Positions 1-64,000 of a stretch of 64,000 nt of DNA are shown piece after piece. This stretch comes from Caldilineaceae bacterium (GTDB lineage: Bacteria > Chloroflexota > Anaerolineae > Caldilineales > Caldilineaceae), in contig JAPKMW010000004.1 of assembly GCA_026645575.1 (NCBI GenBank), forward strand, positions 193,597 to 257,596, in the 5' to 3' direction. Position numbers and translations under genes: made by a program. The notes beneath the pieces are model-generated. The model did no database searches and was not told where the DNA came from. It saw only the letters and a program-made list of their open reading frames with translations. Positions within the stretch are counted from its first letter, which is position 1. The number at the start of each line of letters is the position of its first letter.

Positions 1-944
1 AACACCGGTGCTAACGAATAGAGACCATCATGGTAATCGCTCAGTAATAGGCTGGGATCCTTCTGGCGTACGGCTTCGATAAAGCAGCGGCTCTGTTCAA
101 ACCAGGGGTCGAAAGAGTCGGCGGTATAAAGCGTTTCGCCGTTGGCTTCCAGCCGTTCATAGCCGTGAAGGGCCAGGTAGCCGCCTTCGTAGAAGAGGGT
201 GAACCACGGCTCGTTGGGCGGGCGCACAGATGTTGTGCTGAGAAACGTCATGGTCATGGGCGCACCGTTGCTCAACCGGTAATGAAACGAGTAAGAAAGT
301 GGCAAGGCATAGGCCGCCGACTGTTGATAGAAGGCTTGCGCCTGGTTGACCTCCAACCCTGTCATAAAGCGGACATAGTCGGTGGCATGAACGCCCCAAT
401 CCAAGGCCGCCCCGCCCGATTTATCCAGATCCGACCACCAACTGCCCCGCCAATCGACGCTAGCGGCGGGGAGATCGCCAATGCTGAGAAAGCGCACATG
501 GGTAATGCGCTTGTCGGCCAGCCATTGGCGCGCCTGTTGGAAGAGCGGTCGGTAGCGTTCGCGGAAGCCTACGGTGCTGATCACCCCGCATTGTTGAATG
601 GCGTCGTCAATGCGCCGGGCCAGCGCCATCTGCAAGGCTTGCGGCTTTTCGCTAAAGAGATGAATGCCCCGCTCAACGGCGGCGATCTCCACATCGCTGC
701 GCACATAGGCCGGCACAATCGAATAAAGTGCGTCGATGGGTTCTGCTGCCAGCATGGCATGGGCGTCGGTATAGCGCGCTTGAATGCTGAATGCCTCGCC
801 CGTGGCCTGGACAACTTGCGAGTCAGCATCACAGAGCGCAACCACTTCTACCCCTGGCAACTTGCGTAAGTTGGGCAGATGGGTTTGATTGGCAAAGCGG
901 CCACAACCGTAGATGGCGACGCGGACAGGTGACAAAGGGTGCAT
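1..944 (-). CDS. Gfo/Idh/MocA family oxidoreductase (partial, runs off left edge)
   Basis: The minus-strand frame is open from an ATG at 944 to the window edge (at least 314 codons, no stop), so the C-terminus is missing. The protein starts with a Rossmann fold signature (VRVAIYGCGRFANQTHLPNL, then VVALCDAD for the adenine-ribose-binding acidic residue) and has the family's EKPQA motif near residue 95, where the lysine is the usual catalytic or cofactor-contact residue. Such enzymes are NAD(P)-dependent sugar or polyol dehydrogenases. A GAGGAGA ribosome site lies just upstream. It starts 18 bp after the GH172-like gene, so the two are probably one operon for carbohydrate use. The substrate cannot be read from sequence. 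Confidence 0.85.
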   Translation of the reverse strand, partial: MHPLSPVRVAIYGCGRFANQTHLPNLRKLPGVEVVALCDADSQVVQATGEAFSIQARYTDAHAMLAAEPIDALYSIVPAYVRSDVEIAAVERGIHLFSEKPQALQMALARRIDDAIQQCGVISTVGFRERYRPLFQQARQWLADKRITHVRFLSIGDLPAASVDWRGSWWSDLDKSGGAALDWGVHATDYVRFMTGLEVNQAQAFYQQSAAYALPLSYSFHYRLSNGAPMTMTFLSTTSVRPPNEPWFTLFYEGGYLALHGYERLEANGETLYTADSFDPWFEQSRCFIEAVRQKDPSLLLSDYHDGLYSLAPV

Positions 945-962
945 GAAATGTTCTCCTCTAGT

Positions 963-2072
963 CTAAATCCGTTCCGCAACCGGCGCCAGGGGTGGCAATC
1001 CGCTTTCGGGCCGGTTGAGATAGAAATAGGCGCAACTCGACCAATCATCTTCGCGCTCAAAGAGGCCGAGCGCGCCAGGCTTGCTTAGATCGACGGGTTG
1101 CATCTGCGTGTCGTAGATCGTCTCACCGGTCGCCTGCATTCCATCGACCCATGCCTTCTCCCAAGCGGCCCCGATCTGTTGGACGGCAACACGAATGTCC
1201 GCATAAAAGTAGATCGGGTCGGGGATGTGGAAGCGATAGAAGGCAAATTCATACGTTTGCAGGTCATTGAGTGGAAAACCTTGGTAGGCATGGGCATAGG
1301 TGACATCGCTGTTGCCGGCCCAGCCATTGCCCACATAATCCTCAACACCGGTGCCGCAAAGGGTAGGAAAGTCGGTGTCGCCATCGAGATAGACCTTGAT
1401 CTCCCCCTCACCCCACCACGAATCGGCATAACGCGACCGATCTGCAATGACGCCCACACTCATGCCGAGAAAACGGCCGCGGCCGGCAATTGTGGGCAAC
1501 ACGTCGTAGTCGCGCTGATACGTGGTGGGATTTTCGCGCCGCCAATAGGTGTGAAAGTAGAGCAGGTCATCACCAAACGCGTCGCCGATGGTGTAGTCCA
1601 CATCGTAGAAAAAGTGGGAGAGATCGGTCGTCCCCTCGTTGATGACGACCATCTTCATGCCGCTGCGAAAGGGCATGGGGATCACACAATTAAAGCTGCG
1701 CCCCTCTGGACTGCTGAACAAAGCCGATTGGAAGGGGACGCAACGCCCCGCGGCATGACCAAAGAAATCGCCAATCGGCGCAGAAACGGCGGGAGTTGAC
1801 GCACCATCCCAATAGATGTCGAGGCGGATGCTGCGCAACATGTGGGAGCTGCGGTCGCGGATCGTACACCAGATGCGGCGCACCATGCCGCTTGTGCCGC
1901 GCACTTCGGCCAGCGTCTGTTGTTGGCCGGCTTTGAGGGCAAACCAGGCCGAGCCTTTGCGCCCCTGGCCGGCTTGCCCACCAACACCTTTCTCCCCTCG
2001 CCAATTTTCGGCGCTGGCCCACCGACTCTGTACACCCTTGGGCATGGCGAATAATGATTGTTCGGAAAACAT
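963..2072 (-). CDS. DUF2961 / GH172-like glycoside hydrolase
   Basis: A protein of 369 residues from the ATG at 2072. An upstream in-frame start at 2147 would lie inside a palindromic repeat and is rejected. The DUF2961 hallmarks are present: SMVRRIW-like core near residue 63, a WWGEGE segment (Glu222) and GTGVEDY (Glu244). From memory, DUF2961 became family GH172, acting on alpha-D-fructofuranosides and D-arabinofuranosides, with two catalytic glutamates about 21 residues apart; the Glu222/Glu244 pair fits that spacing. There is no signal peptide, so it would act in the cytoplasm. The next gene is a sugar oxidoreductase 18 bp downstream. The family call is firm, the substrate is inference. 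Confidence 0.82.
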   Translation of the reverse strand: MFSEQSLFAMPKGVQSRWASAENWRGEKGVGGQAGQGRKGSAWFALKAGQQQTLAEVRGTSGMVRRIWCTIRDRSSHMLRSIRLDIYWDGASTPAVSAPIGDFFGHAAGRCVPFQSALFSSPEGRSFNCVIPMPFRSGMKMVVINEGTTDLSHFFYDVDYTIGDAFGDDLLYFHTYWRRENPTTYQRDYDVLPTIAGRGRFLGMSVGVIADRSRYADSWWGEGEIKVYLDGDTDFPTLCGTGVEDYVGNGWAGNSDVTYAHAYQGFPLNDLQTYEFAFYRFHIPDPIYFYADIRVAVQQIGAAWEKAWVDGMQATGETIYDTQMQPVDLSKPGALGLFEREDDWSSCAYFYLNRPESGLPPLAPVAERI

Positions 2073-2105
2073 AGGCTGCTCTTTCTGTTGGTGCCATTGG
2101 TTGAA

Positions 2106-2163
2106 GTAGGGGCGCACCCTTGTGGTCGCCCCAGTGGGGGTGACCACAAGGGTGCGCCCCTAC
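2106..2163. repeat. Near-perfect intergenic palindrome (GTAGGGGCG family)
   Basis: Arms 2106-2132 and 2137-2163 (27 bp, one mismatch, 4-base loop AGTG), beginning GTAGGGGCG and ending CGCCCCTAC. It lies between two divergent genes, so it could affect the promoters there. Similar sequences recur near 8459, 50755 and, more diverged, 54231 and 57676. Confidence 0.9.
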
Positions 2164-2267
2164 AGAATGGTTGCTTGACAAGCCCGTTGACCCGTCATAG
2201 AATCGAGACCACAGGTAGTATACAATGAATCGACGGAGCAAAGAATCAGAAGGAGCAGCGAACAACT

Positions 2268-2996
2268 ATGAATACAAGAGCAAATAGCGCACTGAAATTG
2301 TTAACCAACGCCGAAGTCGCACAATACCAGCGCGATGGCTATGTCATTGTGCCGGATCTGATCAGCCCAGCGGCAGCGCTTGAATGGAAAGCCCGCTTAA
2401 AGGCGCGACTGCAAGAGGAAGGCAACCTGGAAATCCCTTCCGGCGTGCGGGTTTGGATGAGCGATAAGATGGATGAGTATAGCCGCGAACAGTTGCAAAG
2501 TGAGCGCATGGTCGCCATCTTGCAACAGTTGATCGGCCCCGATATCGAGTTTTTAAGCTATAAGGCTGTCTTCAAAAACGCCAAAACCGTCTTTAGCTCT
2601 CCCTGGCATCAAGATTGGGCCTACTGGCAGGGCAGCGCCAAAATCTCCGTCTGGATCGCGCTCGATGACGCCACGCCGGAGAACGGCTGCCTCCGCCTGA
2701 TCCCTGGCAGCCAACGGGAAGTGATCGAGATGAAAGAGGTGGACGATGTCAAAGGCTTTGGCCGTCGCATTACCGACGATCAGGTTGTCGGGCTGCCAAT
2801 GATCGATGCACCGGTGCCACGGGGAGCCGGCATCTTCTTTCATGATCTGACCCTACACGCCTCCTGCCCCAACATCAATGGCGCCGACCGCTGGTCGGTC
2901 ATCCCCACCTATCGCAACGCCGCTACGCCCGATAGCTCTACGGTCTGGAAAAACTCAGTCGTGTTAAGCGGTTCCAGCGTGAATACAACAGTCTAA
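2268..2996 (+). CDS. Phytanoyl-CoA dioxygenase (PhyH) family protein
   Basis: A 242-residue Fe(II)/2-oxoglutarate dioxygenase-like protein. The metal triad is visible as His114-x-Asp116 (in WHQDWAYW) and His197 (LTLHASCPN), with Arg208 downstream in the position that usually binds 2-oxoglutarate. The central ENGCLRLIPGSQ segment is typical of PhyH proteins. The start is supported by AGAAGGAG about 10 bases upstream. It is divergent from the GH172-like gene with a palindrome between them. PhyH proteins hydroxylate varied small substrates; which one is used here is unknown, though the sugar-related neighbours hint at a modified carbohydrate or secondary metabolite. Confidence 0.85.
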   Translation: MNTRANSALKLLTNAEVAQYQRDGYVIVPDLISPAAALEWKARLKARLQEEGNLEIPSGVRVWMSDKMDEYSREQLQSERMVAILQQLIGPDIEFLSYKAVFKNAKTVFSSPWHQDWAYWQGSAKISVWIALDDATPENGCLRLIPGSQREVIEMKEVDDVKGFGRRITDDQVVGLPMIDAPVPRGAGIFFHDLTLHASCPNINGADRWSVIPTYRNAATPDSSTVWKNSVVLSGSSVNTTV

Positions 2997-3075
2997 CGCC
3001 ATCATCTCATCCCGTAGGGGCTTGAGTTTAGGGGAAAAAGGGGAATCTTCGCTCTAAACGCAAGCGTTATTCAGA

Positions 3076-3200
3076 ACCTAAGGGTCCGTAAAAGAATAAC
3101 GTAAGCGCTTGGCGAGTCCGTGACTCGCCCCAGCCCAGCAGCGAGTTACGGACTCGCCAAGCGCAGGGGACGGCGTTATACTTTTACGAACCCTAAGCTT
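3076..3200. repeat. Long nested inverted repeat (GTCCGTGAC family)
   Basis: About 120 bp forming a two-part hairpin. The outer arms read GGGTCCGTAAAAG...CTTTTACGAACCC and the inner arms GCGCTTGGCGAGTCCGTGAC...ACGGACTCGCCAAGCGC. It sits between the convergent dioxygenase and GT4 genes. The rest of the 2997-3313 interval shows no gene. At 3014 there is half of another repeat type (CCCGTAGGGGCTTGAGTTTAGG), the other arm of which is seen in full at 57676. Confidence 0.85.
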
Positions 3201-3313
3201 GCAACCGGGCCATCACCGGTAGAGAAGGCGCCCGTCATGGCCTGGCTGTGAGCGAGCTTAACAGAACAATATCTCGCGAATCCTGTGATTCGCGATGATA
3301 TGGTCAGCAGCCG

Positions 3314-4399
3314 TCACCGCTGAAGCACCTGCGCAACCACAGCCTGTAAGCGTTGCGTGATCACCGCTTCGCTACAGGCGGCTTGATATAATTGATGGCC
3401 CTGCGCGGCGAGACGGATGCGCAAAGCCGGATCGTCGTGTAAGGTCAGGATGGCGGCGGCCAACGCTTGCGGATCGCTCGGATCGACCAGGAGCGCCTGT
3501 TCCCCCGGCGTCAACAAGGCGCGATTGGCAGGGGTGTCACCGGCGATCACCGCTTTGGCCATGGCCAACATCTGGTAGATTTTGCCGGGAACCACCCGTC
3601 CAGCCTTGTCACTCTTACCAAAGTGGCCCCCCAGACAAATATCGGCTGCGGCCAACGCCCTGGCTAACTCGGCGGGTGGCACTGGCGGGGCAAAGGTGAG
3701 GTTGGATAAGCCCAACGTTGCGGCCAGACTTTGCATGGCCGGCAGCAATGGCCCAGCGCCGATCAACTGGAAGTGAATGGGCGCCGCTGGTAAGCGGGCT
3801 GCGGCGTGGAGAACGGTCTCCATGCCGTGGAGAGGTAGGAAGGTGGTATAGCTCAAGACAAGGGCCCGCCCAGCGGGGAAAGCTTGCGCGTCCAGCGGCT
3901 TGGGCTGCGGGTGATAGATCGCCTCGCTGCAACCGACCGGCAGGGCAGTAAACTTTGCCCGTGACAGACCGAAGGTCTCGACAAAATAATCGATATGTTG
4001 CTCGGTGTCCAACAGCACATGATCGGCCCGCCGGCAAGTCGACCGGTCCAACCAGAAAGCAGTTTTCCCGGAAAGCGAGTTGGGGGTAAACTGTTGGCGA
4101 TCAAAGCTGAGAGTGTCATAGGTCGAGACAAAGGCGTCGAAGAGAAGCGGTTGCCGAATCAGACCACTCAGCAAGCGCAGGATGAGATGACCATAAAAGC
4201 CGATAAAGACCAGATCATATGACCCGGCCAAGAGGCGGGGCAGGGCGGCCGTTGCAATGCGCAAGCTATTTGTGAGCAGGGAAGCCGGCTGCTTTTCGGC
4301 GGCGATTACGTCAACGGCGCCAAAACGTTGAAAGGCGCGTAAGAGCACTTCGTTGCGTGCATAGGTGATTTCTCGACCGGTTAAAAAGAGAACTCGCAT
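3314..4399 (-). CDS. Glycosyltransferase family 4 protein
   Basis: A 361-residue GT-B fold glycosyltransferase. The C-terminal donor-binding half shows the GKIYQMLAMAKAVIAGDTPANRALL-type signature (split here as GKIYQMLAMAKAVI near residue 285) with the E/D-containing loop of GT4 enzymes slightly degenerate, and a central LPVGCSEAIYHP segment is typical of the family. No membrane segment is obvious beyond hydrophobic strands. It is divergent from the cytochrome P450 gene, with only 16 bp between the two start codons. Together with the GT2 and methyltransferases further right it suggests cell-surface glycan or glycolipid assembly. Donor and acceptor are unknown. Confidence 0.85.
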   Translation of the reverse strand: MRVLFLTGREITYARNEVLLRAFQRFGAVDVIAAEKQPASLLTNSLRIATAALPRLLAGSYDLVFIGFYGHLILRLLSGLIRQPLLFDAFVSTYDTLSFDRQQFTPNSLSGKTAFWLDRSTCRRADHVLLDTEQHIDYFVETFGLSRAKFTALPVGCSEAIYHPQPKPLDAQAFPAGRALVLSYTTFLPLHGMETVLHAAARLPAAPIHFQLIGAGPLLPAMQSLAATLGLSNLTFAPPVPPAELARALAAADICLGGHFGKSDKAGRVVPGKIYQMLAMAKAVIAGDTPANRALLTPGEQALLVDPSDPQALAAAILTLHDDPALRIRLAAQGHQLYQAACSEAVITQRLQAVVAQVLQR

Positions 4400-4415
4400 T
4401 GGTAGCTATCCACTC

Positions 4416-5798
4416 ATGACAACCATCATTCAATCACCACCCAAAGTGCGTGCGTATCTGCCCTACCCGGATTTCCCCTTTGGTCTTGGCGGCGCGCACC
4501 GGCATTGGATTTTGAATTTGTTGGCTAATGCCCAGGGCCGGTATGGTGACATCTATTGTCTGGATCTTGGCGTGAAGCAAGCGGTGATCCTGGCCCATCC
4601 TGATTATGCTCAGCATGTCTTGCGTAGCCAGGCCGCCAACTATCCCAAAGGGGGCGCGCTCATGACGCCGTTGCGTACAATTTCCGGCGCCGGTGTGACC
4701 ACAGTCAGCGGTCAAGCGTGGCGAACACAACGCCAGGCCATCCAACCTTTTTTTCAACGACAACACATTGCGGCGCAAATTCCTGCGCTCCAGCGCAGCC
4801 TTGACGAACATTTTGCCCGGTTGGCCCCCCAACCGCTGCGGGCCACTCCCGTCAACATGAGCGCATTTTTTGCCCAGATCACTGCGCAGCTTACCGCCAC
4901 CAATCTCCTCAGCGCCCCGTTTGCACTCGAACAAAGTCAGCAATTGGATCGCGCCATCAATCGTCTCAGCCAGCAGGCCCTCCACGGCATTGTAGCGCCA
5001 TTGGCGCCAGCGTGGTTGCCTGTGCCCGGTCGGCGGCGGCATCAGACAGCCATCCGGCAGATCCATAGCGTGATCGATGCTCTGATCGACGCTGGTCGGC
5101 AACCGAACGCCGGCGCGGAGACCCTCTTGGCAACCCTGGTGGCCCGTGCGCAAACGGTGGCTGATCCGGTCCAGGCCCGTCAACAGCTTCATGATGAAGT
5201 ACTCGCGCTTATGGTGGCCGGCTATGAAACGACCGCCACCGGCTTGAGTTGGGCGTGTTATCTGTTGAGTCAACACCCGGCGGCGTTGGCGGCTGTGCAG
5301 CAAGAGATTGCTCAGGTCATCGGCAACCGGACGCCCACCGCCGCTGATCTGGCGGCCTTGCCCTATCTGGCCGCCGTCATTTATGAAACCTTGCGGCTCT
5401 ACCCGCCGAGTTGGCGCCTCTCCCGCATGGCCGTGGCCGCCGATCAGATTGACGGCTTTCAGATTGCGCCGGGGCAATCAGTGCTGACGCTGGTCTATCT
5501 GATTCACCGGCATCCAGCCTTTTGGGCCGAGCCGGATCGCTTTCGCCCCGAACGCTTTCTGACAGAACCGGCCGGCTTCCCCACCACACCGGCGTGGCTT
5601 CCGTTTGGTCTGGGCGGCCGCAAGTGTGTGGGGCAGGATCTGGCGCTGATGGAAATGAAATTGGCCCTGATTGCGCTCTTACAGCGGTATCACCTGGCGC
5701 CCCACACGCCCCATCATCCCCGTTTACAACTCGCCATGATCCTCAAGCCACGGCACGATCTCTGGCTCCGGTTGACAACACGGACCGCTGCTGGATAA
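4416..5798 (+). CDS. Cytochrome P450
   Basis: A 460-residue P450 from the ATG at 4416. An in-frame upstream ATG at 4365 lies inside the divergent GT4 gene and has no better ribosome site. The I-helix oxygen motif AGYETT, the K-helix ETLRL (ExxR), the PERF segment (FRPERF) and the heme loop FGLGGRKCVG with the cysteine ligand Cys404 are all present. There is no N-terminal membrane anchor, so this is a soluble bacterial enzyme needing separate redox partners, none of which is next to it. The substrate is not predictable. Overall layout resembles the CYP102/CYP4-like group of soluble fatty-acid or terpenoid oxidising P450s, which is a weak inference. Confidence 0.93.
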   Translation: MTTIIQSPPKVRAYLPYPDFPFGLGGAHRHWILNLLANAQGRYGDIYCLDLGVKQAVILAHPDYAQHVLRSQAANYPKGGALMTPLRTISGAGVTTVSGQAWRTQRQAIQPFFQRQHIAAQIPALQRSLDEHFARLAPQPLRATPVNMSAFFAQITAQLTATNLLSAPFALEQSQQLDRAINRLSQQALHGIVAPLAPAWLPVPGRRRHQTAIRQIHSVIDALIDAGRQPNAGAETLLATLVARAQTVADPVQARQQLHDEVLALMVAGYETTATGLSWACYLLSQHPAALAAVQQEIAQVIGNRTPTAADLAALPYLAAVIYETLRLYPPSWRLSRMAVAADQIDGFQIAPGQSVLTLVYLIHRHPAFWAEPDRFRPERFLTEPAGFPTTPAWLPFGLGGRKCVGQDLALMEMKLALIALLQRYHLAPHTPHHPRLQLAMILKPRHDLWLRLTTRTAAG

Positions 5799-5906
5799 GC
5801 TCGCTTGCCCACCGCTCTGGGCGAGTCACGGACTCGCCTAGAGCAAGAACGGATCCTTTTACGGGCGCTCAGGTTGACAACACAGGCTGCTGCTGGATAA
5901 GCTGGT
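5771..5906. repeat. 33-bp direct repeat pair flanking a palindrome
   Basis: GTTGACAACAC...GCTGCTGGATAAGCT occurs at 5771 and again at 5873, 102 bp apart, with about 90 percent identity. Between the copies is an inverted repeat (arms 5814-5827 and 5831-5844, core GGCGAGTC-ACG-GACTCGCC). The first copy is the end of the P450 gene, the second the end of the DUF362 gene read on the other strand. Confidence 0.8.
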
Positions 5907-6891
5907 GCGCTTGTGGGTGCTGCCACTGCCGCTGGGCTTGGTGCTGCGGATGGGGTGTGAAGGAACGCCGCACGGCACCTGGCGTAGTATTGCCGACAAC
6001 GGTGATCGCAGCCAGATCAGCGACCCCTAGCCCGGCTTGCGCACAATAAGCGAGATAGCCCACTTCGTCCAGCCGAAAGCCCATGAGATGGGCGGCCAGC
6101 ACATCCACCGCCAGCGGATCAGTTCCTGCCAAGGCAATGCCCCACGGCGCCGGATCGCCATCAACTGGGCCGGCGCCCTCCATCGCCACAAAGCCATCCA
6201 AAATACTCAGATGGGGGCGCACCAGCGGCGCCAACTGAGCGAGGTAGAGATTGATCAGCGGGTAACTTTGGTGCATGGCCCGTTTGTCACTGCCCCAACC
6301 GTTGCCATGTCCCAGAAGGATCTGCCCCAACCGATCTAGCCAATGGGGGCGCGTGTGCGCCTTGGCCGCCCGGCGATTGACCAGCGCACCCATGATCATA
6401 TTTTTCAACGCCATCGTCACCAATACCGTGTCGTGGGTCTTGGGCAGTGAAAGCGAGATGCGGCAATCACTCTCGACGATGGTGCGCGCCAGGCGTAAGG
6501 TCAATGGCTTCTTCGCCTGATTCGGCAACAGCACGGCAACGGTTTCATCACCATTCAGATCGAGCAGTTGACAATCATAGCGTTGCGCCAGCGCCGGATA
6601 GCCATGCGCCGCAAAGGCGGCGGTGGTAGCGTGCAGCGCGGCGCCCTCGGCAATGGTCAACGGGCCACAGTAGTGATCCCGAATCAGGGCCAGCACCGTC
6701 TGTAGCGTATCGGGATGGGTGTTGGCGTAAGGCCGATCATACATCACAAGATTTGGTTTGACGACCACGCGTTCATAGCGATGCCACGGCAGCGTAGCGA
6801 TGATTGCGGCTAATGCCTGGCGAACCGCCGTCGTGCGTTCGGTGCTATGATAGAGGGCAACTTGGGCGGTGCGGTCTGGTTGTGGTTGCAT
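5869..6891 (-). CDS. DUF362 domain-containing protein
   Basis: A 340-residue protein with the DUF362 signatures: KPNLV near residue 45, the SLPKTH motif near 148, ALKNMIMG, DGFVAMEGAGPVDG near 235 and AGTDPLAVD. DUF362 proteins are often linked to iron-sulfur proteins or to glycan/lipid clusters, but no ferredoxin cysteine cluster is visible here, and the biochemical role of the family is not established. The C-terminal 40 residues are rich in Gln and His and overlap a direct repeat that also ends the P450 gene. It lies downstream of the alkaline-phosphatase-like gene on the same strand and could share its transcript. Confidence 0.8.
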   Translation of the reverse strand: MQPQPDRTAQVALYHSTERTTAVRQALAAIIATLPWHRYERVVVKPNLVMYDRPYANTHPDTLQTVLALIRDHYCGPLTIAEGAALHATTAAFAAHGYPALAQRYDCQLLDLNGDETVAVLLPNQAKKPLTLRLARTIVESDCRISLSLPKTHDTVLVTMALKNMIMGALVNRRAAKAHTRPHWLDRLGQILLGHGNGWGSDKRAMHQSYPLINLYLAQLAPLVRPHLSILDGFVAMEGAGPVDGDPAPWGIALAGTDPLAVDVLAAHLMGFRLDEVGYLAYCAQAGLGVADLAAITVVGNTTPGAVRRSFTPHPQHQAQRQWQHPQAHQLIQQQPVLST

Positions 6892-6923
6892 GAATCGTTG
6901 TCCTTGCCAAAATCTTATGATCG

Positions 6924-6976
6924 GTAGTAAAGACTTTAGTCTTCAGGTGTCGGGGGAAGACTAAAGTCTTTACTAC
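6924..6976. repeat. Perfect palindrome (GTAAAGACTTTAGTC family)
   Basis: Perfect 21-bp arms at 6924-6944 and 6956-6976, separated by 11 bases. The same family occurs at 35773 and 38426. Confidence 0.92.
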
Positions 6977-8436
6977 GGTTCTACAAAAAGCCCCGTCGGC
7001 ACCCTGCCATCCATTGCCGGCGCCGAGGCCACGCCGAGGGCATAGAGGGCAATCGGCCCAATGTCACAGAGCGATGCCGTCAGTTGCACCCCCGGTTTGA
7101 CCCCCGCCCCGGCGACTAGGATGGCGCCATCGGGCGTATGGTCGCCCGTGATCAACGGGTGCAGGTTGGGCGCAATCACAGCGGGGTTCCAGGTCAACAA
7201 CAGGTCAGGCAGCAGATGTCCAGCAATCATTTCTGTGGCTGCCGGATTGCGCTCGACCTTGGTGAGATAGGGGACGCCACTCGCTTCATCACGCCAGTCG
7301 AGCAACGCCGTTATCACCCGCGCACAGAGGGCCTCGTACTCAGCCGGCGTCACAGACCCTGCCGCTTGCCGGCCCTGGCGATTCACCCACAGTTCCAGAT
7401 GATCGAGGGCGGCGTAGACTTGGGTGCGCGGCCAGTCGATGCCGCCAATACGCAACTCGGTCTCCACCAAACGGCGCAGCGCCGGCAAACTTGCCAACAA
7501 CTGCTGCCGACGGCGAAAGCTGATCAGCCGGCGCATGGCGGAGAGCAACCAGCGACTGACCGTGCGTTTGGTCGAACGGGTTGTGGGCAGATAGTGGAGA
7601 AACCCTTGCGCAGCCAGCCAGCGGTTGAGATGATCGCGCGTGCCGGTAAGGGGGCCGAAGCCATGATCCGAACAGAGGATCAGCACCCCATTGTCCGGCA
7701 GATGGGCCAGGAGGCGGCCAAGCTGTTGATCGACCAGACGGTAGCCCTCGCTCATCTGGTTGTACCCCATAGAACCGGGCGCAGCGCCCCAATAATAATG
7801 TTGCCAGACATCGGGTAGACTGTAGACCACCACAAAGAGATCCCAAGCTTCTTGCGTCAGTAGATACTCAGCAGCGCGCGTCCGTTCTTCCGTTTCACGC
7901 TGGACAGCTCGGCGCCCGGCGTCGCGTTGGCCCCGTTGCATATAGGAAGCCAGCCCACAGTCGATCATATAATCAATCCCCTGGCGGCGCAGCTCCTGGT
8001 AGAGCGTTGGCGGATGGGCAAAGCCGGATGCGCGTTCGTTAGGGGCATCAATGCCGGCCAGCAGCACCCCGTTGAACGGCCGGGCCGGATAGCTCATGGG
8101 TACATTGAGGACAATGGCCCGCCGCCCAGCCTGGCCGGCCACTTGCCAGAAGAAGGGTCGGCGACAATCGGCGCCTTTGGTCGCCTGCAATTGATAGCTG
8201 TCAGCTTGATGGTGAAAATCGTGGAGAATGCCATGTTGGGCTGGTAGGCAACCGGTGGCAAAGGTGGCCCAAGTCGGCCCAGTGGTCATGTTGGTGACCG
8301 ATTGCAGAACGCCATGCGCCCCGGTTGCCAGCAGGCGCGCCAGGTGCGGCAACTGCCCCTGTTCAACCAGGGGTAAGAGCATCTGTAATGTCAGACCGTC
8401 CAGCCCAATCACCATCACCTTGCGGCTACGATCCAT
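6973..8436 (-). CDS. Alkaline phosphatase superfamily (type I phosphodiesterase/nucleotide pyrophosphatase-like) protein
   Basis: A 487-residue enzyme from the ATG at 8436, preceded by AAGGAAAAGGGA. A longer in-frame start at 8496 lies in a palindromic repeat. The metal and nucleophile sites of the superfamily are present: VIGLDG (Asp13), TNMTTGPTWATFATG with the probable nucleophile Thr52, CSDHGFGPL, and TGDHTPDG near the C-terminus. Proteins of this type with a GPTWATF motif are phosphodiesterases or phosphoglycerol/phosphatase-like enzymes often found in surface-polysaccharide clusters. There is no signal peptide, which argues against an extracellular phosphatase. The last codons overlap the palindrome at 6924-6976. 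Confidence 0.85.
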   Translation of the reverse strand: MDRSRKVMVIGLDGLTLQMLLPLVEQGQLPHLARLLATGAHGVLQSVTNMTTGPTWATFATGCLPAQHGILHDFHHQADSYQLQATKGADCRRPFFWQVAGQAGRRAIVLNVPMSYPARPFNGVLLAGIDAPNERASGFAHPPTLYQELRRQGIDYMIDCGLASYMQRGQRDAGRRAVQRETEERTRAAEYLLTQEAWDLFVVVYSLPDVWQHYYWGAAPGSMGYNQMSEGYRLVDQQLGRLLAHLPDNGVLILCSDHGFGPLTGTRDHLNRWLAAQGFLHYLPTTRSTKRTVSRWLLSAMRRLISFRRRQQLLASLPALRRLVETELRIGGIDWPRTQVYAALDHLELWVNRQGRQAAGSVTPAEYEALCARVITALLDWRDEASGVPYLTKVERNPAATEMIAGHLLPDLLLTWNPAVIAPNLHPLITGDHTPDGAILVAGAGVKPGVQLTASLCDIGPIALYALGVASAPAMDGRVPTGLFVEP

Positions 8437-8458
8437 CTTCCCTTTTCCTTGAATAACC

Positions 8459-8548
8459 GTAGGGGCGTCCCCTACGATTTGAAGCAACTTGTTCAAAAGG
8501 CGCCCGCAAGGGGACGCCCCTACAATTTGAAATCACTTGCTCAAAGTT
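8459..8548. repeat. Composite inverted/direct repeat (GTAGGGGCG family)
   Basis: GTAGGGGCGTCCCC at 8459 pairs with GGGGACGCCCCTAC ending at 8522. In addition CCTACGATTTGAAGCAACTTG (8471) is repeated as CCTACAATTTGAAATCACTTG (8519). It sits between the divergent phosphatase-like and GT2 genes, so it may carry their promoters. Confidence 0.8.
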
Positions 8549-8616
8549 GATCGGCTTATCGAAAACTATCCTTTTACCCGCTGTGCGGTGTATACTATGC
8601 TCATCTTAAACAAAGT

Positions 8617-9534
8617 ATGGCCGAAGAACAAATGCGTACTCACCTGATTTATCCAATTATTGTCAACTGGAATCTGGCCGGCGAGACCATTCCCTGTGTT
8701 GAATCATTGCTCACGGCCGGCATACCGGCGGCGCAGATCATTGTTGTAGACAATGGTTCGCAGGATGACTCCGTGGCGCAACTGACGGCGCGCTTTGGCG
8801 ACGGGATCCGGTTGATCAGCCACCCAACCAATTTGGGCTTTGCCGGCGGCAACAACATCGGCATTGAGGTTGCGTTGCAGACCGGCGCCGAATGGGTGTT
8901 GCTGGTGAACAATGATACGGTGGTGGCGCCGACCTTTATGCAAGAGCTGGATGCGGCCATGACTCAACAGCCGGACTACCGGATTATCGGCCCGTTGATT
9001 CTCTACTGTGACGAGCCGAACCGCATCTGGTCGCTCGGTGATCGGCTGGTGCCGGGAACGCTTATCACGCGACGGCTCTGGCACGATGAGCCGATTCCTG
9101 AGCCATTGGCCGCGTTCATCCCGGTTGATTTTCTCAACGCCTGCTGTATGTTGATCCACCGCACCGTCTTTGAACAGATTGGGCTGCTGGATGCCAGCTA
9201 CTTTATGTATGCCGAGGATGTCGATTTCTGTTGGCGGGCGCGGCGGGCGGGGTTCAAATTGGGCAGTGCAACCCGGGCGCGCATTTGGCATAAAGTTTCA
9301 CGCAGCACGGGGATCTATCACCCCCAAGCACGCTACTGGCGCATTAGCAACCAGATCAAGGTCTATCGCACCCATGCCTGGCGCTGGCAACTGCCCATGA
9401 TGTTTGGCTTTACATTGATCCGCAGCCTCAAATTGGCGGCAGTTGATTTCTCACAAAAACGGACGCTGCTGGCGCAAGAAACCCTGCGCGCCTGGCGTGA
9501 TGGATGGTGGCGTAATGGAATCAGTACCTTGTAA
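8617..9534 (+). CDS. Glycosyltransferase family 2 protein
   Basis: A 305-residue GT-A fold glycosyltransferase resembling rhamnosyltransferases. Seen in order: IIVNWNLAGET at the N-terminus, IIVVDNGSQDDS, NLGFAGGNNIG and VNNDT (the DXD-like metal site), then DFLNACCMLIHR and MYAEDVDFCWRARRAG containing the ED pair of the catalytic base region. The C-terminus has a hydrophobic helix without a clear transmembrane span. The start at 8617 lacks a strong ribosome site, and ATG 8632 is an alternative. It overlaps the following methyltransferase gene by 20 bp, so the two are translated together. It probably adds a sugar to a lipid-linked surface glycan. Confidence 0.9.
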   Translation: MAEEQMRTHLIYPIIVNWNLAGETIPCVESLLTAGIPAAQIIVVDNGSQDDSVAQLTARFGDGIRLISHPTNLGFAGGNNIGIEVALQTGAEWVLLVNNDTVVAPTFMQELDAAMTQQPDYRIIGPLILYCDEPNRIWSLGDRLVPGTLITRRLWHDEPIPEPLAAFIPVDFLNACCMLIHRTVFEQIGLLDASYFMYAEDVDFCWRARRAGFKLGSATRARIWHKVSRSTGIYHPQARYWRISNQIKVYRTHAWRWQLPMMFGFTLIRSLKLAAVDFSQKRTLLAQETLRAWRDGWWRNGISTL

Positions 9535-10462
9535 TCTTTGTGGCTCGGCAGCAACCGACCCCTTTACCGAAGTTGTCGATCTGCTGTTGGAGCGGTTGAA
9601 CGTCAAGACGACGTTGGTGCGCTGCCGGCAATGTGGCTTGGTCTACCAGAACCCGCGCCCGACGCTGGCAGAGATGGGGCAACATTACCCGCCCCAGTAT
9701 GAATCCTACACCGACCAGACCGTGCAGACCAAACGCAACTGGCTGTTGCAAAAGGCGGTGCAGCATGGCACGAACAAGCGCTGTCGCTTTGTCACCAAGC
9801 ACAAACGGGCCGGCAAGTTACTGGACATCGGCTGCGCCATGGGCGGCTTTTTGCTGGGCATGCGCGACCAAGGCGGCTGGACGTTGAGCGGTGTGGAGGT
9901 CAATGGGGCGGTGGCGGCGGCTGCCAGAGAACGGCATGGCCTCGATGTCTTTGCCGGCACCCTGGAAGAGGCCAATTTTCCCACCGCGTCCTTTGATGCC
10001 GTCACGCTGTGGGATGTCTTTGAGCATCTGCACGACCCCCACCATGCCTTAACCGAGATTCATCGGATTCTGCGCCCGGATGGAATTGTGGTGATTCGTA
10101 TTCCGAATCTAGCCAGTTGGGATGCCAAACTCTTTGGCCCAACCTGGGCCGGGCTAGATTCGCCGCGCCACCTCTATCTCTTGACGCCGGAAACGCTGAC
10201 GGCCTATTTAACGAAGGCGGGCTTTACGGTCGTCGAGCATAGTTGCGCCATTGGCAGCTATATGACCTTTGTGCTGAGCATTCGGTTTTGGCTAACGGCG
10301 TGCGGCGTCTCGGCCAAAACTAAGGCGATGCTGATGAAGTTGTTGTATCACCCGGTGGCGCGTCTGCTCAGTGCGCCGCTCTTTTACCTGATTAGTATGA
10401 CCCGGCGTGGACCGTTGCTTGTCACGGTTGCCCGCAAAGGCGGTGTGCCAACTGTTGTGTAA
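9515..10462 (+). CDS. Class I SAM methyltransferase with N-terminal zinc-ribbon-like motif
   Basis: A 315-residue protein from the ATG at 9515; 9500 is a possible alternative. The N-terminus has two CxxC knuckles (CNLCG and CRQCG) followed by LVYQNPRP, a layout common in Methyltransf_23-type enzymes of glycan clusters. The SAM-binding motif I is LLDIGCAMGGFL near residue 105, motif II/III region has FDAVTLWDVFEHLHDP and the post-motif LRPDGIVVIRIPN. It overlaps the end of the GT2 gene, indicating an operon. The likely target is a sugar or lipid intermediate in the same pathway, but the exact acceptor cannot be told. Confidence 0.87.
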   Translation: MESVPCNLCGSAATDPFTEVVDLLLERLNVKTTLVRCRQCGLVYQNPRPTLAEMGQHYPPQYESYTDQTVQTKRNWLLQKAVQHGTNKRCRFVTKHKRAGKLLDIGCAMGGFLLGMRDQGGWTLSGVEVNGAVAAAARERHGLDVFAGTLEEANFPTASFDAVTLWDVFEHLHDPHHALTEIHRILRPDGIVVIRIPNLASWDAKLFGPTWAGLDSPRHLYLLTPETLTAYLTKAGFTVVEHSCAIGSYMTFVLSIRFWLTACGVSAKTKAMLMKLLYHPVARLLSAPLFYLISMTRRGPLLVTVARKGGVPTVV

Positions 10463-10473
10463 GGGTAACGACT

Positions 10474-10546
10474 AACCCCTCCCCTGACAAGGGAGGGAAC
10501 CGTTCCTCCCCTGACCAGGGGGAGGTTAGGAGGGGGGTAGCAGGTA
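10474..10546. repeat. Tandem hairpin repeat rich in CCCCTCCC
   Basis: Two consecutive hairpins: CCCTCCC-CTGACAA-GGGAGGG and CCTCCCCCTGACCAGGGGGAGG-type, embedded in ACCCCTCC...GGAGGGG outer arms. It lies between the two methyltransferase genes, which therefore may not share one uninterrupted message. Confidence 0.7.
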
Positions 10547-10633
10547 CGCGTAAAACTCACTCCCCCGCTGGGCCAATCGGAGAGTTACACAATTTGTGCT
10601 ACACCGCCCCTGCAAAGTTGAAGCGAAACAACC

Positions 10634-11410
10634 ATGATCGAAATTCGTCACCGCACCATCCGCCAGGGGCAATCGACCCAAGCGGCCTATGATCACTTAT
10701 ATCAGGCGCGCGAAATTCTCATGCGCGACTCCTTTTATTTGTGGCTCCTTGAATTGATTGCGCCCCAACCGGGTGAACTGTTGTTAGATGTTGCTTGTGG
10801 CCAGGGTCGTTTGGTGCAACTGGCCGCGCAACAGGGCATCAACGCTACGGGCGTTGATTTTTCCTATGCTGGCATGGTGACCGCCGCCCAACAGACGCCC
10901 AGCGCCAAATGGTTGTTGGCCGATGGCGAAGCGTTGCCCATTGCCGATGGCTCGATTGATTGTCTGCTCAATATCGGTAGCCTGGAACATTACGAACATC
11001 CGCTGCAAGGGGTGCGCGAACTGGCGCGCCTCTTAAAACCAAACGGGCGCGCCTGCATTCTCTTGCCTAATGCCTTTGGGCTCTTCGGCAATATTCAGCA
11101 AGTCTGGCAACGGGGCGAAGTCTTTGATGATGGGCAGCCGTTACAACGGTATGCCACCCGCCGTACCTGGGAAACATTGCTGGCGCGGGGCGGGTTACAG
11201 GTTGAACGGCTGGTGCCCTATAGTGAATTTAATGTACCACGCACACCCCGTGATTGGCTCTGGCTGGCGCGCCGCCCACAGAAAATTGCGCGCGCTTTGC
11301 TAACAAAGAACGTTCCAATCAACTTAGCCAACCATTTCGTTTTTCTATGCCGGCGTGCACCACAGCGGCCAAGCAATGAACCATATCCGATGTGGGCGCT
11401 GTCATGGTAA
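10634..11410 (+). CDS. Class I SAM-dependent methyltransferase
   Basis: A 258-residue Methyltransf_11-like protein. Motif I LLLDVACGQGRLV lies near residue 48, followed by GVDFSYAGMVTAA (adenosine-binding acidic residue), IDCLLNIGSLEHYEHP and the LKPNGRACILLPN post-motif. The tail has basic residues and no membrane segment. The acceptor is unknown. Ubiquinone/menaquinone methylases have a similar fold but the context of glycosyltransferases and a flippase-like protein makes a glycan or lipid substrate more likely. The 3' end overlaps the following membrane protein gene by 19 bp. Confidence 0.85.
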   Translation: MIEIRHRTIRQGQSTQAAYDHLYQAREILMRDSFYLWLLELIAPQPGELLLDVACGQGRLVQLAAQQGINATGVDFSYAGMVTAAQQTPSAKWLLADGEALPIADGSIDCLLNIGSLEHYEHPLQGVRELARLLKPNGRACILLPNAFGLFGNIQQVWQRGEVFDDGQPLQRYATRRTWETLLARGGLQVERLVPYSEFNVPRTPRDWLWLARRPQKIARALLTKNVPINLANHFVFLCRRAPQRPSNEPYPMWALSW

Positions 11411-12339
11411 AGCGCCTGACCAGCCGCTCCCTGCCGCAACTCCTCCTGGCTGGCGGAACTCTGTTTTTTTCCCTGGCTGTGCTGGCCCTCCTCCTCTATC
11501 GCGAGTGGGATCGACTTTTTGAGATTCAATGGCGGCTTGATCCGCGCCTCTTCGCCGGTGTGTTACTGGCTTATCTAACCGGTCTTGCCATTGCCTCTTG
11601 CGTTTGGGCCGATCTGATGCGGCGCTTTGGCAGCACGTTGCCGGCGCTCACGCATATCGAGTATTTTTGTTTGTCACAGTTGGCCAAGCGGTTGCCGGGC
11701 ACGGTTTGGTATATCGCCGGGCGCACCTATTTATATAAGCAAGTTGGCGAGTCGCTGCGCTTGGTCACCTTTGCCAGCAGCGTCGAACTGTTGATTACAG
11801 TCCTATCCGGCGCTTTAGCCACGCTCCTCTTTACCGGCTATACCCTTAGCGAATGGACGCCGCTGCCGTGGTGGGGGTGGCTACTCTTTATCGTTTGCGC
11901 TTTGTTGTTGCTGCATCCACGTTTGTTACAGTACTGGGTGCGCCGTTTTAAGCTTGGTGAGCCGGCGAGGTTGCACTATCGGCATCTACTGTTATGGGTT
12001 TGTCTCTATATCTGCAATTGGCTCCTTGGCGGTTTTGTTTTGTATTTTACTAGTAATTTGGTGACAACGATTCCCCTATCGCAACTGCCTTATCTTATGG
12101 GAAGTTGGATTTTGGTTGGCACGCTTGGCTTTGTTGTCTTCTTCCTGCCAACCAATCTAGGTTTTTTTGAAGTAGGGTTGAGCTTACTACTGGCAACGAT
12201 CGTCCCTTCTACCTTGGCTGTGATTATCGCCATTGTCAATCGGGTTGTTCTATTGATCACCGAGATTGTTGGTATTACGCTTGCCATTTTGTTCATTCGG
12301 CTTGCACAACGGAAACAAGCTATCAATGAATCTTGGTGA
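11392..12339 (+). CDS. Lysylphosphatidylglycerol synthase transmembrane (LPG_synthase_TM/UPF0104) family protein
   Basis: A 315-residue polytopic membrane protein with about seven or eight hydrophobic helices. The conserved block near residues 90-115 (CLSQLAKRLPGTVWYIAGR) matches the family's R-x-[IL]PGG-like motif, and the final helices (GFVVFFLPTNLGFFEVGLSLLL) contain the FP-x-x-x-G-x-x-E signature. The family includes AglD-type and MprF N-terminal flippase-like proteins. It overlaps the methyltransferase gene, so it is the last gene of the glycan block and may move a lipid intermediate across the membrane. Start is GTG 11392; ATG 11404 is an alternative. Catalytic MprF domain is absent. 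Confidence 0.8.
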   Translation: MGAVMVKRLTSRSLPQLLLAGGTLFFSLAVLALLLYREWDRLFEIQWRLDPRLFAGVLLAYLTGLAIASCVWADLMRRFGSTLPALTHIEYFCLSQLAKRLPGTVWYIAGRTYLYKQVGESLRLVTFASSVELLITVLSGALATLLFTGYTLSEWTPLPWWGWLLFIVCALLLLHPRLLQYWVRRFKLGEPARLHYRHLLLWVCLYICNWLLGGFVLYFTSNLVTTIPLSQLPYLMGSWILVGTLGFVVFFLPTNLGFFEVGLSLLLATIVPSTLAVIIAIVNRVVLLITEIVGITLAILFIRLAQRKQAINESW

Positions 12340-12695
12340 ATTTTCATGAATTTTTCGTGCTGCTTCCGTTTATTATTCGATGAGCGCGGCAAGCTGTGCG
12401 CCCTTTGGTCAATGGGTTTGGTTGCTGTCGATGAAGCAAGTTTATCGGCGTTTCTGTTTCAGATCGATGTTGTCACCTTGCTCTACCAGTGGTAATACCC
12501 CGTTCGGGTTAGTCATTTTTGGGTATTTTGGGGGTCGAAGAATACGCCATAAAAGGTATTGAAACGAAAGGGAAAAGGGCATACAATAAGCTCCGACAAT
12601 GTTTTGCCGTACCACGTTGTTGTACTAAAGTTGTCATCATGTCCGATCAAAAATTGACATTCAATGGTAAGCGATTGAATAAAGGAGAGTTTAAA
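12340..12695. other. Intergenic region, 356 bp
   Basis: Nothing coding is convincing here. The right half holds a good sigma-70 promoter for the following exported protein and a leader of about 100 bases ending in an AAAGGAGAG ribosome site. Confidence 0.6.
12559..12587 (+). promoter_or_regulatory. Putative sigma-70 promoter
   Basis: TTGAAA (12559-12564), 17-bp spacer, TACAAT (12582-12587). Transcription would start near 12594, about 100 bases before the start codon of the exported repeat protein. Confidence 0.45.
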
Positions 12696-14066
12696 ATGAA
12701 TAAGGCAGCACTACGTTTGTTGCTGGTCTTTTCGCTCATGGCCGCCTTGATTGGCGCCTCGAGCGGGGCCGCTATGGCCCAAGGTGCGTTCCCGGCTTAC
12801 ACCTCTGGTGTGCAGGTGGCGAACTTGGAAGCGACCGAAGCCAATATCACCTTGAGTGCGTTCAATCAGGACGGCACAAAGAATGGGAATGACCTGACCG
12901 ACAAGATTCCAGCCAATGGGTCCAAGACCTACTTCCCCATTAGCAATGTGTCGGCCGGCTTCAATGGTTCACTGGTCTTCTCCTCGGACAAGAAGATTGC
13001 GGCTATCTCCAACATTCTGGCGATTGCCGACGGCGTGACTGGTAAGGCCGCCGCTTCCTATGTCGGTCGCGACACCGGCGCCACCACCATCCGCCTGCCG
13101 CTGTTGAACAAGGGCAACTCCGGTTTCAACACCTGGTTTAGCGTGCAGAACGCTGGTACGGCCGATGCCAATGTCTCGATTGACTATAGCGACAACGGCA
13201 TTGGCGCCGACGTGACGGCGACCATCAAGCCGGGCGCGGCCAAGGTCTTCTATCAGGCCCAGGAAACCCACACAGCGGCTACCTTCGCCGGTACAGTGAC
13301 CAGCACCAACAATCAACCGTTGGTGGCGGCTGTGATCCAGGAAAGCACGGCTGTTATGTTTGCCTACACCGGCTTCACGGGCGCTGGCTCAACGGCCCCG
13401 GTCTTCCCATTGATCAACGCGAATAATGCGAACTATATCACAGGTTTGCAAATTCAGAATGCCGGCACAGCTGAAACCTCAGTCACAGTTTCTTATTCAC
13501 CATCAGTGGCTGGTACTGCTTGTACGGAAACACAGAGCATTGCCCCGGGCGCATCCAAGACCTTTGCCTTGGCCGCCTTTGCCAACTCCAGCCTGGGTGC
13601 AGCGGAAAATTGCGCCAATGGCGCCCGCTTTGTCGGTTCGGCCAAAGTGACGGCGAACTCGGCCAACCAACCGCTGGTTGGTATCGGCAACCAACTGCTG
13701 CCGGGCCGCAACGGGGAAGCCTATGGTTCGTTCAGCGCTGACGAAGCGACGGCCAAGGTTGTCATGCCCTTAATTATGGATCGCAACGGTGGCTTCTTCA
13801 CCGGCTTCAGCATCCAAAACGTGGGTGATGCGGCCACCAGCGTGAGCTGCACCTTCACCAACTCCAGCGTGACGATTCCGGCCACCACCCTGCAACCAGG
13901 TGCAGCGTTGGCAGATCTGCAATCCAACAAGCTCGGCGACCGCTATGTTGGCGCCGGCACTTGTACGGCCACCGCTGGTGGCAAGATTGTGGCGGTTGTC
14001 AATCAGCTTGGCGCCAGCGCCACCGCTGACCAACTCCTGGTCTACGAAGGCATTGCCACCCAGTAA
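12696..14066 (+). CDS. Exported protein with four imperfect beta-rich repeats
   Basis: 456 residues from the ATG at 12696, which follows a strong AAAGGAGAG. A Sec signal peptide covers residues 1-28 (basic MNKAALR, hydrophobic core, AMA|QG cleavage). The mature part has four repeats of roughly 105-120 residues beginning near residues 36, 143, 246 and 365. Each opens with a line such as TWFSVQNAGTADANV or TGFSIQNVGDAATSV, ending in an alternating hydrophobic strand. This pattern suggests immunoglobulin-like or CARDB-like domains. Low charge, Ala/Thr/Gly/Asn richness, its own promoter, strong ribosome site and strong terminator suggest an abundant surface or sheath protein. No enzymatic motif is seen; I do not recognise a named family. 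Confidence 0.75.
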   Translation: MNKAALRLLLVFSLMAALIGASSGAAMAQGAFPAYTSGVQVANLEATEANITLSAFNQDGTKNGNDLTDKIPANGSKTYFPISNVSAGFNGSLVFSSDKKIAAISNILAIADGVTGKAAASYVGRDTGATTIRLPLLNKGNSGFNTWFSVQNAGTADANVSIDYSDNGIGADVTATIKPGAAKVFYQAQETHTAATFAGTVTSTNNQPLVAAVIQESTAVMFAYTGFTGAGSTAPVFPLINANNANYITGLQIQNAGTAETSVTVSYSPSVAGTACTETQSIAPGASKTFALAAFANSSLGAAENCANGARFVGSAKVTANSANQPLVGIGNQLLPGRNGEAYGSFSADEATAKVVMPLIMDRNGGFFTGFSIQNVGDAATSVSCTFTNSSVTIPATTLQPGAALADLQSNKLGDRYVGAGTCTATAGGKIVAVVNQLGASATADQLLVYEGIATQ

Positions 14067-14093
14067 GGCAAGCACGTTCATAGTGTGACGAGA

Positions 14094-14139
14094 CCCAGGA
14101 CATAACCCACATTATATCACTAAACGGTTATGCCCTGGG
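14094..14139 (+). terminator. Hairpin downstream of the exported protein
   Basis: CCCAGGACATAACC (14094-14107) pairs with GGTTATGCCCTGGG (14126-14139), one mismatch, with an AT-rich 18-base loop. There is no T-run, so it may stabilise the message rather than end it. Confidence 0.5.
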
Positions 14140-14174
14140 CGGTTCATCAATATCAACGTATAAAAAGATGAGAG

Positions 14175-14208
14175 GGTGACATCGGGCAGGCCCGGTGTCA
14201 CCTTTTTT
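14175..14208 (+). terminator. Rho-independent terminator
   Basis: GGTGACATCGGG (14175-14186) pairs with CCCGGTGTCACC (14191-14202), followed at once by TTTTTT. A textbook terminator ending the exported-protein transcript. Confidence 0.88.
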
Positions 14209-14248
14209 ATAACGCTTTGAATCATCAATACCGTTTGGGATAACGATT

Positions 14249-14887
14249 ATGAAGAAACCCATTTTGCAACAATTACCACGTTACGTACTCCTTATTCTCT
14301 GCCTTTGTCTGGTATTGGTCGCTTGTTCGGATGAGGAACCAACACCGGAGCCGACGGTCGCCGCACCTGCGCCGACGGCAACCACGGCGCCTGCCGCCAC
14401 CCCGACGCCTGCCCAACCGGAGTCGCCCCTAAATGCTGATTCGCCCTTACCAACGCCAACCGACGCCATTGAGGCGGCAGCGGCTGCCATTCCTGTTGGT
14501 GAGCCGATCAATCCACAAACGTCAGCAAGCGCTGGCGCGGTGACAGGCAGAATCTTCATCAACAATGAAAAAGGCTTTCGTGCGGTCTCTGGTCTCCTTG
14601 TTGGTTTGGCGGAGGTGATTAAAGGTGATGATGGGGTAGAAAAAGCCGCCGGCTACGATCCCTCTACCGCCCCACGCGGTGAGCTACGGACAGATGGCGC
14701 CTTTGTGATTGACAATGTCCCGCCTGGTCGCTACGGCGTGATCCTAGATGCAGTGACAACATCCATCTTGCTCAAAGAAATGGAAAATCCTGATAATAGT
14801 TTGGTTATCACCGTAGAAGCCGACAAAGTGACGGATTTGGGCAATATGGTTTACCCCTCCATCCCCTTACCCGGGGTTGATAATTAG
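14249..14887 (+). CDS. Putative lipoprotein with carboxypeptidase-regulatory-like domain
   Basis: A 212-residue protein. The N-terminus is a lipoprotein signal: basic start, hydrophobic core and the lipobox LVLVAC with the lipidated Cys at about residue 26. A Pro/Thr/Ala-rich spacer (residues 30-90) follows, then a small beta domain with LRTDGAFVIDNVPPGRYGVIL, the typical strand pattern of carboxypeptidase-like regulatory (CarboxypepD_reg / SpaA-like) domains. It would be anchored on the outer face of the membrane. It is separated from the preceding gene by a terminator and followed by a hairpin, so it is probably transcribed alone. No enzymatic residues are seen. Confidence 0.7.
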   Translation: MKKPILQQLPRYVLLILCLCLVLVACSDEEPTPEPTVAAPAPTATTAPAATPTPAQPESPLNADSPLPTPTDAIEAAAAAIPVGEPINPQTSASAGAVTGRIFINNEKGFRAVSGLLVGLAEVIKGDDGVEKAAGYDPSTAPRGELRTDGAFVIDNVPPGRYGVILDAVTTSILLKEMENPDNSLVITVEADKVTDLGNMVYPSIPLPGVDN

Positions 14888-14958
14888 CGCCCCGGAAGAC
14901 CGGAAAATCTCCACGAACAGTGGACAACCGGTAGCTTACACAAATTAGCGCGTTTGAG

Positions 14959-15006
14959 CAAACCTTCTAGAAAGCCCTCTGGCTCTCAGGAAGGTTTGTC
15001 TGTTTG
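14959..15006 (+). terminator. Terminator-like hairpin
   Basis: CAAACCTTC (14959-14967) pairs with GAAGGTTTG (14990-14998), with further partial pairing inside (GAAAGCC/GGCTCTC), followed by TCTGTTTGT. Probably ends the lipoprotein message. Confidence 0.55.
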
Positions 15007-15057
15007 TAACGACTAAGCTCATAGCCGGTCAGTGACCGGCTATGAGCTTAGTCGTTA
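15007..15057. repeat. Perfect 51-bp palindrome
   Basis: Arms of 25 bp (15007-15031 and 15033-15057) are exact reverse complements around one central G. The inner part GCCGGTCAGTGACCGGC resembles the GTCCGTGAC repeat family. It lies between the lipoprotein and the response-regulator promoter. Confidence 0.95.
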
Positions 15058-15086
15058 TGTCTGTTTTGTGATCCTGCTCAAGTAAT

Positions 15087-15116
15087 TTGCCAATTCGTTA
15101 TTTCCTCTGCTAAAGT
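15087..15116 (+). promoter_or_regulatory. Putative sigma-70 promoter of the response regulator
   Basis: TTGCCA (15087-15092), 18-bp spacer, TAAAGT (15111-15116). Transcription would begin near 15123, leaving a short leader. Confidence 0.4.
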
Positions 15117-15143
15117 ACACTTATCGTCGTTATTATAGCAGGA

Positions 15144-15872
15144 ATGATTGCGGAAACTATGTCCAACCAACCCAAAATTACCATTCTCGTCGTCGATGAC
15201 GAGACGCGCATGGTGCGTTTTGTCAAGATGAATCTTGATCTGGAAGGCTACATCACCCTGGAAGCCAACAATGGGTTACAGGCGTTGGAAAAGGTGCGCG
15301 ATCACAACCCCGATCTAGTGCTGCTGGATGTGGAGATGCCGGGGATGGATGGCTTTGAGACGCTGAAGCGCGTTCGCGAGATCAGCGATGCCGCCGTCAT
15401 CATGCTCACTGTACGCTCCGATGAAGATGATCGCATCAAAGGGCTGGATCTGGGCGCCGATGATTATGTCACCAAACCCTTTAGCCCCCGCGAGTTATCC
15501 AGCCGCATTCGCGCTGTCCTCCGTCGGATTGAACCGGCTAGCCGCCCCGACAAGCAACTGCTCAAGATCGACGACCGCTTGCAGATCGACCTGCAACGCC
15601 GCGATGTCATTGTTGAAGGCGAGCGGCTCAGTCTGCGCCCGACCGAATATCGGTTACTCTACCATCTGGTGCAAAACGCCGGCTGGGTGGTGCCTCATGA
15701 AACACTGCTCACCAAGGTCTGGGGCCACGAATATATTAATGACAACCACCTGTTGCGCCTCTACATCACCTACCTACGCAAAAAGATCGAGGTCGATGCC
15801 GCCGATCCCCGCTACATCTTCACCGAGCGCGGCCTCGGTTATCGCTTTGTCGATTTCAAAGCTGATGAGTAG
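15144..15872 (+). CDS. OmpR/PhoB-family response regulator
   Basis: 242 residues: a CheY-like receiver (residues 10-125) and a winged-helix DNA-binding domain (145-238). The receiver has the acidic pair Asp18-Asp19, the phospho-acceptor Asp62 in [11 protein letters not shown], the switch Thr in IMLTVR and the Lys in VTKPF. The effector has [11 protein letters not shown] and [10 protein letters not shown], typical of the OmpR recognition helix. Start is ATG 15144 or 15159; the nearest ribosome site AGGA fits neither perfectly. No histidine kinase lies next to it, so it is an orphan regulator and its partner and targets are unknown. Hairpins on the left separate it from its neighbour. Confidence 0.92.
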
Positions 15873-15899
15873 GCGATAGTCTTCAGAAACTCGCAAACG

Positions 15900-16931
15900 A
15901 TGATAGAGCCAACAATGAGTACAGTGCGTGACGATTTTGATTCACCGTGGAAAGAAATTCTCGACCCGTATTACCCGGAGTGCCTGGCCTTCTTTTTCCC
16001 GGCCATCTATGCCGATATTGACTGGTCCAAAGGCTATGAGTTTCTGGACAAGGAGTTGCAGGAGATGGCGCCCGATGGCGTTGAAGGGCGTCGATATGTG
16101 GACAAACTGGTGCGGGTCTACCGCATGAATGGGGAGCAGAAGTGGGTCTATTCTCATCTCGAAGTGCAAGGTCAGCCGGAGAACAGCTTCACCCGACGCA
16201 TGTACATTTACCGTTATCGCTGTGGGGATCGCTATGGGGTGAATGTTTCCAGTGTCGCCATCCTGTGTGACACCGACCTCAACTGGCGCCCCAACCAGTA
16301 CCAAGAGGAGTTGTGGGGCAGCGAAGTGACCTTCAAGTTTCCGATTGTCAAGCTGGTCGATTATGTAGACCGGTGGGATGAACTGGAAGCGAACGATAAC
16401 CCCTTTGCCACCGTCGTGATGGCCCATTTAAAAACGTTGGAAACCAAAAACGACGAAAAAGCGCGCAAACAGTGGAAGTTCTGGCTGACCCGGCGTCTTT
16501 ATGAACGTGGGTACAGCCGGCAGGACATTATCAACCTCTACCGCTTTATTGATTGGATGATGCAGTTGCCCAAAGACTTGAATCGGGAATACAAGCAAGA
16601 GGTACTGTTGTACGAGGAGGCAAAACGAATGCATTACATTACTAGCATTGAACAACTGGCGCTTGAAGAAGGTTTTGAACAAGGTCTGGAACAAGGTCTG
16701 GAACAAGGTCTGGAACAAGGTCGCAAAGAAGCCTTAGAGATCGCGCAACGGCAGTTGGTGCGCGTGTTACAACATCGTTTTGGGCCAGTCGGGCCGCAAT
16801 TGCTTGAATCGTTGCAACCTTTTTCGCTGAACCAACTCGAAACTCTCACCGATGCCGCCCTAACAGTCTCTTCGTTGGAGGCGTTTACAGCCAACGTAGC
16901 GCAGCTATCGACCCCATTGGCGCATCAATAG
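15900..16931 (+). CDS. Rpn-family (PD-(D/E)XK transposase-like) nuclease with DUF4351-type C-terminus
   Basis: 343 residues; start at 15900 or at ATG 15915. The N-terminal half matches Rpn/YhgA-like recombination-promoting nucleases as found in cyanobacteria and Chloroflexota: DSPWKEIL, FFFPAIYADIDW, a nuclease core with HLEVQGQ (the E-x-Q variant of the ExK site) and RMYIYRYR. A coiled stretch holds four copies of a GLEQ-type unit encoded by a 12-bp tandem repeat, and the tail (LVRVLQHRFGPVGPQL to AALTVSSLEAF) is the DUF4351-like helical end. These genes are usually single mobile or selfish elements and often occur in many copies; the physiological role is uncertain. Confidence 0.8.
   Translation: MIEPTMSTVRDDFDSPWKEILDPYYPECLAFFFPAIYADIDWSKGYEFLDKELQEMAPDGVEGRRYVDKLVRVYRMNGEQKWVYSHLEVQGQPENSFTRRMYIYRYRCGDRYGVNVSSVAILCDTDLNWRPNQYQEELWGSEVTFKFPIVKLVDYVDRWDELEANDNPFATVVMAHLKTLETKNDEKARKQWKFWLTRRLYERGYSRQDIINLYRFIDWMMQLPKDLNREYKQEVLLYEEAKRMHYITSIEQLALEEGFEQGLEQGLEQGLEQGRKEALEIAQRQLVRVLQHRFGPVGPQLLESLQPFSLNQLETLTDAALTVSSLEAFTANVAQLSTPLAHQ
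16677..16724 (+). repeat. 12-bp tandem repeat inside the Rpn-like gene
   Basis: GAACAAGGTCTG is repeated four times with the last copy slightly changed. It encodes EQGL units in a helical linker, so copy-number change stays in frame. Confidence 0.9.
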
Positions 16932-16940
16932 ACCACCGCA

Positions 16941-16982
16941 TAGAGAGTGACAGATCAGCATCCGCTAATCTGTCACTCTCTA
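16941..16982. terminator. Strong hairpin after the Rpn-like gene
   Basis: TAGAGAGTGACAGATCAGC (16941-16959) pairs with GCTAATCTGTCACTCTCTA (16964-16982), one mismatch, 4-base loop. There is no T-run, so it may be a repeat element acting as a message end. Confidence 0.55.
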
Positions 16983-17126
16983 CCTCTGTTCAAACGCATT
17001 CCATTAGCTGAACTATCCGTATAGACCGCCTGCCACACCACCACGGCAGTGGCGTAGAGTTTGCTCTTGCGTTACATCTTTTCATAGTGATGGGCTTTGC
17101 GACAAGAAGCGAGGCAAAATTTAGAC

Positions 17127-17155
17127 TTGACAGTCTAGACCTATTGGTCTATACT
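17127..17155 (+). promoter_or_regulatory. Promoter of the tetR-like gene
   Basis: A near-consensus sigma-70 promoter: TTGACA (17127-17132), exactly 17 bp, TATACT (17150-17155). The start codon lies 40 bases downstream. Confidence 0.75.
17136..17151. promoter_or_regulatory. Palindromic operator, probable TetR binding site
   Basis: TAGACC-TATT-GGTCTA, a perfect inverted repeat, fills the spacer between the -35 and -10 boxes. Binding would block RNA polymerase, so the TetR protein very likely represses its own gene. From memory, the same TAGACC-N4-GGTCTA layout is used by NemR-type TetR regulators. Confidence 0.75.
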
Positions 17156-17194
17156 TGCGTTATCATAATCGAAGATCCGGTTAGGAGCAGAAAA

Positions 17195-17815
17195 ATGAGT
17201 TTTCAGCGTTCATTTGAACACAGCCAAGCGTTGTTTGATGCAGCAATTGCCGAATTTGTCGGCCAGGGATACGAAGGAGCCTCCATCAATACGATCCTGA
17301 CTGCCGCTGGGATGAGTAAGGGGCAGTTCTACCATCATTTCAAAAGCAAAGAGGGACTTTATTTTGCCATTATCGAGGTGTTGATGGCCCGCAAACGGGA
17401 TTTTATGGCATCGGTGATGCAGCCAAGCGATTTTCAACAAGATCTGTTCACCATTCTACAGAGCCAGATCCGGCATGGGTTGGCCTTTGCCCGGAGCTAC
17501 CCTGCCATCAACCAGTTCGGGGAAAGTTTTATGCGCGAGCGCGGCAAGCCGATCTATGCAAAAACGCTGGCGAAATTCAACTTTCAGGGTGACAACGGCA
17601 TGGGCGCTTTGATCGAACGCGCCCATGCAAAAGGGGAGTTGCGCACTGATCTGCCGCTGCCCTTTATCAAAGCGATCTTCACCTTTCTCTTTACCCATGC
17701 GATTGAAGCCGCCGATCTCCAAACACCGGAGACAATTGAGGAACGGCTGAACCATCTCATCGCCGTGATGAGGTCGGGACTGGAAAAAAACCGTGACTAC
17801 CAAGCCCGCTCGTAG
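17195..17815 (+). CDS. TetR/AcrR-family transcriptional regulator
   Basis: 206 residues from the ATG at 17195, preceded by TTAGGAGCAG. Longer in-frame starts would include the promoter and are rejected. The N-terminal HTH (residues about 28-50) reads ASINTILTAAGMSKGQFYHHF, close to the VPKGSFYHYF recognition helix of TetR proteins that bind TAGACC-like palindromes. The C-terminal ligand domain is helical and unassigned. A palindromic operator overlaps its promoter, so autorepression is likely. The last codon and TAG stop are formed by the first arm of a palindromic repeat. The hydrolase gene on the same strand 98 bp downstream is the likely co-regulated target. Confidence 0.9.
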   Translation: MSFQRSFEHSQALFDAAIAEFVGQGYEGASINTILTAAGMSKGQFYHHFKSKEGLYFAIIEVLMARKRDFMASVMQPSDFQQDLFTILQSQIRHGLAFARSYPAINQFGESFMRERGKPIYAKTLAKFNFQGDNGMGALIERAHAKGELRTDLPLPFIKAIFTFLFTHAIEAADLQTPETIEERLNHLIAVMRSGLEKNRDYQARS

Positions 17816-17864
17816 CCGGTCCGTAACCGGCGGGTGGGTCGCCGGTCACGGACCGGCTACGAGC
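17808..17864. repeat. Near-perfect palindrome (GTCCGTGAC family) overlapping a stop codon
   Basis: 24-bp arms (17808-17831 and 17841-17864), one mismatch, core GCCGGTC...GACCGGC. The first arm contains the TAG stop of the TetR gene. Confidence 0.9.
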
Positions 17865-17913
17865 ATAAAAGATTAACGTAATCTGAAGCAGGCATCATCA
17901 GGAGAAACGAGTT

Positions 17914-19104
17914 ATGGCGAACCAACACAGTGCCATTGCCCAACGCAGCCTGACCAAAATCCATTTTGACCACAAAGACATGGATTACTACCTGATCTGG
18001 ATCATGGGGCGCGAACTTTATGAGGGTAGCCGCGCTGCCGAATGTTTGGCAGTGGCGGCGCAGATCAAGGACGCTGATGCGCAAAGCTGGCAACAGGCGT
18101 GGTCGGCATTGGCCCAACAAGTCGAAGCTGAGGCGCAGACCGCGCTGCAACAGGGCCAGACTGCACTTGCCCGCGAACGCTTTTTCTGCGCCTGCACCTA
18201 CTACCGGGCGCCCCTCTTTTTGATGAGCGCCCGGAACGCGGCGTTTCACTCGACTGTGCAGAAGATGCAAGCCTGTTTCGGACAAGCGGCGGCGCTCTGT
18301 CAACCGTCAATCGCGCGGATTGACGTGACTTATCAAAATCAGCCCTTAACTGGCTACCTGTGGACCGTGGACGCCAGCCAGCAGCCCTGCCCAACGTTGA
18401 TCGTCATCGGTGGCATCGAAACCTTTGCCGAGGATTGCTATTTTATGATCGGGTCGAGCGGCGCGGCGTATGGTTACAATGTACTAACTGTTGATCTGCC
18501 GGGACAGGGGGTAACGCCGGATCAAGGCTTGTACTTTGGCGCCAGAATGGAACAACCGTTGCGCGCGGTGATCGACTATGCGCTCAGTCGCCCAGAAGTT
18601 GACGCGGCGCGCTTAGCCCTCTTTGGCTTTAGCTGGGGCGGGCATATTGTCTTCAAAGGGGGCCAGCATGACCGGCGCATCAAAGCGCTCATCGCCAACC
18701 CGCCCATGCCCAATGTCTTTCGCTCGGTGCTGGCGCAGCAGAAGGGGCATAACCGCCATGACCCGCTGGCCCGTTTGGCATTTGACCAGATTGTCTGGCG
18801 CATGGGCTTGCGCATCAGCCTCAACCCGCGCGACATTGGCCGCCGCTTCGCCAAAGCCTATGACTACTTCTTCTATGGCAAGGCCGACCCGCGTCAAATC
18901 CCTTGCCCGACGCTCTTGTTGGCTGGCGACGGGGAAGCGGCGATTACCCTGCAAATTGCCCGTGAATGTTACGCACAGTTGCCCAACCCGCAGAAGAAGC
19001 TAGTGATCTTTACCAAGGAAGACGGGGGGGAGGCGCACTGTCAGATCGACAACCTAGCGCTGCCCAATCGAGTAATTTTCGAATGGCTGGCCGATGTGCT
19101 GTAG
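17914..19104 (+). CDS. FrsA-like alpha/beta hydrolase
   Basis: A 396-residue alpha/beta hydrolase with a helical N-terminal cap of about 140 residues, the layout of FrsA, 2,6-dihydroxypseudooxynicotine hydrolase and related C-C or ester hydrolases. The nucleophile elbow GFSWGG gives Ser240, the acid is probably Asp339 (LLAGDGE) and the base His375 (GGEAHCQ), in the correct order and spacing. The oxyanion region is IVIGGIETF. No signal peptide. It follows a TetR repressor with a defined operator, suggesting that the substrate or its product induces the operon. The natural substrate is unknown. A tandem repeat follows the stop codon. Confidence 0.85.
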   Translation: MANQHSAIAQRSLTKIHFDHKDMDYYLIWIMGRELYEGSRAAECLAVAAQIKDADAQSWQQAWSALAQQVEAEAQTALQQGQTALARERFFCACTYYRAPLFLMSARNAAFHSTVQKMQACFGQAAALCQPSIARIDVTYQNQPLTGYLWTVDASQQPCPTLIVIGGIETFAEDCYFMIGSSGAAYGYNVLTVDLPGQGVTPDQGLYFGARMEQPLRAVIDYALSRPEVDAARLALFGFSWGGHIVFKGGQHDRRIKALIANPPMPNVFRSVLAQQKGHNRHDPLARLAFDQIVWRMGLRISLNPRDIGRRFAKAYDYFFYGKADPRQIPCPTLLLAGDGEAAITLQIARECYAQLPNPQKKLVIFTKEDGGEAHCQIDNLALPNRVIFEWLADVL

Positions 19105-19129
19105 AGAGGCGAGAGGTTTACTTTCTCTC

Positions 19130-19171
19130 TGTTGCCCTAAGTCTGTTGCCCTAAGTCTGTTGCCCTAAGTC
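19130..19171. repeat. 14-bp tandem repeat
   Basis: TGTTGCCCTAAGTC is present three times in exact tandem between the convergent hydrolase and hypE genes. Confidence 0.9.
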
Positions 19172-19179
19172 TTACGCTG

Positions 19180-20238
19180 TCAACAAATGCGCGGCAACTG
19201 CTCCCCAATCTGCATATCCACCACCCGCGTCCCGCCGATGCCGGTGCGGGCGACAACGACGCCGGGGTGTTGCGCCGTCACCTGGCCGATGATGGTCGCT
19301 TGCGCACCCAGCGGGTGTTGACGCATCTGTGCCAGCAACGCTTCGGCCACAGCGGCGGGGACAATGGCGATCAACTTGCCTTCGTTGGCGACATAGATGG
19401 GGTCCATGCCCAGAATATCACAGGCCGAACGCACCACCTCCGGCACTGGTAATTTGCGTTCATCATAAGCAATGCCCACTTTCGATGCTTTGGCAATCTC
19501 ATTGAGCGATGAAGCGACGCCGCCACGGGTGGGGTCGCGTAGCACATGAATCTCTTTGGTGACGGCCAACATATCTGTCACCAGACCATTGAGGGGCGCA
19601 GAATCACTTTCAATCACGACATCAAATTCCAGCCCCTCGCGCACGCTCATGATCGCCACACCGTGGAGACCAATTTCGCCGCTGAGAATAACCACATCGC
19701 CGGGGCGCGCTTGGGTAGGGGCAATGTGGACGCCTTCGGGGATCAGGCCAAAGCCGCTGGTGTTGATAAAGACGCCATCACCATGCCCCTTGTCCACCAC
19801 TTTGGTGTCGCCGGTGACAATCGCCACGCCGGCGCGCCGGGCGGCGTCGCCCATGCTTTGGACAATCGCGCCCAAGCGTTCCAACGGCAAGCCCTCTTCG
19901 ACAATAAAACCGGCGCTAAGGTAGAGCGGTTGGGCGCCACTCATGGCAATGTCGTTGACTGTGCCGTTGATCGCCAGATCACCGATATTGCCGCCGGGGA
20001 AAAAGAGCGGGCGCACGACAAACGAATCGGTGGAAAAGGCCAGCCGGGCGCCGGCCATTGATAGCACTGCCGAGTCGCCCAGCGTTGCCAGGGTCGAGTT
20101 GTGAAAGGCGGGGACAAAGAGATGCTCCACCAGTTCCGCCGATAATTTGCCGCCCCCGCCATGCCCCATGACAATATTGGGGTGGTTGCGCAGAGGGACG
20201 GGACAACTCCAGGCGGTGAAATTAAGTTGGGTGGTCAT
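19180..20238 (-). CDS. hypE: Hydrogenase maturation protein HypE (carbamoyl dehydratase)
   Basis: 352 residues of AIR-synthase fold. Seen: NIVMGHGGGGKLS near the N-terminus, STDSFVVRPLFFPGGNIG, GTVNDIAMSGA, VTGDTKVVDKG, DPTRGGVA and the C-terminal tail QLPRIC, whose last Cys accepts the carbamoyl group from HypF. In the known pathway HypE dehydrates this S-carbamoyl group to thiocyanate, giving the CN ligands of the [NiFe] site. It belongs with hypF, hypC and hypD, but those lie 3.5 kb away beyond a cellulase gene of opposite orientation. HypA and HypB and the hydrogenase subunits are not in the window. Confidence 0.97.
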   Translation of the reverse strand: MTTQLNFTAWSCPVPLRNHPNIVMGHGGGGKLSAELVEHLFVPAFHNSTLATLGDSAVLSMAGARLAFSTDSFVVRPLFFPGGNIGDLAINGTVNDIAMSGAQPLYLSAGFIVEEGLPLERLGAIVQSMGDAARRAGVAIVTGDTKVVDKGHGDGVFINTSGFGLIPEGVHIAPTQARPGDVVILSGEIGLHGVAIMSVREGLEFDVVIESDSAPLNGLVTDMLAVTKEIHVLRDPTRGGVASSLNEIAKASKVGIAYDERKLPVPEVVRSACDILGMDPIYVANEGKLIAIVPAAVAEALLAQMRQHPLGAQATIIGQVTAQHPGVVVARTGIGGTRVVDMQIGEQLPRIC

Positions 20239-20634
20239 GCTGTAAACCTTATCTTATTTCTATCCAATCACTTGTACCCTGTCGTTGTGACCGCAGAGGG
20301 CGCGCCATACGGGTACGCCCCAGACCACAAGCCTAACGCCATTGTACTCGAAAGTCTGTTTTTCGCAATCTGCGCTACTGGCAGCAGGTTGATCTGGCAG
20401 AGCGCTAAACAATTTCCTACTTTTTAACTTTTCATCCGCTTATAACTAAAATACTCGTTTTCATCACCATTTAGTTGGGTTATTGTTTGGTAATCGTAAT
20501 TTATTTGTAATTAAACCAATGGTAGAATTACAATAGCTACTACCAATCACAATCTCTTCGTCACCACCAGCGCGTAAGCCGAAGAATTCATGAACGGGCG
20601 AGTAGCCAACTTACACCAAAAATAAGGAACATGT
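20239..20634. other. Divergent intergenic region, 396 bp
   Basis: No gene is supported. It must hold the promoters of hypE (leftward) and of the cellulase (rightward). The right half is AT-rich with a possible weak promoter, TTGTAA (20505) - 18 bp - TACAAT (20529), and the cellulase ribosome site AATAAGGAAC lies at 20622. Confidence 0.5.
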
Positions 20635-23600
20635 ATGTCAACAACTTCGCAGCATTACATACCTGCTCGTTTGCGCCCTCCCATGCGCAGCAGAAAGCAC
20701 AGCCTAGGTCAGCTTGCGCTGCTCGTTCTGCTATTATTGACCGCGCTGCTGCCAGGCCGGTCAACGCCAATCGTTACCGCACAAGCGGCGCCGACCCATA
20801 ACTATGGCGAAGCGTTACAAAAAGCGATCTACTTCTATGAAGCGCAAATCGCCGGCCCCAAGCCGACCTGGAGCCGGGTCGAATGGCGAGGCAACTCCGC
20901 CTTGAATGACGGCGCCGATGTGGGCAAGGATCTGACCGGCGGCTGGTATGATGCCGGCGACCATGTCAAATTTGGTTTTCCCATGGCCGCTTCCACCACC
21001 CTGTTGGCCTGGGGTGGGATTGCCTATCGTAACGCCTATAGCAGTAGCGGCCAACTGCCCCATCTGCTAAATAACCTGCGCTGGGTGGCGGATTACTTTG
21101 TCAAAGCGCACACTGCCCCCAATGAACTCTATGGGCAAGTGGGCAATGGCAGCCAGGATCACGCCTGGTGGGGACCGGCGGAGGTGATGCCGATGGCGCG
21201 CCCGGTTTACAAAATCAGCGCCAGTTGTCCGGGCAGTGACCTGGCCGGCGAAACAGCCGCCGCCCTGGCCGCCACCTCGATCCTCTTCCGCAGCGAAGGG
21301 GACACGGCCTATGCCGACACTTTGCTCACCCACGCCGAACAACTCTATACCTTTGCCGACACTTACCGCGGCGCCTATAGCAATTGTATTACCGACGCCA
21401 GAGCCTTTTACAACTCATGGAGCGGCTACGACGATGAGTTGGTCTGGGGCGCGCTCTGGCTGCACAAGGCGAAAGTGGCCCAAAACGCCGCCTATGGCAA
21501 TGCCTATCTGACCAAAGCCACCAGCTATTACCCCACCATTGCCGGCAAGCATATCTGGACCCATGCCTGGGACGACAAGAGCTATGGCAGCTACGTGTTG
21601 TTGGCGCAACTCACCGGCCAACAACAATATCAGGATGCCGCCGAACATTGGCTCGATTTCTGGACCAGCAACTACAACGGCGCCAGCGTGACCAAACTGG
21701 CCGACGGCTTTCCCGTGCTGGACGATTGGGGTTCGTTGCGCTACACCGCGAATACCGCCTTGGTCGCTTTTATCTATAGCGATGGCTTGCCGAGCGGCCA
21801 TGCCAAGAAAACGCTCTATCATGACAAAGCCGTGAGCTGGATCAACTATATCTTGGGCAGTAACCCAGCCAACCGCAGCTATGTCGTCGGCTTTGGCAAC
21901 AATCCACCCCAACACCCGCACCATCGCACCGCGCACAGTTCCTGGGCCGATAGTTTGAGCGTGCCGGCCAATCACCGCCATATTTTATACGGTGCGCTGG
22001 TCGGCGGTCCCAACCGGTCGGGCGTCTACAATGATGTGATCGGCGACTATCAATCCAATGAGGTTGCCACCGATTACAACGCCGGCTTTACGGGAGCGCT
22101 TGCCCGCATGGTGCAGGAGTTTGGCGGCGCACCGCTGGCCGGTTTCCCCGCGGTGGAGACGCGTGACAATGAAATTTTTGTCGAAGCCAAGGTCAACGCC
22201 AGCGGCAGCAACTTTATCGAGATCAGCGCCTATCTGACCAACAAATCGGGCTGGCCGGCGCGATCGGGGGACAAGCTCGCCTTCCGCTACTTCTACACGG
22301 CGGATGACAGCAGCGCCATCACCGTGAGCCAGAACTTTAGCGGTTGCGGCAACAATGTGGTCTCTGGCCCGCAATTGTGGAGCGGTAATATTTATTATGT
22401 GACCATCAATTGCGCGGGGACGAACATCTATCCCGGTGGTCAGAGTGCGTACCGCAAAGAAATTCAATTTCGGCTGACAACCAGCGGCGTCTGGAACAAC
22501 AACAACGATCACTCCTATGCCGGCGTCAGCACCAGCGGCGCCCATGCCCTAGCCACCAATATGCCCGTTTATGACAACGGCGGGCGCGTCTTTGGCAATG
22601 AACCAGGCAGCAGCGGCCCCACCCCGACCTTCACGCCGACTAGCACCGCCAGCGCAACGGCAACCCTTGGTCCCGGCAACACCCCCACCAACACGCCGGT
22701 CGCCGCCACCCCAACGCTTGTGCCGCCGACGGCCACGTCCACCAGTACGCCGACGGCGACGCCTGGTGGGCCAGTGGCGGCGTGTCAGGTCACCTACACT
22801 GTCACCAACCAATGGGGCGATGGCTTTACCGCCGATGTGACGATCAGGAACAATGGCGCCAACGCCATCAACGGCTGGCAACTCCAGTGGACTTTCGCCG
22901 GCAACCAGCGCATTGTCAATCTGTGGAACGGCGCCCTGACCCAGAGCAGCCAGAATGTCACTGTCGCCAACCTGAGCTACAATCACCTGATCGGCGCCAA
23001 TGGCGGCGTCCAAACCTTTGGCTTTCAGGCTGCGTTTACGGGTAGCAATGTCAACCCGACGACCTTTGTGTTGAATGGCGTTGTCTGTAATGGCAGCCCG
23101 TCGGCAACCAATACGCCGACACCGACAGCCACGTCCACCCCCACCCCTGCGCTGCCAACCAATACGCCGACATCGACAGCCACACCTACCCCTATCGTGC
23201 CGACCCCTACACCGACACCCACGGCTACATCTGGTGGTACGGTTGGCGCTTGTCAGGTGCGCTATACCATTACCAGCCAATGGCCGGGTGGTTTTACCGC
23301 TGATGTGCTGCTCAAGAACAACAGTGCGACACCGATCAACGGTTGGACGGTGGCCTGGAGCTTTGCCGGGGATCAGGTGATCACGAACTTGTGGAATGGT
23401 GCCAAAACACAAAGCGGGAAAAATGTCCAGGTCGCCAATTTGAGCTACAACAACCTCATCGGCGCCAATGGTGGGACCCAAGCTTTTGGCTTCCAGGGGA
23501 CATTTAGCGGAACCAACGCCGTGCCGGGAAGCTTTACTCTCAACGGCGGCAGTTGTGGCGTGGTGACAGCAGCGCAAACGCAACCAGCAGAAGAAGAAGG

Positions 23601-23646
23601 CGCTGGTATGTTTATGTATCTGCCCTTGATTAGCACGACCAAGTAG
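20635..23646 (+). CDS. Multimodular GH9 cellulase (GH9-CBM3-CBM2-CBM2)
   Basis: 1003 residues. A signal peptide (about 1-50, ending VTAQA) leads into a GH9 catalytic domain (about 54-500). The base pair Asp106/Asp109 lies in YDAGDH, a HHR site at 429-431 and the catalytic acid Glu476 in SNEVATDYNAGF. Residues about 505-655 form a CBM3-like module of the type fused to processive theme-B GH9 enzymes. Two CBM2 cellulose-binding modules (about 718-820 and 870-970) follow, each flanked by Thr/Pro linkers and bounded by Cys pairs. The C-terminus reads MFMYLPLIS. It should degrade crystalline cellulose outside the cell. It interrupts the hyp genes and is oriented against them. Confidence 0.95.
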   Translation: MSTTSQHYIPARLRPPMRSRKHSLGQLALLVLLLLTALLPGRSTPIVTAQAAPTHNYGEALQKAIYFYEAQIAGPKPTWSRVEWRGNSALNDGADVGKDLTGGWYDAGDHVKFGFPMAASTTLLAWGGIAYRNAYSSSGQLPHLLNNLRWVADYFVKAHTAPNELYGQVGNGSQDHAWWGPAEVMPMARPVYKISASCPGSDLAGETAAALAATSILFRSEGDTAYADTLLTHAEQLYTFADTYRGAYSNCITDARAFYNSWSGYDDELVWGALWLHKAKVAQNAAYGNAYLTKATSYYPTIAGKHIWTHAWDDKSYGSYVLLAQLTGQQQYQDAAEHWLDFWTSNYNGASVTKLADGFPVLDDWGSLRYTANTALVAFIYSDGLPSGHAKKTLYHDKAVSWINYILGSNPANRSYVVGFGNNPPQHPHHRTAHSSWADSLSVPANHRHILYGALVGGPNRSGVYNDVIGDYQSNEVATDYNAGFTGALARMVQEFGGAPLAGFPAVETRDNEIFVEAKVNASGSNFIEISAYLTNKSGWPARSGDKLAFRYFYTADDSSAITVSQNFSGCGNNVVSGPQLWSGNIYYVTINCAGTNIYPGGQSAYRKEIQFRLTTSGVWNNNNDHSYAGVSTSGAHALATNMPVYDNGGRVFGNEPGSSGPTPTFTPTSTASATATLGPGNTPTNTPVAATPTLVPPTATSTSTPTATPGGPVAACQVTYTVTNQWGDGFTADVTIRNNGANAINGWQLQWTFAGNQRIVNLWNGALTQSSQNVTVANLSYNHLIGANGGVQTFGFQAAFTGSNVNPTTFVLNGVVCNGSPSATNTPTPTATSTPTPALPTNTPTSTATPTPIVPTPTPTPTATSGGTVGACQVRYTITSQWPGGFTADVLLKNNSATPINGWTVAWSFAGDQVITNLWNGAKTQSGKNVQVANLSYNNLIGANGGTQAFGFQGTFSGTNAVPGSFTLNGGSCGVVTAAQTQPAEEEGAGMFMYLPLISTTK

Positions 23647-23700
23647 AAAGGCATTGACCGCGGCTCGCGCAGGGCCACGACCTGGCTAGGGCCATCCGTA

Positions 23701-23771
23701 ACGCCAATGAATTGGGAAACAACGAATTGGCTATGGGCGGGACAGTTCGTTATTCCCCCAATTCGTTGGCG
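23701..23771. repeat. Inverted repeat between convergent genes
   Basis: ACGCCAATGAATTGGGAAAC...TTCCCCCAATTCGTTGGCGT, with AACGAA/TTCGTT inside. It lies where cellulase and hypD transcripts meet and may terminate both. Confidence 0.75.
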
Positions 23772-23787
23772 TTGGCAGGTTGAATCG

Positions 23788-24894
23788 TCACAACCTTTCT
23801 TCTAATTGCACAAAGCGCCCATATTGATAGTAAGCGGCACAGGCGCCCTCACTCGATACCATTGTTGCACCGAGTGGGGTGCGCGGTGTGCATTCCTTGC
23901 CAAAGGCCGGACATTGATTCGGTTTGATGCGGCCTTTTAGCACTTCGCCGCTATGACAAAGCGTCGATTCCTGAGTGCGAATATCGCCAACCGCAAAGCG
24001 AGTCTCGGCGTCAAAGTCGCGATAGGCTTCGCGCAGACGCCAGCCACTTTGCGGGATGACGCCAATGCCACGCCAGCCGCGATCTGTTACCTCGAATACA
24101 TCGGCCAGCATTTTTTGCGCCGGTAGATTGCCTTCGGGGCGCACGGCGCGCGGATAGGCGTTTTCCAGTTCGGCCCGCCCCTCCTCCAACTGTTGTACCG
24201 TGCGGCGAATCCCCTCCAGCACGTCGAGCGGTTCAAAACCAGTCACCACAATCGGCGCCTGATATTTTTCGACGAGTGGCTCATATTGCCACGTTCCCAT
24301 GACACTACAGACATGACCGGCGGCCAGAAATGCCTGCACCCGATTGCCCGGCGACTCCATGATGGCGGCAATTGCCGGCGGTACCAGGACATGGGAAACC
24401 AGCATGGAAAAGTTCTTCAACCCCAGTTGTTTGGCCTGATAGACCGCCATTGCATTGGCCGGCGCCGTCGTCTCAAAGCCGATGCCAAAAAAGACCACTT
24501 CCCGTTCGGGGTTTTGCTGGGCGATCTTCACCGCATCGAGGGGCGAGTAGACAATGCGTACCTGCCCCCCTTCGCTCTTGACGCGAAACAAATCTTTGTC
24601 GCTGCCGGGTACGCGCAACATATCGCCAAAAGAGCAGAAGATCACGCCGGGACGACTGGCAATCGCCAATGCTTTATCGATAATTTCCAGTGGCGTGACA
24701 CAGACCGGACAGCCGGGGCCGTGAATCAATTCAATCTTGTCCGGCAGCAATTGGTCGATGCCGTTGCGGATGATCGAATGGGTTTGCCCGCCGCACACCT
24801 CCATGATCGCCCAAGGGCGGGTGGTGATGCGCCGAATCTCGTCAAAGAGGCCGCGTGCTAGCGCTGGGTCGCGAAATTCATCCAGGTACTTCAT
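23788..24894 (-). CDS. hypD: Hydrogenase maturation protein HypD
   Basis: 368 residues from the ATG at 24894, which overlaps hypC by 17 bp; longer frames only run through hypC. Seen: [28 protein letters not shown], and the C-terminal cysteines in [19 protein letters not shown] and [10 protein letters not shown] that hold the [4Fe-4S] cluster. HypD with HypC is the scaffold on which the Fe(CN)2CO unit is built before transfer to the hydrogenase large subunit. The overlap with hypC implies coupled translation and a 1:1 complex, as known for the family. Confidence 0.97.
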
Positions 24895-25177
24895 GGGCTT
24901 GTTCTCCCTCTGCTTGTTCTCCCTCTGGCGGATGGGCGCCAAACTCTTCGTCCAACAACCCCATCTCCTGAAAAAGACGCAACGACTCCTGCGCCGATTC
25001 TTCATCCAGTTGCGTAATGGCAAAGCCGACATGGACAATGGTATAGTCGCCCACGCCGATTTCGGGCAGATAGGCCAGACAGATCTCTTTGCTCACGCCG
25101 CCAAAATCAGCTTTCGCCATGCGCACACCATTTTGTTCGTAGATTTCGGTAATTTTTCCGGGTACACCGAGACACAT
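24878..25177 (-). CDS. hypC: Hydrogenase maturation chaperone HypC
   Basis: A 99-residue HypC/HupF protein starting MCLGVPGKI, with the essential Cys2 that holds the iron fragment. The core [15 protein letters not shown] and [18 protein letters not shown] are typical. The tail is longer than usual and acidic/Glu-Gln rich ([10 protein letters not shown], a short coding repeat). GGGAGA precedes the start. It lies 100 bp downstream of hypF and overlaps hypD. Confidence 0.97.
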
Positions 25178-25277
25178 AAGCAATTCTCCCAATCGCCTTG
25201 AATTAAAATTCAGGCTGAAAGCACAAGTCGTCTCAAGACGACTATTATTCCGACGACAACATGGCACCACAGTTTGC

Positions 25278-27644
25278 TTATGAAGGTTGCGCATTCGCCA
25301 CCAGCACTTGTCCCAGCGCCAACCCGCCATCATTGGGCGGCGTCAAACGATGGGTCAGCACTCGAAAACCAGCAACCTGTAGACGAGCTACGGCCAGGCG
25401 CAACAACAGTACATTCTGAAAGACGCCGCCACTTAATGCTACTGTGTTCAGTTTTTCTTCCTGACGGACGAGCAAGCTCAGTTGCAGGAGCAGGTCGGCT
25501 ACCGCCTGGTGAAACTTGATCGCAATTTGCGCCGTCGGCACCCCTTGCAAGACATCAGTGCCGATGGCCTTGACCACCGGCGCTGCGTCAAAGGTTTGCC
25601 CCTTCCATTCTAGACCAAAACGGTAGGGCGCGTCTTCTTCGTCACCCACCAGCGCTTCAAACTCAATCGCGGCCTGCGCTTCATAGGTGGCGGTTTGACG
25701 TACACCGGCCAGCGCCGCCACGGCATCAAAGAGCCGCCCCATGCTACTAGTTGGCACGGTGTTAAAGCCCGTGGCAAACTGGCGTTGAAAAATGCGCCGT
25801 TCGGTTGGCGTGGTGGCAGCGACCGGCGGCAACGCCTCATCCCATGCTACGCCTGCCGCCCACAGATGGGCCAATGCCGTGCGGCTTGGGTGTTTGACCG
25901 CCGCATCGCCTCCTGGCAGCGGGATATAACGCAAATAAGAACGGCGGCGAAAACCAGCATAGTCGGCCAGCAAGAGTTCACCACCCCAGATGGCGCCATC
26001 CGTACCATAGCCGGTGCCGTCAAAACAGAAGCCGATCACCGGTTCGCACCCATCTAACCCATGCTCGGCCATCAGCCCGGCCAGGTGGGCGTGATGGTGT
26101 TGCACTTGCACCAACCGCGCTTGCCCTGTCTGCTGACGCGCCCACTGACTCGATAGATAGGCCGGGTGCAGATCACAGGCCAGCAGTTCCGGCTGAATAT
26201 CAAAAATGGTCTGGAAATGGTTGACAGCATGGGTGAACGCCTGCAACGTCTCCAGATTTTCCATGTCGCCAATGTGTTGGCTCATAAACGCAGCCTGACC
26301 CGCCGCCAGACAAAAGGTATTTTTCAGTTCGCCACCGCTGCCCAACGTCGGTCGCACTTCGACCGGCAACCGCACCGGGAAGGGGGCATAGCCGCGCGAG
26401 CGCCGAATTGGCAACTCGTGTCCATCAAAGACGCGAATCACCGAATCATCACATGGCACATGAATGTCACGGTTGTGCAAGAGAAAGCCATCGGCCAGCT
26501 CCACCAGTTTCGTCAGCGCCGCAGTGTTGTCCTTGACAATCGGCTCGTTGGCATAGTTGCCAGAGGTCATGATGAGGGCAGTGTGTTGGGTGTTGGGTAT
26601 TGCGTGTTGCGTGTCTGCTGCTAGTTCGTTGAATAACAGGTAATGCAATGGGGTGTAGGGCAGCATCAGACCGACATAGTGATTGCCGGGGGCGACGAGG
26701 GTGGACAGCGGGCTATCATCCCGTTTGCGGAGCAGTACAATGGGGCGTTCGCGACTGGTAAGCAAGGCGAGTTCATCGGCATTGATCTCAGCGCATTGCT
26801 GGGCAGTCGCAACATCACGTGCCATAACGGCAAAGGGCTTATCGATCCGTCCCTTTCGTTGGCGCAAGCTTTGCACCGCCTGATCATTGGTTGCATCACA
26901 AGCCAGGTGAAAGCCCCCCAACCCTTTCACCGCCACAATCCCGCCATCACGCAACAGCGCTTGTGCTGCTTGCAATGCTGCTTCGCCCATGATTCGTGTT
27001 GCGTGTTGCGTATCATCGACTTGGTCACTCGCCACAAACGCAAGCTGCGGCCCACAGATCGGACAGGCCACTGGCTGGGCGTGAAAGCGGCGATCTAGCG
27101 GATTGGCGTATTCCTGGCGACAGGCGGGACAGAGCGCGAAATCGGCCATGGTGGTAAATGGACGGTCATAGGGCAGGGTGCGAATGATCGTGAAGCGGGG
27201 GCCGCAGTTGGTGCAATTGATAAAGGGGTAACGGTAGCGTCGGTCCTGTGGGTCGAATACTTCACGCAAACAGTCATCACAAAGGGCGACATCAGGCGAA
27301 ATGAAGGTGCGTTGGGCATGATTCGCCTGACTTTCAATGATGACAAACGTCGTTGCGCCTGTTGGTTGAACCAGGGCGACTGTGATATCCTCAAGATGGG
27401 CCAGTGGCGGCGGTGCGGTGACGAGCAATTGATGAAACGTGGTCAGCGCGGTTGTATCGCCTTCGATCTCGATAAAAACGCCAGCGCTGTCATTGCCCAC
27501 AAAGCCGGTCAGGCCAAGCTGGGTGGCAAGGCCATAGACAAAGGGGCGAAAGCCGACCCCTTGCACCACGCCTGCCACCCGTAGGGCATGACGCTCTTTA
27601 TGTGGCGTAGGGGATGACCCTATCTGCTCATCCAACCTGTACAT
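25278..27644 (-). CDS. hypF: Carbamoyltransferase HypF
   Basis: 788 residues with the full domain order. An acylphosphatase domain comes first (VQGVGFRPFVYGLA), then two zinc-ribbon pairs (CDDCLREVFDP...CTNCGPRF and CPACRQEY...CPICGP). A YrdC-like domain with KGLGGFHLACDA follows, and last a Kae1-like domain with the VQHHHAHL metal site, FDGTGYGTDG and SGGVFQN. HypF makes carbamoyl-AMP from carbamoyl phosphate and ATP and passes the carbamoyl group to HypE. Two interdomain loops carry short NTQH/DTQHA stretches encoded by GTGTTGG/GCGTGTT-type repeats (26580-26625 and 26995-27020), which are not part of the normal protein. Start ATG 27644. Confidence 0.96.
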   Translation of the reverse strand: MYRLDEQIGSSPTPHKERHALRVAGVVQGVGFRPFVYGLATQLGLTGFVGNDSAGVFIEIEGDTTALTTFHQLLVTAPPPLAHLEDITVALVQPTGATTFVIIESQANHAQRTFISPDVALCDDCLREVFDPQDRRYRYPFINCTNCGPRFTIIRTLPYDRPFTTMADFALCPACRQEYANPLDRRFHAQPVACPICGPQLAFVASDQVDDTQHATRIMGEAALQAAQALLRDGGIVAVKGLGGFHLACDATNDQAVQSLRQRKGRIDKPFAVMARDVATAQQCAEINADELALLTSRERPIVLLRKRDDSPLSTLVAPGNHYVGLMLPYTPLHYLLFNELAADTQHAIPNTQHTALIMTSGNYANEPIVKDNTAALTKLVELADGFLLHNRDIHVPCDDSVIRVFDGHELPIRRSRGYAPFPVRLPVEVRPTLGSGGELKNTFCLAAGQAAFMSQHIGDMENLETLQAFTHAVNHFQTIFDIQPELLACDLHPAYLSSQWARQQTGQARLVQVQHHHAHLAGLMAEHGLDGCEPVIGFCFDGTGYGTDGAIWGGELLLADYAGFRRRSYLRYIPLPGGDAAVKHPSRTALAHLWAAGVAWDEALPPVAATTPTERRIFQRQFATGFNTVPTSSMGRLFDAVAALAGVRQTATYEAQAAIEFEALVGDEEDAPYRFGLEWKGQTFDAAPVVKAIGTDVLQGVPTAQIAIKFHQAVADLLLQLSLLVRQEEKLNTVALSGGVFQNVLLLRLAVARLQVAGFRVLTHRLTPPNDGGLALGQVLVANAQPS

Positions 27645-27801
27645 TCCCTAACATAAGCCGATGATTTCCCGAATCGGTAACGGCCAAACAGTCACGACAT
27701 CACAGAATCGTGTAGCGCTACGTTATGATACCACATATGGCCGCTTTGGGCGATTTTCGCTATTGATTGGCAAATCGGGTTATGCGCACGCACACAATGG
27801 A

Positions 27802-28143
27802 TCAGCCGACCTTGACCCACACCTGTCCATCATGGATTTGCACCGGATACTGTTGGAGCGCGGCGCCAGGTACAGTAATACAGTCACCATTGGAGACCTG
27901 ATAACACCAGTTGTGCCAGGGGCAGAGTAAGAGGCCGTCGCCGGCCAAGTAGCCAGCGTGGATCGGCATGTCCTGGTGCAGACAACTATTGCGAAAGGCT
28001 GTTACTTGACCGCCAAAGTTGATCACCACAATGCCATCATTGCCAAAGTCGATGGTGCGGGTGGTCTTGTCCGGAAAGTCGGCCAGCTTGGGGCCGGGGA
28101 GCCAGTTTGGTTCAGCCGGTTGGGCTGTCGTCGGTTCGTTCAT
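27802..28143 (-). CDS. Rieske [2Fe-2S] domain protein
   Basis: 113 residues from the ATG at 28143; longer frames lie inside the ABC transporter gene upstream. The Rieske ligands are visible as CLH and CPWH (CLHQDMPIHAG... and LLCPWHNWCY), the usual Cys-x-His ... Cys-x2-His. It resembles small Rieske ferredoxins of the bisphenol/naphthalene dioxygenase or nitrite-reductase small-subunit type. No signal peptide, so it is a cytoplasmic electron carrier. It lies between oppF and hypF on the same strand and could serve an oxygenase or the hydrogenase system; its partner is not identifiable. Confidence 0.9.
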   Translation of the reverse strand: MNEPTTAQPAEPNWLPGPKLADFPDKTTRTIDFGNDGIVVINFGGQVTAFRNSCLHQDMPIHAGYLAGDGLLLCPWHNWCYQVSNGDCITVPGAALQQYPVQIHDGQVWVKVG

Positions 28144-28166
28144 ATACGTCTCTTGATTCTTATAGG

Positions 28167-29249
28167 TCAACTTGTGGCAATTCCTTTCAACGCCAATTCT
28201 TTCGCAAAGTGACAACTAGCGTAGTGGCCCGGTTCGATCTCGGTCAAGCTTGGTTCGCTCTGTTGGCAGAGATCCTTAGCATAGCGACAGCGCGGGTGAA
28301 AGACACAACCGCTGGGCGGATTGGCGGGGCTGGGGACATCGCCTTCCAGTACAAGGCGCTGCATTTGAATATCCGGGTCAGCCGGCGGCACAGCGGAGAC
28401 AAGCGCCTCGGTATAGGGGTGCAACGGATGGCGCAGCAGTTCTTCTGATTCGGCCATTTCGACAATTTTGCCGACATACATCACAGCGATACGGTCGCAG
28501 ATATGCTCGACCACCGAGAGGTCGTGGGCGATAAAGAGCATGGTCAGGCCCAACTCTTCCTTGATCTCCTGCAGCAGGTTCAACACCTGCGCCTGGATCG
28601 ATACATCGAGCGCCGAGACCGGTTCATCCGCCACGATCAGCCGCGGGTTGAGCGAAAGGGTGCGCGCCAGGCCAATGCGCTGCCGTTGACCGCCAGAAAA
28701 TTCATGAGGATAGCGCCGCATGTAGGCCGGGTTGAGACCCACGTCGCTCATCAATTTGGCGACGCGGTCTTCCAGTTCCCGCCCCTTGGCGACCTTGTGG
28801 ATAATCAACGGCTCGCCAATAATGTCACGCACGGTCATGCGCGGGTTGAGCGAGCTAAAGGGATCTTGGAAGATCATGCGCATCTCGCGGCGCAGGGGTT
28901 TCATTTCCTCGGACGTAATCTTCACAATATCGATGCGTTCGCCGCTGGCTTTGCGATACCAGACTTCACCAGCGGTGGGGTCGTAGAGCCGGAGAATCGA
29001 GCGCCCGGTGGTGGTCTTGCCGCAACCGCTCTCCCCGACGAGACCCAGCACCTCCTGTTCACGCAGGAAAAAGCTGACGCCATCGACCGCTTTGGTATGA
29101 CCAACCACGCGCTGGAAAAAGCCGCTGCGGATCGGAAAATGTTGTTTTAAATTTTTGACTTCCAGAATATAATCGTCGCTCTTTTTGCCGTTTGGCTGTT
29201 GCCAGGCAAACTCGACGGGGCCGCGGCTTTGGCTTTGATTTTGGCTCAT
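28167..29249 (-). CDS. oppF: Oligopeptide ABC transporter ATP-binding protein (OppF/DppF type)
   Basis: 360 residues from the ATG at 29249 (AAGGGA upstream). Walker [10 protein letters not shown], signature [12 protein letters not shown], Walker [11 protein letters not shown] and the switch His in [10 protein letters not shown] are complete. The C-terminal oligopeptide-type extension with its Cys pattern ([15 protein letters not shown]...CHF) is the region that binds a [4Fe-4S] cluster in DppF-like proteins. It is the last opp gene in the series, separated from oppC by a nuclease-like pair, a cytochrome and the HEPN pair. Substrate may be peptides or oligosaccharides. Confidence 0.93.
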
Positions 29250-29306
29250 GGGATCCCTTGTTGTACTACCCACAATAAATTAATAAGCAGATTGATATTT
29301 GAAGCT

Positions 29307-29696
29307 TTATGCAGGAGCAAGTTCAAATTCTCTCTGCGCAAACTGAGTCAAACCGATCTCTGCTGCTTCCTGTAAACGCGTTTCCAAAGACTTCATCTTT
29401 TCCTGCGTTACGACCAACTCGTGCTGCATTTCAGCAACTTGTTCTATCGGGCTATAAACCCGTACAAGAATTAAAGATCCTGTCTCGACGTTGATGTCTG
29501 TGATCTGTTCGCCAATCTTTTCTTGTAACTCATCACACTCTTCTTCGGTCCAGGAAAGGGGAGGATAAACAGCAAGATTGGTCAACTCACATTCATAGCT
29601 AACTCCTTCATCAATAACACGCACCTCAGGAGCAAGTACCCTAATATAATCCATCATTCGATAGATTAAGGAGCGCGCATATATCTTAGCGTCCAT
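29307..29696 (-). CDS. Unknown protein paired with HEPN gene
   Basis: 129 residues, not recognised. A strong AGGAG precedes the ATG at 29696, and the gene overlaps the HEPN gene by 11 bp, so the two are translated as a pair. The N-terminal part mixes beta strands (RVLAPEVRVID, SLILVRVYSPIEQ), the C-terminal third is a predicted coiled coil (HELVVTQEKMKSLETRL). It lacks the GSxxxGxxxxSDxD nucleotidyltransferase motif, so it is not a standard MNT partner. Position and overlap suggest it may be the antitoxin or effector partner of the HEPN protein; that is inference only. Confidence 0.55.
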   Translation of the reverse strand: MDAKIYARSLIYRMMDYIRVLAPEVRVIDEGVSYECELTNLAVYPPLSWTEEECDELQEKIGEQITDINVETGSLILVRVYSPIEQVAEMQHELVVTQEKMKSLETRLQEAAEIGLTQFAQREFELAPA

Positions 29697-30060
29697 GTTG
29701 TTTCTCCTCTACTTGCCTAACGAACTCACGCGCCCATTGCAAAATAGTACGCGCTTTTCGTTCTGATAACATCTCATTGCTATAGTCTGCCAATTGCCGG
29801 GTCTGAAAGCCATTGGGCAGAAAGCTGGCAAAATGTCTCGGATACAACTTGCGTTGTCGAATCAGTTGATCGGCGAAGACAGCTTGTAACGTGTCATGAC
29901 CCCAGGAGCCTTTGGTAGCATAAACACCCACCCGCTCCAAGGCAACGATCGCTGCCTGAAACATGGCATAATAAGCACGGTTAGCCGTCGAATTATACAT
30001 CTTCTCCTGAAAACAAAGTTCCGCTGCACGCAATGATTCCAACGCTTTTTCCAGCATCAT
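29686..30060 (-). CDS. HEPN domain protein
   Basis: 124 residues, start at one of three close ATGs (30066/30060/30057) after AGGATT. The sequence is the classical HEPN helical bundle: LEKALESLRAAELCFQEK, then NRAYYAMFQAAIVALE (the conserved YYAMF helix) and a C-terminal WAREFVRQVE helix. HEPN proteins are nucleotide-binding or ribonuclease proteins, often half of a toxin-antitoxin pair. A strict RxxxxH ribonuclease motif is not seen (a nearby RKLYPRH differs by one residue), so nuclease activity is uncertain. The partner gene overlaps its 3' end. Confidence 0.75.
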   Translation of the reverse strand: MMLEKALESLRAAELCFQEKMYNSTANRAYYAMFQAAIVALERVGVYATKGSWGHDTLQAVFADQLIRQRKLYPRHFASFLPNGFQTRQLADYSNEMLSERKARTILQWAREFVRQVEEKQHGR

Positions 30061-30098
30061 AATCATAATCCTATTATACAACATTATGCGAACAACGG

Positions 30099-31904
30099 TT
30101 ATTTCCTTGTCGCAGTTGTAAGTGTCATCTGCTCCATGACAATATCGGTATCCGGCCAATCTTTCCAGTCGATCAATTGTTGATAGGCCCGGCGGTAGAT
30201 CAAGTTCACTTCGACGGTGGCAGCTCGACCGGCAGGCGCAGCAAAGGTATACTCGCTCAGATCAGTGGCTAAAGCAGCAATGCGCGTATCCTCCACCAGC
30301 TCGATTTCCCGCCAGTAGGCCGCGGTGGGCGACTCGCCACTCGATTTATCGCGCAGAAGCTTGGCAAAGTAGCGACCAGGTTGCCCCGCATAGTTGCCGG
30401 CCCAGCCAGGTAAGGTTTCCCCGCCCTGCAACCGCAGCGGGCGACCATTGCTGTCTTTGGCCGTTACCACCAGCAGCAGATGACGCAATGGCGAATCGGT
30501 CGGCACGCTATGACCGGTCTGGTCATTGGTGATGCTCACCACCACGCGCAACCCGCCACTCACCATTTGCACCGTTCCCGTCATGGTGACGGCATTTTGC
30601 AGCAACTGTTCATCATTTGTGCCGGGCATCCGGTGGTTACGGACGGCATAATAATCGCGCTGTTGGCCGCCCTTTTCCGGGAAGACAAAATAGTCGCTAT
30701 CCAGCGTCGGCATGTGGCAATCCTGGCAGGTTTTGCCCGTCTTGGGGTTGCTGTAGGGGCTGGCCAACCATTCGGCATAGGAGCTATAGATCAGCACACC
30801 ACCCGTCACCCGCATATCAGCAACTACGCCACCCAGGACGCCATGATGACAAGCCGCACAGAAGGCGCTCTCGCTTTGCAGCGGTAGATAGCTATCGCGC
30901 GGCTCCGGCAGATCGGTGCGCACCACGTCGGGCACCGGGCCAAAGAAAACATCATGCCCCGGCTCCGGGCGATGCAACTGGAGGGAGAGAATGCCGGGGG
31001 CATCTTCATAGGGCAGGCCGGTCTCTTCATTTAAGCGCACCGCGCTAATCTTGTGACAGAACTCGCACGAGATACCTTCGGCGGCGTCATTGATAAGGTA
31101 AAGCGGACTGGCGCCCTCTTGGATCAAATCGGAATATTGCGCCGTACCGGAGGAATGACAACCCGACCAACTACAGCCGTCACTGGTCGGTAACTTGGCC
31201 GCCATCGGTGTGTGACAGGTGGCGCAATTGCCGGCGCGACTGGGGTTGTCCAGCCGAAAGCCCGGCCCGTAGTAAGGCTGGTTGGGATCAGGCGGGGCGT
31301 ATTTCCCGTCACTGTCATAGCGGCTGAGGGGACTTTTGTTGCCATGAATGTCGGTGCCGGCGTAGAGATTTTGGAAGCGGTAGTTGATAGCGGTCTGGGC
31401 ATGGGCATCTTCCTGCCACTCTGTGTAGGCTGTATGGCAAATACCGCAGGCCGCCGAGCCTTCCACCCCATCCTGCTCAAACCAGTTGTATTTCACGTTG
31501 TCAGTGAGGTAGTAGGGGTTCAGTTGCAGTTTGACTGGCGCCTTGTCAGCGGCGTTGACACGCGTCCAGGCAATATAGTAGCCTTCTGCCCAAGCTGTCA
31601 GTGTTATCATGTCGGTGGCAGCTAGATTGCGGAAGGTGAAAGCGCCTTTTTGATCGGTGGTCGCGGCCTGTTCGGTCAAGTGGACACGCACGGTTGCACC
31701 GGCGACGGGGCCGTTAGCATCGACAACAAGACCGCGGACTTGATTGATTGGACGTGCGGCTGGTTGCGCTAAGGCTTTCGGTGTGGGCGTCGGTTTTGCC
31801 AACGTGGCGGCAGTGGCGGGTTGGTTGAGCGCCATTAGGGTCAAACCAAAGGCAAATGCGACGCTAATTCCTACAAGCAAATAAAATTTTACAAATTTAA
31901 ACAT
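30099..31904 (-). CDS. Exported multiheme c-type cytochrome with carboxypeptidase-like N-terminal domain
   Basis: About 601 residues from ATG 31904; ATG 31931 is an alternative which overlaps the preceding gene. A signal peptide (MFKFVKF... to about residue 33) leads to a CarboxypepD_reg-like domain (residues 55-130, VRGLVVDANGPVAGATV). Five CxxCH heme sites follow at Cys153, 227, 280, 349 and 393, plus one C-x4-CH at Cys244 (CSWSGCH). The C-terminal 170 residues form a beta-rich domain (TGHSVPTDSPLRHLLLVV). It would carry electrons outside the membrane. It is embedded in the opp gene series with no other respiratory gene near it. Family resembles cytochrome c554-like multiheme proteins. Confidence 0.88.
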   Translation of the reverse strand: MFKFVKFYLLVGISVAFAFGLTLMALNQPATAATLAKPTPTPKALAQPAARPINQVRGLVVDANGPVAGATVRVHLTEQAATTDQKGAFTFRNLAATDMITLTAWAEGYYIAWTRVNAADKAPVKLQLNPYYLTDNVKYNWFEQDGVEGSAACGICHTAYTEWQEDAHAQTAINYRFQNLYAGTDIHGNKSPLSRYDSDGKYAPPDPNQPYYGPGFRLDNPSRAGNCATCHTPMAAKLPTSDGCSWSGCHSSGTAQYSDLIQEGASPLYLINDAAEGISCEFCHKISAVRLNEETGLPYEDAPGILSLQLHRPEPGHDVFFGPVPDVVRTDLPEPRDSYLPLQSESAFCAACHHGVLGGVVADMRVTGGVLIYSSYAEWLASPYSNPKTGKTCQDCHMPTLDSDYFVFPEKGGQQRDYYAVRNHRMPGTNDEQLLQNAVTMTGTVQMVSGGLRVVVSITNDQTGHSVPTDSPLRHLLLVVTAKDSNGRPLRLQGGETLPGWAGNYAGQPGRYFAKLLRDKSSGESPTAAYWREIELVEDTRIAALATDLSEYTFAAPAGRAATVEVNLIYRRAYQQLIDWKDWPDTDIVMEQMTLTTATRK

Positions 31905-31920
31905 GGGCAATTGATAAACA

Positions 31921-32411
31921 TTACGTGTCATGTTGCAAATAGGGCCATACGTCCCAGTTATTCAAGTAGTGGCTAAAATCTTGTCCAAAGCAGGTCACCT
32001 GTGCATCAGAAAAAGTCACATACAAAGATAAGACTCCCTGCTGACCCTTCTGTAACCCTAATTTATGTTGGCTATAATAGCCAACTCTGGTCGTGGCACT
32101 ACCAAGAATGATTGCCAGCGCCCTGCACTCCTGTTGGAAAAAACATACCAAAGCTCTGGGGCGCTCAATGTGAGTAGCTGATCGAGGCGAACAGCATAAC
32201 GCGCGTTGTAACCATGTTTTGTTTCAGTAACAAGGGCAGTTTTCACCTGAATTCTTGAAAACTCACCGTCACTATCGCGCACAACAAAAATATCATCACC
32301 AACATCAACTTCTGGGACAGCAACGTTATAGCCGCGCAGTAGAAACTCTGCCATCGCAGCCATTTGTCCGGCACGCCCAACATACAGATGATTTCGTCTA
32401 GGCATGAACAT
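31921..32411 (-). pseudogene. PD-(D/E)XK endonuclease-like protein, probably frameshifted
   Basis: The first frame (32411 to 32058, 117 residues) reads LYVGRAGQMAAMAEFLLRGY then a nuclease core DVGDDIFVV...IQVKT (D39/D40 and the QxK variant, Lys57), then WYVFSNRSAGRWQSFLVV and stops. A second frame (31921-32151) picks up as GYYSQHKLGLQKG...WPYLQHDT, which looks like the natural continuation. A one-base slip near 32075-32100 would join them into about 160 residues. So it is either a broken gene or a sequencing error. It is the second gene of an overlapping pair with 32398-32730. Confidence 0.6.
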
Positions 32412-32730
32412 GCACCACAGGGTAAATCTCTTGTTGCGTTACCGGATGTACAACGACAAAGCCACCATTTTGCTCAATTTCGCTCGTTGATAAGCCTGTC
32501 AGCAGTTGAGAAACATGTTGCCAGACAGAACCATCAACTTCCTCAGGGGAACGGCGTTTATCGTAACCGATAAATACACTATCGGTTCGACGCCGATCGG
32601 GGTAGCGCTCTTGTAACTGTAAAAAACTGAGTGGGTGTAATCGAAAAACGTACCCATCGCGCTGGGAGCCATAGTGAATAATAATCTTATCAGGCTGTAT
32701 TACAGCTTGCTTAGAAGCTCTTGCTTTCAT
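32398..32730 (-). CDS. Unknown protein upstream of nuclease-like gene
   Basis: 110 residues from ATG 32730, preceded by GGAGG, which is better supported than the frame-opening start at 32778. Not recognised. It begins with a basic KARASKQ stretch, is rich in charged residues and ends VYPVVHVHA-like (VVHVHA). No zinc or HTH motif is seen. Its 3' end overlaps the nuclease-like gene by 14 bp, suggesting translational coupling and possibly an antitoxin/immunity or DNA-binding partner role (inference). Confidence 0.5.
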   Translation of the reverse strand: MKARASKQAVIQPDKIIIHYGSQRDGYVFRLHPLSFLQLQERYPDRRRTDSVFIGYDKRRSPEEVDGSVWQHVSQLLTGLSTSEIEQNGGFVVVHPVTQQEIYPVVHVHA

Positions 32731-32783
32731 CGTAACCTCCGCTGTACGTTCACCCACCAAACTAATGATCTTTTCCAATTATA

Positions 32784-33923
32784 TCACAAGTTGGAATAAG
32801 GATCAGCAGCATCGCGCAGGCCATCGCCCAATAGATTGAAACCCAGCACAGCGGCGATGATAAAGCCCGCTGGCGAGATGATCCACTGGCGGACGCTAAG
32901 GGTGTCGAGCTTTTGCGCATCCTGCATCAGCAAGCCCCAACTGATCAGGGGACGTTGAATGCCTAAGCCCAGGAAGCTCAGAAACGCTTCGGCCAGGATA
33001 ATGCCGGGGATGGTGAGGGTCAAGACGACGATAATATGGCTCAGACAGTTGGGCAGCAGGTGGACAAACATAATGCGCCAGTCGGAAGCGCCCATCTCTT
33101 TGGCGGCCAACACAAAATCGGTTTGGCGCAGCGCCAACACTTTGCTGCGGACTTCGCGTGCTAAGGTTGTCCACGACAACAAGGCAAAGATAAACGCGAT
33201 GATGAGAAAGACCCGAAACGAATCCCAGGTGCGCGGCACAACGGCGACCAGCGCCAGCCAGAGTGCTAACTGGGGAAAGGCGGTGATAAATTCGACAAAG
33301 CGCTGCACCAGATTATCAATCCAGCCGCCGTAATAGCCGGAAAAAACGCCAACCAATGCACCGATAATCACGCTGATAAAGGTGCCAAAGAGGCTCATGC
33401 TCAAGGAAATTCGACCCGCTTCACAAGCCTTGCTCCATAAATCCGAGCCGAATTGATCGGTGCCTAACAGAAAGATTTGCCCACCTTCTTCAACGCCAAA
33501 AAAGTGGCGGTCCATGGGAATGAAGCCAAATAATTCATATTCCCAGCCCTTGACAAAGAAGTAAAGCGGATACGCTTTGCTTGTATCTTCTTCCCATATA
33601 GGTACAAAGGTCTTTGGGTCGAGCGTGACCACTTTGTTATAGGTAAAAGGGCGCCAATGAAAATTGCCTTCCTCATCCCAAAAGTGGATACGGCTGGGCG
33701 GAATAAAGGAGCGCTTTGAGTCAAAGACATCAAGCGGATAGGGGGCAAAAAACTCGGCAAAGATCGCCAGCAGGAGCAGGAGCAGCACGATCAGGCCGCC
33801 AACAACCGAGGCTTTGCTCCGGCGGAAGCGCCGCCATACCAATTGCGAGTAACTTTCCGAACTTTGGGCCTTATGCACCGGTTCGGGATTAAGAGCGGTC
33901 GGCTCCATAGCAGTGGTCGTCAT
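32784..33923 (-). CDS. oppC: Oligopeptide ABC transporter permease (OppC/DppC type)
   Basis: 379 residues from ATG 33923 (GGAG upstream; the frame opens at a TTG). The N-terminal OppC domain has one helix ([24 protein letters not shown]), followed by a long extracytoplasmic loop (about residues 65-165, longer than in typical OppC) containing [13 protein letters not shown], and then five helices with the EAA cytoplasmic loop ([18 protein letters not shown]). The long insert is unusual and may relate to docking of the large binding protein. It follows oppB on the same strand 123 bp upstream. Confidence 0.93.
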
Positions 33924-34046
33924 GCGTTGCAACTCCAGTAACAGCTAAAATCACAAAATCAGATGCGTATTGTGGCGTAATTCGTGACTCATGGCCTTCG
34001 ACAAACTTTAGGCCACGGTTCACGCCACACGAATCACGTAGCACGT

Positions 34047-35045
34047 TTAACTATAGCGAATACGCGGATCCAACACAGCCAGGAAAAGATCCGAGATCAA
34101 ATTACCAAAAATAACGAGCGCGGCGATCATTAACAAAATGCCGCCCGATAGATAAATATCTTGCGAGGTGAGCGCCCGCTGGAAAATCGGCCCTAAGGAG
34201 GGAATAAGCATGACAATGGTGACTTCCAATTCGCCCTGAATCATATAGGGTAAAACCGTGCCTTGATAACCGATAATCGGATGCAGGGCATTGGGTACAG
34301 CATGGCGGTTCATTACCTGCCGTTCCGGCAACCCTTTGGCGCGCGCCGTAGTCACATATTGTGCATTGAGGACATCCAGCATATTGGCGCGCATAACACG
34401 CATATTACGTGAAACGCCACCCAAGCCGGCAACTAAAATGACCGGCCAAACATGTTTTAACAAATCAACAAATTTACCCCAAGACCAGGGCGCAACCGCG
34501 TAATTAAAGGAGAAAAACGAACCAACATCCTCCTGTTTCATCACATGCACCAGCCAATACATAATGACCAGCGCCATAAAAAAGCGCGGTATCGAAGTCA
34601 AAAAGAAGGCAATCACCGCCAAAATATTATCCGCCCAACCATATTGACGGGGCGCCACATAAATGCCAAGCAAAATACCGACCAGGCTGGAAATTAAATG
34701 GGCACAGATCGCCAGCATAAAGGTCTTGGGCAAGCGATCGAGGATGATTTCGCCGGCATCGGTGCGATAGGCAAAGGAATAGCCAAATTTCCCTTCTGTC
34801 ACAATGCCTTTGATCCAATACAAAAATTGGATCGGCATCGGTTGATCCAACCCGTTCTGCTCGCGATAGAGTTGGGTCATCTCCTCTGCTTTGTCTTCCG
34901 ACAATTGCGCCGTTTGGATCAGAAACTGTTTGTACGAACTGGCAAAATCCCCCGGCGGTAACTGGATAATAAAGAACGAAGTCGCCGCAATAAAGAAGAG
35001 CAGCACAACGGAGATAAGCAAGCGGCGTAGGATATAGTTAAGCAT
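34047..35045 (-). CDS. oppB: Oligopeptide ABC transporter permease (OppB/DppB type)
   Basis: 332 residues with six hydrophobic segments. The N-terminus LNYILRRLLISVVLLFFIA and PPGD are hallmarks of OppB, and the EAA loop reads ARAKGLPERQVMNRHAVPNAL. The C-terminal SDLFLAVLDPRIRYS is family-typical. GGGAAA precedes the start. A PD-(D/E)XK gene is inserted between it and the binding protein upstream. Confidence 0.94.
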   Translation of the reverse strand: MLNYILRRLLISVVLLFFIAATSFFIIQLPPGDFASSYKQFLIQTAQLSEDKAEEMTQLYREQNGLDQPMPIQFLYWIKGIVTEGKFGYSFAYRTDAGEIILDRLPKTFMLAICAHLISSLVGILLGIYVAPRQYGWADNILAVIAFFLTSIPRFFMALVIMYWLVHVMKQEDVGSFFSFNYAVAPWSWGKFVDLLKHVWPVILVAGLGGVSRNMRVMRANMLDVLNAQYVTTARAKGLPERQVMNRHAVPNALHPIIGYQGTVLPYMIQGELEVTIVMLIPSLGPIFQRALTSQDIYLSGGILLMIAALVIFGNLISDLFLAVLDPRIRYS

Positions 35046-35077
35046 GGTGATTTCCCATTTACATTACGACATTATTA

Positions 35078-35704
35078 CTACTGAAAATCATCAATGATGG
35101 TTTTCAACATACCTAAAATCAAATCGACCTTCTCAATGTAAATTCTTTCCTCATCCAAGGTCAGCGTATTGTCCGCCAATTTGAGAAATTGCCATAACTC
35201 GCCGGTCGTAATACAGCCATAGATGGTTTCAATTGCGCTCTGGTGACGTTGATTAAAAATGCGTGCGGCTACCATTTCCGCAGCACATTGACCAAGCGCT
35301 TCTTCCAGGTCATTCTTTTTGGCTTCCACCATCATGATCACGGGTGCTTTGACGACAGGAAAAGGTTCACTTTTACTAATGATAAAATCACAAACGCCTT
35401 TTAAGCCTTGGGCTGGCTCCACATCAAAGGTTGTGCCAGAGTAAATATTGACATCAGGCGCGATTTCACGAAAATTTAGTAAAATCGGGGCAACAATAAA
35501 TTCAGAACGGGCTTTTTCGCTAACCAAGGACAAGCGTTTACTACGTTGCAATACCTCGATTAACCATTCGGCGGGCTGAACGGGCGTAACCTGTTGGAAT
35601 AAACGCGCCTCTTTGAAAAGAAGCTGAAACGTATCGATGACATACGCAATTGTCATCGTGCGATAACTGAGTGATTTGCTGTCTGTCAGTGTTAGTTCTT
35701 CCAT
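35078..35704 (-). CDS. PD-(D/E)XK nuclease-like protein
   Basis: 208 residues; GCGAGG precedes the ATG. The core GVCDFIISKSEP...VIMMVEAKKNDLEEALGQCAAEM shows Asp then Glu-Ala-Lys, the D...ExK nuclease site, followed by a helix with conserved Gln. The N-terminus has a long TIAYVIDTFQLLFKEARLFQ helix pattern. Proteins like this are common, poorly characterised genes in cyanobacteria and Chloroflexota. It lies between oppA and oppB, in the same direction, only 32 bp from oppB, so it is likely co-transcribed although functionally unrelated. Confidence 0.7.
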   Translation of the reverse strand: MEELTLTDSKSLSYRTMTIAYVIDTFQLLFKEARLFQQVTPVQPAEWLIEVLQRSKRLSLVSEKARSEFIVAPILLNFREIAPDVNIYSGTTFDVEPAQGLKGVCDFIISKSEPFPVVKAPVIMMVEAKKNDLEEALGQCAAEMVAARIFNQRHQSAIETIYGCITTGELWQFLKLADNTLTLDEERIYIEKVDLILGMLKTIIDDFQ

Positions 35705-35772
35705 GCGTTACCTCGCCGACAAGACACGCTCGCTAAACACATCGCAAAAACTAGAATCGCTCAAACACAAAT

Positions 35773-35831
35773 TTGTAGTAAAGACTTCAATCCTTCTCCG
35801 ATCTGGCAAAAGACTGAAGTCCTTACTACAA
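35773..35831. repeat. Imperfect palindrome (GTAAAGACTTTAGTC family)
   Basis: TTGTAGTAAAGACTTCAATC...AAGACTGAAGTCCTTACTACAA, the same family as 6924 and 38426 but with several mismatches. It separates the binding protein from the PD-(D/E)XK gene. Confidence 0.75.
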
Positions 35832-35862
35832 TCAAACCTGACTACTTTACTGATTCACTGGC

Positions 35863-38067
35863 CTACTGACCATACTCTGGAATCACATTCGGGCGCACCT
35901 GCTCCTTGTGTTCTTCCACAGGCGTCCAGATGATTTCCGACATGATCGCATCTTCCACCCACTGGTATAAGCGGGCCGGGATGCCACCGGGGACGTTCTT
36001 GAAGCGCTTGGCCAAAGCCAGACCCTTACGCCCGATGACCGTACCGATGGAATAGTTGTGGTAGGTCCACAGGTAGTTCCATTCGTTGATCAACTGCTTG
36101 CGGGCCGCCGGGTCGCGTTCGGCGCAGTAGGCAATCGCCTTGTCAGCAATCTGTTGTTCCCAGTCGCGCAGCACCCGTTCGCCGCCGGCCTGGCGGTTCC
36201 AGCCTGGGGTTTGCGGTGTGACCGGGCCGAGATTGTTACAGCGGGTAAAGGGCAACAGATAATCATCGGGGCGGGTAATACGCATATCCCATTCGCCGCT
36301 CTCATTGAGGTCAGTCATGGTCTGGCTGTTGAAAGGTCGGGCATTGATCTTAATCCCCACGGCATTGAGCATCACGACAATCTGATCGGCAACAATCTTG
36401 CCTTCGGCCTGATCTTCATAGGAATTCAGGCCGAAGACCAGATCCTGACCAGCGCCGGGGCCATCGGCCGGGAAGTTAAGAATGCCATTGTTGTCGGTGT
36501 CAGTCAGACCAAGCTCAGCCAACAGCGCTTTGGACTTTTCAACATCGAAGCCGTAATAGACGACCGAAGCGGGATCAAATTCCGGCGAACCGGGGAAGAG
36601 ACCGCCGGGGAAGGCGCGCAGCAGCGGACCACGGAAAATCGACTGGGCAATGCCATCGCGATCGAGCGCATGGCTGATCGCCTGGCGGAACTTGTCTTCA
36701 CGGAAGAGGGCGCGCACTGCCGTATCACGATCATCCTTGATACCAGCCGTTTCGGATTGGTTCAATTCCAGGTTGAAGGCCAAGTCTTCAGGTCCCCAGT
36801 TCATCTTGAATTGCGAATCCGGTTCGGCGGCAGCCTGCAACGAGGTCAGATATTCACTGGAAGGATTTTCGACGTTGGTGTGATCACAACCGCCGGCGAT
36901 CGTACATTCGGTGCGACCGGCGCCGGTCGGCCCCTTCTTGTAGACCGCTTCGTCGATGTAGGGCAGTTGGTTGCCCTGCTCGTCAACAGTCCAGAAATAG
37001 GGATTGCGGCGCATGATCAAAAGTTCGTCGGTCTTGTATTCCACCGGCACCCAAGGCCCCAAGGTGACGGCGGGCAGCAGATCGGGCGGCAGCGCATCAG
37101 CGAACTCTTTGTAGTCCATCTCCGTGTTGTACTTCGGATGGAGCGGCTTCAGAATGTGTGAGGGCGAAATGTTGAAATCGCCCTCATCCATGATGTAATA
37201 CTTTTCCAACGGCTTGGACGCGGCAAAGGTGAAGCGGATGGTGTACGGATCCACCATCTCCAAGGTCGTCGGCTGACCATCAGTGTTCCAGCCATCGCCT
37301 TTGGGGCCAAAGCGCACAACTTGCGGATCGTTGATCAGATCTTCCCAGGTGAACATGACATCTTCGGCATCAAAGGGATCGCCATCCGACCACTTGGCGC
37401 CTTCGATCAGGTGCATGGTCAGTTGTTTGCCATCTTCGCTCCACTCCCAGCTCTTGGCCAGGTTCGGAATCGGCTCGACATCCTGATTGATGCGGTAGAG
37501 CGGGCCAGTCTTAACCAGCGATTGGTAATTGAATGACATCGATTCAATGCCAAACCAACCGGAGGTGACGCCGGCGCCGTTGTTCCAGCCGGCCGTGGGG
37601 CAGGCAGAGAAGTCGCGCCAGACATCGCCATAGACGCCCACGCCATCGACCATACCGGCGGCCAGGATGACTTTGGGTTCCGCCGGCAAGCGCTCGGCAA
37701 CCGGCGGCAGTTTGCCTTCGTCAACCAACGCCGTCACCCACTCCGGTTCATGATATTCGGGCAGGGCTTTGTAGGCCATGATCTGGTCGATAGCCACCGG
37801 CTCGACGGTGGTGCCGCCTAGATCCAGTTCCGGCGGTGCCGGGAAGGGAATGGCGCCAGCGGGGATGGGGCCAAAGGCGCCTTCGGCGGCGGGAGCGGCC
37901 TCAGCAGCCGGGGCGGCGGCTTCTTCTTTGGGAGCCTCGGTAGGCTTGGCTTCTTCGGCTGGTGCGGCTGCTTCTTCGGCCGGGGCGGCAGGGGCGCCAC
38001 CACCACAAGCGGCAAGGAGCAGAAGCAGCACAACCAGCGGTAGCATTACGTAATACCTGGTTCGCAT
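35863..38067 (-). CDS. oppA: Extracellular substrate-binding lipoprotein of ABC transporter (SBP_bac_5)
   Basis: 734 residues from ATG 38067 (GGAGG upstream). A lipoprotein signal ends in LLLAAC, then an unusually long Ala/Glu/Pro tether (about residues 22-70). The family-5 binding domain follows, with PNLAKSWEWSEDGKQLTMHL, AKWSDGDPFDAEDVMFTW and a C-terminal lobe. At more than 730 residues it is larger than typical OppA (about 540), resembling the large SBP_bac_5 proteins of Chloroflexota. It delivers peptides or possibly oligosaccharides to OppB/OppC. A PD-(D/E)XK gene follows it on the transcript. Confidence 0.93.
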   Translation of the reverse strand: MRTRYYVMLPLVVLLLLLAACGGGAPAAPAEEAAAPAEEAKPTEAPKEEAAAPAAEAAPAAEGAFGPIPAGAIPFPAPPELDLGGTTVEPVAIDQIMAYKALPEYHEPEWVTALVDEGKLPPVAERLPAEPKVILAAGMVDGVGVYGDVWRDFSACPTAGWNNGAGVTSGWFGIESMSFNYQSLVKTGPLYRINQDVEPIPNLAKSWEWSEDGKQLTMHLIEGAKWSDGDPFDAEDVMFTWEDLINDPQVVRFGPKGDGWNTDGQPTTLEMVDPYTIRFTFAASKPLEKYYIMDEGDFNISPSHILKPLHPKYNTEMDYKEFADALPPDLLPAVTLGPWVPVEYKTDELLIMRRNPYFWTVDEQGNQLPYIDEAVYKKGPTGAGRTECTIAGGCDHTNVENPSSEYLTSLQAAAEPDSQFKMNWGPEDLAFNLELNQSETAGIKDDRDTAVRALFREDKFRQAISHALDRDGIAQSIFRGPLLRAFPGGLFPGSPEFDPASVVYYGFDVEKSKALLAELGLTDTDNNGILNFPADGPGAGQDLVFGLNSYEDQAEGKIVADQIVVMLNAVGIKINARPFNSQTMTDLNESGEWDMRITRPDDYLLPFTRCNNLGPVTPQTPGWNRQAGGERVLRDWEQQIADKAIAYCAERDPAARKQLINEWNYLWTYHNYSIGTVIGRKGLALAKRFKNVPGGIPARLYQWVEDAIMSEIIWTPVEEHKEQVRPNVIPEYGQ

Positions 38068-38151
38068 GGGTCCTCCATAAAAACACAAAAGAAAAATCAA
38101 TTTTTATTCTGAAACGAGACTATGGAAATAGCTCAGTTCATTCAAGTTGGA

Positions 38152-38425
38152 TTATAACAGCCCAGCCGCGAGGTAGTACTCTTCGACGCCGTAGCGGGTG
38201 TAAAAGACAAACTTATCGGTCATTTCCTGTTTGCGATTACCGGGCGAGAGAATTTCAAAGACGACTTGGGGCGCGATGTCCTCTTCCAGCCATTGTAAAT
38301 ATGATTCCCGCCGTCCTTTTGGGGCGCCCCAACGCCACCATCACATCCGGCGCCTGACGAATCGTGTTGTCCCCTTCCACCGGATACCAGAGCAGATCGC
38401 CGGCAACAAAGACTTGTGACCTCAT
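38152..38425 (-). pseudogene. Truncated, frameshifted Uma2-family (DUF820) endonuclease remnant
   Basis: Reading leftward from 38425 the frame gives QVFVAGDLLWYPVEGDNTIRQ and then APDVMVALGRPK, the middle of a Uma2 protein. At the AAAA run near 38325 one extra A shifts the frame; in the next frame it continues RRESYLQWLEEDIAPQ, VVFEILSPGNRKQEM and KFVFYTRYGVEEYY, then stops. The first 50 or so residues and the C-terminus normally present in Uma2 are missing, and a perfect palindrome begins one base from the 5' end of the remnant. Uma2 proteins are PD-(D/E)XK fold proteins abundant in this group. Confidence 0.78.
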
Positions 38426-38483
38426 CGGTCGTAAAGACTTTAGTCTTTCCCCACCGGGACAAAGACTAAAGTCTTTACGACCG
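38426..38483. repeat. Perfect palindrome (GTAAAGACTTTAGTC family)
   Basis: 23-bp perfect arms at 38426-38448 and 38461-38483 with a 12-base loop. It abuts the Uma2 remnant on one side and lies 5 bases from the oppD stop on the other. Confidence 0.93.
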
Positions 38484-38488
38484 AGTTA

Positions 38489-39541
38489 CTACTCGTGCAA
38501 CCAACATGCCGCCTGATGGCCTGCTTCATGTTCGCGCAAGGGCGGTTCTTGTTGCCGACAGATCGCCATCACCTGCGGGCAGCGACTGGCAAAGGCGCAG
38601 CCCTGCACTTTTTCGGAAGCGCTGGGCACCATGCCTTCAATCGGAATCAGCTTGGCACTCTTGCGCCCCAGCACCGGCACCGATTTCAACAGACCAACGG
38701 TGTAGGGATGGAGCGGGTTGTGGAAGAGTTGTTTGGTGGAACCATACTCCACCACCTTGCCCAGATACATCACGGCAATCTGGTCGGCCATCTGCGAGAC
38801 AACGCCCAAGTTATGGGTGATGAGCATAATCGAGGATTTGAACTCGGCCTGGAGTTCGCGCATGAGATCGAGAATCTGCGCTTGCACCGTCACATCCAAC
38901 GCCGTGGTCGGTTCATCGGCCAGCAAGACCAGGGGGTTACAGGAGAGCGCCATGGCAATCATCACCCGTTGGCGCATACCGCCACTGAGTTGATGGGGAT
39001 ATTCTTGCAAGCGCTGACGGGGGGCGCTGATGTGGACGCGCTGTAACATCTCTTCGGCCCGTTCGAGTGCCGCACGCTTGCTAACATTTTGGTGGAGCAA
39101 AACCGCTTCGGCAATCTGGCGGCCAATCGTATGCAGCGGGTTGAGCGAGGTCATCGGCTCCTGAAAGATCATGCCAATCTCGCCACCGCGAATGGCGCGC
39201 ATTTGGGCGCCTCTGGGGTCAAGTTTGACCAGATCAATCGGCGGTTTGCCGTCGTCGCGATGCAATAAAATCTGCCCATCCACCACCTTGCCCGGCGGCC
39301 ATTTCACTAGCCGCATCACCGACATGGCGGTGACGCTTTTCCCACAACCGCTTTCGCCCACCACGCCCAAGGTCGATTGGCGCGCCAGGGTCAGGTTGAC
39401 GCCATTGACGGCTTTGACTGTCCCCTTTTCCAGAAAGAAGTGAGTATGTAGATTTTTAATCTCTAAAATCGGCGGCGTTGCCTCGCTTTGGCGCGGTTGA
39501 GAAGCATTGACGGGTTGGTCAAGTTGGGTGGTTGGGCTCAT
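38489..39541 (-). CDS. oppD: Oligopeptide ABC transporter ATP-binding protein (OppD/DppD type)
   Basis: 350 residues from ATG 39541 (GTGGAGCG upstream). Walker A GESGCGKSV, signature LSGGMRQRVMIAMA, Walker B LADEPTTALDVT, switch His in ITHNLGVV, and the C-terminal oligopeptide domain with the cysteine pattern GCAFASRCPQVMAIC. It is first in the opp series; a probable promoter lies about 370 bases upstream. OppD pairs with OppF to power the transporter. Confidence 0.94.
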   Translation of the reverse strand: MSPTTQLDQPVNASQPRQSEATPPILEIKNLHTHFFLEKGTVKAVNGVNLTLARQSTLGVVGESGCGKSVTAMSVMRLVKWPPGKVVDGQILLHRDDGKPPIDLVKLDPRGAQMRAIRGGEIGMIFQEPMTSLNPLHTIGRQIAEAVLLHQNVSKRAALERAEEMLQRVHISAPRQRLQEYPHQLSGGMRQRVMIAMALSCNPLVLLADEPTTALDVTVQAQILDLMRELQAEFKSSIMLITHNLGVVSQMADQIAVMYLGKVVEYGSTKQLFHNPLHPYTVGLLKSVPVLGRKSAKLIPIEGMVPSASEKVQGCAFASRCPQVMAICRQQEPPLREHEAGHQAACWLHE

Positions 39542-39918
39542 CGCTCCACTTTCATCGCTATTATTAGACTTACGAGAAGACGCACAAGCTGTATAGGAAG
39601 CCATCCATAACCGGCATATCCATGATTATGCCCTGACGCGCGTTGGTGGATTCCAAGCAAACCAGGGGCCAATGACCTACATCGGTAGACCACCAAAGAT
39701 CCGCTCTTACCGCGCTCGCCAGCGGGTAGTGGGTTGTGCGGAAACGCCAGAGACTAGAGCGGGAATGCGACAGCCTACGAAGTTGTGCTAGCTTCAGCAT
39801 CAGGCTGTGCTGAACCGATCACTGTCTACTGGGAGCTTGCGTGATTATGAACGATTGTGATCAGGGACAGCAATCAGGTTGCCTTGACGAAATAGTGCCG
39901 TTCGTTGGGAGTAAAGTC

Positions 39919-39948
39919 ATCATAGCGTAAAGGCGCTTTATCTGTCAA
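39919..39948 (-). promoter_or_regulatory. Putative sigma-70 promoter of the opp operon
   Basis: On the minus strand: TTGACA (39948-39943), 18-bp spacer, TATGAT (39924-39919). Start would be near 39912. Confidence 0.5.
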
Positions 39949-40004
39949 TTTTGGAAATAGTCAAGGGTGTATTTCGGTTTTAGGCTGAACTTTCGCTCTG
40001 TGCC

Positions 40005-40040
40005 AGTCCGTGACTGGTAATGGGTCGCCAGTCACGGACT
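40005..40040. repeat. Palindrome (GTCCGTGAC family)
   Basis: Perfect 13-bp arms AGTCCGTGACTGG and CCAGTCACGGACT with a 10-base loop. Confidence 0.9.
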
Positions 40041-40070
40041 TGCTGGGAACTGAGTAGTTACGTTTTACAG

Positions 40071-40844
40071 CTACTCTGGTGTTACATAGGCTGCCGTCAA
40101 CCCGCCATCGACCATAAAATCGGTGCCGGTCACATAGGAAGATTCGTCTGAGGCCAGGTAGAGCGCGGCGTAGGCCATCTCTTTCGCTTCGCCAAAGCGC
40201 CCCATGGGGACATGAACGAGGCGCCGCTGTTTCTTCTCCGGCGTGTTGAGATAGCTCATCAGCAGCTCGGTGCGCAACGGCCCCGGACAGAGCGCGTTAA
40301 CCCGAATGTTTTCACGCGCATGAACGACAGCCAACTCACGCGTTAAGGCCAGAACCCCCCCTTTGCTGGCTGTGTAGGCCAATTGCGGCGTAGCTGCGCC
40401 GACAATCGCCACAAACGAAGCGGTGTTGATGATCGAACCGCCGCCAGCGCGTCGTAAGGCTGGAATGCCATACTTGCAGCCTAGATAGACGCCTTTGAGG
40501 TTGATCGTCATGGTCAGATCCCAGACGGCCTCTTCGGTGTTGACAGCGTCGTCATCGTCATGCCGCATAATCCCGGCGTTGTTAAAGAGGACATTGAGCT
40601 TGCCAAAGCACTCTTCGGCCACCTGCACCATCCTGGCGCAATCCGCCGCTTTGGCAATGTCGGCATGGACATAGACTGCCTTGCCACCGGCGCTCTCTAC
40701 CAGGCTGACCGTCTCCGCTCCCCCCTTGTCATTGACATCGACCACCACAACGGCAGCCCCTTCGCTGGCAAAAAGCAGCGCCGACTCACGCCCAATACCG
40801 CTGCCGGCGCCCGTAATCAAAGCAACTTTATTTTCTAATCGCAT
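40071..40844 (-). CDS. SDR family oxidoreductase
   Basis: 257 residues from ATG 40844 (GGAGAAGC upstream). Classical short-chain dehydrogenase: TGAGSGIG (residues 11-18) for NAD(P) binding, NNAG at 88-91, Ser143, Tyr157 and Lys161 of the catalytic tetrad (QLAYTASKGG), and the CPGPLRTEL segment. Asp36 after the second strand (VVVVDVND) suggests NAD preference. Substrate unknown. It is transcribed leftward, alone, downstream of the AI-2E-type permease gene. Confidence 0.92.
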   Translation of the reverse strand: MRLENKVALITGAGSGIGRESALLFASEGAAVVVVDVNDKGGAETVSLVESAGGKAVYVHADIAKAADCARMVQVAEECFGKLNVLFNNAGIMRHDDDDAVNTEEAVWDLTMTINLKGVYLGCKYGIPALRRAGGGSIINTASFVAIVGAATPQLAYTASKGGVLALTRELAVVHARENIRVNALCPGPLRTELLMSYLNTPEKKQRRLVHVPMGRFGEAKEMAYAALYLASDESSYVTGTDFMVDGGLTAAYVTPE

Positions 40845-40947
40845 AGCTTCTCCATCCATCAAAATTGGAATGATTCGATCCGCTCCTCACCACTCCCTAG
40901 GCATTCCCGATGATCGGCGAGAAGCAGGCTGAATCGGTATGTATAAA

Positions 40948-42423
40948 TTAGGATTCTTGACTCACGGTAGGACCGGGTTCTGTCGCGGTTGCCTGAATAG
41001 CCGTTGCTTTAGGGCGCAAAAATGAACGACGGCGCGGGGCGTTACGTTTGAGATCTTCCCCTTTGACAACGCGCCGGTAGGTGAGGCGCGGCTTTTTACG
41101 TGGGAAACGACCATCTTGGAAGGGGGGGTAATCGAGCAGCTTGGCGTGAATATAGCCGCCGAGAACACGCAGACTGGCAATGGTCGGCGCAGCGAGGAAG
41201 GCGCCCAAAATGTTGCCAACACTAAAGCCGATGACCACACCAGAGATGACAATCACCGGATGGAGGTGGACGCTATCACCGATGACACGGGGAACGATGA
41301 TATTGTTTTCCAACTGCTGAATAATAAAGTAGATGGCAACGGTAATCAGCGCAAAGCTGACATTGTCAATGCCGTAGGGTCGCAAAACGTCGCTGCCCTG
41401 GATCAGCGCCACAATGACCGCCGGAATCATCGCCATCGTCGGTCCCAAGTTGGGGACAATTTCCAACACGCCGGCCAGAATCCCTAAAATCAAGGCGCCG
41501 GGCATCCCGGCAATTTCCAGCGCCAGCCAGGTCGTCGTGCCAATCAGCAGACAAAGAATAATCTGTCCACGAAAGAAGGCCTGCCAAATCAACCCCACCC
41601 GCCGCAACAATTCGCCAAATTCCGGTTGGTAGGAGGCTGGGAGCAGACTCTGCGCGTAGTTGCGAATGGCCGGCGCATCTTTGGTCATGTAGAGACTCAT
41701 AAAGAAGGTGACCAAGAAGGTGAAGAGGAACTGCACAATGCCGCCAACGACGCTGATGCCAATAACCGCTGTGCTACTGACCACAGTCGTCGTCGTGCCA
41801 ATAACCTGTTGCATATAACTCAGCAACTCGCCAATGGTTGGCATGACCAAATATTGCTGAAAGTTGTTGCGCACCTCATCCACCGTTTCGGCAATGGAAA
41901 AGTGAAAGCCCATAAAGGTGATGACATCCGGCCAGGTGTCAACAGTGGTGTTGAGCCAGCGCAGCACATTCAGGGAAACAACTGTCGGGTTAAAGGCGCC
42001 AAGGCGGTTCAATTGCTCTAGCAAGACCGGCACCAGAAAGACCGGCAGGAGAATAAAGGCTAGAAAGAGGAGCAGAAAGAGAACAATCGTGCTGACGCTC
42101 CGTGGGATGTAGATTCGTTCACAAGTATCGACAATCGGGTTGAGCAGATAGGCGACCAGCGCCGCCGTGATGACAATCGGTAGGACTGGCTGACTAAGCC
42201 AAAGCACAAAGCTGGCGCCAATGACCAATAACACAATGACTGTCCGCTTGGTGGCGCGATCCCAACGCGAACTCGCCGGCACGTCAGCGTCAGCGTCCGA
42301 CGCAATCGTCGGCACATTCGTTGTGTCGACCGGTTGCGCCTCCTCTGCCTCTCTGTGGTCATTGGGCGCTACGGCAGAGTCCAGGCGCCCAATGGAAAAT
42401 TGTGCTTCCGATGCAGTTGCCAT
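40948..42423 (-). CDS. AI-2E transporter (PerM/TqsA) family membrane protein
   Basis: 491 residues. A charged cytoplasmic N-terminus (about 55 residues) precedes two helices (TVIVLLVIGASFVLWLSQ, LPIVITAALVAYLLNP), a central soluble-looking part, and a C-terminal bundle of about six helices with GILAGVLEIVPNLGPTMAMIPAV and IYFIIQQLENNIIVPRVIG, the conserved core of the family. The C-terminal 65 residues are basic and Arg-rich (RRRSFLRPK). Members export varied solutes; the AI-2 role is not general. Ribosome site is weak. Confidence 0.88.
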   Translation of the reverse strand: MATASEAQFSIGRLDSAVAPNDHREAEEAQPVDTTNVPTIASDADADVPASSRWDRATKRTVIVLLVIGASFVLWLSQPVLPIVITAALVAYLLNPIVDTCERIYIPRSVSTIVLFLLLFLAFILLPVFLVPVLLEQLNRLGAFNPTVVSLNVLRWLNTTVDTWPDVITFMGFHFSIAETVDEVRNNFQQYLVMPTIGELLSYMQQVIGTTTTVVSSTAVIGISVVGGIVQFLFTFLVTFFMSLYMTKDAPAIRNYAQSLLPASYQPEFGELLRRVGLIWQAFFRGQIILCLLIGTTTWLALEIAGMPGALILGILAGVLEIVPNLGPTMAMIPAVIVALIQGSDVLRPYGIDNVSFALITVAIYFIIQQLENNIIVPRVIGDSVHLHPVIVISGVVIGFSVGNILGAFLAAPTIASLRVLGGYIHAKLLDYPPFQDGRFPRKKPRLTYRRVVKGEDLKRNAPRRRSFLRPKATAIQATATEPGPTVSQES

Positions 42424-42699
42424 ATCACCAAAGACGTATGCTGTCTAGTGCAAGTTTCAAAGTCGGCTTCCACCAATACATTTACCAAAACACAGCACGG
42501 TTGTAACACTATCAAAAACCCCGTTCGTAGCCATTGGTCGCGCACAACTATTCAGCCGTAGGGGCCACTCCCTTCTAGGAAGAGGGTGTCAGGCTGAATA
42601 GGTATAGTTGCACAATCTACTGTATCACAGAATGTGCGAATCGTATATTATGAAACAATGGTTGTTGCACAACCGTTACAGTGTGATTGCGCGGTTCGG

Positions 42700-43887
42700 C
42701 TACCGGCGCGCCTGCTTGCTCATAATTTTTCGCGTCTGTTGCAGTGTCATGCCCGTTTCTTGCAAAAGCTGTTGGTAGTAGGCATAAAACCGTTGGCGAT
42801 CCTGCTGACTGATCACCGCCACGGCATCGGCCGTCTCGACGGCATACGGATAGCCGCTGCCGACCACACATTCGGCCCGCACCAGATCCATCACATCCTC
42901 GGCGCGACCGGCGTCAAGCAGCCAACGGGGCATCTCCACCCTGGCCGGCGGATGATCGGCGGTGAGGCGGACATAGGCCAAAAGCACCTCCTGATAAAAG
43001 GCCGCCTTGCCCCATTTACTCAATTCATCTTCACGGGCGCAGACAAAGAAAGGGCTGCGATCCCCCCATTTGGGTAGACAATCAGCCAGCAGCGTAGCAT
43101 CGCTCAGCGGAATCGAACCGGGGCTATGTTGCACCGTTTCAATCAAGGTGGTGATGTCGTGGCTAAAGGAGCGATCGACAAAGCCCACCAGCGGCACCTC
43201 GTAGCGTTCCGAGCATTCCAATAGCTCCTGCACAGCGCGCGTATAGGGGCTGGCATCGGCCATCTTGCCGGCAAAGCTGATGATAAAGGAACCATCAAAA
43301 AAGCAGAGCGGCTTGGCTTGTGGTGCGACGTCAGCGTAGCTTGCCATCAACTCACAGAGCTTTTCACATTCGCGCACAAAGCGGATACGGTTAACCTGTT
43401 GGTTGAGAAAGCCGCTATCGCTGCTGCCGTCGGCGTCCTCTTCCAACTCATCGGGCGCCAGCACATCAAAGAGCAGATCTTTGGTGTAACTACCGCCGGC
43501 GCGATGTTCGTTGATAAACCAGCCAATCTGAATCGCGGCCACTGGCGGCCAGATATCCTTAGTCGGCGCGATCTGGCTGCCATCAACCGCCAACACCGGA
43601 CGATTGAGCAACACATTGAAGGCCCACGTGCGCGCCTCGCGATGGTCGCGCCAGCGTTCGGCAAAGGGCAGACAGAGTTCAGTCGCTTGATCTAACTCAA
43701 CAGTCGGGCGCGACCCCGGCCAGGCACGTTCACTGATGGCCGCTTCAATCGCTTCCCGGCTCATGCCATAGAAGCGTTGCAAGCGTTCTTCCAGCCGTTC
43801 CTGTTGCTCCTGCTGGCGGACGCTATAGGCCTGAAAGCGACTCCGTTTCTCTTCCAGTGCGGTAATTACTTTGTTGCGATCAAACAA
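42700..43887 (-). CDS. nurA: NurA domain nuclease
   Basis: 395 residues. The NurA metal-site aspartates lie in AVDGSQIAP (residue about 100) and CFFDGSFIISF (about 200), with the C-terminal GSGYPYAVETADAVAVIS block containing the third conserved acidic residue. An N-terminal helical stretch (LEEKRSRFQAYSVRQQEQQERLEERLQ) precedes the core. NurA is a 5'-3' nuclease that works with the HerA translocase in end resection; no herA gene is in this window. AGGAGGC precedes the start. Confidence 0.87.
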   Translation of the reverse strand: MFDRNKVITALEEKRSRFQAYSVRQQEQQERLEERLQRFYGMSREAIEAAISERAWPGSRPTVELDQATELCLPFAERWRDHREARTWAFNVLLNRPVLAVDGSQIAPTKDIWPPVAAIQIGWFINEHRAGGSYTKDLLFDVLAPDELEEDADGSSDSGFLNQQVNRIRFVRECEKLCELMASYADVAPQAKPLCFFDGSFIISFAGKMADASPYTRAVQELLECSERYEVPLVGFVDRSFSHDITTLIETVQHSPGSIPLSDATLLADCLPKWGDRSPFFVCAREDELSKWGKAAFYQEVLLAYVRLTADHPPARVEMPRWLLDAGRAEDVMDLVRAECVVGSGYPYAVETADAVAVISQQDRQRFYAYYQQLLQETGMTLQQTRKIMSKQARR

Positions 43888-43903
43888 GTGAGCCTCCTTA
43901 ATT

Positions 43904-44043
43904 GTCGCGTAGTCGCGTAGTCGTTTGGTCGCGTAGTCATTGGGTCGATAGTGGTCTAGGCTGGGCTGATTATATTTGCAAAAATATCAAATTAGTACAT
44001 CCTACGCGACTATGCGACCAAACGACTACGCGACTACGCGACT
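43904..44043. repeat. Inverted repeat built from GTCGCGTA units
   Basis: A 32-bp arm (43904-43935) made of GTCGCGTA/GTCG and GTTTGGTCGC units pairs with 44012-44043 with one mismatch; about 76 bp lie between. The right arm runs into the 3' end of the maturase gene and provides its TAG stop. Confidence 0.9.
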
Positions 44044-45351
44044 GGTACCCCGCCCATGACAAGCCTTAAACTTCCGCCCGCTGCCACAAGGACAGGGATC
44101 ATTGCGTCCGACGCCAGCAAAGCGTTGTTGCAAGGCACGTTCTTCTTGGGCCAGGATCTGCACAATATTCGCCGGGGCGCGACCGGCGCGCAGTTCGTTC
44201 GCCATGATGCGCATGGGGCGGTCGATGTGGTTGAAAAAGGCGCGGTAACCGGTGCAGAGATAGTTCAAGCCTGCTTCGCCGTCGGGGGTGTGGCTAAAGC
44301 GATCTTTGGGGCAACCGCCATTGCAGACAAAGCGCACCTCACATTCACGGCAGTAGCGCGGCAACTTGTCCCGCTTGTCCAGGCCGAACTGGCGTTGCTC
44401 TGCCGAGGCAACCATGTCGATGAGTGGGATCTCCTGGATGTTGCCCAACCGGTAGTTGGGTTCGACAAAGTGGTCGCAAGCAAAGAGGTCGCCGTTGTGT
44501 TCCATCGCCAGTGCCAGACCACAAGTCTCTTCAAAGATGCACAACCCTGGTCGTTCACCAGACCAAGCCGCCAGCGCCACATCAAAAATTTGCACAAAGA
44601 CCCGCCCCACATCGCGGCGCACCCATTCGTCGAAGATGCTGATCAAAAACCGGCCATATTGCTCACCAGTCAACGAGCGCTCTGTCACCTGGTCGCCTTC
44701 CTGGAAGCCAGTTTCGTTGGCCCGTTCGACGATGGGGATAAATTGCATAAACTGCGTCCCGATTTCGTCGCGCAAGCAGCGGTAGACTTCGGCGCCATGT
44801 TCGGCGTTGGCAGCGTGAACCGTGGTCAGAATGTTAAACTCAACCCGATGCTTTTTGAGCAGCGCCAGCCCCGCCATCACCCGGTCAAAGGTCGGTTTCC
44901 CGCCTTTGTCAACCCGGTAGGCGTCATGCAGATGCTTTGGGCCATCGACGCTGAGACCGATGAGAAAGTTGTGTTGGTGAAAGAAGCGACACCAATCCTC
45001 ATCGAGCAGCACGCCATTGGTCTGGAAAGCATTGTGAATCTGCATCCCCGGTTTGCGATACTGTTGCTGGAGTTCCACCGCCCGCTTGAAAAAGTCCAAC
45101 CCCATGAGCGTTGGTTCACCCCCCTGCCAGGCAAAGGTCACCTCGGGGACACGTTGGGCGTCGATGTATTGTCGCGTGTAGGTTTCCAGCAACTCGTCGG
45201 CCATGCGAAAGCGACTACCGGGGTACATCATCTCCTTCGACAGGAAATAACAATACTTGCAGTCGAGATTGCAGATCGCCCCGCGCGGCTTTAGCATCAC
45301 ATGAAAGGCAGCGGGCGTCACCGGATTCGGCCCAGCGGTCAAAAAGCTCAT
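44026..45351 (-). CDS. Anaerobic sulfatase-maturase-like radical SAM protein with C-terminal SEC-C motif
   Basis: 441 residues from ATG 45351 (TAGGAG upstream). The radical SAM cluster CNLDCKYC gives Cys27, Cys31 and Cys34. FAWQGGEPTLMG and SVDGPKHLHDAYR are anSME signatures, and a SPASM region with further cysteines (CGLALAMEHNGDLFACDHF, CRECEVRFVCNGGCPKDRF) follows. The extreme C-terminus is a SEC-C zinc motif (RNDPCPCGSGRKFKACHG), an unusual fusion for a maturase. Such enzymes oxidise Cys or Ser to formylglycine in sulfatases, or modify other peptides. No FGly sulfatase lies nearby. The last residues SRVVA and the stop come from the GTCGCGTA repeat. Confidence 0.88.
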   Translation of the reverse strand: MSFLTAGPNPVTPAAFHVMLKPRGAICNLDCKYCYFLSKEMMYPGSRFRMADELLETYTRQYIDAQRVPEVTFAWQGGEPTLMGLDFFKRAVELQQQYRKPGMQIHNAFQTNGVLLDEDWCRFFHQHNFLIGLSVDGPKHLHDAYRVDKGGKPTFDRVMAGLALLKKHRVEFNILTTVHAANAEHGAEVYRCLRDEIGTQFMQFIPIVERANETGFQEGDQVTERSLTGEQYGRFLISIFDEWVRRDVGRVFVQIFDVALAAWSGERPGLCIFEETCGLALAMEHNGDLFACDHFVEPNYRLGNIQEIPLIDMVASAEQRQFGLDKRDKLPRYCRECEVRFVCNGGCPKDRFSHTPDGEAGLNYLCTGYRAFFNHIDRPMRIMANELRAGRAPANIVQILAQEERALQQRFAGVGRNDPCPCGSGRKFKACHGRGTSRVVA

Positions 45352-45372
45352 GCTGACTCCTACTTTAGTCGA

Positions 45373-45464
45373 GTTCACAGAGAGCGCAGCGGCGACACAG
45401 AGATTTGCAGAGATCAAAGAGAGTCTCTGGGCGTCTCTGTGAAATCTCTGCGCCCTCTGTGAAC
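45373..45464. repeat. Inverted repeat with CACAGAGA units
   Basis: GTTCACAGAGAGCGCAG (45373-45389) pairs with CTGCGCCCTCTGTGAAC (45448-45464); the middle repeats ACAGAGA/TCTCTGT motifs. It sits between kdpg aldolase and maturase genes. Confidence 0.88.
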
Positions 45465-45468
45465 ATTT

Positions 45469-46119
45469 TTATTTAGCCTGTACAGCCGCGTTCCACGCTT
45501 GGCGCAGGGCTTGGGCGCGATTGGCGAGATCGGCCAAATCCTGGCCTGGCCCGGTTACCAGGGCGCTGCCGATGCCGGCGGCAACAATGCCGGCTTTCAC
45601 ATACTCGGCCACGTTGTCCGCCGAGATGCCGCCGGTGGGAACAATTTCAATATCATCGAGCGGGGCGCGGATCGCTTTGATATAGCGCGGCCCGACAATC
45701 TCTGAGGGAAAGAGCTTGACCATGCGACAACCGGCGACAAAAGCATTCTGTGCTTCGGTGGGGGTGAAGACGCCGGGCAAGTGGAGCAAGTTATGCCGTT
45801 GGGCCGCTTTTACCGTCGCCAAGTCTAAATTGGGCGCAACGGTAAATTGGGCGCCGGCGGCAACCGCTTCTTCTAACTGTTCTGCTGTACGCACCGTGCC
45901 GGCGCCAACGACCATGCGGTCGCCAAATTGGGTGCGCAACTGGCGAATGCTTTCCAGTGCGCCAGTGGTGTTGAGCGTCACCTCCATCACCGGAATCTGG
46001 TGGGCCAGCAGCGTTTCGGCAATGCCAATGACCTGGTCGCGGCTGAATTTACCGCGAATGATTGCGATCAAGCCGGTCGCCCGCACACTTTGCGCGACGG
46101 CTTCTGCATGAGTGGACAT
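45469..46119 (-). CDS. eda: KDPG/KHG aldolase
   Basis: 216 residues, the normal length of a class I KDPG aldolase barrel. Visible are the catalytic Glu46 (VMEVTLNT), the Schiff-base Lys135 in MVKLFPSE, and the phosphate loop VPTGGIS. It splits 2-keto-3-deoxy-6-phosphogluconate into pyruvate and glyceraldehyde 3-phosphate, or acts on the galactonate analogue. No dehydratase or kinase lies beside it, so the exact sugar acid pathway is not shown. Confidence 0.92.
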   Translation of the reverse strand: MSTHAEAVAQSVRATGLIAIIRGKFSRDQVIGIAETLLAHQIPVMEVTLNTTGALESIRQLRTQFGDRMVVGAGTVRTAEQLEEAVAAGAQFTVAPNLDLATVKAAQRHNLLHLPGVFTPTEAQNAFVAGCRMVKLFPSEIVGPRYIKAIRAPLDDIEIVPTGGISADNVAEYVKAGIVAAGIGSALVTGPGQDLADLANRAQALRQAWNAAVQAK

Positions 46120-46371
46120 GAATGGACTCCTACTGGTTATAGCTAGATCGGAACAACAGTTCTGTTGGGTAGCATACCATAGATAGCTTTTATTTTCCAG
46201 TCATAACAAGCAGGGGTGCGTATTACTACGGGTTGCTTGTTGTCAGTTACAAAAATAGTAGACAAATGAGAGATCAAGATCATGATTTTTATGGTATATT
46301 ATTTTCATCATCCTTATACATAACCCATCAATATTGTTATCAAACTGAGGGATGTGAGTAGAGAGGAAACT

Positions 46372-47916
46372 ATGCACCACGAATTAATCAATGCAACCCA
46401 GGAAGAACGGGCTGAATGGCAGCGGCGGTATGCGGCTGTTGATGCGGCGTTGCGACAGACAGAGGCGCTTCTCACTGATCCGCAGGTGACTTTTACCAGA
46501 AAGGCGACAATTGCCGGCGTGGTGAAACAGTTGCGCGCCTTTGGTGAAAAGCAATTTGCCTTTTTTGATGAAGGCTTTCATCGGCCAGACCCCTTCTTTA
46601 CCCTCAGTGATGATCCACTGCAAGGGGTGGCGGCCCAGTATGTCTTTGGCACCATTATTGACCAAATCGCCCATGACAGCAGCGTGCTTGATCAGATCGA
46701 AATGCAACGGCGCGATCAACGCTATGCCGCAACGCTGGCGGTGGCTGATCGCGTCGCCTATGACGCCCTGGGGTATGTGAGCCATCTGCTCAACACGCCA
46801 TCAACGGTTCTTACCTACTTGCAAAAATCCCCTGATGCACGAGTGATCCCCTATGCGCCGGTGGCCTTGATTGGCATCCCGCGCACTTGTCATCCGTTGC
46901 AAGCGACATCTCCGCAGGGCGTCGTGCGTGATCTGTTGGCAATTCCCCATGAATTGGGCCACCATCTCTATTGGAATGGTCATGAGGCCGAGGACAGCGG
47001 CAAGCAACTGCGCCATCAGCCCCCCATCAACCGCTTGCAGCCGGACAAACCAGCCTGGTTGGCTGCCTGGTTTGAAGAGATTTTTGCTGATGTTGTTACC
47101 TGTGTCATCGGTGGGCCATTGGCAGCGTTGAGTATGCAGGAACTGCAACTACAGGCGCGCAATGATTGGTTGTTGGTTGACAATGGCGTCCATCCGGTGG
47201 CGGCGTTCCGCACCTATATCTATCTTGTTGCGCTGGAGGCCATGGGGATGCCAACGGCTGCGGCTAAATTAACAGCCCGCTGGCACAAAAAGTTGACGGA
47301 TCGCGCCCTTGTATCGCCAGGGCGCGATCCCCTTGACTACCTCTGTTTCTTACCCTCTACCAACGAAGCGCCACTGACCTTTCGGGCTGCCTTAGAACGA
47401 ATGCGGACGTTGATTGTGGCGTTAGTCCATCTCTTTCAAAGCGGCGCTGCGTCAGCCGACAGGAATACCCTCAGTGCTTGTGCCGGCGTACAACCGAGCA
47501 ACAACGGTCGCTCACCCTGGTCTGCGGATCTCTCAGCCGACGCCGATCTAACTAACGATGCCGAGGTGGAAGCGCTTTATCAACAATTTGAGCAGTGCGT
47601 CCTCGATACTTTTACCGATGGGCAAACGACATCGAATCAACAGATTGACAGTAAGTTGGATCCATATTGGAAGCCAGAAAACTGGCTGGAATTAGTAGCG
47701 CAACGCGGCGTTACTTTTGAAATCGCCGAGGAAGTGGTCAACAGGCGCCGCTTGCCATCATCACAATTTGTCATTGATCAGATCAGCAGATGGTATTCGA
47801 GGGAACCCCAGGACCCCAAAGACATTCCCCTTGAATTCGCCGAGTGGATCAAAATTCTCGAATTTGCCGGCTGGTCAACCGAAGGGCCGACCGATGGCAA
47901 TCTCTCTGGTGGTTAA
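46372..47916 (+). CDS. Putative HELGH zinc metalloprotein of unknown family
   Basis: 514 residues from ATG 46372 (AGAGGAAAC upstream); a GTG at 46354 is an alternative. The sequence IPHELGHHLYWNG gives His193-Glu194-x-x-His197, and EEIFADVV about 40 residues on supplies a candidate third ligand (Glu235/236), the layout of gluzincin-type metallopeptidases. No signal peptide or membrane helix, so it would act in the cytoplasm. The remaining 300 residues are helical and charged without a known motif. I do not recognise a family. It is convergent with the XRE-NB-ARC-TPR gene, overlapping its 3' end by 4 bp. Confidence 0.65.
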   Translation: MHHELINATQEERAEWQRRYAAVDAALRQTEALLTDPQVTFTRKATIAGVVKQLRAFGEKQFAFFDEGFHRPDPFFTLSDDPLQGVAAQYVFGTIIDQIAHDSSVLDQIEMQRRDQRYAATLAVADRVAYDALGYVSHLLNTPSTVLTYLQKSPDARVIPYAPVALIGIPRTCHPLQATSPQGVVRDLLAIPHELGHHLYWNGHEAEDSGKQLRHQPPINRLQPDKPAWLAAWFEEIFADVVTCVIGGPLAALSMQELQLQARNDWLLVDNGVHPVAAFRTYIYLVALEAMGMPTAAAKLTARWHKKLTDRALVSPGRDPLDYLCFLPSTNEAPLTFRAALERMRTLIVALVHLFQSGAASADRNTLSACAGVQPSNNGRSPWSADLSADADLTNDAEVEALYQQFEQCVLDTFTDGQTTSNQQIDSKLDPYWKPENWLELVAQRGVTFEIAEEVVNRRRLPSSQFVIDQISRWYSREPQDPKDIPLEFAEWIKILEFAGWSTEGPTDGNLSGG

Positions 47917-50366
47917 AGCGTAGGGGCGGCCAGCTTTTGTTCAATTTTGGTGAGAAGGGCGTGCTGGTGTTTGTCGGCGAGCGCCCTTGCTTCGTGCCAA
48001 CAGGCGTCAGCTTCTGCCGACTGCGCCAAGGCATGATGGATCTCCCCCTGATAGTAGAGCGCCGTGACCAGGTTGAATTCATCGCCAACGGTGCGCAGGA
48101 TGGCGACACACTGTTGTGCCGCTTGTAAGCCGGCGGCATACTCCTGGCGCAAGGTGTGAATCCGCCCCATCTCGTGATACGTAAAGGCCAGAAAGGTGCG
48201 ACTGCCGATGCGTTCAAAGAGGGGGCGGCTCTGCTGGATGCTTGCTTCGGCCTGGGCCAGATCGCCCAATTGGCGATCAATTTTGCAGAGACTAAAGAGC
48301 GCTGCGCCTACCTCCCCTTGCTCTTGGCTGGCGCTAGCCAGGGTATGTGCCTCCTGGGCATAAGCGCGAGCGCCGGTGAGATTATTGTCGGCCAGGGCAA
48401 TGTCGGTTAAAAGCCGTAGCGTGCGGATCCGTCCCAGCGGATCGGTTTGTGGCGTTTGGGTGGTCAAGCTTTGCTGGCAGAGCATGGCTGCCGCCGCCAG
48501 CGCCCCCTGGCGATAGCTGATGAGCGCCTGCCAATAGTCAACGGCGGCGACGCCGATGGCATCTTGCAACTGGCTACGAATGGCACGACAACTGGTGAGC
48601 AAGGGTTGGGCCGCGCCATAGTTGCTCTGCTCTACGGCGATGCGCGCCAGATCCCACTGCACATCGCCGATCAACTCATCACTCTCCACTTGCATAGAGA
48701 GCGCTAACGCTTCGGCCAAGAGCGGACTGGCGGCGGCATAGTCATTTTGCTCGATACAGACGCTGCCCCATCGGCGCAGGTTGATGGCCAGCGCATCCGG
48801 CTGGCCGGTTGCGCGCGCCGCGGCGACGGCCAAGCCATAGCCCTGGCGCGCCTGGTCAAACCGCCCGTGGGTAAACCAAGGCTTGGTCAACACCGCAGTA
48901 TACGCCAACACCAAGTTCCATGCTTGCAAACGGTGAGCTGCCGCCATGCCGGTCATGAGATGATCCCACTCCGGTTCCAGCGGCGCCGCAGAAGATAAGG
49001 CGGACCGGACAAAAGCCAGTTGCGTTTCGGCAAACCGTAGCCACGCCGTCGGCGCGGCGCCAAGCTGTTCCTGGGCAAAATCCGCTAACAAAGGGTGTTG
49101 GCGATAGCGCTCCAGCGTTTCGGCGTTGACCAGCGAACGGGCCGCCAGCGTATCCAGCCCCTCAATTACTTTCTCAATCGCTTCGTCCAATACAGCCGCC
49201 AGCGCTGTTGCCGCAAAGGAACGCCCGGCAAAGAGCGCCAGATGGGCAAAGAGCCGTTGCTGCTGAGTATCCAATGCTTCCCAACTAACCAAAAATGAGG
49301 TGCGCACGGCCCGATCGCTGATCTGGAGATCCAGGCGATAGTGGAGATCTTGCAAACGCTGGGCCAGCGCCGCCAGGGGACGCTGGGGACGCGCGGCCAG
49401 GAGTTGGCCCACGATTTCCACCGCTAGCGGCCAATGATGCACCGCCGCACAGATGGCGACGGCCGCGTCCGGTTCTTGCTCCACCCGTGCGCGCCCCAAC
49501 AGTCGAGTTAGCAACTGCACACCTTCGCCGGGCGCCAACGCTGCCAGGTCAAAGGGACGGCTTCCCAATGCCGCCGCCACATCATGGCTGCGTGTGGTGA
49601 GTAGCACGCCGCTCTGTTCGCCGCCCAAAAGCAGTGGGAGCATCGCTTGCACACTGGTCACATCATCCAAAACAAAGAGGATCTGCTTTGCCGCTAGCAC
49701 GCTGCGGAGGGTCATGGCGCAGCTTTCCACGTCGCGCAGGGCGCTGTAGTCATAGCCAAAGGCGCGCGCCCAACTGTTGAGAATGTCCAGCGGGGTGCTG
49801 ATCGCGGTCTGCGCCCAGAGGGTGCCATCGGGGTAGTGGGCGCGCAGGGCATGGGCCAGTTGTACGGCCAGCGCCGTCTTGCCGATACCCCCCATGCCGA
49901 CCAGCGCAATGCGCCGCGGCGGCGGGGCAAGGGGAAGTTGGGCTGCGACCTGGGCGACCAATGCTTCACGACCAACAAAGTGAGGCGGCAGCGGTGGCGC
50001 TTGCCAGGGAACGGGCTGCGCTGGCCCCATTGCGGTAGCAGGCGAGGTGATGCCAGGGCGAGGGGCGGTGGTCAGGCGGCGCCATTCGGTATCACTCAGG
50101 GGATCCCATTGCCACTCCTCGACCAGTATTTCCCAGATGGCGGCAAAACGTTCGGGGTCTTGGCGCAGGCGCAGACCATCCCACAAATAGTGCAAAAAGG
50201 CGACGCGTCGGCTGGCATGGGGCGTCATCGTGCCGCGCTCCCAGGCGCCGGCGGTCTGATGGCTCTGGCGCCCTTGGAGGCCGCAATGGCGCGCCATGTC
50301 GGTCTGGCTGAGACCGGCTTCCTCACGCAGGATGCGCAATTGGTCAAGACGCTGGGCGTCGGGCAT
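47913..50366 (-). CDS. XRE-NB-ARC-TPR (STAND) transcriptional regulator
   Basis: About 817 residues from ATG 50366; the longer frame upstream has no ribosome site. Residues 5-60 are an XRE-like HTH (LRILREEAGLSQTDMARHCGL, AWERG). An NB-ARC ATPase follows, with P-loop GMGGIGKT (157-164), Walker B LFVLDDV, LLTTRSHD and a WPLAVEI motif (GxP-like). Then come about 300 residues of TPR-type repeats (RRWGSVCIEQNDYAAASPLLAEALAL and similar). This is a STAND switch regulator that binds a ligand through the TPRs. It is divergent from the small exported peptide gene across 201 bp. It is close in design to the split pair at 50818-53446. Confidence 0.88.
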   Translation of the reverse strand: MPDAQRLDQLRILREEAGLSQTDMARHCGLQGRQSHQTAGAWERGTMTPHASRRVAFLHYLWDGLRLRQDPERFAAIWEILVEEWQWDPLSDTEWRRLTTAPRPGITSPATAMGPAQPVPWQAPPLPPHFVGREALVAQVAAQLPLAPPPRRIALVGMGGIGKTALAVQLAHALRAHYPDGTLWAQTAISTPLDILNSWARAFGYDYSALRDVESCAMTLRSVLAAKQILFVLDDVTSVQAMLPLLLGGEQSGVLLTTRSHDVAAALGSRPFDLAALAPGEGVQLLTRLLGRARVEQEPDAAVAICAAVHHWPLAVEIVGQLLAARPQRPLAALAQRLQDLHYRLDLQISDRAVRTSFLVSWEALDTQQQRLFAHLALFAGRSFAATALAAVLDEAIEKVIEGLDTLAARSLVNAETLERYRQHPLLADFAQEQLGAAPTAWLRFAETQLAFVRSALSSAAPLEPEWDHLMTGMAAAHRLQAWNLVLAYTAVLTKPWFTHGRFDQARQGYGLAVAAARATGQPDALAINLRRWGSVCIEQNDYAAASPLLAEALALSMQVESDELIGDVQWDLARIAVEQSNYGAAQPLLTSCRAIRSQLQDAIGVAAVDYWQALISYRQGALAAAAMLCQQSLTTQTPQTDPLGRIRTLRLLTDIALADNNLTGARAYAQEAHTLASASQEQGEVGAALFSLCKIDRQLGDLAQAEASIQQSRPLFERIGSRTFLAFTYHEMGRIHTLRQEYAAGLQAAQQCVAILRTVGDEFNLVTALYYQGEIHHALAQSAEADACWHEARALADKHQHALLTKIEQKLAAPTL

Positions 50367-50567
50367 ACGGGTTGATGGCTCCGAATGGCTCTTTGATGGG
50401 TGCATTGATGGGTTTGCCGGGTGACAACCCCTCCGCCATTCTGCCATGATAGAGGGGCTTAAGCAAATCGGGGGAATGAGTAATTGCCAACGGCACATGG
50501 TGCGCTCCCCGACGCCATGACCCGTTGCCATGCCGACAAAACAATGCTGATAAGGAGAATATTTACC

Positions 50568-50732
50568 ATGAATACCACGTTTGTTTCTACCCGTCGTTGG
50601 CTGGCCGCCCTGATCGTCGCCGCCGTGGTCGCCGTCACTGCCGCTTATGGGCCGGTGTTGTTAAGTGAAGGGGCTGGTATGGATGCTGGAACGCCAGTGT
50701 ATGCTTGTAACGCCGCCGGTGGTGGCTGCTAA
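50568..50732 (+). CDS. Small exported peptide with C-terminal cysteine pair
   Basis: 54 residues from ATG 50568, which has a strong AAGGAGA 8 bases upstream; the longer upstream frame is not credible. The N-terminus is basic (STRR), then a hydrophobic signal-like helix (WLAALIVAAVVAVTAA, residues 11-26) and a short tail ending VYACNAAGGGC, with Cys47 and Cys54 as the only cysteines. It could be secreted with a small disulfide ring, or be a tail-anchored or processed signalling peptide. It is divergent from an XRE-NB-ARC-TPR regulator, and convergent with the TPR gene beyond a palindrome. No homologue known to me. Confidence 0.65.
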   Translation: MNTTFVSTRRWLAALIVAAVVAVTAAYGPVLLSEGAGMDAGTPVYACNAAGGGC

Positions 50733-50754
50733 TAGTTAAAACAGATAAAAGTTG

Positions 50755-50800
50755 CCTCTACGGTAGGGGCGTCCGCAAGGGGACGCTCCTACCGTAGAGG
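50755..50800. repeat. Near-perfect palindrome (GTAGGGGCG family), convergent terminator position
   Basis: CCTCTACGGTAGGGGCGTCC (50755-50774) pairs with 50781-50800, one mismatch, 6-base loop. It lies between the convergent peptide and TPR genes and is well placed to end both messages. Confidence 0.88.
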
Positions 50801-50817
50801 CGGAGTCTATGTATTTG

Positions 50818-52008
50818 TTATAATAGAGCAATACTTGCTTTGTCCAAATGCGTTACTAATTTATCACGCAAATTTTCATAATAAGGTGTACCTTGAATTT
50901 CCGGCAACAATGAAATTGCTTGCCGTAAGATTTGGCTTGCTTGTTCGTAGTGCAATGAACCGATCAGCGCTAAAGCCAAACCATCCAGTGCATTAATATG
51001 CCAAATCATATCTCCTAGCTCTTTATAGAACGCTGCTGATTGAATAAAGGCGGTTTGCGCTTTTGAATAATCTTTCTTATCTAGACTGACTAGCCCAATA
51101 TTTGTGAAGATTCTAGCGAGATTTAATTTATCATCATACTGACAAAAAATGTCTTGAGCATTAGCAAAACAGATAAGCGCCAGATCCGGTTCTTTGGCGC
51201 GTTGATAGGCAATCCCCAGATTCATTTGAGCGATACTTCTGTGATAATAGTCACCAATTTTCATAAGCGTTTGTTCAGCTTGTGTAAAATATTTGATTGC
51301 CTCTGCAATTCGCCCCTGCTCATTCAATGCATAGCCGATATTTTGTAAGCTCCAGGCAGACCTTCGAATATCACCAACCACTTGAAATAGTTGTAACGCT
51401 TGGTTATGTAATTGCTCTGCTTGAGACCAATTCCGTTGTCCCATTGCAATCATTCCTTGAATCCGATAGCTTACTGCTTGTTCGACCTGAAACTCAATCG
51501 AAGAATTAGAACGATACAGAGGCAAAATCTTATCTAAATACGCACTTGCTTCCTCATATTGATGAACCAAATGTGCCTGCCATGCTAACTCATTATAGGC
51601 CCGCACTTGACCTAGCAAATAAGACAAATCTTCAAAATGTTTGAGACTGGCCCAAAGCCATCGCCGGGATTCAGCAAAACGGCTCAACAACCGGTAGAGC
51701 AACCCAATTTGTAATTCACATTCCGCTACCGTTTGGACATCGTCTAAGCTCTGTGCAACGTACAGGCCCTTTTCTAAATAGGGAATCCACTCCTCGCGGA
51801 AGCCGGCCTGCTCCATTTTGGGGGCCAGCGCCAGCAACAGTGCGCGCGTCGCCGGCCATGCACCCGGTGTATTGAGGGCAAAGCTCAAAATATGCCACGC
51901 CTGTTGGCGGTCCGCTTCCGACACAACGGCGGCTGCCTGTATGCGGTCAAGGGAAGTCTGGACGCCAGCGATAGTATAATGGGTGAAAAGCGCACTGATC
52001 GATTGCAT
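50818..52008 (-). CDS. TPR-repeat protein (split receptor half)
   Basis: 396 residues made almost entirely of tetratricopeptide-type repeats, e.g. AECELQIGLLYRLLSRFAESRRWL, RIQGMIAMGQRNWSQAEQLH and ARIFTNIGLVSLDKKDYSKAQTAF. No enzymatic or membrane segment. Its ATG lies one base after the stop of the NB-ARC gene upstream (TAA-T-ATG), so the two are translationally coupled. Together they equal one HTH-NB-ARC-TPR regulator as encoded in a single gene at 47913-50366. The pair is best seen as a split STAND regulator, with this half as the ligand sensor. AT-rich codon use in its C-terminal half differs from the neighbours. Confidence 0.85.
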   Translation of the reverse strand: MQSISALFTHYTIAGVQTSLDRIQAAAVVSEADRQQAWHILSFALNTPGAWPATRALLLALAPKMEQAGFREEWIPYLEKGLYVAQSLDDVQTVAECELQIGLLYRLLSRFAESRRWLWASLKHFEDLSYLLGQVRAYNELAWQAHLVHQYEEASAYLDKILPLYRSNSSIEFQVEQAVSYRIQGMIAMGQRNWSQAEQLHNQALQLFQVVGDIRRSAWSLQNIGYALNEQGRIAEAIKYFTQAEQTLMKIGDYYHRSIAQMNLGIAYQRAKEPDLALICFANAQDIFCQYDDKLNLARIFTNIGLVSLDKKDYSKAQTAFIQSAAFYKELGDMIWHINALDGLALALIGSLHYEQASQILRQAISLLPEIQGTPYYENLRDKLVTHLDKASIALL

Positions 52009-52009
52009 A

Positions 52010-53446
52010 TTACCGATTTGTGTTCCACTTCAATACCTGCTCCTGCAAAAAGGTGCGTGTCAGGGCGTGAATGGTATAGCGCCGTTCATGCAACCCGCCG
52101 CGGCTATCGACCAGACTGAGCGCGACCAGGCGTTCCAAGGCGTCGCTAACGGCGGCGGCACCCAAATTGGCGGCGGCGGCCATGCGCGTCAGATAGTCGA
52201 GATCGCCGCCGGCTTCCGTCACCAGCGGCATGAGCAACAAGGTCTGTTGCGCGACTGCGTCGAGTTGTTCCCACACCTGCCAGTAGATGTAGCGGTAGAG
52301 CTGTTCCACGCGATAGCCTTGGGCGGCCTGCAAGGCGGACAGCACCCGGTCAAGCGGGTGAATATGAGTCTGCCCAACCACCAGCCGTAAGGCCAGTGGG
52401 TTGCCGCCGACGGTGGCATAGATTCGCTGTAAGGTAGTGTCATCTGCCCCGACCAGATCGGGAAGATTGCGTACCTGCGCCTCCTGCCGCACCAACAGCA
52501 ACGCATCGGTGGCGCTCAACTCTGACAAGGTGTAGTGAAAGATGTCATTCTCATGAAAGCGACTGACGCGACTGGTGAGCAAGAACTTGGTCGGGTTGGC
52601 CAGTTCACGCAAGAGGCTCAGTAGACTCTCGATATCGAGTAGCGTCTCCAGATTGTCGATCACAATCAGGTGAGGTTGGCTGCGCAGCCGCTGTTGCAAC
52701 ATGGTCCGCTTCTGTTCCAGGGTGAGAACCGCAGTGCCGACAGCGTCGCTCAGCAATTGCTTGACCAGCGCATCGACCAGCGCCTCTGTTGTCAAGGCTG
52801 GTTTGGGAACCGGTTTAATGGCGCCGCCGCCATTAAAAACCTGTTGCCGCGCCGTAACCCAGGCAAAATCCTGCCACTGGTGGCCCCCTAACAAGTGGCG
52901 CGCCAGCGCATCGGCCAGCGCTGTCTTGCCGATGCCGCCAATGCCCTCAATGGCGATCAACCAGGGCGGGCCGGCGCCATTGATCTGGTCGGCCAGCCTG
53001 ACCATATGGACTGTACTACCAATCAGTTGGTGATAGGTGGGTGTCTCCAGGCGAGTAGCAAAGCGCGCCAAACGGCTGGCGCGCGCCTCATGCTCCTGCT
53101 CTTGCAAAAGAACCGTTAAGCGAATCAGCGCCTCGCGTTGCTTGCGCCAAACGGTGCCTTCAGCAATATGCAAGATGTTGGCAATACGGTGGCCCGGCTC
53201 CTCCCGAAGAAAGCGTAGTTCCAGCACTTTCTGGTACTCTGGCTCTTCGCGGGCTAGCAAGGCAAAAGAATTCGCTAAAAGTTCGTTCGTCGTGCGCCGA
53301 ATTGCGCCATCATAGGTGGGTGCGAGTTGTTGCCACAGGAGCAGATCGCTGAACGGTGTACCGTGCGCATCGCTCTGGCGCCAAAGGGTCAATGCTTGAT
53401 GGACGGCTTCTTCGGTCGGAATCGGCGTTACCGTCGCTGCGACCAT
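52010..53446 (-). CDS. HTH-NB-ARC ATPase (split STAND regulator)
   Basis: 478 residues from ATG 53446, with GGAGG 11 bases upstream. Residues 68-115 form a sigma-70 region-4-like HTH (LELRFLREEPGHRIANILHIAEGTVW), not the XRE type of its neighbour. The NB-ARC core has P-loop GIGGIGKT (168-175), Walker B LIVIDNLE, LLTSRVSRF and GGNPLALRL. It stops before any TPRs, which are supplied by the next gene one base away. A promoter lies upstream at 53542-53570. Ligand and target genes are unknown; the regulated gene may be the DJ-1-like or protease genes across the divergent region. Confidence 0.88.
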   Translation of the reverse strand: MVAATVTPIPTEEAVHQALTLWRQSDAHGTPFSDLLLWQQLAPTYDGAIRRTTNELLANSFALLAREEPEYQKVLELRFLREEPGHRIANILHIAEGTVWRKQREALIRLTVLLQEQEHEARASRLARFATRLETPTYHQLIGSTVHMVRLADQINGAGPPWLIAIEGIGGIGKTALADALARHLLGGHQWQDFAWVTARQQVFNGGGAIKPVPKPALTTEALVDALVKQLLSDAVGTAVLTLEQKRTMLQQRLRSQPHLIVIDNLETLLDIESLLSLLRELANPTKFLLTSRVSRFHENDIFHYTLSELSATDALLLVRQEAQVRNLPDLVGADDTTLQRIYATVGGNPLALRLVVGQTHIHPLDRVLSALQAAQGYRVEQLYRYIYWQVWEQLDAVAQQTLLLMPLVTEAGGDLDYLTRMAAAANLGAAAVSDALERLVALSLVDSRGGLHERRYTIHALTRTFLQEQVLKWNTNR

Positions 53447-53541
53447 AGATGGAATCGCCTCCGCTATAAAGTTATGAACAATTATTTCGGGACAACCATA
53501 TATATTGTAAGTTGTGTGATAGCTCAACAAGAATTGTCCAA

Positions 53542-53570
53542 AGCATAACAAAAGTTTAATTGATTGTCAA
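53542..53570 (-). promoter_or_regulatory. Putative sigma-70 promoter of the split STAND operon
   Basis: On the minus strand: TTGACA (53570-53565), 17-bp spacer, TATGCT (53547-53542). About 90 bases of leader precede the start codon. Confidence 0.5.
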
Positions 53571-53741
53571 TGGTTTTTCAAAAATAGATCGCATTGTTAG
53601 GAAACCGCAAAGTCAATAGCTTACCTGAAGAAAATGTTATGGTTTTTGATAGAAGAAGATGAGTAATGCGTGAGTTCGCGATCAGAATGCGTATAGGAGT
53701 ATAAGAGCATCAGTGTTGGCAAAACGAGAGGATAGAAGCGC

Positions 53742-54182
53742 ATGGCGATCAACCAACGCTGCGCGCTGGTGCTATGGGGCGCAGCCTGTGATGAAGCGGT
53801 TGCGGCCATCTTTGTAACGGGATTGCGCAGCGCTGGTCTGCGGGTATGGGTCGTTGGCGTCAGCGGGCGACGCGTTGCCGGCGCTCATGGGTTGCGCATT
53901 CAACCGGATCTGCTGCCCCAACAAGCGCTGGCTTTGGTCAAACAGGTTGGCTGTGTCGTGATCCCGTGCGCCGAATTGTTGCTGGCGCGTTTTCAGGATG
54001 ATCCGAGCGTGGATGCGTTATTACGTAGTACAGCGGAAGCGCAAGCCCAGTTTGTTGTGCCGGCCACCTGTACCCAGCCTGTGTTGGCCTACACCACCGC
54101 CTTGCTCATCTACCCGTCGGTGGAGCGATTGGTTCCCTTTGTCGCCATGCTAGCGGAAACAATCGCGCCGGGGATGCCATAG
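53742..54182 (+). CDS. Small possible DJ-1/PfpI-like protein
   Basis: 146 residues from ATG 53742 (GAGAGGATAG upstream). Alternating strands and helices with a CVVIPCAELL strand and a VPATCTQPVLAYT segment recall the DJ-1/PfpI fold, where a Cys after the fifth strand is the nucleophile; here Cys at about residue 109 could fill that place. The similarity is weak and I would not assign an enzyme activity. It is divergent from the STAND pair and lies upstream of the double protease on the same strand, 248 bp away with a palindrome between. Confidence 0.45.
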   Translation: MAINQRCALVLWGAACDEAVAAIFVTGLRSAGLRVWVVGVSGRRVAGAHGLRIQPDLLPQQALALVKQVGCVVIPCAELLLARFQDDPSVDALLRSTAEAQAQFVVPATCTQPVLAYTTALLIYPSVERLVPFVAMLAETIAPGMP

Positions 54183-54230
54183 AACCAGACCGCAGTAGCC
54201 GCAATCAGGCCGGGTTATGAGTAGCGTCAA

Positions 54231-54258
54231 CGTAGGGGGAGTCCCTAGACTCCCTACG
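54231..54258. repeat. Short palindrome (GTAGGG family, diverged)
   Basis: CGTAGGGGGAGTC pairs with GACTCCCTACG with a two-base bulge and a short loop, upstream of the double-protease gene. Confidence 0.7.
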
Positions 54259-54429
54259 CTGTTGCTGTTACTGGAATTTCCATGGCAAAAGCGTTTATGG
54301 ATGGTAGGCAGGAGTTGCGCACCTCCTGTGCTGACAGATCTCCGGAGACCGGTCAGCGCTGCCTGGCGCGTGTATAGCTTTTGTAAGCTTTGTTATTGAA
54401 TGGTCAATGCCAAGAAAGGAATCTCCCCG

Positions 54430-57400
54430 ATGTCGTACACTTATTATGCCAACGGACAGCTAGTTGAACTGGAAGTGGATGAAGATGTGGTGGCCGTGCG
54501 CTTCACCGAACCGGCGGAACACAGTCTGCGGGCGGCAGTGGCGGGGGCGGCTAACCTGGCCCCCTTTGGTGAACGGATCGAACTGCCGGAGGAAAAGTTT
54601 ACCATCTTGCCGGTAGCCCAAATCGCCAAACCGCGTCATGAGCGCTATCTGGCCGCCGTTGCGCAACTGGAGCAGGGCGATGAGGTGACGCGCGTGGCGC
54701 CGGTCTTCAAACTGGGTGACAAGCGCGCCGTCGCCACCGACCGTTTGCTCATCGGCCTGAAAGAAGCGGGCAAGAAGGCGCGCAAGCTATTGCGCGATCA
54801 CGGATTGAAGGTGCTGGAAGAGTTTGGCGACGGCGCCGAGTTTTTAGTGCAACTGCCACCTGAAAGCGATCCCTTTGCCACCCTGGCCGACCTTCAACAA
54901 CTGGCCGAGGTGGCCTATGTCGAGCCTGATCTGGTGATTGTCGGTCAGCATACCAGGCGGGTGGCTGTCTCCGGGGCTGCGGGCAACGATCCGTTGCTGC
55001 CCAAGCAATATGCAGCGCAAATTACTAAAGCCGTAGACGCTTGGACCAGCCAGCAAGGACGACCGGAGATCAAGATCGCAATTCTGGATGAAGGCGTGGA
55101 TACACAACACGAGGATCTGGTTGCCGCCATCAAAGGCGGCTTCGATGCCACGGATAATGATGAATTTCAGGAACCCAACCAGTGGGATGGGCATGGCACG
55201 GCTTGCGCTGGCCTCGCTGCCGCTGTTTCCAACAACAATCTGGGGGTGCGCGGCATTGGCGCCGGTTGTTCATTGTTGGCCGTGCGGATCGCCTATTCGT
55301 CGGAACCTGGCTCCGATCACTGGGTGACGAACAATGGCTGGATTCGGCGTGCGATCGACTGGGCGTGGCGGAAGGGGGCCGATGTTTTGAGCAATAGTTG
55401 GGGCGGCGGTTGGCCCTCAACGGCGGTTACCCTGGCCTTTGAACGGGCGCGCACGCAGGGGCGCGCTGGCAAAGGCTGTGTCATCGTCATCGCCGCCGGC
55501 AACGACAGCGGTCCGGTGGACTTCCCCGGCACCTTACCCAACGTCCTGACCGTCTCGGCCAGCAACGAGTTTGATGAATTTAAGACCAAGAGCAGTCGCG
55601 ACGGCGAACAGTGGTGGGGATCGAACTTTGGCCCGGAAGTCACTGTGGCGGCGCCCGGCGTTCACAACTACACCACCGATATTACCGGCGCCGGTGGCTA
55701 CAATGGTCAATCCAATGGTCATTATGTCTCCAATTTCAATGGCACTTCTTCGGCGACCCCTATTGTGGCCGGCGCCGTGGGCTTGATCCTTTCGGCCAAC
55801 GCCAACCTGGGCGAAGCTGCGGTGCGCGCCATCATTCGTGATACCGCCGACAAAGTGGGAGGCCAGCCCTATTTTCAGGGGCGCAATGACCAGATGGGCT
55901 ATGGTCGCCTGAATGTGGCGCGGGCGGTGGCAGCGGCGCGCGCCCAGAGTGGCGGCGCCGTGGGGCCAGTCACCAACGGCCTGCCGCCAGTCACCAATGG
56001 CGTGCCGTCGATCATGGACGCGGCGGCGGGCGGACAGAGTTTACAAGAGAAACTGGAACAGATTGTCGCCTTGACGCCGGAGCAACGGGTGTTGCTGCTC
56101 GACCAGGCGCTGCACTTGCTGGATAACTACTATGTCCATCTGCCACTCAAACGGGCCATGCACGCCATCGACCCGGTGCAACGGCTAAAATTGTTGCGCA
56201 ATCGCCTGGACAGCCTGAGTGATCGCCAGTTCCACAGCGAATTGCTGGCGATCTTCAACGGCCTGCGCGATTTACACACCAACTATCTGCTGCCGGACCC
56301 CTACCGGCGGATGCGGATCTTCCTGCCTTTTCTGATTGAGGAGTTCTACGAAAATGGCAAACGCGCCTTTATGGTCTCCAAGGTGCAGACTGGCTTTACC
56401 CACCCAACCTTTCAGCCGGGGGTACTCCTCACCCACTGGAATGGGCTACCGATTGCGCGCGCCATTGCCCTCAATGCCGATCGCAACGCCGGCAGCAATG
56501 ACGATGCTCGCCATGCCCGTGGCCTGGAACGCATGACCGTTCGCCCGTTGATCATGACCTTGCCGCCAGAGGAAGAGTGGGTGGACGTGCGTTACAAGGT
56601 CGGTGACGTCAGCTATGATCTGCGCTTTGTCTGGCAGGAATTGCCGCCCCTGGCCGGCGACATCCAGTGGTCGAGCGCCGATCAGAGCGACCTGGGGCTG
56701 GATCTACAGACGGAAGCAGCCCGGTTGATGAAGAAAGAACTCTTCGCACCGGCTGCCATGAAGATTGCCGAAGATGTCGCCCACTATCGGGCGGGCGCTA
56801 TGAGCGACGCTGCCGCGCCCGACCTGAACAAGGTGAGTTTGCTGCCGGATAATTTCGCCTTCCGCACGGTTGCCACACCGCACGGCCCGATCGGCTATCT
56901 CCGCATCTACTCCTTCTCACGGCAAGTGCAGGTGGAGACCTTTGTCGAGGAGTTCGTCACCGAGTTTCAACGGATTCTCGGCCTGTTGCCCGCCACTGGC
57001 TTGATCATCGATGTGCGCGGTAACGGCGGCGGCTTTATTTATGCCGGCGAATTGATTCTTCAGTTTCTGACCAAAGAACGGATTCAGCCAGAACCGTTCC
57101 ACCTGATCAACACCTTTGCCACCCAGCAACTCTGTGAACAGGTTGCCTTTATGCAGGAATGGCAAGAATCGATTGCGCTCTCGCTACAGACCGGCGCCGT
57201 CTATTCCCAGGGCTTCGCCTTAACCCCGCCGGCGCTGGCAAATCAAGTGGGCCGCCTCTATCAGGGGCCAGTTGTGTTGATTACCGATGCCCTCTGTTAC
57301 AGCACAACCGACATCTTTGCCGCCGGTTTCCAAGATCACAATATCGGCCCCATTCTGGGCGTCCACGGCAATACCGGCGCCGGCGGCGCCAATGTGTGGA

Positions 57401-57630
57401 CCCACACCTTCCTGCGCGAGCAGTTTGGTGGCGGCGGTTTTCAACCGTTGCCGGCCAATGCCAACTTCCGCGTCGCCATTCGTCAATGTGCGCGTGTGGG
57501 GCGTCGGGCCGGGCTGCCAGTGGAAGACCTGGGGGTGCGCCCCGATCACCGGCATGAGATGACCCGCCGCGATTTGTTAGAGGATAACCACGATTTGATC
57601 CAGCGGGCGGCGGCGCTGCTCTTCCCATAG
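54430..57630 (+). CDS. Subtilisin-like (S8) and S41 tail-specific protease fusion
   Basis: 1066 residues from ATG 54430 (AAGGAA upstream). A non-catalytic N-terminal part of about 200 residues leads to an S8 domain with Asp220 (ILDEGVD), His255 (DGHGTACAG), Asn358 (AAGND) and Ser440 (GTSSATP), a complete subtilase site. After a Gly/Pro linker a C-terminal S41 protease domain carries DLHTNYLLPDP, DVRGNGGGFIYAG and the catalytic serine at Ser958 (CYSTTDIFAAG). No signal peptide is seen, so the protein is probably cytoplasmic or exported in another way. A single-chain S8-S41 protein is unusual. It may process peptides or regulators encoded upstream; that is inference. Confidence 0.9.
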   Translation: MSYTYYANGQLVELEVDEDVVAVRFTEPAEHSLRAAVAGAANLAPFGERIELPEEKFTILPVAQIAKPRHERYLAAVAQLEQGDEVTRVAPVFKLGDKRAVATDRLLIGLKEAGKKARKLLRDHGLKVLEEFGDGAEFLVQLPPESDPFATLADLQQLAEVAYVEPDLVIVGQHTRRVAVSGAAGNDPLLPKQYAAQITKAVDAWTSQQGRPEIKIAILDEGVDTQHEDLVAAIKGGFDATDNDEFQEPNQWDGHGTACAGLAAAVSNNNLGVRGIGAGCSLLAVRIAYSSEPGSDHWVTNNGWIRRAIDWAWRKGADVLSNSWGGGWPSTAVTLAFERARTQGRAGKGCVIVIAAGNDSGPVDFPGTLPNVLTVSASNEFDEFKTKSSRDGEQWWGSNFGPEVTVAAPGVHNYTTDITGAGGYNGQSNGHYVSNFNGTSSATPIVAGAVGLILSANANLGEAAVRAIIRDTADKVGGQPYFQGRNDQMGYGRLNVARAVAAARAQSGGAVGPVTNGLPPVTNGVPSIMDAAAGGQSLQEKLEQIVALTPEQRVLLLDQALHLLDNYYVHLPLKRAMHAIDPVQRLKLLRNRLDSLSDRQFHSELLAIFNGLRDLHTNYLLPDPYRRMRIFLPFLIEEFYENGKRAFMVSKVQTGFTHPTFQPGVLLTHWNGLPIARAIALNADRNAGSNDDARHARGLERMTVRPLIMTLPPEEEWVDVRYKVGDVSYDLRFVWQELPPLAGDIQWSSADQSDLGLDLQTEAARLMKKELFAPAAMKIAEDVAHYRAGAMSDAAAPDLNKVSLLPDNFAFRTVATPHGPIGYLRIYSFSRQVQVETFVEEFVTEFQRILGLLPATGLIIDVRGNGGGFIYAGELILQFLTKERIQPEPFHLINTFATQQLCEQVAFMQEWQESIALSLQTGAVYSQGFALTPPALANQVGRLYQGPVVLITDALCYSTTDIFAAGFQDHNIGPILGVHGNTGAGGANVWTHTFLREQFGGGGFQPLPANANFRVAIRQCARVGRRAGLPVEDLGVRPDHRHEMTRRDLLEDNHDLIQRAAALLFP

Positions 57631-57675
57631 CTGCTGACGTTTTGTAAAAAAAGCCTTAATCGGTTCACCCATCCC

Positions 57676-57738
57676 GTAGGGACGCATGAGTTTAGGAACA
57701 GGTCTGCCCTTGCCACGCCTAAACTCATGCGTCCCTAT
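57676..57738. repeat. Palindrome (CCCGTAGGGACGCATGAGTTTAGG type)
   Basis: 21-bp arms (57676-57696 and 57718-57738) with one mismatch. A partial copy of one arm occurs at 3014. Confidence 0.9.
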
Positions 57739-57762
57739 AGGACAAAAGCGGAAGGTGCTGTG

Positions 57763-58404
57763 ATGGCAAAATTCCTAGTTTCCACGACACCACCGATTGC
57801 AACGCGGCGTGCAGTTGCGCCCCTGTGGGCGGCCCTAGTACAGCCAGGCGCCACCTTTGCACAATTGGCTGCCAGTGAGCATGGCCAGGTGTGGCTGCCG
57901 CTGGGAAGCGCGCTCCTGACCTTCTATCTACACACCTTTGTCCTGACTATAGTGCAATCGGCGCCGCTGGATTGGCGCTTTGCCAGCGGCGTTCTCAACA
58001 TCCTGGTGGGCTGGCCGCTGCGCGTTGCTCTGCTCTATGGCATCGCCCGCTGGATTGCGGGTCCACCGGCGTTGCGCCCCCTCGCCATTCTGAGCGCCTG
58101 GGCCACGCTGCCCTTGACACTGCGGAGCGCCGAGCAAACGCTTTACTTGCTCACCACCGGCCACCCCGTCATCCATCCGGGGTTGGCTGGTCTGCTGGCG
58201 GGGGTTGATCCGGCGCTGCCGCTGGTGAAGCTGGGAGCTTTTGCGCTGGGGTGGCTCGATCTCTTTACCCTCTGGCACCTGGCGCTACTGGTGGTCGCCG
58301 TGCGGATTGGGGCCGGCGCTGCCGCCAGCCGTGCGATCATCACGGTTGCGTTTTACAGCGGGTTTTTCCTGTTGGCGGGTGGTCTGCTAGCATTGCTGTT
58401 CTAG
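57763..58404 (+). CDS. Yip1-family membrane protein
   Basis: 213 residues from ATG 57763 (GGAAGGTG upstream). Four or five hydrophobic segments (for example WLPLGSALLTFYLHTFVLTIV and ILVGWPLRVALLYGIARWI), a LPLVKLGAFALGWLDLFTLWHLALL segment and a C-terminal helix follow the Yip1 domain layout. Its first region, LWAALVQPGATFAQLA, is the usual cytosolic lead-in of Yip1 proteins. Function unknown; it is probably the first gene of an operon with the three exported proteins. Confidence 0.75.
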   Translation: MAKFLVSTTPPIATRRAVAPLWAALVQPGATFAQLAASEHGQVWLPLGSALLTFYLHTFVLTIVQSAPLDWRFASGVLNILVGWPLRVALLYGIARWIAGPPALRPLAILSAWATLPLTLRSAEQTLYLLTTGHPVIHPGLAGLLAGVDPALPLVKLGAFALGWLDLFTLWHLALLVVAVRIGAGAAASRAIITVAFYSGFFLLAGGLLALLF

Positions 58405-58444
58405 TCTTTGTTCTACCCATCCTGTTCTCCCTGTCGAGGCGCAC

Positions 58445-60391
58445 ATGAAACTTCCTTTCCGCTACTATTGTTACCTGGGGTTGTGCTTGCTATTCGCGGG
58501 TTGGGTTGGCTTGTCCGCGCCCATTGTATCGGCGCAATCGCCGAACGATCCGATCATTCCCCCGAAGCCGACAGCCACTAATACGACGGAACCCAAAGCC
58601 AAATTGGAAATCGTGCGCTACGAGACGGATCCGGCAGAAGTACGCGCACAAGAATCATTTACCCTTATTTTAAAGATCAAAAATCTAGGAACATCTGCTG
58701 CAACCGAGTGGGCCATTCGTCAAGATCTTTGTCCTGGCAAAGATTTTGCCTTTGAAGATGGTTGTATTCGATCGATCCCCACGCTACAGCCAGATGAGAG
58801 TATCACGGTTTCTTTCCGTGTGCGTTACACACAAAAAGTCAATGCCGATCAGGTATCAGCTAAACTGCTGAGTCTTTTACTCCTTGATGAGAAGCAGGTG
58901 CAATCTGGCCTAAACAGGGAATTATCTATTTTTGTGCTTGCCTCACGTACCATCGGAGACGAAACGCCGGTGGTAAAACGGCCCTTTCCCAAACCCCTTT
59001 TGGTTGTCCACCGCACCTGGACAGCGAAAGCACGCGCAACCGTCAATGAGCTACTAACCGCCGTGCCACTTGTGATCAACAAGCTTTCCATTAGTAACGG
59101 GATTGGCGGCCCAGAGTTTGAAGTGGTTGTCGAGTTGCAAAATCAGGGGTCAGTAGATGCCAGCAATATTTTTATTGATTTCTGTGATACCGGCGACAAC
59201 TTTAACCCTGTCTACGCCGGCTGTCGGAAACAGGTGCCAACGACCTTAGCGCCTGGCGCCAATGCCATTGCGTCGCAGACGATGGCTTATAAAAACCAGC
59301 TTACACCCCCGGCAACACCAACCCAGCGCGGCGATATGGTCAAAGTTGAGATCACTTACGAATTTTGGTATGAAGGGCAGTGGCTACGCGAGAGTATCAG
59401 CGATACCGTCTACTTATATCCGCAATTTTTCCCAGCAGTAACGCCGATTCCTGCATTAACAGGTGATGAGCATAACATTGATCCTGATCTATTCGTGAAT
59501 ACACCGCAACTTAATGTCCGCTCTGGGCCGGGTGTAAACTATCCTATCGTCGGCGTCACCTACCAGGGGGCGCGTTTTCTTGTCAAGGCTCACCATCAGC
59601 ATGAGTGGTGGCAAATTAACTTTAACGGTGTCTTGGCCTGGGTTTCTGCCCAATATGTCATTGCCCGTGGGGTGGAAAAAATTGAACAGGTGACAACCAC
59701 CCCCGTCCCCCCACCGCCGACGCCGGTCTTCATCCCCAATCCCAACCCGGTGGGGGGAAGCGATTTTGCCGCCACCACCATCCCGGTGAAGTTTGCCGAC
59801 GCACCCGTGACCCCAACTGCCACGCCGACGCCGCTACGACAGGCGCCCTTGCAACAAGCGCATGGCGAACCGGCGACGCAGGTGCTATTGGTCAACGCCG
59901 CCGCTGAACAAGGGCAAAGCGGAGGTGTGACCGTGGCGTCCTTGGCGAATGCGCCATTGGTGATGGTCGAGCGCTATCAAGCCCTACCGGCCCAGCCGCA
60001 ACCGGGCGAACCCTTTCGGCTGGAATTAGTGTTGCGCAACATCGGCGCCAGACCGGCGCAACAGTTGCTGCTTTCTTGGCAGGGTACGGCGATTATCCCG
60101 CTGGGAACGGGCACAACGATCGCACTGGCCGATCTGTCGGCAGGGGATGCGGTCACAATCCAGGGTCATTTTGTCATCAACACAACAGAACGCGCACCTG
60201 TAATCTACTTGCCAATCCAACTACGCTATGCCGATGAAGCTGGGCAGATAACGCCCTATACTGAGCAATTGGCGCTGTTGCCCCAGGCTGCCGGCGGCGT
60301 CCTGCCCTGGCAACCGGCAGAAGTAGACACCGAGCGCCCGTTATGGCTGCGTGTGCTTTTTGGATTGCTGGGGTTAGGAGCAGAAGAATGA
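58445..60391 (+). CDS. Exported CARDB/SH3-domain protein with PLWLR C-terminus
   Basis: 648 residues. A signal peptide ends near PIVSAQ. Two CARDB-like domains (about 50-170 and 200-320, with cysteine pairs as in FCDTGDNFNPVYAGC) lead to an SH3b-like domain with NTPQLNVRSGPGVNYPIVGVT and WWQINFNGVLAWVSAQYV. A Pro/Thr linker and a third beta domain (MVERYQALPAQPQPGEPF) follow. The last residues RPLWLRVLFGLLGLG form a short amphipathic helix, also found at the end of the next gene's product. It is likely attached to the cell envelope. The stop overlaps the next start in the form AATGATG. Confidence 0.82.
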   Translation: MKLPFRYYCYLGLCLLFAGWVGLSAPIVSAQSPNDPIIPPKPTATNTTEPKAKLEIVRYETDPAEVRAQESFTLILKIKNLGTSAATEWAIRQDLCPGKDFAFEDGCIRSIPTLQPDESITVSFRVRYTQKVNADQVSAKLLSLLLLDEKQVQSGLNRELSIFVLASRTIGDETPVVKRPFPKPLLVVHRTWTAKARATVNELLTAVPLVINKLSISNGIGGPEFEVVVELQNQGSVDASNIFIDFCDTGDNFNPVYAGCRKQVPTTLAPGANAIASQTMAYKNQLTPPATPTQRGDMVKVEITYEFWYEGQWLRESISDTVYLYPQFFPAVTPIPALTGDEHNIDPDLFVNTPQLNVRSGPGVNYPIVGVTYQGARFLVKAHHQHEWWQINFNGVLAWVSAQYVIARGVEKIEQVTTTPVPPPPTPVFIPNPNPVGGSDFAATTIPVKFADAPVTPTATPTPLRQAPLQQAHGEPATQVLLVNAAAEQGQSGGVTVASLANAPLVMVERYQALPAQPQPGEPFRLELVLRNIGARPAQQLLLSWQGTAIIPLGTGTTIALADLSAGDAVTIQGHFVINTTERAPVIYLPIQLRYADEAGQITPYTEQLALLPQAAGGVLPWQPAEVDTERPLWLRVLFGLLGLGAEE

Positions 60392-61629
60392 TGAACCACT
60401 GTTTGCTACGCTGGGGTTTGTTACTCTGCGCCTTGTGCCTTTGGCCGACGACGATCTGGGCCGGCCCGTTGCCGCAGGGTGACGGCACGGTGCCGACCGT
60501 CACCGCAACGGCAAACCCGCCGATTGATGTTGTCATTGAGGGATTTTACACGCTGCCGCAGATTGTGGTTGCCGGCGATGTCTTTGATCTCAACGCGCGT
60601 TATCGCAACGCCGGTCAGATCCCGTTATTCAATATTGCCGTGACCATTACTGATGTCCAAGCTGACTGGGCATTAACAGCCCTGGCTGGTGATAAGACCA
60701 GCTATCAAGCCGATCTCACCCCCGGTTCAACGACGACCGATTCGCGGCGCTTTCTTTATACGGCAACAACGACAGGCAATCGGGAGTTGGCCTTTCGGAT
60801 CGCCTACACCTATCAACAGAATGAACAAGTGCTGACGGGAGAAGTGGTTAAACATGTTACATTGGCTGTGGCGGCGCCAACGCCAACCCCCACACTCACC
60901 GCCACACCGACATCGTCCCCCACGGCAACCCCTACACTCAGCCCCATCGTGCCGCCGACGCCGGTTGAAATTGTGGTGGTGGTGGCAACCCAGCCTCCGC
61001 CCGCCGAACCCACTGGAGAAAACCCCCGGCCAAGCGGAGACAACGCAGAGCCGCCTGCGGATACAACGGGAAATGGCGTCTCCCCGGCTAGGCCAGGGAT
61101 GGGGCCATCATCGCCAGGCGGACCGGGAGACGCGTCCAATGAGGTGCCAATGGACGCGTCATTGATCGTCTTGTTGGAATTTACGACACCGATCATGGTG
61201 CAGCCGGGGCAACTCTTTCTGATGGACATGACCGTGCGCAATCTAAGCGCGCTGACGTTAACCCAGGTTGTGCTGGAATGGCAGGGCTGTGCGCAACCGG
61301 TGATTGCGCCGACAGGCGGCGGACAGTGGTATTTTACAGAACCGATTGCAGCCCAAGGCAACGCCACCATCCGCCAACAATTTTTTGTTGTGGAAAGCGC
61401 ACCGGATGAAGCACAGGAGTGTGCTGTGCAAGCTACCTTTGCACAGGAAGGCAGGCGTGGACAACAGGAGGGGGCGGTCTACTTATGGGTGCAAGAGGGC
61501 GCGCTCCTGCCGATGGCAACGGCTACTGCGTCGCCCACACCCACCCCGATGTCCACTTCCGTACCGACAGCAGCGCCAGACGCCGAACCGCTTTGGCTCC
61601 GTCTGCTGCGTTTTCTCATCGGTCGGTAA
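60388..61629 (+). CDS. Exported CARDB-like protein with PLWLR C-terminus
   Basis: 413 residues from the ATG at 60388 (TTAGGAG upstream), overlapping the preceding stop codon. A signal peptide (MMNHCLLRWGLLLCALCLW, cleavage near IWAG) precedes a CARDB-like domain (residues 50-160, DLNARYRNAGQIPLFNIAVTI). A long Thr/Pro/Gly-rich spacer leads to a second beta domain (FTTPIMVQPGQLFLMDMTVRN, with a Cys pair) and a tail ending EPLWLRLLRFLIG. It shares architecture and C-terminal motif with its neighbour, so the two likely work together at the envelope. Role unknown. Confidence 0.8.
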   Translation: MMNHCLLRWGLLLCALCLWPTTIWAGPLPQGDGTVPTVTATANPPIDVVIEGFYTLPQIVVAGDVFDLNARYRNAGQIPLFNIAVTITDVQADWALTALAGDKTSYQADLTPGSTTTDSRRFLYTATTTGNRELAFRIAYTYQQNEQVLTGEVVKHVTLAVAAPTPTPTLTATPTSSPTATPTLSPIVPPTPVEIVVVVATQPPPAEPTGENPRPSGDNAEPPADTTGNGVSPARPGMGPSSPGGPGDASNEVPMDASLIVLLEFTTPIMVQPGQLFLMDMTVRNLSALTLTQVVLEWQGCAQPVIAPTGGGQWYFTEPIAAQGNATIRQQFFVVESAPDEAQECAVQATFAQEGRRGQQEGAVYLWVQEGALLPMATATASPTPTPMSTSVPTAAPDAEPLWLRLLRFLIGR

Positions 61630-61710
61630 AGGGCCAGCCAGCGGCTACTGCCAACGCAGGCGCTCTGTGCATGGAAAAGAAAACCTGTCTCTACTACCTT
61701 GTTGGAGGTG

Positions 61711-62514
61711 TTTGTGCAACGCCGTATGATTCACTGGCTTTCGTTGATTGGCGCCCTTCCAGTCGGGCTGCTCACCCTCTTGCTGCTCTTGCTCTACCCA
61801 ACCGCCACTGGTCGCCAACCGACAGTGCAGGCTGCGCCCCCTGGAACAGAGACGATCACGGCCACGGGCGTCATAAGTACAAGCGGATTGCTGACCGAAA
61901 CACTACCCTTTAGCTATAGCTATTTACCTTTCATCAGCCGGCAGGATCTGATTGTCGCCCACGGCGGATTTGAAGAGGGGCCGGGGATCTGGCAGGAGTT
62001 TTCGCGCAAAGGAGAGCCATTGGTGAAACCAGCGGCAGAATTGGCAGTTCCTCCCCATGGCGGCAACTGGGCAGCGCGCTTAGGCGGGGTCGATGATGAG
62101 ATTGCCATGTTGTCGCAGGGCATCACCATTCCCAAAGGGCAAAGCTGTTTGGTCTATTGGCAATGGACCGTTTCCAGCGACGCCTGCCGCGCTGATTATG
62201 GCGGCATTGGGATCAATGGCAGTTGGGTCGTCAAAGAAAGTCTGTGTGCCGGCACAGCCACCGGGCAATGGGTGCGCCGACAAATTACCATGAGCCGCTA
62301 TACAACACAAACCGTTGTTCTCAATTTTGCCGTCACCACTGATTATTCCAGCCCCAGCATCATGTATATTGATGACATCGCCTTTGCTCCTAACGCCTTC
62401 TGTACGAGTCGCAACCAGAGCGCCTTCAACGCTACTGCCCTGTCGGTTATGGACAGCCACCACCCCATTATTCCCACCAAAGATCACCTCGCCTCATCAT
62501 CCACGCAGAAGTGA
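61711..62514 (+). CDS. Exported protein with jelly-roll domain and YLPFI motif
   Basis: 267 residues from GTG 61711, with GGAGG 5 bases upstream; the frame itself opens at TTG 61699. A signal peptide (WLSLIGALPVGLLTLLLLLLYP) is followed by SYLPFISRQ, then a galactose-binding-like jelly roll (AHGGFEEGPGIWQEFS... MYIDDIAFAP, about residues 85-235) typical of carbohydrate or cell-surface binding domains. The C-terminus is short and Ser/His rich. It is in operon with the CARDB-like genes, 81 bp downstream. Binding target unknown. Confidence 0.75.
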   Translation, partial: FVQRRMIHWLSLIGALPVGLLTLLLLLLYPTATGRQPTVQAAPPGTETITATGVISTSGLLTETLPFSYSYLPFISRQDLIVAHGGFEEGPGIWQEFSRKGEPLVKPAAELAVPPHGGNWAARLGGVDDEIAMLSQGITIPKGQSCLVYWQWTVSSDACRADYGGIGINGSWVVKESLCAGTATGQWVRRQITMSRYTTQTVVLNFAVTTDYSSPSIMYIDDIAFAPNAFCTSRNQSAFNATALSVMDSHHPIIPTKDHLASSSTQK

Positions 62515-62762
62515 CGAGACTTCCATGAGTCATCTCAAATTTTGAAGAAGGAAAAGAAAAAACGGGAAGAAGAGAAGCGAGCGAGAAGCCGCCCAAAGTT
62601 TAGCAAGAGCCTCCCTGAGGCAGGCAAGAGCAGTTTGGGCTGTGCGCTGGATGTATCTGGCCAAGCATGAAGGCGTCGATTCACAGTGGCCTTAATGTCT
62701 TTCATTGTCAGGAACGGTTTTTATCACGTTACAGCGTATCTCGCGCCAAGCCCGGCACAGGT

Positions 62763-62791
62763 TTGCCCAAAACCCCAAGATATGCTATAGT
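62763..62791 (+). promoter_or_regulatory. Promoter of tRNA-Lys
   Basis: TTGCCC (62763-62768), 17 bp, TATAGT (62786-62791). The tRNA begins 14 bases after the -10 box, as usual for stable RNA genes. Confidence 0.65.
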
Positions 62792-62804
62792 ATGGACTCA
62801 TCAT

Positions 62805-62876
62805 GGGTCCCTAGCTCAACGGTAGAGCAACGGCCTTTTAAGCCGTGGGTTCTGGGTTCGAATCCCAGGGGGCTCA
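62805..62876 (+). tRNA. tRNA-Lys (anticodon TTT)
   Basis: 72 nt cloverleaf: acceptor GGGTCCC pairs with GGGGCTC, with discriminator A; D-loop contains AGCTCAACGGTAGAGCA; anticodon arm ACGGC-CTTTTAA-GCCGT with TTT at 62837-62839; T-arm CTGGG-TTCGAAT-CCCAG. CCA is not encoded. Confidence 0.95.
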
Positions 62877-62968
62877 TTCTGACCCGATAGGGGTATAGTT
62901 CAAGGAATTTGAACCGTAAGAAGAAAGAACGAGAATACTATCAGTCGTTCTGTTGGAAATGTGAAAGC

Positions 62969-62990
62969 CCAGACAGCTTTGTCTGGTTTT
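62969..62990 (+). terminator. Possible terminator of the tRNA transcript
   Basis: CCAGACA-GCTT-TGTCTGG followed by TTTT. Confidence 0.6.
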
Positions 62991-63067
62991 CAGATCGCCT
63001 TAATGCTATAATTGACCATATGGTGCTACGAACACCGGTCAATGTTTGTTAAGGTGCTTTGGTTACG

Positions 63068-63109
63068 GAAACCGTTTTCACTTTATCGAGTGAGAACGGT
63101 TTCTTTTTT
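63068..63109. terminator. Strong bidirectional rho-independent terminator
   Basis: GAAACCGTTTTCAC (63068-63081) pairs with GTGAGAACGGTTTC (63090-63103), followed by TTTTTT. It lies just right of the tRNA-Lys region and left of the minus-strand HTH gene, which it may also terminate. Confidence 0.88.
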
Positions 63110-63118
63110 GGAAGAATA

Positions 63119-63370
63119 CTACGATTTGGCAGAATCTTCAAATTCAAACTCGATCAGATCACTGGTCTCCAGGTGGCCCAAGTGCCGGCTAAAGAACGTT
63201 AACAGCGCATCAATACTTTTCAAACCAATCCGCTTTGGCTCATCGGCCATGACCAGATAGGCCGTGGATGTTGATAAGCCGGCTTCACGTAACAGGTCAC
63301 TTGCTGTCAAGGCGCGTCCGGTTGTTTCTTCGTATCGGTGTCTCAGTTGCGCCATTCGCCAACGAACCAT
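63119..63370 (-). CDS. Small XRE-family HTH regulator
   Basis: 83 residues; GGGAGGGGG precedes the ATG. The HTH reads TASDLLREAGLSTSTAYLVMAD, then LKSIDALLTFFSRHLG, in the style of compact Cro/C1-type proteins whose last helices dimerise. The gene is too short for a ligand domain. It ends at the strong terminator next to the tRNA, a location where integrated elements often leave a regulator gene, but no integrase is in view. Confidence 0.75.
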   Translation of the reverse strand: MVRWRMAQLRHRYEETTGRALTASDLLREAGLSTSTAYLVMADEPKRIGLKSIDALLTFFSRHLGHLETSDLIEFEFEDSAKS

Positions 63371-63514
63371 GCCCCCTCCCTACGCGGTAAACAGTTGTTC
63401 TTTCTGGTAATCAGTTCCGGATCCTCGCGCATCTTACCAGAAAATATGTTCGTTGGCAATCGTTACTTCACACAACTTTTATGAGTAAATGAAGCGAAGT
63501 GGCAAGTTACTAGC

Positions 63515-63916
63515 TCATTTTTCCTCTTGGCAATGATGAATCCCCCTTTCAGTCACGTACGGATTGCCTTGTGACGTGGCTTCCATGCGAAATTGTGCTC
63601 GGTTGCGGGCGAATTCGGCTTGCTGTTCTAACTGTTCCGCCAACACCATGAGATAGACTTGGGCATCGGTTGCCGGCGGCGCCAGCGGACAACCGTTGCA
63701 ATCCTGGGCAAAGCGCAGGCTAGCGAGTTCATAGGCCAGCCGATAAGCCGTCGCTTCAATTTCTTGGAGAATAGCTCGGGTCTGCGCAAAGGGCGTTCGC
63801 TTGGCTTCGACCTCGGCCAGGGCTACTTTCGATTTCTGGGCGATGATGCGTAACTCTTCTTGGGTCTGTTCAAGGTTTGCCAAAAATTTCTTCGGCAAAG
63901 GGCGGGCAACCGGCAT
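63515..63916 (-). CDS. Hypothetical coiled-coil protein
   Basis: 133 residues from ATG 63916 (GGAGG upstream). A long helical region (NLEQTQEELRIIAQKSKVALAEVEAKR) and a CNGCPLAPPA turn, where two cysteines could bind metal or form a disulfide, are visible. Ends GIHHCQEEK. No family recognised. It lies just upstream of the small HTH gene on the same strand. Confidence 0.5.
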   Translation of the reverse strand: MPVARPLPKKFLANLEQTQEELRIIAQKSKVALAEVEAKRTPFAQTRAILQEIEATAYRLAYELASLRFAQDCNGCPLAPPATDAQVYLMVLAEQLEQQAEFARNRAQFRMEATSQGNPYVTERGIHHCQEEK

Positions 63917-64000
63917 GACGGCCTCCACGGTTTAGAACACCTTCGTTCACACCTTACAAAAAATTCACCAAAATCAAGCTTGACATTGATTACGAACAAT

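Follow-up and report, generated by a model that had tools for sequence, protein, structure and literature searches.

A small cysteine-ended peptide family and a divergently encoded XRE-NB-ARC-TPR regulator in a Caldilineaceae genome: a possible functional module

Introduction

Does an XRE-NB-ARC-TPR regulator that is encoded back to back with a small, apparently exported peptide form a functional unit with it and, if so, is the peptide its ligand or its target? The question is raised by a locus in a 64,000-nucleotide stretch of DNA from a Caldilineaceae bacterium (hereafter the window), for which an earlier note, made from the letters alone, had suggested a peptide-signalling neighbourhood. 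Both genes, the peptide family and a conserved upstream element are established, as is the regulator fold class by model; occurrence on the same contig in a few other genomes is deduced from identical contig sizes. In our view it is about as likely as not that the two genes form a functional unit, if not throughout their range then in part of it. Among the best-ranked matches in the open-licence PMC literature, we found neither this peptide family nor a Chloroflexota STAND peptide receptor, nor a ligand for Chloroflexota STAND-TPR regulators.

Results

Gene content of the locus

All genes named in the earlier note are present with open reading frames in the sequence. The regulator gene (listed ORF 47913-50531, minus strand) very likely starts with the ATG at 50366, giving a protein of 817 aa encoded at 47913..50366 (-), because the closest relative among the best 120 of 450 (P0046; 816 aa, 79% identical) begins MPDAQRLD at that point. 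The gene for the 54-aa peptide (50568..50732, +) is preceded by a Shine-Dalgarno-like AAGGAG (50552..50557, +) with 10 bases between this motif and the ATG. The two genes are indeed divergent, with 201 bp from start to start, and the peptide gene converges on a TPR gene with 85 bp from stop to stop. A hairpin with a 23-bp stem (50752..50803; z -9.71) lies between the converging genes; it is probably a dispersed palindrome and may also end transcription. A scan for T-run terminators found none, and Rfam gave no match over 46000-58500.

The second NB-ARC/TPR regulator was correctly described as two coupled genes: an NB-ARC protein (52010..53446, -; listed ORF 52010-53551, likely starting at its Met36) is joined through TAATATG to a TPR-only protein of 396 aa (50818..52008, -). 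The NB-ARC half contains a weak sigma-70 region-4-like HTH below the cut-off, and Pfam revealed no HTH in the TPR-only half. Pfam also confirmed the fusion of a subtilase (S8) with an S41 peptidase (54400..57630, +; 161.2 and 60.1 bits), which carries DEGVDTQH, GHGT, GTSSATP and a Ser-containing S41 region, presumably its catalytic motifs. For the possible DJ-1-like protein the reading frame stands (DJ-1/PfpI-like; 53742..54182, +), its Pfam match being weak (E 1.4e-4; 22.2 bits against a cut-off of 26.6).

For the wider neighbourhood, we found nothing that connects the DJ-1-like gene, the split STAND pair or the S8-S41 protease with the peptide. As the protease shows no hydrophobic signal-like start, its sequence makes it unlikely to be an extracellular maturation protease, and a role as pheromone protease is disfavoured. 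In PADLOC, the TPR gene matched PDLC01169 TPR (4.8e-12) and PDC-S28 (0.0069), the S8-S41 gene matched subtilase (1e-14) and IetS (0.0014), and a radical-SAM gene (44026-45417) matched pVip (5.3e-15), with its SEC-C end matching others. An antiphage STAND reading was set aside, as neither the XRE nor the NB-ARC protein matched any PADLOC-DB 2.0.0 model at E <= 0.01.

The regulator

With an NB-ARC domain that contains a Walker A motif and is followed by a repeat superstructure, the regulator is by these criteria a STAND NTPase of the NB-ARC class. Pfam matched NB-ARC (PF00931, 66 bits) and TPR_12 (PF13424, 51.8 bits, in four stretches), while HTH_31 scored 25.2 bits, just under the cut-off of 27. 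The protein is laid out as an HTH (about residues 1-100), an NB-ARC/NOD region (about 120-460) and a TPR superhelix (about 460-817). The Walker A motif reads GMGGIGKT, with residues G157, M158, G159, G160, G162 and K163 unchanged throughout the 56 rows of the alignment. The regulator matches the 6mfv, Apaf-1 and CED-4 structures, and its predicted fold is that of an AfsR/MalT-like STAND protein. Structure comparison aligned the TPR half with the pheromone-binding domains of Rap and NprR; the TPRs of APC/C scored above these and those of LGN only slightly below. TPR folds resemble each other in general, and TPR likeness does not equal function.

The regulator belongs to a large family. A search at E <= 1e-10 gave 450 relatives, of which the best 120 were used; among these, PF03704, which we take to mark the SARP (ODB-BTA) domain, occurs in longer relatives only. 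A motif SHQTxGxWExG is present in 36 of the 120 rows, whether peptide-linked or not, which rules out a special HTH of the linked regulators. Searching genome contigs with the regulator gave only a Nocardia relative, at 28%.

The peptide and its family

The peptide has an N-terminal TRRW and a hydrophobic segment (KD15 maximum of 2.72 from residue 12) and carries a conserved AYGPV...AGTPVYAC ahead of a C-terminal loop. The predicted gene and its C-x6-C ending, C-NAAGGG-C, are thus as first described; export is suggested by sequence features. A single-sequence search found six relatives besides the peptide itself, and an alignment search yielded 44 clusters including its own, at E <= 2.3e-11 among 5319 candidates. 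The homologues that had been called for as a check therefore exist, and with 43 further homologous clusters, all at E <= 2.3e-11, the peptide is not a chance ORF. Judged by its sequences, the family is real, conserved and unnamed, and no Pfam or NCBIfam model reached its cut-off. Organism names are available for only two of the 44 clusters, both Caldilineaceae. In several relatives with over-extended starts, the residues right ahead of the Met are RRIF or QENII, as would fit a retained GGAGAA (Shine-Dalgarno).

Beyond these clusters, plasmids gave no match to the family, and none of 13 pattern matches in viral contigs was a relative. Genomes related to the Nocardia match gave 0/31 in a first scan, a weak negative given that it had no known positive. 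A further scan of Nocardia relatives gave 14 of 397 at E <= 0.01 (best 2.1e-4), which were judged noise because all sit inside frames of 175-1354 aa. SSU rRNA was recovered from four of 12 genomes of this set, and since those four are 90-95% alike the set was taken as within one phylum.

Conservation within the family is uneven. Every one of the 44 clusters ends in Cys and has exactly two Cys within the last 12 residues, enclosing a loop of 6 (32 clusters), 7 (6), 8 (5) or 9 (1) residues, of which 33 different versions occur. Few columns of the alignment vary as much as those of the loop, and the first eight residues vary too. AVTAAYGPV...AGTPVYAC is nearly fixed, and R9, P29, A46, C47, G53 and C54 are invariant in the alignment (A2). 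The twin Arg found in 42/44 clusters could mean Tat or Sec. The predicted structure has one helix (residues 3-34) and a tail with a pLDDT of about 51. A lipobox, by pattern [LVI][ASTVI][GAS]C after a hydrophobic stretch, was rejected at A46-C47, where position -2 is Y40/F3/H1 of 44. Candidate C-terminal forms are CNAAGGGC and a 28-residue form from Y27.

The shared intergenic gap

The 201-bp gap contains a conserved non-coding element 5' of the regulator gene (50392..50439, -), located 26-73 bp upstream of the regulator start codon and reading ATGGCGGAGGGGTTGTCACCCGGCAAACCCATCAATGCACCCATCAAA in the regulator sense. Four regulators of the XRE length class (P0052, P0058, P0065 and P0077) have over-extended starts; P0068, also flagged by the script, starts normally. 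Back-translated leaders of P0052, P0058 and P0065 match 50392-50439, and for each 0/300 random window stretches did as well, the observed score being the best of three fragment lengths and the random score that of the winning length only. The leaders of P0052 and P0065 match one window frame and that of P0058 another, so the conservation lies in the DNA and not in one coding frame. The leaders of P0077 and the SARP-type P0110 did not match the element, and that of P0164 gave a low score reached by 1/300 random stretches.

Two direct repeats lie within the element (50393..50413, -), reading TTGATGGGT on the plus strand and ACCCATCAA in the regulator sense, 12 bp apart from start to start; the repeat unit can also be written CCCATCAA. 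The pair is the sole match within the window, at least one match (up to 3 mismatches) being found in 14/100 shuffles. Because other genomes share this repeated DNA in two reading frames, the element is probably an operator or promoter. Its role may be limited to autoregulation, given that no peptide partner was found for P0052, P0058 and P0065 in the comparison with the best 120 regulators. For the peptide gene there is a weak promoter-like site (GTGACA-18-CATGAT; 50421..50450, +; one found against 0.3 expected), whose first hexamer falls inside the element. An imperfect inverted repeat, TGCCAACGGCACATGG / CCATGACCCGTTGCCA (50485..50530), is a possible second site.

Linkage in other genomes

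Linkage elsewhere was derived from identical sizes of the longest contig per protein cluster, a measure that leaves gene order unseen, by comparing the 43 non-window peptide clusters with the best 120 of 450 regulators. It was found that four sizes agree exactly, compared to 0.14 expected by chance (a smoothed estimate): contigs of 10,133 bp (P0010/P0060, both jgi), 81,058 bp (P0011/P0059, both with ncbi), 118,532 bp (P0026/P0072, both ncbi,nr and Caldilineaceae) and 2,729,891 bp (P0020/P0074), the last being too long to inform on linkage. A near match of 12,561 (P0003) and 12,556 (P0143), both 'ena', was left uncounted. The three informative cases compare with 0.09-0.43 expected among 15 contigs (428 kb) at one regulator per 4.6 to 1 Mb; at these densities three or more would occur with a probability of 1e-4 to 0.01, and at one regulator per 0.5 Mb with one of 0.056, so that the Poisson figure is driven by the density assumed. 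Megabase contigs each show one regulator among the best 120 of 450, and contigs enter the list by having one.

A regulator tree was built from 47 rows, namely the first 45 of 67 rows of 700-900 aa and two of 52 SARP-type rows. All four linked non-window regulators fall in a 20-row clade that holds the window regulator (support 93/99; drawn open, with the bootstrap not settled). Linked rows lie in the clade in 4/4 cases within 19 of 119 (0.0005), or 3/3 (0.0035), figures which assume that the 73 rows outside the tree also lie outside a clade that was chosen post hoc. The label test of the tree program gave no clustering (5 changes; shuffled mean 4.8; 500/500 shuffles as low). Among the three informative linked regulators, P0072 differs at its N-terminus.

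The expectation that the peptide would sit beside such regulators elsewhere is thus apparently borne out as far as the same contig in one 10-kb and two 81-119-kb cases, and as far as seen does not hold as a general rule. Eight of the 12 non-window peptide contigs of at least 10 kb show no regulator among the best 120 of 450, and 15/19 non-window clade regulators, four of them on contigs of 98, 108, 131 and 248 kb, have no peptide on a contig of equal size. These unpaired counts are upper bounds, as one longest contig represents each cluster, 330 regulators lie outside the comparison and small genes may be uncalled. Universal pairing is unlikely. The finding held by the earlier note to count against signalling, a regulator without such a peptide, therefore applies to the 15 unpaired clade regulators as far as seen, with 4/19 apparently paired. 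Coevolution was not borne out: over five pairs, peptide and regulator divergence are uncorrelated in a mirror-tree comparison (Spearman 0.01; 63/120 permutations as high), and in 10/10 comparisons the regulators differ more than the peptides do.

These unpaired cases, together with the unclustered linkage label, fit a reading in which the two genes are chance neighbours, the peptide being a conserved small envelope protein of Caldilineaceae with a separate role and the regulator controlling other genes. The conserved juxtamembrane segment of the peptide is likewise what a membrane protein would show. However, the 10,133-bp contig appears to carry both genes, and few same-contig cases would be expected unless clade regulators were dense. 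We consider chance neighbourhood rather unlikely.

Discussion

We propose, at even chances, that the divergent pair is a functional module of Caldilineaceae-type Chloroflexota, consisting of an XRE-STAND factor and an exported peptide whose gene it controls. The regulator would act as an ATP-switched XRE-STAND transcription factor in which, by analogy with AfsR and MalT, the NB-ARC domain keeps the HTH switched off for as long as nothing engages the TPR sensor. The active form would bind the repeated element in the shared gap and so set expression of its own gene and that of the peptide. Conservation suggests insertion of the peptide through its twin-Arg/hydrophobic N-terminus, followed by export and by display or release of a C-terminal loop that the two invariant Cys close. 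The return of this mature loop as the TPR ligand is an unlikely addition to the module. Its simplest form would be a regulator-target relation, and the peptide gene may just be the target of the regulator, in parallel with AfsR and afsS as described in the excerpted text of PMC10936776.

An autoinducer circuit is a special case of this module. The peptide would be cut to its Cys-loop, re-enter by an oligopeptide permease and bind the TPR domain, freeing the NB-ARC from autoinhibition. Such a circuit is suggested by a peptide architecture like that of PapR/Phr propeptides (export signal and variable C-terminal end), by the Rap/NprR-like TPR domain, by the 33 distinct loops between fixed Cys and by an Opp/Dpp-type permease operon within the same window (28167-39604), the last a weak argument as Opp operons are common. 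Signal peptidase cleavage follows a -3,-1 rule, and the invariant A46 with V/A/I/L at -3 would permit a V-Y-A|C cut, but this site lies about 12 residues past the model helix, which is far for signal peptidase. Against the circuit also stand the five pairs without co-divergence, the pairing that is not universal as far as seen, the APC/C TPRs that outscore Rap/NprR and a receptor whose 817 aa exceed the RRNPP range given in the excerpt of PMC10075063. The homologues, apparent same-contig cases and TPR likeness keep part of the originally suggested signalling link, and we regard the full circuit as unlikely. The specific form in which an XRE-NB-ARC-TPR STAND receptor detects a disulfide-closed loop (C-x6-9-C) in the cytoplasm, as a Chloroflexota signalling circuit, appears a little further from probable. 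If true, an apoptosome/NLR-type nucleotide switch would read a peptide pheromone in place of a bare TPR protein, with strain specificity coming from the loop, while export and processing would constrain the remainder of the peptide.

Quite improbable is an antimicrobial or membrane-active effector (bacteriocin- or type-I-toxin-like) whose expression the regulator activates: the peptide is small and hydrophobic with a possible disulfide loop, its hydrophobic part alone has a weak holin-like match (E 0.031 and 0.016, below cut-off), and STAND regulators such as AfsR can control secondary metabolism (excerpt of PMC10936776), but a Pfam scan of the neighbours found no immunity, dedicated exporter or peptide-modification gene adjoining it, the radical-SAM gene scores as an anaerobic sulfatase maturase (NCBIfam, 510.6 against a cut-off of 349.45), the tail after the Y/F-G/A-P motif is free of K and R in 42/44 clusters, and diversification outside the loop is low.

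For the proposed module, a conserved exported peptide divergent from a STAND regulator would be a concrete candidate ligand or target. If it is the ligand, STAND-receptor peptide signalling would reach beyond Bacillota, and quorum sensing would join an NLR-type switch; should it be the target alone, it would still represent a new exported peptide family with unusual invariant terminal Cys.

Among known systems, AfsR of Streptomyces is homologous by sequence over NOD and TPR (8k60, 1.4e-36; NF053617, 201.6 bits), and the NOD with a TPR C-terminal half by which large SARP regulators are recognised is found in the window regulator. In contrast to AfsR, this regulator has an HTH_31-like XRE HTH at its N-terminus, no SARP-type domain among its Pfam matches and a score that falls far short of the 1430 bits set as the AfsR cut-off. 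The afsS gene, next to afsR, codes for a small protein that is not exported. In the excerpt of PMC10936776, AfsR acts as a STAND regulator on its target afsS through a direct-repeat afs box, and whether its TPR sensor has an inducer remains elusive. MalT, 6mfv and Apaf-1 are further STAND proteins, from which the window regulator differs in its DNA-binding domain.

The FxSxx-COOH and HaaA cyclophane RiPP systems also encode an NB-ARC-TPR protein with a short peptide. The regulator shows profile similarity to FxSxx_TPR and HaaT (78.8 and 125.5 bits) without reaching their NCBIfam cut-offs of 300 and 1125 bits. A hydrophobic segment of its own and Cys ends set the window peptide apart from the peptides of these systems, and the locus yielded no cyclophane maturase, as the single radical-SAM gene that was scored comes out as the sulfatase maturase.

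The RRNPP/RRNPPA systems (PlcR-PapR, NprR-NprX, Rap-Phr) share with the locus a small, apparently exported propeptide adjoining the gene of an HTH and TPR regulator, a permease in the region and a TPR half that aligns with Rap and NprR. They differ in that the window receptor carries an NB-ARC switch between HTH and TPR, while the peptide has two invariant Cys and a conserved middle and comes from a Chloroflexota-type source. In the five pairs compared, the peptides are more alike than their regulators, unlike fast-evolving pheromones, and 42/44 carry a twin Arg, whereas the excerpt of PMC9765709 gives a KK duplet in 56% of RRNPPA propeptides.

The criteria in the excerpt of PMC10075063 are a propeptide of 21-50 aa (validated) or 10-100 aa (default), a receptor of 250-500 aa with TPRs, a receptor-propeptide spacing of -60 to 400 bp by default, and Sec export. 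At 54 aa the peptide lies inside that default range and just above the validated one; the regulator has PF13424 in four stretches, supported by the model, and is adjacent at 201 bp in the window, adjacency elsewhere being a same-contig inference. The TPR-only neighbour (396 aa) lies inside the excerpted receptor size range and showed no HTH. For Sec export, the peptide presents the KD15 2.72 segment and the twin Arg. Because the receptor is too long and Sec export is undecided, with size, TPR and adjacency in agreement, the pair is not an RRNPP member by the excerpted criteria (PMC10075063), but it could work like one.

Relatives of the regulator

The XRE-NB-ARC-TPR regulator falls within a 20-member tree clade of relatives retrieved by protein-cluster search (best 120 of 450 listed). 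The N-terminal domain differs in clade members P0062, P0071 and P0072 (IRRIKR...VIQDELGYALGR), which suggests that the DNA-binding domain has been swapped in these proteins on the same NB-ARC-TPR body. For P0139, a SARP-type relative named Caldilineaceae, a contig of 14,277,107 bp is given, which, if correct, is remarkably long for a bacterium.

Genomic surroundings

Dispersed GTAGGGGCG-type elements occur at four window sites (2105-2164, 8458-8524, 47919-47928 and 50752-50803), three of them being inverted pairs. Allowing at most one mismatch, GGTAGGGGCG was matched 12 times compared to 4.3 expected. An oligopeptide/dipeptide ABC permease operon (28167-39604, minus strand) was found by Pfam scan to contain two oligo_HPY ATPases, OppB/OppC-like permeases and an SBP_bac_5 protein; it is broken up by other genes, including a multihaem-cytochrome-like gene at 30099-31931. 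Domain matches identify a radical SAM/SPASM protein with a SEC-C motif (44026-45417, minus strand), which exceeds the cut-off of the NCBIfam anaerobic sulfatase maturase model TIGR03942.

The gene at 46354-47916 (plus strand) overlaps the regulator gene tail to tail at their 3' ends. Its 520-residue product, possibly an unclassified zinc peptidase, has no Pfam match and carries an HELGH motif at residue 199. Domain matches further reveal a single-chain fusion of S8 subtilase and S41 peptidase (54400-57630, plus strand), which lacks a hydrophobic start and displays similarity, below the respective cut-offs, to both the CPAF and mycosin profiles.
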